From the IMG/VR virus record IMGVR_UViG_3300030419_006188, positions 1-23,533 of that record: a stretch of 23,533 nucleotides of DNA. The stretch is one strand, 5' to 3'. The notes under the pieces are model-generated. The model did not search any database. It was given only the letters and a program-made list of their open reading frames with translations, and was not told the DNA's origin. Below are positions 1 to 23,533 of the stretch, piece after piece; the stretch's first letter is position 1; each line of letters starts with the position of its first letter. The position numbers were made by a program, and so were the translations under genes. Source of the stretch: a virus.

Positions 1-2642
1 TAATTGGCACTAGTTACATTAGCAATCTTAACTTGAGATCCTACTGAAAGTTTATGAGGAATCTCAGTAGTATAATAAGCAGTTCCACCAGTAACCCAAT
101 CAGCCTGACGAATATAACTAGGATTCCTTAATTCAGTAGCATTACTCATAGTCACTGAAGATGAGCTATAAAGAAGAGCTACTTCAGTATCAGTTGTGCC
201 AGTTACATCACTAGATTCTTGTAAAACATAGTTAGGTCTAGGAGAACGAGCTGATGTAACTCCACTAGTTGAAGGAACTACATATCTTACCTTATAAAGC
301 TTATCCTCAATACCTCTAGTATCTGGGGTTCTGGTAATGTAAGTTCTAGATGTTGCATCACCCAGATGAGTAGTTCCCAAACTGACTACTCTAGGGTAGA
401 TATCATTATCTGTAGATACACCAACATACCATTGACTATTATCACTATCATATTGAACTGGGTGTCCTATATCACCTGCATTCTTATCACTTACTCTACT
501 TTCACAACTTAAAGTTCCTCCTAATGCGTTAATAGTAACCTTAATAGCATTGGTAGCATCAGTAGGAGTAGCAGCAACCTGAATCTGGTCTGTTTCTAAA
601 CTATTAGTAATAGCGTAATATAAGGTATTAGCTTTAATTCCATCAGGTAACCGAGCATTATCACTTCTAAAACGAATAGATTCTCCATTGAGGAAGGTAT
701 GATCCTGAGTAAAGGTAATGGTATTAGAAGTAATGCTATTACCTCCACCTACACCTGTACTTCTTCCAACAGTAAAGCTCTTCATAGAACTTATTTGACT
801 GGAAACTCCTACAAGTTTCTCAGTTTGAGCCATAATAATGCGAGCATCATAATTAACTGTTCCTATACCAACACTCAACTTATCATTTACCTTCGCACCA
901 ACTCTATATCCCTGTACTACTGAAGGAGGAGCAGCTGCTTCATTAGTTTCTCCATATAGATATAATCTACTAGTAGATCCTATACCAATAGTCTGTGAAA
1001 CATCAATAGAATTCCATTCCAACTTAAGGTCACTGGTTGAAATCTCTTTCGGTGGAACAATATTAGTAATATATCCTGTATCATCTCTTGAGAAAGCAGA
1101 ATCTCTAAATCCTACTCCAGCAAATCCAGCTTGACCAAAGTTAGAGTTGGAGTTAGTAATAGAGAAGTCTCCACCACTTTCAGTCACAAAATGTCTATCA
1201 AAACCAACAGCAAAGATAGAAACTAACTGCAATACCGCATTATTTGATGCTTTAATGTGGTAGTTGGCGTAAGCTGGTTTATACTTAGCGTCAGAATTAC
1301 TATGAATATTAGCAATACTAGTACTATCGTCAAAAGCACCACTAGTAGTATTAAATTTAACAAAAGCATTATCATCTTTCTGTAAACTGACTCCAGTAAA
1401 TTGAGCCAGGACCATAGATCTAAATCCACTTGCCTTAGATCCATCGGCATGCATACCACACATACCCCACACAGATCTCAAAGAACAATTGAAGATGTAT
1501 GGAGATGAACCAGCAACTGTGTCAATATCTAACTCTAATATACCATTAGAATATCCAGGTGTAACAGTAGATGGAGCAACCGTCGCATTATACTTAAACT
1601 TAGTCGTTCCTGTAGAAGTAGTCGTTAGAACTTCATTAACAACAAACTGACCATTATAATCCCCATCACTAATACCACTCATCTGGAAGGATGTGTCAAC
1701 ATTTAATCCAGGAACAGCTTCGGAAGTTTCTACAGTAATAACCTTAGTAGAAGCTGTACCATCACCAGAGAAGATATTACTAATACTATAAGTTCCACCA
1801 GTAGGACCAACAATTCTATATTCTTCAACTTTAGGTTGAATATCAACACTACTACTTGGATAATCAGGTTCTATCTTACGTCCAGAAGCAGTACCATACG
1901 CCAGACCTACTTTTTCATAATAAACATCTAAATCTGTTCTATCAGTAGAATATGTCTGGAAGGTATCATTAATACTAATATTATTAACACCATCAGCAAA
2001 CTCAAAACAAGTTAATTTGTGGTGAGAGAAGTTAGGAACATAGGTAGAAGTTGTATAATCCTTATATACTTGTCCATTGGGGTCACCATCAAACATAGTG
2101 ACTTGAAGGAAATAACTTCCACCAGTTACTCTAAACAGAGCTGATCTGTCAATATTATCATTAGAAGGATTAGGAACATACTTAGGACGTATCTTTACTT
2201 TACGCAAATCCAGTCCAACTAAAGATATACCCCTAGGAATAATTACACCACCATGAATACTATTAAACTTATAAAGAATATTATCTTGGGTATTAATATC
2301 AAAATTGGAAGTAGCATTTAAGGCAGGAAAATCAGAAGATGTAGTACCATCTCTCAATCGGAAATTACCTGTACCATCAGGAATCCATCCTGGTCTATTA
2401 TCTATGAGGTGTTCTCCAGGTTGGAGATAGATAGTCGTCTTTCCGAATCTATCATTATCCAATCCTTTCTGATATGAAAATCTTGCTGCTTCAATTAGTG
2501 CCCTTTGAATGGTAAGAAAGGGACGTCCCATTGAATTACCAGTATTCTCAATACTATCTGTAGCGTCCAGATCATTAGGACTCACATAAAGGATGTTACC
2601 ACGAACATTCTTCAGAAAATTATCTAATCGACTTAGTGGCAT
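1..2642 (-). CDS. Large virion structural protein, beta-helix-like N-terminus (3' end outside window)
   Basis: An uninterrupted frame of 880 codons starts at the ATG at 2642 and runs off the left edge, so the C-terminus is missing. The protein begins MPLSRLDNFLKNVRGNILYV and continues with a G-N-S-x-x-R-P-F-x-T-I-Q-R-A-L stretch (about residues 35-50) and IYLQPGEH (about 71-78). That layout resembles the start of right-handed beta-helix tail-spike proteins. A later block with GMCGMHADGSKASGFRSM (about residues 391-408) I recognise from memory as conserved in large cyanophage myovirus structural proteins. The body is rich in Ser, Thr, Gly and Val with no membrane segment, as expected for an extracellular virion part. 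It lies last in the fibre/baseplate block and has its own late promoter 29 bases upstream. Role as fibre, adhesin or baseplate appendage is inference; no enzyme motif was recognised. Confidence 0.85.
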   Translation of the reverse strand, partial: MPLSRLDNFLKNVRGNILYVSPNDLDATDSIENTGNSMGRPFLTIQRALIEAARFSYQKGLDNDRFGKTTIYLQPGEHLIDNRPGWIPDGTGNFRLRDGTTSSDFPALNATSNFDINTQDNILYKFNSIHGGVIIPRGISLVGLDLRKVKIRPKYVPNPSNDNIDRSALFRVTGGSYFLQVTMFDGDPNGQVYKDYTTSTYVPNFSHHKLTCFEFADGVNNISINDTFQTYSTDRTDLDVYYEKVGLAYGTASGRKIEPDYPSSSVDIQPKVEEYRIVGPTGGTYSISNIFSGDGTASTKVITVETSEAVPGLNVDTSFQMSGISDGDYNGQFVVNEVLTTTSTGTTKFKYNATVAPSTVTPGYSNGILELDIDTVAGSSPYIFNCSLRSVWGMCGMHADGSKASGFRSMVLAQFTGVSLQKDDNAFVKFNTTSGAFDDSTSIANIHSNSDAKYKPAYANYHIKASNNAVLQLVSIFAVGFDRHFVTESGGDFSITNSNSNFGQAGFAGVGFRDSAFSRDDTGYITNIVPPKEISTSDLKLEWNSIDVSQTIGIGSTSRLYLYGETNEAAAPPSVVQGYRVGAKVNDKLSVGIGTVNYDARIIMAQTEKLVGVSSQISSMKSFTVGRSTGVGGGNSITSNTITFTQDHTFLNGESIRFRSDNARLPDGIKANTLYYAITNSLETDQIQVAATPTDATNAIKVTINALGGTLSCESRVSDKNAGDIGHPVQYDSDNSQWYVGVSTDNDIYPRVVSLGTTHLGDATSRTYITRTPDTRGIEDKLYKVRYVVPSTSGVTSARSPRPNYVLQESSDVTGTTDTEVALLYSSSSVTMSNATELRNPSYIRQADWVTGGTAYYTTEIPHKLSVGSQVKIANVTSAN

Positions 2643-2671
2643 CTCTTTTGCGCAGTAATTCTATTATGACT

Positions 2672-2679
2672 TATTTATC
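2672..2679 (-). promoter_or_regulatory. T4-type late promoter (GATAAATA) for the large structural gene
   Basis: The minus strand reads GATAAATA, matching the NATAAATA late -10 element used by T4-like phages with gp55, gp33 and gp45. It lies 29 bases upstream of the ATG at 2642, the same spacing (26-29 bases) as the other late promoters here, and just downstream of a terminator. Confidence 0.7.
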
Positions 2680-2683
2680 GCAT

Positions 2684-2705
2684 AAAAAACCCCCCAAGAA
2701 GGGGG
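2684..2705 (-). terminator. Rho-independent terminator after the 63-residue gene
   Basis: The minus strand reads CCCCC, a TTCTT loop, GGGGG, one more G, then six T. The hairpin starts 8 bases past the stop codon of the 63-residue gene, ending that small-gene cluster. The plus strand lacks a clean U-tract after the hairpin, so direction is minus. Confidence 0.85.
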
Positions 2706-2712
2706 TTATTTA

Positions 2713-2904
2713 TTAATTCTTCCATCCATTCTCTTGACCTTCATATTCATGATTATCTACCATATTTTCAACCTTAACAGCCACATCAGTCATTGCCTGT
2801 CTTAAGTCAAATTGTTGTCCTGATTCTTGATTTCCCGTCGTAGGATCTATCAATGACCATCGCCATTGTTTCATATGTTTGGAATACCAGAGTTTAATAT
2901 CCAT
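2713..2904 (-). CDS. Small conserved hypothetical protein, 63 residues
   Basis: Unknown function. The 63-residue protein begins MDIKLWYSKHMKQWRWSL, has an ESGQQ motif (residues 27-31), and continues into a probable amphipathic helix (about residues 34-50) and an acidic tail. It is soluble, with no membrane segment or signal peptide and no cysteine. Small proteins with this W-x-W and ESGQQ pattern are, from memory, common in T4-like cyanophages, but I cannot name a family. It starts 11 bases after the stop of the 44-residue gene and is followed by a strong terminator, so it is probably the last gene of a short small-gene unit. The Shine-Dalgarno signal is weak (GGGG about 16 bases upstream). 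Confidence 0.75.
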   Translation of the reverse strand: MDIKLWYSKHMKQWRWSLIDPTTGNQESGQQFDLRQAMTDVAVKVENMVDNHEYEGQENGWKN

Positions 2905-2915
2905 ACATTATTTAT

Positions 2916-3050
2916 TTACCCCATCATCCATAAAAAATCTAGATAAGACTCTGTTTCGGTATAAACACCTTTAGTAGTGTCATTTGATAAAGGAGCACCT
3001 GGACCATGAGCTTCTGGAGGATTTTTAGATTTTTCTTTCTTTTCTGCCAT
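2916..3050 (-). CDS. Small hypothetical protein, 44 residues
   Basis: A 44-codon frame from the ATG at 3050 to a TAA at 2916. The protein begins MAEKKEKSKNPPEAHGPGAP and ends with LDFLWMMG: a basic start, a Pro/Gly-rich middle and a short hydrophobic end. No family is recognised. Support comes from its fit in the same-strand gap between two other small genes, its tight 11-base spacing to the next gene, and a composition unlike a random frame. Against it, no clear Shine-Dalgarno sequence precedes the ATG, and it starts just downstream of a terminator, so it needs readthrough or its own promoter. Role unknown. Confidence 0.55.
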   Translation of the reverse strand: MAEKKEKSKNPPEAHGPGAPLSNDTTKGVYTETESYLDFLWMMG

Positions 3051-3068
3051 TTTAAAAAGTAATAGAGT

Positions 3069-3097
3069 AAAAAAATTTGGGAGATTATTTTTCCCCC
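3069..3097 (-). terminator. Rho-independent terminator after the 74-residue gene
   Basis: On the minus strand GGGGGA (3097-3092) can pair with TCTCCC (3084-3079; one G-U pair) across a 7-base A/T loop. This is followed by AAA and seven T. The hairpin's left arm is part of the 34-base repeat shared with the gp32 3' end. It should end transcription of the 74-residue gene. Confidence 0.7.
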
Positions 3098-3126
3098 GAT
3101 TCTGTAACTAAAAGTTGAATTTCCCT
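3093..3126 (-). repeat. 34-base dispersed repeat, copy A (3' end of 74-residue gene)
   Basis: The sequence matches 20237-20270 at 31 of 34 positions; the last 17 bases on the plus strand are identical. In both copies the repeat begins at the stop codon of a minus-strand gene and leads into a C5/G5 run and then a T7 tract. See the matching copy and the finding. Confidence 0.85.
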
Positions 3127-3349
3127 ACAGAGGATTTACATAAACTAATACCTCATCAGGTACAACCGCCCTTACTAACTCAAGTATATTCATAAACTCT
3201 TCTAAGTTTTCACAATCCACCTCCTTTTCATCTCCATGACTGGATAGAAGACGCACATTTCTCTTCATAGGATCGACAATACACCTGGTAACGTATTCAT
3301 CCTCCTCATTCTCCGTCACATAATCCTCAAAATTGTACTTAGGTTCCAT
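3125..3349 (-). CDS. Small acidic hypothetical protein with its own promoter and terminator
   Basis: Unknown function. The 74-residue protein starts MEPKYNFEDYVTENEEDEYV and is strongly acidic, with many Glu/Asp residues. A central segment (about residues 24-36) looks like a short beta hairpin, and the C-terminal half (about 47-72) looks helical, ending VLVYVNPL. It has two cysteines (C23 and C46) but no recognisable zinc motif. The gene appears to be a separate transcription unit: an extended -10 host-type promoter lies 22 bases before the ATG, and a terminator with the gp32-like 3' element follows the stop. GGAGGGG lies about 13 bases upstream of the ATG as a ribosome site. The acidic character and likely early expression fit a small host-takeover or DNA-mimic protein, but this is speculation. 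Confidence 0.75.
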   Translation of the reverse strand: MEPKYNFEDYVTENEEDEYVTRCIVDPMKRNVRLLSSHGDEKEVDCENLEEFMNILELVRAVVPDEVLVYVNPL

Positions 3350-3370
3350 AGAAATCTAAATTACCCCTCC

Positions 3371-3376
3371 ATTATA
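3371..3376 (-). promoter_or_regulatory. Host sigma70-type extended -10 promoter for the 74-residue gene
   Basis: The minus strand reads TGGTATAAT, a perfect TATAAT -10 box with the TG of an extended -10. A -35 is poor at best (TTAGGA with an 18-base gap). It sits in the 37-base gap between the 54-residue gene and the 74-residue gene, about 22 bases before the start codon. Confidence 0.6.
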
Positions 3377-3386
3377 CCACATATCC

Positions 3387-3551
3387 TCAAAGCGTCCTAA
3401 CTATTTTAAGAAGTGTAGCATCAGCTCCCCCAGCACACAACTCTTTATACTTCTTTTCACATTGTTCTCTAGTCAAATTTAAAAACTCTGTATCCACAAA
3501 ACCAGTGGTGGTCTCTGTCATAATCTTGTATCTAAAATTTTCTTCAGTCAT
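3387..3551 (-). CDS. Small conserved hypothetical protein, 54 residues
   Basis: A 54-codon frame from the ATG at 3551 to a TGA at 3387. The protein begins MTEENFRYKIMTETTTGFVD and ends KIVRTL. The layout is a short beta hairpin (about residues 6-22) followed by a helix containing LTREQCEKKYKEL (about 26-38). Proteins with this MTE(E)NFRYKI start and VRTL end are familiar from cyanophage genomes, but I know no function. GAGG lies about 8 bases upstream of the ATG, a good ribosome site. The gene follows the glycine-rich fibre gene after a 34-base gap that may contain a weak late promoter. It is likely soluble and cytoplasmic. Confidence 0.7.
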   Translation of the reverse strand: MTEENFRYKIMTETTTGFVDTEFLNLTREQCEKKYKELCAGGADATLLKIVRTL

Positions 3552-3574
3552 TTTACATCCTCATGTCAGTAAAG

Positions 3575-3582
3575 TATTTAGA
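3575..3582 (-). promoter_or_regulatory. Possible weak late promoter (TCTAAATA)
   Basis: The minus strand reads TCTAAATA, one base from the TATAAATA late element. It lies 23 bases upstream of the 54-residue gene, similar to the 26-29 base spacing of the clearer late promoters. The mismatch lowers confidence. Confidence 0.3.
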
Positions 3583-3585
3583 GTG

Positions 3586-4650
3586 TTACATCTTTTCTAT
3601 TCTGCCACCACCAGCACCACCATTTGCTGATCCAAAAGTTCTACCATAGGCAGGACTAGAATAAGGATTAGCTACAGTGCTTCCTGAAGCATCCCATTCA
3701 TCATCAAAACTTCCACTATTATTTCCACCTTCTCCAGCTTCACAAGCACCAGTAGCTCCTCCACTTACATGAGCTCCGGCACCTCCACCGCCACCATTAG
3801 TACCTCCACTACCACCAGCACCAAAAGTATTACATCCTCCTCCTCCAGTAGCTTGGCCACCACCACCTACTGGACTAACACTTCCTCCGGCCATTCCACC
3901 GCCGCCTCCACCAGCGATCATTCCATCAAAGTGAGAAGATCCTCCTCCTCCACCACCCATCCAAGTGCCTAAAGGATTAGTAAAGTATCCACCACCCCCT
4001 CCAGCTCCATATCCTGGTCCGGGTTGTGCGCCTCCTCCTGAACAATTAGTGGGACCAGATGGCTGAGTAGGATCACAACGCTCTCCCTCACCTCCACCTT
4101 GACCAATAGTAATTGTAACAGGAGCAGGAGAAGGATACGTGACTGTCTTTCTTACAGATCCACCAGCACCTGCTGCTCCTCCTGCACCAGATCCTTTACC
4201 TCCAGCGGCTCCCCATAGAGTAATCCTATAAGTTCCGGTCTGGAAAGTAACTGTGGTAGTAGCATTAACATCCGCATTGGTAGGAGTGGTAATTGTCAGG
4301 TTGGAACCCGTTACCCATGGCGACGTATAATCAATAGAAGTAGACCAACTAGACCACAATCCAGTATTAGATTTATATCTACATCTTACATATCTTGTTC
4401 CACCACCCAAATTACCAGTAGTAATAGTAGTTAAATTAGAAGTATTATTAAGAGAAGACCAAATTACACTGGAAAATCCAGAGTCGGAAGCTACTTCCCA
4501 ATCAGTCGCAGCATGTGTAATACCCCCAAAAGCTACAAAAGCACTTGCAACAATGGTAGGAGTGGGTGTGTCATCAATTTCACCTGAGGTGGGAGATGTT
4601 ATAGAAGGAGTGGCTACAAAAGATCCTCCCATCAGTCCTTTATTCAACAT
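3586..4650 (-). CDS. Glycine-rich tail-fibre adhesin-like protein with FN3-like domain
   Basis: This 354-residue protein has two parts. Residues about 14-113 look like a fibronectin-III-like beta domain (TPTIVASAF, then DWEVASDSGF, then TRYVRCRYKS and LWSSWS). Residues about 140-354 are a glycine-rich region that begins with ITLWGAAGGKGSGAGG and holds repeated Gly5-Gly8 runs and a few cysteines (in ERCDP, TNCSGG, GGCN and GACEAG). The arrangement recalls the polyglycine sandwich adhesins of T-even fibre tips (gp38 type) and Gly-rich phage tail proteins; this is a similarity of composition, not a confirmed homology. Its start overlaps the stop of the upstream fibre gene by one base (TAATG), so the two are probably made together. 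A receptor-binding tip or fibre accessory is the likely role. The gly-rich part is low complexity, so family searches may mislead. Confidence 0.75.
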   Translation of the reverse strand: MLNKGLMGGSFVATPSITSPTSGEIDDTPTPTIVASAFVAFGGITHAATDWEVASDSGFSSVIWSSLNNTSNLTTITTGNLGGGTRYVRCRYKSNTGLWSSWSTSIDYTSPWVTGSNLTITTPTNADVNATTTVTFQTGTYRITLWGAAGGKGSGAGGAAGAGGSVRKTVTYPSPAPVTITIGQGGGEGERCDPTQPSGPTNCSGGGAQPGPGYGAGGGGGYFTNPLGTWMGGGGGGSSHFDGMIAGGGGGGMAGGSVSPVGGGGQATGGGGCNTFGAGGSGGTNGGGGGAGAHVSGGATGACEAGEGGNNSGSFDDEWDASGSTVANPYSSPAYGRTFGSANGGAGGGRIEKM

Positions 4651-5663
4651 TATGCGTATCCTACCCCCAAAGTACTGACATATACATTAGTTCCATTATC
4701 GGGAGTAAAGAAAGAGAAAATATCAGTAGTAGCTGTAGCAGACCAAGTAGGAGCAGCACCACCCTGCCACTTTCCATTTGTCATGGTAATACTTCTAGTT
4801 CCTGTTCCAGTCCAGGTAACAATTACAATTCCTGAACACATCTTACTTGCTACTGAATTAGTAACTGTAAAAGTAACAGCATTTGTTCCAGCAATAGTAC
4901 AAGTAAACACAGAACCTGCACTTACATCTAAATTATTAGATCCCGTTATAGTACCCAAAGCAGTTACACTTTCAGTATACCCAGCAAAACCAGACACTCC
5001 ACTCGCAGTTAGATTACTAACTCCTAATTCATCATCACTTGGATTATATGTTAATTGACTATCAACCCTACAAGGATTATTACCGGATGTAGCTCCTAAA
5101 AATACAACATACTGGGTGGCGTCTGTAGAATCTAAATTAGTTCCTACATTAGAAGCATTAGCCACACTAGTTGTACTAGGAGCAATCCATTCTAAATCTG
5201 TACCATCAGAAGAAAGTATTTGTCCCGAAGTTCCAAAATCCCCATCCCCATCATATAATTTTCCTTCCATGTATACATCACCATTAAAAGTAGATATACC
5301 AGTAACCTTAAATGAATCAGTTGTAGTAATACCACTCACTTTAAGATGACTGCCCATTGTGGTTACACCAGAGACACTCAACCCCGTAGTCACTCCAGAT
5401 ATAGTTAAACCACCATCAATAATTCTTACTCCACTTCTAGCTGTAATAAATCCGATAGAATCTATATTAGTTACATCTTCATAAGTTATAGTACCACCAA
5501 CAGAGATACTAGTAGCAAAAGAAACATGATTTAGAAATGTACAAATACCTGATACATACAACTCACTACTAATGCCAGCTCCTCCACCCTCTTCTTTAAT
5601 AAGAGCAATAGTAGATGACCCTGCGGCAACTTGATCATCAAAGTTGTAGTAATGTAAGGACAT
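4650..5663 (-). CDS. Tail fibre-like structural protein, beta-repeat type
   Basis: A 337-residue protein, rich in Ser, Thr, Gly and Val, with no enzyme motif. It starts MSLHYYNFDDQVAAGSSTIA. Residues about 60-80 hold VTNIDSIGFITARSGVRI, a phrase recurring in cyanophage fibre and structural proteins. The next 60 residues repeat short units of the type SGVTT / SGITT / TGIST, typical of a trimeric beta-structured shaft. The C-terminal third (about 225-337) is a separate beta domain with TFTVTNSV and TGTRSITMTNG segments, perhaps a tip domain. TAGGAG lies about 7 bases before the ATG. It ends in a one-base overlap with the glycine-rich gene. Inferred role: shaft or distal part of a virion fibre used in host attachment. 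Confidence 0.75.
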   Translation of the reverse strand: MSLHYYNFDDQVAAGSSTIALIKEEGGGAGISSELYVSGICTFLNHVSFATSISVGGTITYEDVTNIDSIGFITARSGVRIIDGGLTISGVTTGLSVSGVTTMGSHLKVSGITTTDSFKVTGISTFNGDVYMEGKLYDGDGDFGTSGQILSSDGTDLEWIAPSTTSVANASNVGTNLDSTDATQYVVFLGATSGNNPCRVDSQLTYNPSDDELGVSNLTASGVSGFAGYTESVTALGTITGSNNLDVSAGSVFTCTIAGTNAVTFTVTNSVASKMCSGIVIVTWTGTGTRSITMTNGKWQGGAAPTWSATATTDIFSFFTPDNGTNVYVSTLGVGYA

Positions 5664-5673
5664 CTATATTCTC

Positions 5674-6492
5674 CTACTTATTAACACTATATGCACTATT
5701 ATCACCAGGATAATCATCTGAAGTTTCACCTTCATACTCCACAATCAATTTTTCTCCATCAATTCTTTCACCATAGATGTGATAAAAACAATTAATAGGC
5801 ATAGAAGCATTAGCTTGGAGATGTACCTTCTCGATGTCCCATCTCTTCACAATAATGTCTTGATGAGCACCAATAGGTTGAAGTTGAACCGTAATAGATT
5901 GAGGATCCACAAAACCTTTCCAATAAGAAGGAAGGACAATCTCATTGGTATTTTTTACTTTTCCTCTAATATAAACACCGGATTCCGGTCCTTCCAGACA
6001 AACATGTCTTAATCTCCACCCTTCTTTAGTAGGATGAGGAATATCAAATGGTTTTCTAGTACTTAATTTCTTACCATTTTTAGTAGCAATACAATCATCT
6101 CCATTAACATCATCAGAGGCAGTTAATTCACCACCAAGTGTAATATTATCACTTACTATAACATTATCCCCTACTGTTACATCATCTGCGACATAAAGAT
6201 CTCCAGTCTGTCCTTCACTATTAGCATCTATCCTAACATTCCCTTTAACTTTTAAAGAAAGAGTAGGATGTTCTTCTCTATCTGTATTGACTTCTGGACC
6301 TATCATCACAGTAGCATCAGGAACTAGTTCTCCTCCTCGTCTAACTCCTGAAAATTCAGGACACTTTCCTACAAGCAAAGGTCCTTCAATATAACCTGAC
6401 CCTCTTATTTCATTCCTTCCCCGCCCCAAAACTTCAGGAGCTCCCCAGCCTACAAATAATCTTTTTCCTACAAATAAATCTGATAATTTCAT
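5674..6492 (-). CDS. Fibre/structural protein with conserved PHPTKEGWRLRHVCLEGPE domain
   Basis: A 272-residue protein. The N-terminal part (residues 1-135) is beta-rich, with hexapeptide-like stretches such as LYVADDVTVGDNVIVSDNIT (about 99-118) that suggest a beta-helical shaft. The C-terminal half starts with KPFDIPHPTKEGWRLRHVCL followed by EGPESGVYIRGK (about residues 148-180) and ends with FYHIYGERIDGEKLIVEYEG. This domain occurs widely in tail-fibre and structural proteins of marine T4-like phages, where it caps a fibre. A near-perfect AAGGAGG Shine-Dalgarno lies 8 bases before the ATG. The gene sits 12 bases after the spike-like gene and 10 bases before the next fibre gene. The role in host attachment is inferred from family and context. 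Confidence 0.75.
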   Translation of the reverse strand: MKLSDLFVGKRLFVGWGAPEVLGRGRNEIRGSGYIEGPLLVGKCPEFSGVRRGGELVPDATVMIGPEVNTDREEHPTLSLKVKGNVRIDANSEGQTGDLYVADDVTVGDNVIVSDNITLGGELTASDDVNGDDCIATKNGKKLSTRKPFDIPHPTKEGWRLRHVCLEGPESGVYIRGKVKNTNEIVLPSYWKGFVDPQSITVQLQPIGAHQDIIVKRWDIEKVHLQANASMPINCFYHIYGERIDGEKLIVEYEGETSDDYPGDNSAYSVNK

Positions 6493-6504
6493 GTAATTTC
6501 CTCC

Positions 6505-7212
6505 TTAATCACAGTCATGGGCATGAAGACCCAAGAACCGTAAAACTCCACTCTTTTGTCTCATCTGTCTTTCAAAAGGATTATCTCCTTTAGATCCATT
6601 AACAGATGTAGCTCCATCTGCCATATCAATAGTCCCACCATATAAATTTAAGGTAGACATCCCCTCCAATTGTAAAAGCTTTTCTGCAAACATTTTACCA
6701 GTAACTTTACATTTTATATCAATAGATTGTTCTGCGTCAAGTACTATATTGTTATTAGCACTCACATTAAAATTACCACTTTCACCAGTAGGTCCAGTAG
6801 CTTTAAAAATAAAATCCTCTGCTTCAAACTTAATCTTACCACTAGGAGCCATAATAACTATATCTCCATTCACTGCCTCCATATAAATGGCAGTAGTAGC
6901 ATCTGATTTAGGAGCTGGAGGTCTAACACTAGTTATACCTGCATTAAAATCAGCAAGTTGTTGGTTGTAAGTAGTCTCTACAGCACCTATATTATCACCA
7001 GCTTTTACTTGAAAAGAACCTTTAGATCTACAAATAGTTCCTTCTTTCCGAGAAGGACTTCCAGTAGCACATAAAGCTATGTAATGATTGAAACTCCTAC
7101 AGTTTCTAATCATTACTGCATCAAGTTCATTATCCCAAGTAATATGACCAAAGGCGTATTCACCTTCGGCTGTTCCGCCCCGAACGGTATGGTAGGTAGT
7201 TTCTTGTGACAT
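6505..7212 (-). CDS. Baseplate spike-like beta-rich protein downstream of gp5
   Basis: A 235-residue protein whose ATG directly follows the TAA of gp5 (TAAATG). Residues about 108-205 are a run of short beta strands (YMEAVNGDIVIMAPSGKI, then NFNVSANNNIVLDAEQSIDI, then KLLQLEGMSTLNLYGGTI). The pattern resembles the C-terminal beta-prism needle of T4 gp5 and VgrG-type spikes, where the phrase NGDIxI.A.GKI recurs. The end contains LHAHDCD, and the last residues could bind a metal, but that is a guess. Context and fold pattern suggest that this gene supplies the needle or a spike accessory as a protein separate from gp5. It might also be another hub-associated structural protein. Confidence 0.65.
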   Translation of the reverse strand: MSQETTYHTVRGGTAEGEYAFGHITWDNELDAVMIRNCRSFNHYIALCATGSPSRKEGTICRSKGSFQVKAGDNIGAVETTYNQQLADFNAGITSVRPPAPKSDATTAIYMEAVNGDIVIMAPSGKIKFEAEDFIFKATGPTGESGNFNVSANNNIVLDAEQSIDIKCKVTGKMFAEKLLQLEGMSTLNLYGGTIDMADGATSVNGSKGDNPFERQMRQKSGVLRFLGLHAHDCD

Positions 7213-9957
7213 TTACCAGACCATCGATGTATCGTTACAATTTTTACAAGGTGCATAAAGAGATTCTGGAACTCTTCCTACACAATCAACTACATTAATA
7301 ATTTTGTCTTGCACTCCTGGCTCCTTAAGTTTATCATCACTTATTCTATCTATACAAAATCTAGGAAGAATATCTGCATTGAATCCAGTGTTAGACTTTA
7401 CATACACTTGAGGCATTTCTTGAAATCCTTCTCCACCTGATGTAATTTTGACAGAAGTAATCATTCCCATATCATTAACCTTAATAGAAGCCTGAGCTCC
7501 CCTATCTGGTTTAATAATAACCTCATCTGTTTCTTTATATCTTACGCCAGGAGATTGGACAGTCATCTCACACAAATAAAGAATGACAGGATAAGAACCA
7601 TCACTATCGCTAGGATATGTACCCGTAGGAACAGTAAATCCAACATCACTATCAACAGTACGACCAGTAGTAGGATCGGTAACCACACCAGTAGTAGGAT
7701 CCGTAACCAAGCCAGTAGTAGGATCAACAGCTGTAGGGAGAGTAGGAGTGGTAAAACTTCCAGTTTCCTGTACTACCTGCTCTGTTCCACCTAAAATTTC
7801 TTCACCACTAGGCTCAAGAATAACTCTGGTTCCTGGAGGAAGAAGAACTCTATCTCCAGGAGTAACATTCATAACATGTCCTGGAGCACGAGGAATTTCT
7901 CTTATTCCATCATCATCATCACTCTCACCTGGAAGAGAATCACGAATAACACTAGTATCATCAGGTCTTGCCCATACTCTACCAGCACCTCCAGTACTTC
8001 CATCAGCTCTAGAAAGATACCCTCTACCCGGTCTGGGTACATTAACTGCTACCACCCCAATTGTGCTTGGTCCAGAATCTCCAGGACCTCGAGGATGTTG
8101 AACTACATCACCAGGTTGATAAGTATTCCCCTCTCTCCAAGCGGGAGGATTAGTTGTTAGAGTATTAGGATCAAGTTGTTCCCATACTGCCGTATTAGGA
8201 GGAGTATTGTTGGTGGAAGGATCACCAGAAATATTTCTATAAGCATTAACCTGACCCAACACAGGAGTTAGCACTGCAGAATTAGTTCCAGTTCCACAAG
8301 TATCTCCTACACTAATATTCAATCCACTATCAACATTAATTCCATAACTCATCAAATCTACTCCTAATATAGCGCCAGCAGCATTAATAAGGGCATTGCC
8401 AACAGGAGGAGTACTACCTTGACCACCTAAAAATGTAACTAGAGGAGGACCACAATAGAAAGGATCAGTACTAGAATTTGTACCATCACTACAAGTTTGG
8501 TTAGCAACATCTCCAAAACCAACACTTAAATTATTCAAACCATCAATAGAAGCTTGAACTTGACCCCCTGCTGCTTGGACTACACTAGCTGCTTGTGATG
8601 CTACTGCATTCATTTGACCAAAAATAGAACCAATGTCTGCGGCACCTAGTGAACCTGCTCCACCAACAATACTCCAATCTTTATTAGGACTACACTCAGC
8701 AGTTTCTTCACAAGTAAGAAAAGATAAAATATCTGCAACCAACCCAGAAATACTGGTAGAAATACTAGTAAGTCCTCCCATAAGACCACCAGCCAATCCA
8801 GCTATGCCAGTAAGAGCTCCTAATGCTCCTTGAATGACACCATTGATGGTGCCCATTGCTTGTCCTAAAAGATTTCCTATAAAATTATCAACAAAACATC
8901 TAGTAATATTAACAGCTCTATCAAACATTCCACTAAGGAAATCAAACATCATACCAAATAAACCTTCTATCATCCTCTTGAAAAGACAAGCTATTATATC
9001 ATTCATTCCATCCATTCTCGTCTTAAAGTCCTGCATCTCATTAGGCATTAAGTTATTATAAAGAGATTTTGTTCCTGCATTAATTGTATTGGTTATGGCC
9101 TTTTGAATCTTACCATATATCATCTTCATATTACCAGAAATAAACTTAGCAGCTTGTTGAATAAGAGCGTCTATCTTTGCTTGTGTGTTACCAACCCCCT
9201 TAGTAATAGAATATTTGTATTCAGTAGCAGCCCTTCTAACCCTTTCAATTTCATTAACTACATTTTGCATTTGTTTTTGTATCTGCCCAACAGGCATTGG
9301 TTCACATTGGGATGTCTCCGGATTAGGTTTAGTATCTTGGTCCTCATTGTAAGCTGCTTCATCTACAATCTTTTCAACACTACTAGTAGTACCTATACTT
9401 TCACCCCAGGCATCATTAATATTAGCTCCCTGATCAGCAGCAGCTTCTTGATCAGCAACAATTTGACCTGATGGATTGGAATTAGCAGCGACAGTGGCAA
9501 TCTTACCCCCATCATTCTCATCATATCCACTAAAAGGAATAAACCCAGACTCTTCTGGAATATTTCTCCTTACTGCTTGATAATCATTATATCCCATACA
9601 TCCCATAATTACTGGGACCTGACCCTGAGACCCATCTAAAAAGAATCCAAATACAAATGTTCCTTGAACAATATTGGCATTAGTATAATGATTTCTTCCT
9701 CCACCACCACCGGTAACAGGATACATCACGGATGCCCATGGCAAATCTTCATCAGGAAGATCTTCAGATGAAGCGGTATGATACCCCATGATACGAACTT
9801 TATATCTCTCACCAAAACCTTGTATAGTTTGATTAGTTCTTTGGGGATTATTAGGAATATTATTCTGCCATTGTTCGGCATTAACAACCTGTCCAATCCA
9901 CCATTGGAAACCCTCTTGCCCTACAATATTTTTATTTAAAAGACCTTGTTCTATCAT
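7213..9957 (-). CDS. 5: gp5-like baseplate hub protein (OB fold; no lysozyme domain recognised)
   Basis: A 914-residue protein. Residues about 15-125 match the N-terminal OB fold of T4 gp5: FQWWIGQVV, RYKVRIMGYH, DLPWASVMYPVTGGGG, then GTFVFGFFLDGSQGQVPVIM. This domain docks on gp27 in the baseplate hub. The T4 protein then has a lysozyme domain and a beta-helix; neither is recognisable here. Instead there is an acidic linker (about 140-220), a helical region (about 225-320), a hydrophobic Gly/Ala/Leu-rich helical region (about 330-420), a low-complexity stretch with three DPTTG repeats (about 735-770), and a beta-rich C-terminus with CEMTVQSPGVRYKETDEVII. Seven cysteines or more occur after residue 220. 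Its start overlaps the gp27-like stop (ATGA). Family assignment is good for the N-terminus; the remainder is cyanophage-specific. Confidence 0.85.
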   Translation of the reverse strand: MIEQGLLNKNIVGQEGFQWWIGQVVNAEQWQNNIPNNPQRTNQTIQGFGERYKVRIMGYHTASSEDLPDEDLPWASVMYPVTGGGGGRNHYTNANIVQGTFVFGFFLDGSQGQVPVIMGCMGYNDYQAVRRNIPEESGFIPFSGYDENDGGKIATVAANSNPSGQIVADQEAAADQGANINDAWGESIGTTSSVEKIVDEAAYNEDQDTKPNPETSQCEPMPVGQIQKQMQNVVNEIERVRRAATEYKYSITKGVGNTQAKIDALIQQAAKFISGNMKMIYGKIQKAITNTINAGTKSLYNNLMPNEMQDFKTRMDGMNDIIACLFKRMIEGLFGMMFDFLSGMFDRAVNITRCFVDNFIGNLLGQAMGTINGVIQGALGALTGIAGLAGGLMGGLTSISTSISGLVADILSFLTCEETAECSPNKDWSIVGGAGSLGAADIGSIFGQMNAVASQAASVVQAAGGQVQASIDGLNNLSVGFGDVANQTCSDGTNSSTDPFYCGPPLVTFLGGQGSTPPVGNALINAAGAILGVDLMSYGINVDSGLNISVGDTCGTGTNSAVLTPVLGQVNAYRNISGDPSTNNTPPNTAVWEQLDPNTLTTNPPAWREGNTYQPGDVVQHPRGPGDSGPSTIGVVAVNVPRPGRGYLSRADGSTGGAGRVWARPDDTSVIRDSLPGESDDDDGIREIPRAPGHVMNVTPGDRVLLPPGTRVILEPSGEEILGGTEQVVQETGSFTTPTLPTAVDPTTGLVTDPTTGVVTDPTTGRTVDSDVGFTVPTGTYPSDSDGSYPVILYLCEMTVQSPGVRYKETDEVIIKPDRGAQASIKVNDMGMITSVKITSGGEGFQEMPQVYVKSNTGFNADILPRFCIDRISDDKLKEPGVQDKIINVVDCVGRVPESLYAPCKNCNDTSMVW

Positions 9958-11351
9958 GGAGATGTAGATCCTCCGAATGAATCTCTTACTAAATCAAGAC
10001 TGGTAAAAGTCTCTCTAGGAGTAATCCTATGGCAAACACTTGCTACCATATATAGCCCCCCAGTTTGTTCGTTTGTGTCAGCATTGGCAGTGCCCTCTAC
10101 AGTAGGAAAGTCACATACAATTACATCACCAGCTTTAATACTAAAGTCAGCTGGAATAACAATGGTTACACTAATAGTAAATACCTGCTGATATCTCATA
10201 ATGGATTGAACCATTACATTCTTGGCATCATAATTAGGTTTTTCAGGATCATTCTTCCATTCTTCTAATTGTTCGTCACTACTAGTCCCACTAGGCATCA
10301 CTCCAAAATCCATAATATGACTCATTCCTCTAGAAGGAGATTGTCTAAACTCTTCTGCTACCAACTCACTATAATCCTCAGCAGCAGTTACCACTCCACT
10401 CTCCTGTTGATCTGTTATAGTATAAGGTCTAGTCTCATAATTAAAAGCATAATAATCAAAGAAAATAGATGTATTATTATAAGTTCCTAAGACTAACTTC
10501 TCATTTAAATCAATATCTTGATTGATATTATAACTTACAACGTTAGCGTCATATCCCTCTACACTATCTCCAGTATTATTATAAATGTATTTCTTAAGAT
10601 TATCTCTATTCTCCTGTGCCTGTTGCCATATAATATCTAAGGATTTAAAATGATATCCATCTCTTGTTTGATAAAATAGATATCCAGCAGCTCCTCCTAC
10701 TCCATTTCCACCATCATCTGTAGAAATTTGAGGAACAGCTTTAGAACCTAACCAAGTACAAATATAAAAAGGTTTTCTTGTATTACCAATAAAATTATAA
10801 GGATTCAAAGTAATGTCTATATCTTTTCCATCAACACCATCACCATCAGCCCAAGTTCCTTCCAATACTTCCTCAACAATAGTCTTCACATTCTCCGCTA
10901 TTGATCCATCATATCTCTTTGTCACCCTAGTCAAATCATTAGAAAAATATTCCTTAGAAGATAAATCTAAAGTATACATCTCCTGTTGTGTACCACTCAC
11001 AACATTCTTCACCCTATTAACATACAACCCATCACTAGCTGAACCAGAAAAACTTATTTGATTTGGTTGTTCTTGAGCATCTTCTATTACAAAATCAACC
11101 CTTTCTCCACCACGAATAGGAAGCCAATCTAAAGTTGATGGTTGAGTTGAAGGTCTATTAGGATTATTACTATCAACAAATCCAGTCTCAGTAATAACTG
11201 CACTAGCAGTAATTGCATTTGACATTATACTTTCATAGTATCTAATTTCTCCCACACCTGCACACAAATCTATGGAACGACTACTAACGTTCGAATTAAT
11301 CTTAAACTTTTCAATATTACCACTATTAGCAGTAGATTTTTGACTTGGCAT
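9954..11351 (-). CDS. Baseplate hub subunit, gp27-like by position
   Basis: A 465-residue protein lying directly upstream of gp5, with a four-base ATGA overlap. Its start overlaps the upstream tape-measure-like gene by one base (TAATG). The N-terminal part (FKINSNVSSRSIDLCAGVGE, then YYESIMSNAITASAVITETG, then LPIRGGERVDFVIED) has the alternating beta pattern of hub proteins that form a tube-like ring. The middle holds YYAFNYETRPYT, and the C-terminal part contains FTISVTIVIPADFSIKAGDVIVCDFP, a further beta domain. In T4 the gp27 trimer binds gp5 and forms the top of the hub. Length is a little above T4 gp27. I assign the role from place in the operon and beta-rich layout rather than clear motifs; a different hub protein is possible. 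Confidence 0.65.
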   Translation of the reverse strand: MPSQKSTANSGNIEKFKINSNVSSRSIDLCAGVGEIRYYESIMSNAITASAVITETGFVDSNNPNRPSTQPSTLDWLPIRGGERVDFVIEDAQEQPNQISFSGSASDGLYVNRVKNVVSGTQQEMYTLDLSSKEYFSNDLTRVTKRYDGSIAENVKTIVEEVLEGTWADGDGVDGKDIDITLNPYNFIGNTRKPFYICTWLGSKAVPQISTDDGGNGVGGAAGYLFYQTRDGYHFKSLDIIWQQAQENRDNLKKYIYNNTGDSVEGYDANVVSYNINQDIDLNEKLVLGTYNNTSIFFDYYAFNYETRPYTITDQQESGVVTAAEDYSELVAEEFRQSPSRGMSHIMDFGVMPSGTSSDEQLEEWKNDPEKPNYDAKNVMVQSIMRYQQVFTISVTIVIPADFSIKAGDVIVCDFPTVEGTANADTNEQTGGLYMVASVCHRITPRETFTSLDLVRDSFGGSTSP

Positions 11352-13462
11352 TATCCTACTTGATAGAGTTCACCTAAGAATTTTTGTTTATGATAACTAT
11401 TTACGCTAGTTCCTGAATCCAAACTAGGAGCTCCTTGTCCCGAACCACCAGATGACATGGAAGAAGATTGATCTCCTTGTCCACCTCCAGAAGTCATAAT
11501 TATATTTGGAGCAGGTTCCTGAGTGGGATCATCCTTAGATACAGTATCTGCTTTCTGTGAAGGTGTAGATGAACTAGCAAAATTAGCCGGCGCACCCCCT
11601 TCCTCTTTCTTATCACCAGGAGGGAAGAAAGACTTACCCAAAAGAGGAATAGTCTTCTTAAGATTAAGAAGAGCAAACCAATTAGTAATTCCCAACCTAT
11701 TAGTATTTTCTTCTTTAAACGATTCTATAAATCTACCAAATCCACCAGAAATCCAATCCATAATCTTCTTACCACCCGATATCAAATCATCCCATTTCTG
11801 CTTCAGTAACTTTTTAGCACCCTCTATTCCTTCCCCCCTAAACACTTCATAAAGAAGTTCACCAGCAAATTCACCCACCATTTCACCCAATATCATTGTA
11901 AAGGGATTAGCTAATGCCGCTCCAAGTGCGCCACCAATTCCTGCTCCAGCCACCAGGAACAGGGTTTTATCCATAGGGTCGTTGTTTAACATGGAGGAAA
12001 CAGCCACCATGATAGGACCCAGAATAGGTATCTTTATACCTTTAGATGCTTTAGCCATCCCCTTGGTTAAGGTAGGAGCACCTGCCAATTCCTTTGCTAC
12101 TTTACCACCAAAGAGTTTCCGAACAAAATTAGATACTTTTCCTCCTACCTTCTTAACCTTATCAACCTTTGAACTTACCTTTCCAGCAATATCCTTTGCT
12201 TTGGTAGTTACTTTTGTAGCGACATCCTTTCCTTTGGTGACTATATTAGACTTAGCTACTTTACTAACAATGTCCTTTCCTTTAGTAGTTACTTTTGTAG
12301 CAATATCCTTTCCTTTGGTAGCTATATTACTTGCTACTTTTCTACCACTCTCAACAATTTCCTTTCCTTTAGTAATAGCAGCTGTTGTAGTTCTAGTAAC
12401 TGCCTTCGTAGTCGCTTGAACTGCTGTTTTTGCACCTTGAAAAGTTTTTTGTAAGGTCTTAGCTCCAGGAAGATTACCTATAAATTTTCTTGCAGCATTA
12501 ATTCCTTTACCTGCTAAATTAAAAGCTCCTTTAGCAAAATTTATTGCTATATCTTTAGCTTTAGATATTATTCCACCAACATACTTAACTATCTTAGTTT
12601 TTAAAAATAAAAATCCCGACTTTATAGCATTACCAACCTTACTAAATCCTTTAAAGGCTGTATCTAATCCAAGCTTGAGTAATCCTCCAAGGAATTTACG
12701 AGCTGATCCAAGTAACTCCGGCAAAGATCCCAGAAGTCCTCTAAGACCCCAGAACAGCATCTCCATTTCTGCTGTTCCTCTTTTAAATATCTTAGTAACA
12801 GTTGGAAGAAGCTTCAACAAGCCTATCACTACAGTTCCTAAAAGAATATTCTTCAAGAAATCCCATATCATCCCCAAGAGACCTTTCTTCTCCTTCCCTG
12901 ATGATTTTTCCTCTTTCTTACCTATATCAGCTTTAGGTTTAGATTCTAATGCTGCCTCTCTATTAGCCTTTCTATCCTTCTCATCCTGTTTACGAAGAGC
13001 TTTTTGATTCTTTAATTTTATTATATTAGTATCTTCAAAAGCCTTTTTCAATCCTCCCGTAATACCTGCAATCTCATTAATACTTTTTAAAACAGCTTCA
13101 AAGCTAGCTTTTCCTTGTTGGGGAGAAACATCAGCTTTACTCACATCCATTTGAACCTTAGAGGGAACTAAAGATGCCGTAGGTCTAGAAGATGGAACTA
13201 AAGCACCTCCCTTTGAAGGTACTATCTGGCCTCCTTTATCACCTACTCTCGCAAGAGGTCCTCCTTTGCTTCTTCTTCCTTTACGTCTACCCCTTACAGC
13301 ATCAATGGCTTTATCCTTAGCCATTCCCTTAGCAGCACCAATTGCTTTCTGTTTTAATCCAGTAGCGGCAACCTTCTTAGCACCAACAGCTAGAGCTTTA
13401 CTAGCCGCAGCTTTCCCAAAAGCAGCTTTTGCGGTGCCTAATAATGCTAATGGAGCTGCCAT
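11351..13462 (-). CDS. Tape-measure-like structural protein B (TKGKD repeats)
   Basis: A 703-residue basic, Ala/Lys-rich, largely helical protein. Order of parts: an Ala-rich helix (1-55), a cluster RGRRKGRRSKGG (58-69), a linker, a block ending LESKPKADIGKK (about 172-183), a hydrophobic segment MIWDFLKNILLGTVVIGLLKLL (about 198-219), long helices, a repeat zone (about 357-450) with TKGKDIATKVT-type units, a second hydrophobic region (about 473-540), and a Gly/Ser-rich end. The block at 168-220 closely matches residues 193-246 of the next gene upstream, so the two are paralogues. Long helical proteins with internal hydrophobic segments next to hub genes are typical of tail tape measures, which set tail length and enter the host membrane. 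A hub-associated accessory protein is the alternative. Confidence 0.6.
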   Translation of the reverse strand: MAAPLALLGTAKAAFGKAAASKALAVGAKKVAATGLKQKAIGAAKGMAKDKAIDAVRGRRKGRRSKGGPLARVGDKGGQIVPSKGGALVPSSRPTASLVPSKVQMDVSKADVSPQQGKASFEAVLKSINEIAGITGGLKKAFEDTNIIKLKNQKALRKQDEKDRKANREAALESKPKADIGKKEEKSSGKEKKGLLGMIWDFLKNILLGTVVIGLLKLLPTVTKIFKRGTAEMEMLFWGLRGLLGSLPELLGSARKFLGGLLKLGLDTAFKGFSKVGNAIKSGFLFLKTKIVKYVGGIISKAKDIAINFAKGAFNLAGKGINAARKFIGNLPGAKTLQKTFQGAKTAVQATTKAVTRTTTAAITKGKEIVESGRKVASNIATKGKDIATKVTTKGKDIVSKVAKSNIVTKGKDVATKVTTKAKDIAGKVSSKVDKVKKVGGKVSNFVRKLFGGKVAKELAGAPTLTKGMAKASKGIKIPILGPIMVAVSSMLNNDPMDKTLFLVAGAGIGGALGAALANPFTMILGEMVGEFAGELLYEVFRGEGIEGAKKLLKQKWDDLISGGKKIMDWISGGFGRFIESFKEENTNRLGITNWFALLNLKKTIPLLGKSFFPPGDKKEEGGAPANFASSSTPSQKADTVSKDDPTQEPAPNIIMTSGGGQGDQSSSMSSGGSGQGAPSLDSGTSVNSYHKQKFLGELYQVG

Positions 13463-15486
13463 TACTGCTCACCCACTAAATTATACATGGCTTTTACCAC
13501 AGTAGTCATGGAATTATTAACATCAGAAGCTGAAAAAACCGGAACAACTTTTTGATTAGCTGAAGCAGGTCCACCACCTCCAGCTGGTGGAGGTGTACTT
13601 CCACCACCTCCAGCCATTATAATATTTCCACCAGAAGGTCTAGGACCTGGTAGGAATCGTTCAGCAACAGGTGATATCCCTACTCCTCCACCTCCTTGCA
13701 TTGCCATAATGGTCTGAGTAACAGTACCACCACCCTCTGCCTTCTGAATACTTCCAGAATTTATAAATCTAGGCTTATTATCCCCACCACCTTCTTTATT
13801 CATAGCCAATAATTTGCCAGCCCCAATCTTATCAACTGCCTTCTTACTCATCACTATTTCACCTGGCTGAGCAGCAACCAACTGTGTATCTTTACCTGCA
13901 CCTTTAACCTTTACCCCACTCCCTGAAGTAATCTTTCCACCCTTCTTCACAGACATTTTCTGAGCAGGAACTTCACCACCACCTTTCATCTTAGCAGCAG
14001 CGCCTATCTCATCCCCCAAATCACCATAAACTTGTGCCTGTGAACCTGGAACCAACCTATTAATCGTATTTTGTATGGCCTCAGGTTGACCATGAGGATT
14101 AGCAATCAAATTATCCAGTTGAGCAACCATTTCTTTTGATCCCCCTTCAACCGCATCTTCCCTCATCATCTGAAGAGTTGTAGTAACTTTATCTGCAGTC
14201 ATTTTACCCACATCGGGAACTACTCTTCCATCCTCTAACTCCATAGATGGAAGTCCATGTTTTGCAAACCTCTGATGTGCTTCTTCTGGAGTTACTTGTC
14301 TTATGGAATGGGTTCCTAGTTGGTCGGCAGCAGTTGCACCCTCACCGGATTTAAAACTCGATTCACGAAGAAGCATATCCATCTTTGGACCAGGTTCACC
14401 CTGTGGACCAGGTTCACCCTGTGGACCAGGTTCACCTTGGGCACCAACTACCCCACCCTCTGCTGACGTTTGAATGTTATCATCAGCATATTTAAGTTTA
14501 GGTATATCTGGAATGTCAGGAATATTAGGAATCTTAAAAACAGGAATAGTATCTTCTCCCACTCCTGGTATTATTGAAATTGCTTTATTGATCCCACCTA
14601 TTAACCCCTCAATACCCCAATTAATACCATCAATTATAGCATTAAAAGGTCTTATCAACTGATTACCCAACCCAACCAGAGCAAAATTAAGAACATCTAT
14701 TATACCATTAATAATCAACTTAAGAGGATCCAATATCCTCCAAGGATTCTCAAGAAGCTTGAGCAGCCCTATGACCGCAGTACCCAACATAATATTCTTA
14801 ACAAAATTCCATATCATTTCAAAGATACCCTTAGCTGGGGCAGCAACCTTATCTAAAATCTTTTTACCTATATTAGCTTGAGGTTTAGACTCCAACTTAG
14901 ATTCTCTATCAGCCTTGGTTGCTTTCTGTGCTGCTACTCTATCTTTTGAGATAGCATCCTTTTCTATCTTATTCCCTTTCTCAATAGCAACTAATATTCC
15001 TTTAAGATTATCTTCTACCTTAACCAAACCACTACTCAAAGCAGATACATTATCTGCCTTCGCATCAGTATCACTACCTACAGCAGGAGTCTGTGGAATA
15101 GATTGAGCCTCTTGTGATTCTTCCTTTGGAGGAGGTAAAAGCTTCTGAGGGTCTATCTTGGTTCCACGTGGAGCTTTAACTGAATCCTTTCCAATCTTAC
15201 TTCCAGACGGAGTCTTAGTAGATGGAACCTTAGGAGTCTGTGGAATAGCTTGAGTTTGTTGTGGTTCTTCCTTTATAGACTTAACTCTTTTCCATTCATC
15301 AGTAAGAGCTTCCGTATCTCCACTAGACAATCCGCTGTCCGTCATCCGACCAGCCACCATCTTCTCTTTTAAGAGAGTCTTATATGTACCTAAATCAATA
15401 TCTTTATTATCTGTAATTCCAAGCAGGCCAAAAATCTTAGGATTAACTCCCTCTAAAAAACCACTTGTTTCTTTTTTAACTGGCAT
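13462..15486 (-). CDS. Tape-measure-like structural protein A (collagen-like repeat)
   Basis: A 674-residue protein. The N-terminal 190 residues are helical and Pro/Lys-rich, and include a duplicated segment (EEPQQTQAIPQTPKV at 73 and EESQEAQSIPQTPAV at 122). Residues about 193-246 include LESKPQANIGKK and the hydrophobic FEMIWNFVKNIMLGTAVIGL, closely matching the downstream gene. Two more hydrophobic helices follow (about 255-310). Residues about 347-368 are a collagen-like run of Gly-X-Y triplets (GEPGPQ repeated). The C-terminal part has KDTQLVAAQPGEIVMSKKAV, a phrase that recalls the QPGE-V-SK-AV motif of some phage tape-measure and structural proteins, and ends Gly-rich. The start overlaps the preceding small gene by 11 bases; the stop overlaps the next start (TAATG). 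A tape measure or hub accessory is the likely role. Confidence 0.6.
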   Translation of the reverse strand: MPVKKETSGFLEGVNPKIFGLLGITDNKDIDLGTYKTLLKEKMVAGRMTDSGLSSGDTEALTDEWKRVKSIKEEPQQTQAIPQTPKVPSTKTPSGSKIGKDSVKAPRGTKIDPQKLLPPPKEESQEAQSIPQTPAVGSDTDAKADNVSALSSGLVKVEDNLKGILVAIEKGNKIEKDAISKDRVAAQKATKADRESKLESKPQANIGKKILDKVAAPAKGIFEMIWNFVKNIMLGTAVIGLLKLLENPWRILDPLKLIINGIIDVLNFALVGLGNQLIRPFNAIIDGINWGIEGLIGGINKAISIIPGVGEDTIPVFKIPNIPDIPDIPKLKYADDNIQTSAEGGVVGAQGEPGPQGEPGPQGEPGPKMDMLLRESSFKSGEGATAADQLGTHSIRQVTPEEAHQRFAKHGLPSMELEDGRVVPDVGKMTADKVTTTLQMMREDAVEGGSKEMVAQLDNLIANPHGQPEAIQNTINRLVPGSQAQVYGDLGDEIGAAAKMKGGGEVPAQKMSVKKGGKITSGSGVKVKGAGKDTQLVAAQPGEIVMSKKAVDKIGAGKLLAMNKEGGGDNKPRFINSGSIQKAEGGGTVTQTIMAMQGGGGVGISPVAERFLPGPRPSGGNIIMAGGGGSTPPPAGGGGPASANQKVVPVFSASDVNNSMTTVVKAMYNLVGEQ
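14388..14450 (-). repeat. Tandem 18-base repeat encoding collagen-like Gly-X-Y triplets
   Basis: The plus strand carries three near-identical 18-base units (GGACCAGGTTCACCCTGT type). On the minus strand these code for GEPGPQ repeats inside the tape-measure-like gene. Tandem repeats of this kind can gain or lose units. Confidence 0.85.
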
Positions 15487-15646
15487 TCTGGGCTTTCTGC
15501 TTTTGTTCTTCTTCCTCTAGGTGTTGTTGTAACAAAGCCACGTATATGTCCCGTTCCCAGGGCATTAAATTTTCAATCTCAGTTAATGAGTATTTATGGT
15601 ACTGCATGAGGGCAAAATTCAGTTTAAAATATCCCTCTAGATCCAT
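15476..15646 (-). CDS. Small protein between gp26 and tape-measure-like gene; tail chaperone-like position
   Basis: A 56-residue protein beginning MDLEGYFKLNFALMQYHKYS with the motif MPWERDIYVALL (about residues 28-39) and an acidic, Gln-rich end. An in-frame ATG nine bases earlier (15655) would add three residues; I prefer the inner start because AGG lies about 10 bases upstream of it. The P-W-E-R-D-x-Y motif is like that in small tail-assembly proteins encoded just before tape-measure genes in other tailed phages (for example the gpE/E' family). The T4 counterpart might be the hub assembly protein gp51 or gp28, but length does not support this firmly. Its last 11 bases overlap the next gene, suggesting coupled translation. 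Confidence 0.7.
   Translation of the reverse strand: MDLEGYFKLNFALMQYHKYSLTEIENLMPWERDIYVALLQQHLEEEEQKQKAQNAS
15591..15598 (-). promoter_or_regulatory. Possible internal late promoter (CATAAATA)
   Basis: The minus strand reads CATAAATA inside the 56-residue gene, 104 bases upstream of the tape-measure-like gene. It matches the NATAAATA late element, but the spacing to the next start is much longer than for the other late promoters, so it may be chance coding sequence. Confidence 0.25.
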
Positions 15647-15657
15647 ATGGATCATGC

Positions 15658-16377
15658 CTATACGAAAAAAGACGACAATCCCTCCAATACTACTTCATTT
15701 TCAACCTTAGTTTTAGGATTAGTAACGGTAAGAGTATGAGATACTTTAGGCATACTCTCAAAGAACTTTTCAATCAATTTAAACTGAGATGAATTCATTT
15801 GTTCCAAGAAATCTTTTATCTCTTTTTTAGTACAATCAGCTGTAGCCCATACCTCATCTTCACTATAAATTTTATCAATACAACTTCCAATAAGAGTAAA
15901 TGAACTCTCCATAGAAGACGTTTCATTAAAATCAAAATTACTTTTAATAAACTCATCTAAAGAAGGATACTTCATCTCCATCATCAAATTATCATCTAAT
16001 TTAATCTGGGTGGAATGTCCCTCACTCTCTACAATATTAATATCATCTATATTAATAGTTACAGGAACCTGAGTTTCACCATCATCAGGGCAAATAATAT
16101 TAACATCAACTTCTTCACCAACAGACTTACCTCTGATGTTAAGGAACAAATATTCTATATCAAAAGTGGGAAGTGTTTCTACTTTAATGCCTCTGGTAAG
16201 AATACAACTCTTCAATACACTTTTAATAGCTGTAGTTATTTGTTTAGTATCTTCACTTTCTAATGCAAGAACTAAAAGTTTTTCTTCTTTAACTAAAAAG
16301 GGTCTATACTCTACTGTCTCTTTAGTGGAGGGTAACTCCAACTCATAAGTCGGAGTAGCAATCTTTGGTAAAGGCAT
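15658..16377 (-). CDS. 26: gp26 baseplate hub assembly protein
   Basis: A 239-residue protein. Residues about 24-43 (EYRPFLVKEEKLLVLALESE) and about 68-95 (LPTFDIEYLFLNIRGKSVGE) match the T4 base-plate protein family that includes gp26, which helps assemble the central hub. A CPDDGET stretch follows (about residues 101-107), as does an acidic middle with DDINIVESEG; the C-terminal half is helical (FNETSSMESSFTLIGSCIDK, then LEQMNSSQFKLIEKFFESMP). Length is close to T4 gp26. A perfect TATAAATA late promoter lies 26 bases upstream of the ATG, with AGGA about 5 bases before it, so transcription of the gp26-to-hub genes probably starts here. The next gene begins 12 bases downstream or overlaps the intergenic space if the outer ATG is used. 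Confidence 0.88.
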   Translation of the reverse strand: MPLPKIATPTYELELPSTKETVEYRPFLVKEEKLLVLALESEDTKQITTAIKSVLKSCILTRGIKVETLPTFDIEYLFLNIRGKSVGEEVDVNIICPDDGETQVPVTINIDDINIVESEGHSTQIKLDDNLMMEMKYPSLDEFIKSNFDFNETSSMESSFTLIGSCIDKIYSEDEVWATADCTKKEIKDFLEQMNSSQFKLIEKFFESMPKVSHTLTVTNPKTKVENEVVLEGLSSFFV

Positions 16378-16403
16378 AATATCCTATAACAATTCAGTAA
16401 ATT

Positions 16404-16411
16404 TATTTATA
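16404..16411 (-). promoter_or_regulatory. T4-type late promoter (TATAAATA) for gp26 and hub genes
   Basis: The minus strand reads TATAAATA exactly, 26 bases upstream of the gp26 ATG. It overlaps the stop codon of the gp54-like gene, so the two genes are likely read from separate starts. Confidence 0.8.
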
Positions 16412-17252
16412 GAGCATCTACGACCATATCACTACCCCTTCCCCTATATCTTACCCTATTAGTATTAAGAGGTAATCCTTGTCTCCTAATAGCTTGTTGA
16501 ATATCTTGACCTAATTGCCCTCTTTGTAACATCATACCACTTGCAATCCTACCTGGGGTATTGGTTGACGTGGGCTGCTGATTAGGATATGTAGGAGTAG
16601 TAGAAGTAACTGGTGTAGAAGTAGAATTGGAACTTCCTGTTAATCTTTCTTTCACATAACGAATATAAGTCATAGAAACAGTACATCTTAACAAATCACT
16701 TTGATCATATTGTACTGGCATAGAAGAAATATTAGTAGGAAATGCTCCAACAAAAGTATAATGTAAACCACTACTTGCTACATCTTTTTCAAACTTTGAT
16801 AGAAATATATTTGTTCTATATGTTTCTGGATACTTCATCCTATATCCCACATAAGGAGACTTTAAATTTGTAGGACTAGTATTTGGATTCCCATCACTCA
16901 TATAATCTAACCACCCATCAAACATTTCAATTACACCATAATCACGACCCACATAAAAAGTTAAATCCAAACTAGTATCATACATCCTTCTGTATGCCAT
17001 CTTCTCAGACACACCCATATAATCATTAGTAGCATCATGAGTAACCACAGAAGCTCCTGGAAGAGTAGCTCCAGAACACATCAATTCTATCTCATCTCCC
17101 GAAGTAGCGTAACTAAATCCTCTGGAGCTTAAAAAAGCAACCACAGCTGAAGGAGGTTGCAACTTCACTTGGTAAATTGAAGTCTGAGCAATATTTAAAA
17201 TTCTACTTTTTATTTGACTAGTAGTAATTCTGTTTGGGGCGTAACCAGCCAT
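16407..17252 (-). CDS. gp54-like baseplate/tail tube initiator
   Basis: A 281-residue protein, beta-rich in its first 210 residues. The region about residues 139-210 (YVGYRMKYPETYRTNIFLSK, then HYTFVGAFPTNISSMPVQYD, then LLRCTVSMTYIRYVKER) follows the tail-tube fold pattern of T4 gp19 and gp54, where an A-F-P-T-x-I-x-x-x-x-x-x-Y-x-x-x-D segment precedes a final strand. The C-terminal 70 residues are a Ser/Thr/Pro-rich linker plus a basic tail. In T4 gp54 sits on gp48 and starts polymerisation of the tail tube. Given that gp48 and gp53 lie on the opposite strand close by, gp54 is the most natural assignment, though it could be a tail-tube paralogue. It is the first gene of the leftward block. 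No clear late promoter was found upstream. Confidence 0.6.
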   Translation of the reverse strand: MAGYAPNRITTSQIKSRILNIAQTSIYQVKLQPPSAVVAFLSSRGFSYATSGDEIELMCSGATLPGASVVTHDATNDYMGVSEKMAYRRMYDTSLDLTFYVGRDYGVIEMFDGWLDYMSDGNPNTSPTNLKSPYVGYRMKYPETYRTNIFLSKFEKDVASSGLHYTFVGAFPTNISSMPVQYDQSDLLRCTVSMTYIRYVKERLTGSSNSTSTPVTSTTPTYPNQQPTSTNTPGRIASGMMLQRGQLGQDIQQAIRRQGLPLNTNRVRYRGRGSDMVVDAL

Positions 17253-17289
17253 CTATAAATAATTTTAATTCCTATACTATGTAGCTCCA
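17253..17289. other. Divergent intergenic strand switch
   Basis: This 37-base gap separates the leftward gp54-like gene from the rightward gp4 gene. It holds a perfect late promoter pointing right and no equally good element pointing left. The leftward gene may be served by a promoter inside gp4 or by a form I did not recognise. Confidence 0.7.
17254..17261 (+). promoter_or_regulatory. T4-type late promoter (TATAAATA) for gp4 operon
   Basis: The plus strand reads TATAAATA exactly, 28 bases upstream of the gp4 ATG. Spacing matches the other late promoters in this window. No good Shine-Dalgarno follows it, so the leader is very short and may be translated weakly. Confidence 0.82.
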
Positions 17290-17751
17290 ATGCCACGTGA
17301 TTCTAAGTATCATCAGGGATTATTTCACCCACGTAACCCTAAAAAATACCTAGGAGATGTGAGAAATATAATCTATAGGAGTAGCTGGGAACTTAGATTC
17401 TTACAGTGGTGTGATAGTAATGATAATATTATTGAATATGCTTCTGAGGAATTTTCTATTCCTTATCTCTCACCCTTAGATAATCGTCCTCATCGTTATT
17501 ATCCAGACTTTTTAATTAAAGTTAAAGAATCTGCTGGTGTAATAAAGAAGTATGTCATTGAGGTAAAACCCAAAAGACAAACCCAACCACCAAAGAAAAG
17601 ATCTAGGGTTACCAAATCATATATTAGTGAATGTAAAACCTATGAGCTCAACCAAGCTAAATGGAAGTATGCTAGAGAATTCTGTAAGGATAACTCTTTA
17701 GAATTCAAAATCATAACTGAAGATCAACTATGGAACAAGAAGAGTATCTAG
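17290..17751 (+). CDS. 4: gp4 head completion protein (PD-(D/E)XK-like)
   Basis: A 153-residue protein matching the T4 gp4 (also called gp50/65) head-completion family, which stabilises DNA-filled heads before tail joining. The start HPRNPKKYLGDVRNIIYRSS is typical. The sequence also shows the order of a restriction-endonuclease fold: E34 (in SSWELRF), D73 (in YYPDFLI), and E91-x-K93 (in YVIEVKPK). The C-terminal part is basic and helical (KSYISECKTYELNQAKWKYA). A nuclease activity on packaged or unpackaged DNA ends is therefore plausible. Length is near that of T4 gp4. It has a late promoter just upstream, and the next gene starts 22 bases before its stop. Confidence in the family is high; catalytic activity is an inference from motif order. 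Confidence 0.88.
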   Translation: MPRDSKYHQGLFHPRNPKKYLGDVRNIIYRSSWELRFLQWCDSNDNIIEYASEEFSIPYLSPLDNRPHRYYPDFLIKVKESAGVIKKYVIEVKPKRQTQPPKKRSRVTKSYISECKTYELNQAKWKYAREFCKDNSLEFKIITEDQLWNKKSI

Positions 17752-18086
17752 AAACTACAGAGAATAGATTAGAACATGTAGTCAGTGACATCATAGCCAT
17801 GAATGATGCTGATGATAGAATGATGGCTATCATGGAAACACTGAATGATACTGTTGTGACAGTTCCAGATGTTGGAAGATATTATACCTTTATATACGAT
17901 CCTAAAACTCCTAGGATTCGTTATGATCAATTCCCATTGATTGCTTGTGTAGGGTTGTTTAGATGGGGATTTAGGGGAATTAACTATCATTGGCAACAAT
18001 CAATAGGTAATTTATATCAAGCCTTTCCTATGGAAATAAATGATTTACGTTCTATCCCTTATCAAAATTTCAAGATAAATAACTAA
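17730..18086 (+). CDS. Conserved hypothetical protein between gp4 and gp48
   Basis: A 118-residue protein starting MEQEEYLETTENRLEHVVSD with an acidic helical N-terminal part (1-45) that is probably amphipathic. The rest has the pattern GRYYTFIYDPKTPRIRYDQF followed by PLIACVGLFRWGFRGINYHW (about residues 50-90). This pattern of Y-x-F-x-Y-x-P-K-T...Y-D-x-F-P-L-I...G-x-N-x-H-x is one I associate with a family found repeatedly in marine T4-like phage genomes near baseplate and head-completion genes, but I cannot name a role. The start overlaps gp4 by 22 bases, which suggests translational coupling. It is probably a late virion or assembly protein. No catalytic residues are evident. Confidence 0.8.
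   Translation: MEQEEYLETTENRLEHVVSDIIAMNDADDRMMAIMETLNDTVVTVPDVGRYYTFIYDPKTPRIRYDQFPLIACVGLFRWGFRGINYHWQQSIGNLYQAFPMEINDLRSIPYQNFKINN
18074..18081 (+). promoter_or_regulatory. T4-type late promoter (GATAAATA) for gp48-gp53
   Basis: The plus strand reads GATAAATA at the end of the preceding gene, 26 bases before the gp48 ATG. The same variant is used before the large structural gene at the left end of the window. Confidence 0.7.
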
Positions 18087-18107
18087 CACAGACTATATGC
18101 ATATCTA

Positions 18108-19526
18108 ATGGCAATAGAAAATAGAACAAGAATATGGAATGGTCTGCGCGTCTATGAGTCTATCGATACGACAACTGGACAAATACAATTATATGGATCA
18201 ACTGCCGACAGAACTGCAGGTACAGGAGTTTTAGCAACATCTCCACCCAATGCCCAAGTAGGTACTCCAGATCAGGGAAGGAATTGGGAAATAACTGATG
18301 CTACCACCTTTACACGTCTATACAATAATAGAAGAGGAGCAGGTAGAGGACAACAATTATCTACAAGTGCATTTACAAATCAATTCTTTAATAACGGAAG
18401 AAACTTATTTAATACTGATAGAGCCACTGTATTAAATGATCAATCAGCAGATTTAAGAACCTATTTTTCCAACACACTAGGAATACCAGGAGTTATACAC
18501 CCAACCTCACGTAATATCGTCAATGCATCTGGGAGTTCTTCTTCTAATCCAATTTTTGGATCCACTCAATCAACTTTAACCGATGGATCAACCCCAATAG
18601 CTACCAATATAAATGCTGCTCCTACTGCGGGAAGGCTAGCCAATTATACAGGTATTAGAAGGTATCCAGAACAAAATCTATCGGATTATGGATATGATTA
18701 TATCCAATTGCAAGCTTATGAATATGTTGGATCCTTACAGGGAGCAGGAGGATCAGGATCAACTAACAGATTTCAAGGTCAACCAAAGACCACCATCCAA
18801 CTTCCAATGCAACCCAATTTGTCAGAAACAAACGCTACTGGATGGAATGAAGACACAGCCAATCTTATTCAATTAGCAGCTGGTGCTGCAGCTCAAAAAA
18901 CTATGGGTGACCTGGCCACCGCAGAAGGAGCTGTGGCTGGTGGAGCAGCTGCTCTAGCGGGTGGTGGGGGAGCAGTTATGGCAGGAGTTGCAGGTAAAGC
19001 AATCTTTGAAACTACAAAAAATCTATCTGGAGTTGTATCAGATCCAGCAACCATACCAGGAGTAGCTGGTTATTTTGCGGGACAAGCTGTAGGAGCTAAT
19101 ATATTAGGGAGAAGTACAGGACAAGTAATTAATCCCAATCTTGAATTACTTTTTAATGGTCCTAAATTAAGAACATTTTCTTTCAATTTTCCCCTGACAC
19201 CCAGAACTGATAATGAAGCAGAAACAATCCGAAGAATGATTAAAGACTTCAAACAATACATGGCTCCCAAACAAACCACAGGAAATCTATTTTTAGATCC
19301 CCCATGTCTTTGGAAACTGGAGTATATTTACAATGGAGGAAGCGCCCATCCCTGGATGAATAAATTTAAACCATGTGCCTTAACAAGCTTTGGAGTAGAC
19401 TATACACCTGATGGTTCTTACATGACTTATGATGATGGTTCTATGACTGCTTATAGAATAGCTTTAGCATTCAGTGAAATTGAACCTATATATTCTAACG
19501 AATACCAAAATAACACCTTCCAGTAA
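18108..19526 (+). CDS. 48: gp48 baseplate tail tube cap
   Basis: A 472-residue protein. The C-terminal region (about 345-470) matches T4 gp48, the cap that joins baseplate to tail tube: LELLFNGPKLRTFSFNFPLT, then DNEAETIRRMIKDFKQYMAP, HPWMNKFKPCALTSFGVDYT and PDGSYMTYDDGSMTAYRIAL. The first 230 residues are a less conserved, Thr/Asn/Gln-rich region with NNRRGAGRGQQ; about 250-330 is Ala/Gly-rich and hydrophobic (VAGGAAALAGGGGAVMAGVA), which may be a helix packed inside the assembly or could touch a membrane. It is longer than T4 gp48. A late promoter lies 26 bases upstream; no strong Shine-Dalgarno. The stop shares a base with the gp53 start (TAATG), linking production of cap and wedge. Confidence 0.92.
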   Translation: MAIENRTRIWNGLRVYESIDTTTGQIQLYGSTADRTAGTGVLATSPPNAQVGTPDQGRNWEITDATTFTRLYNNRRGAGRGQQLSTSAFTNQFFNNGRNLFNTDRATVLNDQSADLRTYFSNTLGIPGVIHPTSRNIVNASGSSSSNPIFGSTQSTLTDGSTPIATNINAAPTAGRLANYTGIRRYPEQNLSDYGYDYIQLQAYEYVGSLQGAGGSGSTNRFQGQPKTTIQLPMQPNLSETNATGWNEDTANLIQLAAGAAAQKTMGDLATAEGAVAGGAAALAGGGGAVMAGVAGKAIFETTKNLSGVVSDPATIPGVAGYFAGQAVGANILGRSTGQVINPNLELLFNGPKLRTFSFNFPLTPRTDNEAETIRRMIKDFKQYMAPKQTTGNLFLDPPCLWKLEYIYNGGSAHPWMNKFKPCALTSFGVDYTPDGSYMTYDDGSMTAYRIALAFSEIEPIYSNEYQNNTFQ

Positions 19527-20197
19527 TGGCAAAGCCCTACTTCAGATACGTACCAGACTTTGATTACGTCAGTAGGCTTACTGATGCTAAGAGTATATCG
19601 GACTATGTACGTACTAAAAATCTTTTTAAAAGAGCCAAACTAAGACCAGATATCTTTGAAAATCTCAATCACTTTACAAAATACAAAATTATTGGAGATG
19701 ATAGACCAGACAATGTAGCTTATGAAGTATATGGAGATCAAAATTTAGATTGGTTAATAATGTTATCTAATAATATTATTAATCTAGAGAATGAATGGCC
19801 AATGGAACAAACAGCTTTCCATAATTATCTACTTAAAAAATATAGAACAAACGCCAAAATATATTCAGTCCGTCATTATGAAACAGCAGAATTAAAAGAT
19901 AGTACAGGAAAAATTGTAGTTCCCAAAGGACTAGAAGTTCCTTCAGATTTTTCTATTACCTACTATGATTCTGGAAGAGGAGTAGAAGATGAAGTAGTAA
20001 ACAGTGCTGTAGCTGTTACTAACTACACCTACGAAGATAGAATACAAGAAAATAAAAGAAACATCTTCCTTCTTAAGGATAGATATGTTGGTCTTGTTAT
20101 AGAAGATCTTAAAGAAATCATGCCATATAAAAAGGGCTCTACTCAATTTGTGAGTAAAACCCTGGCTAGAGGAGAAAATATTAGATTATATAATTAA
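19526..20197 (+). CDS. 53: gp53 baseplate wedge subunit
   Basis: A 223-residue protein matching the gp53 wedge family. In T4, gp53 joins the six wedges around the hub. The start (AKPYFRYVPDFDYVSRLTDA) and the segment AYEVYGDQNLDWLIMLSNNI (residues about 68-87), with INLENEWPM after it, match the T4 pattern of a gene product with an AIYGNPQLYWVLL-type segment. The C-terminal part (about 175-215) is a helix with ENKRNIFLLKDRYVGLVIED and LKEIMPYKKG. Length is slightly above T4 gp53. It shares the TAATG overlap with gp48. The stop is 72 bases from the convergent gp32 gene. Confidence 0.88.
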   Translation: MAKPYFRYVPDFDYVSRLTDAKSISDYVRTKNLFKRAKLRPDIFENLNHFTKYKIIGDDRPDNVAYEVYGDQNLDWLIMLSNNIINLENEWPMEQTAFHNYLLKKYRTNAKIYSVRHYETAELKDSTGKIVVPKGLEVPSDFSITYYDSGRGVEDEVVNSAVAVTNYTYEDRIQENKRNIFLLKDRYVGLVIEDLKEIMPYKKGSTQFVSKTLARGENIRLYN

Positions 20198-20225
20198 AAA
20201 AACTAATAGGGTCAAAAAAATACCC
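20196..20225 (-). terminator. Possible terminator in the convergent gp53/gp32 gap
   Basis: The gap is 72 bases between two converging genes. A GGGT/ACCC stem with a 9-base A-rich loop lies at 20209-20225, followed on the minus strand by TATTAG and seven T. The stem is short. On the plus strand an ATTTT follows less convincingly. It probably ends the gp32 transcript and perhaps also that of gp53. Confidence 0.4.
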
Positions 20226-20236
20226 AGGATAATTTT

Positions 20237-20270
20237 CCCCCGATTTTGGAATTAAAAGTTGAATTTCCCT
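20237..20270 (-). repeat. 34-base dispersed repeat, copy B (3' end of gp32)
   Basis: This matches 3093-3126 at 31 of 34 bases, with the stop-codon-proximal 17 bases identical. The copy begins at the TGA of gp32 and includes GGGAAATTCAACTTTTA followed by CGGGGG. Downstream of both copies is a GGGGGAAAA stretch and a T7 tract. No hairpin is conserved between the two copies. Confidence 0.85.
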
Positions 20271-21193
20271 CAGGACTCAGCAAGTTTAGCAAAGTAACTC
20301 ATTGGATCTTCTTCCTCTGAATCATCTTCTACTTTCTTACTGTCCTTATAACTCTGTTCGAGTTTCTGAAGTACTTCCTCTTCTGATACTCTCTTCTGTT
20401 CTTGCTGAACAGTAGTATCATAATCCAACTCCTCTGTGGTTACCCTTTGAGGAGCTTTACGACCTAACACATAATCCAAACGCTTCTTCAGATCATCGTA
20501 GGACTTAAATTGATCAGCAGCTACAAAAGCTTGAAGAGAATGCTCCTTCTTCCAGATTGATTCTAGAGCGTCATCATCATCCAACAAAGGACCTGGAGTA
20601 TCAAACTCAGACTTATCATAATTCCAGAAACCATCCTTCTTCTGGAGCTTTAACTTAAAGTTAGCACCTGCCCAGAAGTCAAAGGGATTGATTGGAGTTT
20701 CATCCTCAAACTCTGGTTGCATTGCACCCATAATCTTGTCAAAGATCTTCTTACCAAACTTGTAAAGAAAAACATTCCCCTCGTTCTGAGGGTTAGCTGG
20801 ATCTTTTACAACATAGATGTTTGCATAGAAGGATAACTTACGCTTTTGCTTTCGTACAGTATCTTTATCTTTATCATTCCCACTGTTCCACAACTCACGA
20901 TTCAATTCTCCAAGAGGATCTTTTTGGTTAATGGTAGTGAGAGAGTTCTCAATATACCATCCACCAGGTCCTTGGAATGCGTGTGAAAACAGCTTAACCC
21001 ATGGCAAATCTTCTCCGTCAGGAGCAGGGAGGAATCGGATAACGGCATAACCATTACCACTCTTATCCATTTCTGGTTTCCAGAGCCTATCATCAGCCCC
21101 TCCACCAGTGTTATTCATCTTCTCGACTTCCTTGACTAGTTTGCTAGTTAAAGAGCCCAAAGAGCTTTGCTTTTTAAGGTCGGAAAAACCCAT
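20270..21193 (-). CDS. 32: gp32 single-stranded DNA-binding protein
   Basis: A 307-residue protein. N-terminal KKQSS (7-11) fits the Lys/Arg3-Ser/Thr2 type LAST motif needed for cooperative binding in T4 gp32. The core (about residues 35-225) shows GYAVIRFLPAPDGEDLPWVK, RKLSFYANIYVVKDPANPQN, EGNVFLYKFGKKIFDKIMGA and WAGANFKLKLQKKDGFWNYD, all typical of the family. The C-terminal tail is acidic (VEDDSEEEDPMSYFAKLAES), as needed for contacts with other replication proteins. No cysteine is present, so the T4 zinc site is absent. It lies downstream of DUF1825 and gp59, with GAGG 8 bases before the start. The TGA overlaps a 34-base repeat shared with the 74-residue gene. Confidence 0.95.
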   Translation of the reverse strand: MGFSDLKKQSSLGSLTSKLVKEVEKMNNTGGGADDRLWKPEMDKSGNGYAVIRFLPAPDGEDLPWVKLFSHAFQGPGGWYIENSLTTINQKDPLGELNRELWNSGNDKDKDTVRKQKRKLSFYANIYVVKDPANPQNEGNVFLYKFGKKIFDKIMGAMQPEFEDETPINPFDFWAGANFKLKLQKKDGFWNYDKSEFDTPGPLLDDDDALESIWKKEHSLQAFVAADQFKSYDDLKKRLDYVLGRKAPQRVTTEELDYDTTVQQEQKRVSEEEVLQKLEQSYKDSKKVEDDSEEEDPMSYFAKLAES

Positions 21194-21244
21194 TTGTATA
21201 CCTCGTATTAAATGTATTTGGCTTGTGTGTACTCTGTTATCTTA

Positions 21245-21589
21245 TCACTGGGGCGATCCTTTGTCAATATGATTTCTCATATGTTCAATCATTTTAAACA
21301 TATTCTTAAAGGTATCACCTAAATCAACACCTGGAGGAAACCCCATGTCCTGTGCTTGCTTCTGAAGCATATTTTTCATCTCTTTGGCTTTAGGATCATC
21401 AGATAATTTCAATCTATGATAGAAAATGTTCTGTTTATGTAACAATTTCTCTAGATTTTTAATCTGTTCTAATTGTTCACCCTGAGGTAGAGTTTGAAAA
21501 TTAAAAAAGTTAACAAAAACTGTTTCTTGCAACTTTTCAATTTCTCTCAGTTCTTCCTGTACCAGTTCTGATTGGAAAAATTCACTCAT
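21245..21589 (-). CDS. DUF1825-like protein
   Basis: A 114-residue, largely helical, acidic protein starting MSEFFQSELVQEELREIEKL and followed by FVNFFNFQTLPQGEQLEQIK. The F-x-S-E-x-V-Q-E-E start, the LEKLLHKQNIFYHRLKLSDD stretch (about 46-65) and the DMGFPPGVDLGDTF segment fit DUF1825, a family of cyanobacteria and their phages, as I remember it. Molecular function is not known to me. It overlaps gp59 by four bases (ATGA) and precedes gp32 by 51 bases, so it belongs to the replication operon. Membership in a host-shared family points to a cyanobacterial host. It may have been acquired from a host. Confidence 0.75.
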   Translation of the reverse strand: MSEFFQSELVQEELREIEKLQETVFVNFFNFQTLPQGEQLEQIKNLEKLLHKQNIFYHRLKLSDDPKAKEMKNMLQKQAQDMGFPPGVDLGDTFKNMFKMIEHMRNHIDKGSPQ

Positions 21590-22185
21590 AGCACAATCTC
21601 TTTCAAGATTTTTTTATAACGGAATACATCTATATTTAGGAAAGAATTATACTTTTCCATTCTTAAAGAAAGAAACTTCCATACTGGATCACCCAACTTC
21701 TTATCAAAATCTTTCTTAAATCCAAGGATCTTTTCCAAGATAAGAAAAGTCTCTAGAGAAATGTTACCTTGTAAATGTTCCTTTACTATATCAGGATGTT
21801 TGGTTCCTTTTATCTCAAACATCTCATCAAATTTTTTACCTCCAAAAACCTTCCCAATCTCCTCTTTAAAAACATAAGATAAAGATTGAGTTCTCTTCTT
21901 CCAATTAGTATAATTCTTCTCTCCATTCCTCATGATCTCACCAATCCATAAGGCTTGAGGATCATCACAAGAAACAAAATTAGCAACAAAGAAATCTATA
22001 ACTTCCTCATCATTCTTCTGTCTACTTATCTTCTCAAAGAAAAATCTATCCTTACGTTTATAAAACGATTCAACAGAAGCCCGAGACTTTCCACAGTATT
22101 TTATATAATCATACTTCTCCTTAGTAAAATGATTCTTCAATCCCAAATAGGATTTATAAGTTTCAAAGGGATTCACCTTAAGCAT
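21586..22185 (-). CDS. 59: gp59 loader of the gp41 replicative helicase
   Basis: A 199-residue, helical, basic protein starting MLKVNPFETYKSYLGLKNHF. The pattern YDYIKYCGKSRASVESFYKR followed by KDRFFFEKIS (about residues 24-55) matches the T4 gp59 N-terminal domain (Y-D-V-I-K-Y-N...R-R-D-K-Y-F-F-Q-K). It continues with FFVANFVSCDDPQALWIGEI and, near the C-terminus, ISLETFLILEKILGFKKDFD and FLNIDVFRYKKILKE, also as in T4. gp59 binds gp32-coated forked DNA and loads gp41. I choose the ATG at 22185 with GGAG 5 bases upstream; a TTG four codons earlier would give a longer overlap with the previous gene. It is flanked by the 2OG oxygenase and DUF1825 genes, both overlapping by a few bases. Confidence 0.9.
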   Translation of the reverse strand: MLKVNPFETYKSYLGLKNHFTKEKYDYIKYCGKSRASVESFYKRKDRFFFEKISRQKNDEEVIDFFVANFVSCDDPQALWIGEIMRNGEKNYTNWKKRTQSLSYVFKEEIGKVFGGKKFDEMFEIKGTKHPDIVKEHLQGNISLETFLILEKILGFKKDFDKKLGDPVWKFLSLRMEKYNSFLNIDVFRYKKILKEIVL

Positions 22186-22768
22186 TCTGCTCCACAATAT
22201 TAAAAGCTAAAGTAATTCTTTCTTTACTAATAGTCTGTGGTTCTACATGATGAAGAACCTGACTAGGGAACATTACCATTGTTCCATCTAATCCTTTATA
22301 CCCACAATCATACTCATCAAAATGAGTAGGGTGGCCATGGTTTTTATAGTATATGACTCCGGACAACTTTCCTGCATGGTTGTGTGTAGGATTATCATCT
22401 CCCTTATATGCAAAGTTAGTCCAGATATCATACCCATCAAAGTGTCCGTCCCACTTTCTTAATTTAAAATCTCTATGAGTCTTTCCCATTCCCCAATACT
22501 TGGCAGCTATTCTTAACGTCCATGCCAACCAAAAAGATTTCTCAATTAAATGAGGAGAAATAGAACACTGATATGAATTATGTGGCTTACCATCCATAGC
22601 AAGATACCCTACATTCTCGTGGGCTTTCAATTCTGCTAAGGGACTATTCTTAAACTTCTTACTTTCATTTACCCATACATCAAGTTCTTTTTGAATCTGT
22701 CTAGGGATATTAAAAGCTAATACAGGCACATTAGGTGCCAATTTATAAGAATCTAAAAAAGTATTCAT
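22178..22768 (-). CDS. 2-oxoglutarate/Fe(II)-dependent oxygenase (putative)
   Basis: A 196-residue protein. The C-terminal half matches the 2OG-Fe(II) oxygenase family common in cyanophages: IWTNFAYKGDDNPTHNHAGK, then LSGVIYYKN, then DGTMVMFPSQVLHHVEPQTI and ERITLAFNI. Probable iron ligands are H129 or H131 and H173 or H174; R184 fits the 2-oxoglutarate-binding arginine. An acidic ligand is not obvious at the usual His-x-Asp spacing. The N-terminal half is variable. Substrate is unknown; family members hydroxylate proteins, small molecules or nucleic acids. It overlaps gp33 upstream by four bases (ATGA) and gp59 downstream by eight, so it is co-expressed with the replication and late-transcription genes. 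Confidence 0.8.
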   Translation of the reverse strand: MNTFLDSYKLAPNVPVLAFNIPRQIQKELDVWVNESKKFKNSPLAELKAHENVGYLAMDGKPHNSYQCSISPHLIEKSFWLAWTLRIAAKYWGMGKTHRDFKLRKWDGHFDGYDIWTNFAYKGDDNPTHNHAGKLSGVIYYKNHGHPTHFDEYDCGYKGLDGTMVMFPSQVLHHVEPQTISKERITLAFNIVEQNA

Positions 22769-23034
22769 AAAGGAAGTTTAGCGTGAGAAGTCCTCTTAAG
22801 AAGATTCAATTCCATAGCTTCAGCCTTCAACTTCTCCTTCAAAGGTTTAGTAAGTAACTTAGGTACTGATTCTACATCTAGATTATTCTTTTCACAAAAG
22901 AAAACAATGGCATCAACATATTTCATGTCTTTGTTTTCCATTACAATTTGTTCTATCTCCTCTGTGAATTTACGTGAGCAATAGAATTTACTTCTAATTA
23001 ACTCATCTACAGTAGGGTCTTCAGCTTTTGGCAT
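22765..23034 (-). CDS. 33: gp33 late transcription coactivator
   Basis: An 89-residue protein matching T4 gp33, which links gp55-RNA polymerase to the gp45 sliding clamp at late promoters. The core FTEEIEQIVMENKDMKYVDA followed by IVFFCEKNNLDVES, and the later KEKLKAEAMELNLLKRT, correspond to T4 IIEKMVEEFGMSYLEATTAF and IIEKIQSEAIDENLL. The C-terminus ends KLPL, a hydrophobic tail where T4 has its clamp-binding LDFLL. I chose the ATG at 23034 (MPKAEDPTVDEL) rather than an upstream ATG at 23115: the longer form would overlap the nuclease gene by 95 bases, while the short one overlaps by 14 and has AGGA close upstream. The late promoters described in this window are its probable targets. Confidence 0.85.
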   Translation of the reverse strand: MPKAEDPTVDELIRSKFYCSRKFTEEIEQIVMENKDMKYVDAIVFFCEKNNLDVESVPKLLTKPLKEKLKAEAMELNLLKRTSHAKLPL

Positions 23035-23533
23035 ATTCCTGTAACTTAAATTCAACAAAGTCTCTAATATATTCCGATAGCATTTTGATGTACTTTCGTT
23101 TGTTGTATTCTTCATAAACTACACATTCTCCATCTTCACAAGACATTATAATGACAAACTTCTTCACCATTATACCACTCATTTCATATAACATACAAGC
23201 ATATGCTGCACATTGTACAAAGTAATGGTCGATCCACTCACGTGGTTTAGGTTTCTTAGAAGTCTTAAAATCGATGACGGATAACTCCCCATCATACTCA
23301 GCTATACAATCAACAGTTCCAGCTACTCCTAACCTACTACTATAAAGTGAAGTCTCTAGTGCATGAATGTTATCTATTAGGTTGAGTTGGGGTTTAGCCT
23401 GTTTAAAAAGAAACTCTGACAGAGGTTGAACAGAAGGAAGTTCTTCATTCTTCAAATAATATTCCACAAGTGTATGCATATCAGTGCCTCTACTTGTAGA
23501 TGCCTTAGTAATCTTATCAGCTTCTTCAGTTCC
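23021..23533 (-). CDS. PD-(D/E)XK exonuclease-like protein (5' end outside window)
   Basis: The frame stays open to the right edge of the window, so the start is outside it; 170 residues are visible. It begins GTEEADKITKASTSRGTDMH followed by TLVEYYL, typical of the first helix of exonucleases in this fold. The catalytic pattern appears as GTVDCIAEYDGELSVIDFKT (about residues 72-91 of the visible part): the Asp of GTVD and the Asp-Phe-Lys of IDFK fit PD-(D/E)XK nucleases. The end carries YFVQCAAYACMLYEMSGI, as in the MGME1/Cas4-like group. A role in DNA processing, recombination or nucleotide recycling is inferred; cyanophages commonly have such a gene beside gp33. Start codons within the window (for example 23479) are internal. 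Confidence 0.85.
   Translation of the reverse strand, partial: GTEEADKITKASTSRGTDMHTLVEYYLKNEELPSVQPLSEFLFKQAKPQLNLIDNIHALETSLYSSRLGVAGTVDCIAEYDGELSVIDFKTSKKPKPREWIDHYFVQCAAYACMLYEMSGIMVKKFVIIMSCEDGECVVYEEYNKRKYIKMLSEYIRDFVEFKLQEYAKS

Follow-up and report, generated by a model that had tools for sequence, protein, structure and literature searches.

An ~80-nt element at gene ends of T4-like cyanophages, probably a transcription-terminator or mRNA 3′-end cassette

The window, i.e. the whole stretch of 23,533 bases that was analysed, is a complete IMG/VR virus record and probably represents a genome fragment. It carries T4-like cyanophage genes, among them those of gp32, gp33, gp53, gp48 and the tail tube. 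Two minus-strand genes are considered here: an ORF of 74 aa at 3125..3349, which matches PHROG 662 and Pfam DUF7294 and has no assigned function, and the gene of the ssDNA-binding protein gp32 (307 aa, 20270..21193; PHROG 224, Pfam gp32). The gp32 gene is convergent with the gene of the baseplate wedge protein gp53 (19526..20197, plus strand; PHROG 232), and the DUF7294 gene is followed on the same strand by a 44-aa ORF without a PHROG match (MAEKKEKSKNPPEAHGPG..., 2916..3050). At 2691-2705, between the minus-strand ORFs 2713-2904 and 3-2642, there is also a compact hairpin (CCCCC-N5-GGGGG) flanked by T-rich tails on each of the two strands; it is likely a bidirectional terminator, unrelated to the ~80-nt element described below. 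A collagen-like GEPGPQ repeat is found at 14383-14446, in the 674-aa protein of ORF 13462-15486 (minus strand).

A repeated sequence lies at the end of each of the two minus-strand genes. Direct reading confirmed the preliminary description in that 31 of 34 bases are identical between 3093-3126 (copy A) and 20237-20270 (copy B), and that both copies lead into CGGGGGAAAA and then a T7 tract. Both also start at stop codons, copy A within the TAG of the 74-aa ORF (3127-3125) and copy B at the TGA of gp32 (20272-20270), and the two upstream genes, PHROG 662/DUF7294 and PHROG 224/gp32, are unrelated as had been stated. The repeat exceeds the 34 bases noted earlier and covers 78 nt with 79% identity (3049-3126 and 20193-20270). 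No other dispersed non-coding repeat in the window is as strong (blastn E=1.5e-13); in a 23.5-kb sequence of the same composition, about 1e-6 chance pairs with at least 31/34 matches are expected. No third copy was found in the window, including a scan with model R2, a broader model built from 85 diverse copies of the element.

Copy A (3050..3126, minus strand; R2 53.6 bits, E=3.7e-16) fills the gap between the DUF7294 stop codon and the ATG of the 44-aa ORF. In the sense of the upstream gene it comprises block 1 (AAATTCAACTTTTAGTTAC, 3104..3122), a hairpin (GGGGGAAAAATAATCTCCC, 3079..3097), a first T-run (T7, 3069..3075) and block 3 (CTCTATTAC) with a second T-run (T5; together 3054..3067). 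Copy B (20192..20273, minus strand; R2 67.8 bits, E=1.4e-20) lies between gp32 and the convergent gp53 and has the same order: block 1 (AAATTCAACTTTTAATTCC, 20248..20266), a weak hairpin (20224..20243), a first T-run (T7, 20214..20220) and block 3 (CCCTATTAG) with a second T-run (T7; together 20196..20211), which overlaps the gp53 stop codon on the opposite strand. The hairpins were placed by a terminator scan and by folding, block 1 and the first T-runs by their sequence, and block 3 with the second T-runs by sequence and alignment. Folding gave about -8.4 kcal/mol for copy A and about -5.5 kcal/mol for copy B, in agreement with the earlier statement that a hairpin forms in copy A and is weak in copy B; when shorter stretches were folded, the values were -4.5 and -3.0 kcal/mol, respectively. 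Despite the weak hairpin of copy B, the terminator scan flagged both copies alike as terminator-like.

Blastn searches of related cyanophage genomes revealed that the element is kept far beyond the window genome. At the gp32 locus, hits followed either gp32 itself or the gene that closes its operon, and faced the convergent gp53 (P-TIM68, P-TIM40, P-SSM7, Syn33, S-CAM8, ACG-2014a/b/g and S-MbCM6). The element was also found behind talC in S-T4 and Sf-CH5 and behind a 2OG-Fe(II) oxygenase gene in P-SSM2, and further blastn searches placed it behind gp33 in Bellamy, S-SM2, SynMITS9220M01 and S-SCSM1 and behind the DUF7294 gene in S-SM2 and Bellamy. A sequence-only model (R1) matched in 19/19 records searched. 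It added copies that follow psbA in P-RSM6 and the gene next after psbA in P-SSM7, and others located within psbD operons. Strong matches of model R2 numbered one or two per complete phage genome, and S-PM2 showed weak matches only. By their sequence, copies A and B belong to a family of ~80-nt elements, not listed before, that occurs in T4-like cyanophages (Kyanoviridae). A scan with Rfam of the window and 10 loci gave no match at the gathering score over the element, and only sub-threshold matches at copy A.

Block 1 predicts the remainder of the element in viral loci: among the matches listed for block 1 alone, 76/80 IMG/VR loci reached at least 30 bits over the whole element. Of the bacterial and archaeal matches listed for this 19-mer, 1/80 reached that score, on a phage-like contig. 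This full element lies at 2584-2661 of DKPS01000241.1 (L203), a contig binned as Saprospiraceae; it is probably a phage contig inside that bin, since the neighbouring ORFs resemble cyanophage genes. Only one of 201 Cyanobiaceae genomes had a match at E<=1e-5, and this match was partial; a host origin of the element was rejected, as no full match occurred in these 201 genomes. Given this rarity in the bacterial and archaeal 19-mer loci and in Cyanobiaceae, the element is phage-specific as far as tested.

The preliminary description had also considered a recent copy event. The identity of 79% between two copies in one genome is what a recent local duplication without function would leave; the same gp32 and DUF7294 positions, however, carry the element in many other phages across genera, so that copies A and B sit at old, shared positions. 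A recent duplication is thus extremely improbable.

An alignment of 85 diverse copies was nearly gap-free. The 5′ part consists of block 1 (AAAWTYRACTTTTRATTCC) at the stop codon, followed by AAAA; in the middle lies a short hairpin whose loop consists of 4-8 A, and block 3 occurs as GCTCTGTAGGG, GGTCTCTAGGG or GCCCTATTAC/G. The first T-run (at least 5 T) was present in 54/85 copies and the second, 3′ of block 3, in 68/85; both were found in 37/85, the second only in 31/85 and the first only in 17/85. A strong hairpin (<= -7 kcal/mol) occurred in 38/85 copies, 27 of which (27/85) also had the first T-run. Portions of both blocks as well as an A-run and a T-run had been prescribed by the search patterns and filters; the conservation of these bases is therefore partly built in, and some counts of T-runs and A-loops carry a bias. 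This does not apply to the hits that blastn and the models gave in complete genomes.

Pairing within the element was investigated by exchanging hairpin arms between copies. Arms folded better with their own than with swapped partners (-6.85 vs -5.00 kcal/mol, z=-7.7), also in a thinned set of 31 copies (p=0.00025), and pairing was stronger in the sense than in the antisense strand (-6.85 vs -5.75 kcal/mol). The short hairpin was the sole pairing supported by the swap test. Three long-range stems, some of them attractive in single folds, were rejected because pairing with the own partner had no advantage over pairing with a swapped one: the stop-codon flank with block 3, CGACUUU of block 1 with AGGGUC, and the A-loop plus G's with the U-tract plus block 3. 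For the last of these the test is hardly informative, since its A and T runs are almost invariant. An analysis of column-wise covariation with a tree-based null gave nothing significant, perhaps because the hairpin register shifts between copies, and RNAalifold returned no consensus pairs from a 30-sequence alignment. The earlier view that sequence rather than stem is conserved holds in the main, but the matched arms indicate that the hairpin is not dispensable across the family.

The element is closely tied to gene ends. A same-strand upstream ORF stopped at block 1 in 78/85 diverse copies, with the stop codon within 16 nt on either side of the block 1 start in 77 of these 78 and 38 nt before it in the remaining one. 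The stop was at -4 to -2 relative to block 1 in 38 copies, and 13 copies used a TAA inside block 1. The upstream genes belong to 21 PHROG families, some of them overlapping and at least 10 unrelated; DUF7294 (21 copies), gp33 (15) and gp32 (13) were joined by genes of oxygenases, talC, the tail tube, a cAMP phosphodiesterase, psbA and others. The element had the sense of the upstream gene. Downstream, a convergent gene was found in 33/85 copies, and an ATG-ORF of at least 40 codons started within 25 nt of the second T-run in 33/80 copies, compared with 13% at random positions. The element thus often occupies precisely the space between a stop codon and the next start codon. A DNA binding site or replication element that came to lie at gene ends by chance would agree with a conservation that is greater in sequence than in structure; the constant orientation relative to at least 10 unrelated upstream families and the matched hairpin arms make this reading very unlikely.

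Taken together, the coupling to stop codons, the unrelated upstream families, the matched arms and the stronger pairing in the sense strand argue for an RNA function, and copies A and B probably belong to a conserved cyanophage transcription-terminator or mRNA 3′-end cassette. Judging from its anatomy, the element probably ends or trims the RNA of the upstream gene. The transcribed hairpin and T-run would stop RNA polymerase, completely at copies with strong hairpins and partially at those with weak ones. This stop would close the transcription unit of gp32, DUF7294, gp33, talC or psbA, may insulate convergent late genes such as gp53, and could produce a step-down of expression where the next ATG follows directly. 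A close downstream ATG leaves no room for a promoter, which speaks against complete termination at such copies; partial termination or RNA processing would be more likely there and at weak hairpins. A plain terminator does not account for all observations, as only 38/85 copies have strong hairpins and the first T-run, which would adjoin the hairpin, is missing from 31/85, while blocks 1 and 3 are conserved on both sides of the hairpin, which is more than a plain terminator needs. Through its conserved 5′ block, the element probably gains a further, sequence-specific step, which might be processing, end protection or factor binding.

The element might instead act between cistrons, mainly as a signal for RNA processing or stability. 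A nuclease would then cut the AU-rich block or the hairpin edge, the hairpin and U-tract would protect the upstream mRNA, and the downstream gene would retain a short leader. The AU-rich block 1 conserved outside the hairpin, the many weak hairpins, the ATG directly behind the second T-run in 33/80 copies and the coupling to the stop codon are all compatible with such a signal. The 33/85 copies at convergent gene ends, however, have no downstream message needing processing, and the T-runs are kept; we consider a mainly processing role unlikely. It is more doubtful still that block 1 is the site of a phage factor, or of a phage-modified host factor, which defines the 3′ ends of selected mRNAs (gp32, gp33, psbA and talC). 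Such a factor could set the 3′ end also at copies whose hairpin would not suffice for termination, and the A-rich loop could hold and protect the U-rich 3′ tail.

Gene gain and loss was observed at the edges of the element. In P-SSM2, a 591-nt oxygenase gene fills exactly the interval that separates the upstream gene from the element, whereas in L345, which has no oxygenase gene, the element follows directly behind the upstream gene. The same pattern of clean indels was found in the pairs L013/L130, L309/L354 and L316/L353. In 152 locus pairs, element and downstream flank were common and the upstream gene differed, although oxygenase inserts of one locus type supplied most of this signal. L087 had, relative to L414, an extra stretch with a second block 3. 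Copies within a genome were somewhat more alike than copies between genomes (0.63 vs 0.55), a modest excess (permutation p=0.003, n=10 genomes).

These observations would be expected if the element were maintained as a recombination joint, with homologous recombination between copies adding or removing adjacent genes, a function that is compatible with the terminator reading. A recombination hotspot at the element is not claimed, however, since the 945 raw clean indels in the bin before the element shrank on clustering to 8 distinct insertions at the 5′ edge. This is a modest enrichment, as 100-bp bins averaged 3.5 and those at other gene junctions reached 14. Strong copies number just one or two per genome, and the coupling to strand and stop codon favours an RNA role. 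Maintenance as a recombination joint is possible, but less likely than not. Of the earlier suggestion of a recombination seed between gene cassettes, the clean insertions exactly at the edges stand, but the comparable turnover at other junctions means that the element is not claimed as the cause of recombination.

The nearest known kind is the intrinsic (Rho-independent) terminator. Part of the copies resemble it in carrying, past a stop codon, a short G+C hairpin and then a T-run, and the terminator scan was positive for copies A and B. The cyanophage element differs in having about 40 conserved bases outside the hairpin at nearly fixed spacing, often a second T-run, and many copies with weak hairpins. 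With respect to evolution, the nearest kind is the PeSLs (promoter-early stem-loops) of T4-type phages (Arbiol et al. 2010; Comeau et al. 2014; both as cited in PMC4503421). So far as they are described there, PeSLs are likewise sequence-conserved stem-loop terminators between genes, with gene insertion and loss at the element; this cyanophage paper gives few PeSLs in S-PM2. Compared with that description, most cyanophage copies have no promoter part (33/85 abut a convergent gene and 33/80 an immediate ATG), the one or two strong copies per complete genome do not form a dense set in hyperplastic regions, and the element also occurs at core-gene ends (gp32, gp33). As the promoter half and the high density are missing, the element was not filed as a PeSL despite the shared gene swapping. 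The L17 downstream element and other bacterial 3′-UTR RNA motifs (Weinberg et al. 2010, PMC2864571) are also conserved non-coding 3′-UTR elements of protein genes; the cyanophage element, in contrast, is phage-specific, follows many unrelated upstream families and has no conserved complex fold. A miniature mobile element was rejected, as the window repeat search found no inverted repeat at the element ends and the position is tied to stop codons.

We found little description of transcript ends in T4-like cyanophages in the literature. The element offers a signature by which the 3′ ends of genes for replication, late regulation and auxiliary metabolism (gp32, gp33, psbA and talC) can be searched, a 3′ module common to core and metabolic genes, and its edges mark precise joints at which metabolic genes enter and leave cyanophage genomes.

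In P-SSM2-type copies, a promoter-like stretch does follow the element. Such a stretch was observed behind oxygenase-linked copies (L010, 1347-1398, minus strand; P-SSM2), with similar downstream sequence in L013, L015, L016, L018, L026 and L035, and in several loci it contained an NtcA-like pattern (GTA-N8-TAC). The oxygenase-linked copy of P-SSM2 is also followed by a glutamine riboswitch (RF01739), which together with the NtcA-like pattern might form a nitrogen-responsive unit. Several of these loci, including L034 and L035, showed a 192-nt insertion downstream of the element region, at +136 to +330 relative to block 1, which is possibly a second copy of the riboswitch.

Follow-up and report, generated by a model that had tools for sequence, protein, structure and literature searches.

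A small acidic gene of T4-like cyanophages with a conserved host-type promoter and a 3' element shared with gp32

T4-like cyanophages are abundant viruses of the ocean whose takeover of the host is mostly unexplained. Promoter/stem-loop cassettes of T4-like phages, the PeSLs, were reportedly described by Arbiol 2010 and Comeau 2014; in a PeSL, a stem-loop and an early promoter adjoin one another in a single intergenic repeat. PeSLs of T4-like phages are named in PMC4503421, cyanophage promoters are divided into early (sigma-70) and late (TATAAATA) ones by Sullivan et al. 2010 (PMC3037559), the auxiliary metabolic genes of P-HM2, including talC, are classed as middle genes (PMC5082946), and so are genes of nucleic-acid metabolism (PMC7238727).

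The window, by which we mean the whole 23.5-kb IMG/VR record analysed here, belongs to a T4-like cyanophage. Parts of it have their best matches in Prochlorococcus phage P-TIM68 and Synechococcus phage Bellamy. Its genes include those for gp32, the gp59 helicase loader, a gp33-like late-transcription coactivator (PF16805) and a 2OG oxygenase. A sequence-only reading of this DNA had pictured a small acidic gene, linked to gp32, as a self-contained unit expressed early by the host polymerase from inside the late genes. Judged from sequence comparison, we assign a probability of about 0.75 to the reading that this gene, a member of the DUF7294 family, would form a small host-RNA-polymerase unit within the late block, transcribed early or in the middle of infection, with some late read-through.

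The DUF7294 gene and its late neighbours

The gene and its downstream neighbour occupy the following positions:

3125..3349, minus strand: 74-aa ORF, DUF7294 (PF23966) / PHROG 662 / T4-GC 29, from profile matches and orthologues
3..2642, minus strand: giant fibre gene (T4-GC 30 in relatives), the late neighbour on the downstream side, truncated where the window ends
2672..2679, minus strand: T4-type late motif GATAAATA of the fibre gene, in contrast to the DUF7294 promoter

The acidic gene of 74 residues that had been noticed is indeed present: the ORF at 3125-3349 (minus strand) encodes 74 aa with a pI of 4.2 and 19 D/E vs 7 K/R, and the pI lies below 5 in all 68 aligned relatives. The window protein belongs to PF23966 (E 1.1e-17; 64.3 bits against a curated cut-off of 27), which also matches 19/19 members of alignment A1, and to PHROG 662 (E 2.2e-16). 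It likewise belongs to T4-GC 29, homologues being so annotated in S-SM2, P-SSM2 and P-HM2, with an agreeing gene order. DUF7294, PHROG 662 and T4-GC 29 are already catalogued families with no assigned function, and no mention of DUF7294, PSSM2_032, PSSM2_033 or PHM2_028 was found in the literature searched. With the Pfam model, 15 of 16 cyanophage records yield a single copy each and 14 control genomes yield no copy; the 41 hits among 50,697 phage records obtained by tblastn with the protein are therefore an undercount (the fibre N-terminus, for comparison, was found in 453 phage records). Two narrower queries of IMG/VR returned 544 and 411 relatives, sets that may overlap, and 80 loci were kept per query.

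In the AlphaFold2 model of the protein the core, beta-beta-beta-alpha-beta, is predicted confidently and an N-terminal extension with low confidence. Among solved structures there was no convincing match: the nearest structural neighbours of the model are uncharacterised cyanophage proteins, and a search by sequence found no relatives of solved structure (best E 0.4). The fold matches to the periplasmic domain of FtsH (Foldseek, best E 0.034) and to ribosomal protein eL38 (VIA-align, 60 residues at rmsd 2.6, Z 6.0, a range common for unrelated folds) are too weak to build on. Blocking of a host enzyme, the role brought up in the sequence-only reading, would suit a small acidic early protein, but none of the present results speaks for it specifically. 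Our tentative first choice, at rather less than even odds, is a protein of early regulation or takeover that has its partner in the host or in the phage; next comes a helper of fibre or baseplate assembly.

On one side of the DUF7294 unit are structural genes packed closely together (3586-15655, with no gap above 12 nt), on the other the giant fibre gene starting at 2642. In relatives the position of DUF7294 is usually the end of the baseplate block, ahead of this fibre gene. A homologue of a 272-aa late-block protein is found upstream on the same strand in 167/180 loci, and the fibre N-terminus downstream on the same strand in 77/180, each locus including at most ~1.5 kb of flank. Since the gene ends the late block in 167 of the 180 loci, late transcription must reach it. 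In the window, a gap of 37 nt separates it from its upstream neighbour, a 54-aa gene; no terminator-like site was found in this gap, so late read-through is likely.

That the surrounding genes use late promoters was right for the fibre gene, which has GATAAATA at 2679, and in the related loci ATAAATA lies within 80 nt of 63/77 downstream fibre starts. The same motif was found within 80 nt of none of 180 DUF7294 starts, nor ahead of the window gene. Between a 63-aa gene and the fibre late promoter, the window also contains a strong hairpin at 2688-2707. It has T-runs on either strand and might be a further terminator, active in both directions.

The promoter in the window and in its orthologues

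The elements ahead of the window gene are:

3371..3379, minus strand: extended -10 element TGGTATAAT (TATAAT at 3376-3371), homologous to the promoters of orthologues
3400-3395, minus strand: weak -35-like TTAGGA, the best -35 candidate for this promoter
3350..3370, minus strand: region from the -10 to the ATG with the conserved leader motif GGTAAT; transcription start predicted near 3364

The perfect extended -10 reported just upstream of the 74-aa ORF was confirmed as TGGTATAAT at 3379-3371 (minus strand), so that the -10 consensus of host sigma-70-type promoters is present, in extended form. A consensus -35 at 16-18 nt, found in most orthologues, is absent from the DUF7294 promoter of the window, whose best full match (TTAGGA-18-TATAAT) reaches 9/12, a score also common in shuffles. 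The window has five copies of TGNTATAAT, where 200 shuffles average 2.2, and a sigma-70 scan of window positions 1-12000 gave no excess (41 vs 40.6). The -10 of the window could thus, alone, be due to chance; it is significant because the comparison of orthologues reveals a conserved promoter. When a matrix was trained on 78 other sites, the window being excluded, the extended -10 plus leader ranked the DUF7294 site of the window first of 47,020 positions, and the full matrix including the -35 ranked it fourth. On these comparisons, the putative window promoter is an extended -10 version with a decayed -35.

Upstream regions were scored against TTGACA-N(15-19)-TATAAT over 12 positions, spacers outside 16-18 costing one point, and the 180 loci were dereplicated to 106 by upstream identity. 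Matches of at least 10/12 were found in 87/106 dereplicated regions and all 12 positions were matched in 45/106; in the 87 regions, the -10 begins 28-32 nt ahead of the ATG (5th-95th percentile). Dinucleotide shuffles reach at least 10/12 in 2.6% of cases, and control same-strand ORFs of the same loci do so in 13/204. Some of the low scorers among the 106 reflect a wrongly chosen start, as in L019, which scores 12/12 from an inner ATG. This locus is S-SKS1 (HQ633071.1; L019/L250), in which a perfect promoter has its -35 ahead of the annotated DUF7294 start codon and its -10 behind it; translation more likely begins at the inner ATG (MQDEF...).

Among named genomes, 12 of 15 have a promoter of at least 10/12 located 27-32 nt before the ATG, and it is retained in ACG-2014g, WH25-B and ACG-2014c despite a barely recognisable protein. 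P-HM2 reaches 10/12; scores fall below this in P-TIM68 (8), P-SSM2 (8) and S-CAM9 (9), and the promoter is absent from the close relatives P-TIM68, AG-345-O18 and AG-345-E08 as well as from P-SSM2. Perfect promoters with a spacer of 17 number 1-16 per genome in 13 named genomes, 75 in total on one strand per genome, and the DUF7294 gene owns one of them in 6 of the 13; others in S-SM2 stand ahead of hli and small hypothetical genes, among others. Many DUF7294 orthologues also have the leader consensus GGTAATCAA in common.

The 3' element and the link to gp32

The features behind the gene and around gp32 are:

3049..3126, minus strand: 3' element, consisting of a conserved AAATTCAACTTTTA stretch, a hairpin, a U-tract and a second conserved CTCTATTACTTTTT tail (from the repeat and model R1)
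3079..3097, minus strand: predicted terminator hairpin within the 3' element, 6 pairs followed by the U-rich tail AAAUUUUUUU
20193..20270, minus strand: second copy of the 3' element (78-nt repeat), directly behind gp32
20270..21193, minus strand: gp32 single-stranded DNA-binding protein (PF08804, E 6.9e-49)
21239..21267, minus strand: gp32 promoter, TTGACA-17-TAAGAT, the best full-matrix site of the window

A terminator had been placed just downstream of the gene, and one is predicted there: the hairpin at 3097-3079 (minus strand) has 6 pairs and a U-rich tail, the G+C stem followed by a U-tract that is typical of an intrinsic terminator. The link to gp32 through a shared 3' element also stood, in that 3049-3126 and 20193-20270 form a 78-nt repeat, 79% identical over a distance of 17 kb, and a 37-nt core pattern of the element matches twice in the window and never in 100 shuffles. 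The two genes also have a promoter type in common. The gp32 promoter has its -10 ~50 nt ahead of gp32 and a full-matrix score of 12.8, the next site in the window scoring -2.1; similar gp32 promoters (10-12 of 12) are found in P-TIM68, AG-345-E15, Bellamy and S-SCSM1, and a weaker one (9/12) in WH25-B. The gp32 promoter of the window begins at the end of a 114-aa gene (21245-21589) ahead of gp32, which matches DUF1825 (PF08855, E 1.6e-9).

The core of the element was found behind DUF7294 genes and gp32 in several contigs. A sequence-only model of it, R1, built from 35 rows, has a sense-strand match behind DUF7294 in 73/80 and 60/80 loci of the two sets, 133/160 in total, 15 of the 160 having supplied model rows; excluded from these counts were 23 antisense matches, all weak, and a single sense match located elsewhere than at the gene (L088 at 484). 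P-HM2 has no copy of the element behind its DUF7294 gene. R1 also matches 20/20 cyanophage records at E <=0.01, weakly in S-CAM9 and S-SRM01, 13 of the 20 having supplied model rows. Clear copies come directly after DUF7294, after gp32 or the gene that stands last behind it, and after gp33-like genes (S-SM2, MITS9220, S-SCSM1 and Bellamy), talC (S-T4 and Sf-CH5), a hypothetical of 117-126 aa and, in P-SSM2, a dioxygenase. Against the early or middle reading of DUF7294 stand some strong copies that follow genes of unassigned timing, and weaker copies that follow a glycine-rich, structural-looking gene (F15).

Several single loci deserve mention. In four phages (L237, L240, L241 and L244) the element ends the gp33-like coactivator unit; no copy was found behind the gp33 gene of the window. 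Two copies in AG-345-F15 (MH319752.1; L226, L238) have the same tail, TTTTTTTGCTCTGTAGGGTCGAT, and different middles, which suggests, as far as these sequences go, concerted change within the genome. A contig in a marine bin filed as gammaproteobacterial (MED656; L216, 57-137) carries the whole cyanophage element, and is probably phage DNA in a bacterial bin.

The stretch preceding the hairpin, AAAWTCRACTTTTAATTCC, is strongly conserved, and the hairpin itself varies and shifts register. Over 35 copies of the element, 61% of cells are paired under a single hairpin, slightly above slid controls, and the 81-nt 3' region folds slightly better than shuffles (z -0.9). One rigid RNA structure was rejected, none being found by RNAalifold in alignments of 74 and 87 rows, the former including a few non-elements (e.g. 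L039, L046, L148 and L186); further stems guessed by eye were dropped, as many rows break them. No Rfam family was assigned, the two matches being far below gathering scores and elsewhere in the window. A host origin was likewise rejected: the 20-nt core occurs in 10 stretches of bacterial contigs, L216 among them, and none is titled cyanobacterial.

Expression, rival explanations and known systems

In the mechanism that we propose, the RNA polymerase of the host, carrying its main sigma factor, would start at the TTGACA/TATAAT-type promoter ~29 nt ahead of the ATG, giving a leader of ~15-20 nt without a clear Shine-Dalgarno site, and DUF7294 mRNA would be made from this promoter at a stage when the late machinery is not yet present. 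The mRNA would end at an intrinsic terminator whose cyanophage relatives also close the units of gp32, gp33 and talC, among others, stopping the transcript ahead of the following genes. With a host-type promoter and a terminator of its own, DUF7294 would be independent of the ATAAATA late machinery that drives its neighbours; once late transcription begins, the baseplate operon would probably read through into it, so production of the protein may last for the whole infection.

Two claims of the sequence-only reading survive here in part. Early expression by the host polymerase is favoured by the conserved host-type promoter and by the terminator family shared with gp32 and other genes, which together make early or middle transcription probable, but the -35 of the window is lost and the timing is one that we infer. 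The unit has its own putative promoter and terminator, but to call it self-contained goes too far, as no terminator-like site was found in the upstream gap; in several relatives it has no promoter or runs straight into the next gene, the unit of some phages continuing into a following small gene with no end behind DUF7294.

The same observations bear on a quite unlikely alternative, in which the window gene would belong essentially to the late class, as the final cistron of the baseplate operon, with the terminator closing that operon and an ancestral promoter remnant of little effect in front. The degenerate -35 and the terminator-free 37-nt gap agree with it, as do AG-345-E08 and AG-345-O18, where the gene stands directly behind the 272-aa gene with no promoter. 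Yet the consensus extended -10 and leader are retained at the homologous place, the terminator is of the type common to gp32, gp33 and talC units, and the lack of ATAAATA ahead of the gene throughout the 180 loci weakens an exclusively late reading. DUF7294 could also assist in assembling the fibre or baseplate and be produced in advance, in the manner of gp57A, the small fibre chaperone of T4. Its location between the baseplate block and the fibre gene, the latter following in 77 of the 180 loci, is in keeping with this, and is the same in Bellamy, P-TIM68, S-SM2, P-SSM2, MITS9220, S-SCSM1 and S-SRM01; however, tRNAs and unrelated small genes often intervene before the fibre, and a helper has no obvious need for a host-type promoter that ranks among the genome's strongest. 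We take this rival seriously, while judging it rather unlikely.

Regarding the 3' element, a main role in mRNA processing or protein binding (e.g. an RNase E site near the stop codon) rather than in termination only would explain the invariant sequence ahead of the hairpin. The element is nearly gap-free across different genes and genomes and its hairpin varies, and T4 gene 32 mRNA has an RNase E site near its stop codon (PMC3014915); copying between loci could also keep the element alike, however, and some phages have part of it inside the coding end, and we consider such a main role improbable. Very improbable, finally, is the arrival of DUF7294 in the late block on a mobile cassette of PeSL type: the small gene is flanked by an early promoter and a stem-loop that recurs in the genome, but it is single-copy in each of 15 genomes, keeps a stable place behind the late block, and has promoter and stem-loop on opposite sides instead of side by side.

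The early or middle host-polymerase unit with late read-through is accordingly the reading that we retain. A broader proposal, which we regard as somewhat doubtful, is that DUF7294 would be a nearly universal early takeover protein of these phages, expressed by the host polymerase from within the late genes, and that the 3' motif would mark early/middle units (DUF7294, gp32, gp33 and talC) with mRNA ends set by a common terminator or processing factor. Our results draw attention to a tiny acidic protein, present in nearly all the cyanophages examined, whose promoter persists where the protein sequence itself diverges, and they make its role directly testable; the cyanophage 3'-end element ties unrelated genes together and can aid the prediction of transcription units.

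Both the gene family and T4-like promoter/stem-loop units were previously known, and the literature searched yielded no description of a conserved DUF7294 promoter or of the shared 3' element, an earlier mention being possible. The window gene belongs to T4-GC 29/DUF7294/PHROG 662 by profile score, single copy and gene order; the entries of these families, unlike the locus described here, come without the conserved promoter or the 3' element. The division of cyanophage promoters into early and late is found again, with a host-type promoter for DUF7294 and the late motif for the fibre gene, but here a promoter of the early type is embedded among late genes, in a position common to most genomes, and has the conserved GGTAATCAA leader. 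The 3' element resembles intrinsic terminators in its hairpin and U-tract, and the RNase E site near the stop codon of T4 gene 32 (PMC3014915) in its location; it differs from the former in having a long conserved pre-hairpin sequence, common to unrelated genes, and no relevant Rfam match. With PeSLs, the locus has in common an early promoter and a stem-loop around small genes of T4-like phages, whereas its promoter and stem-loop do not adjoin but flank the gene, and its place and copy number are stable.
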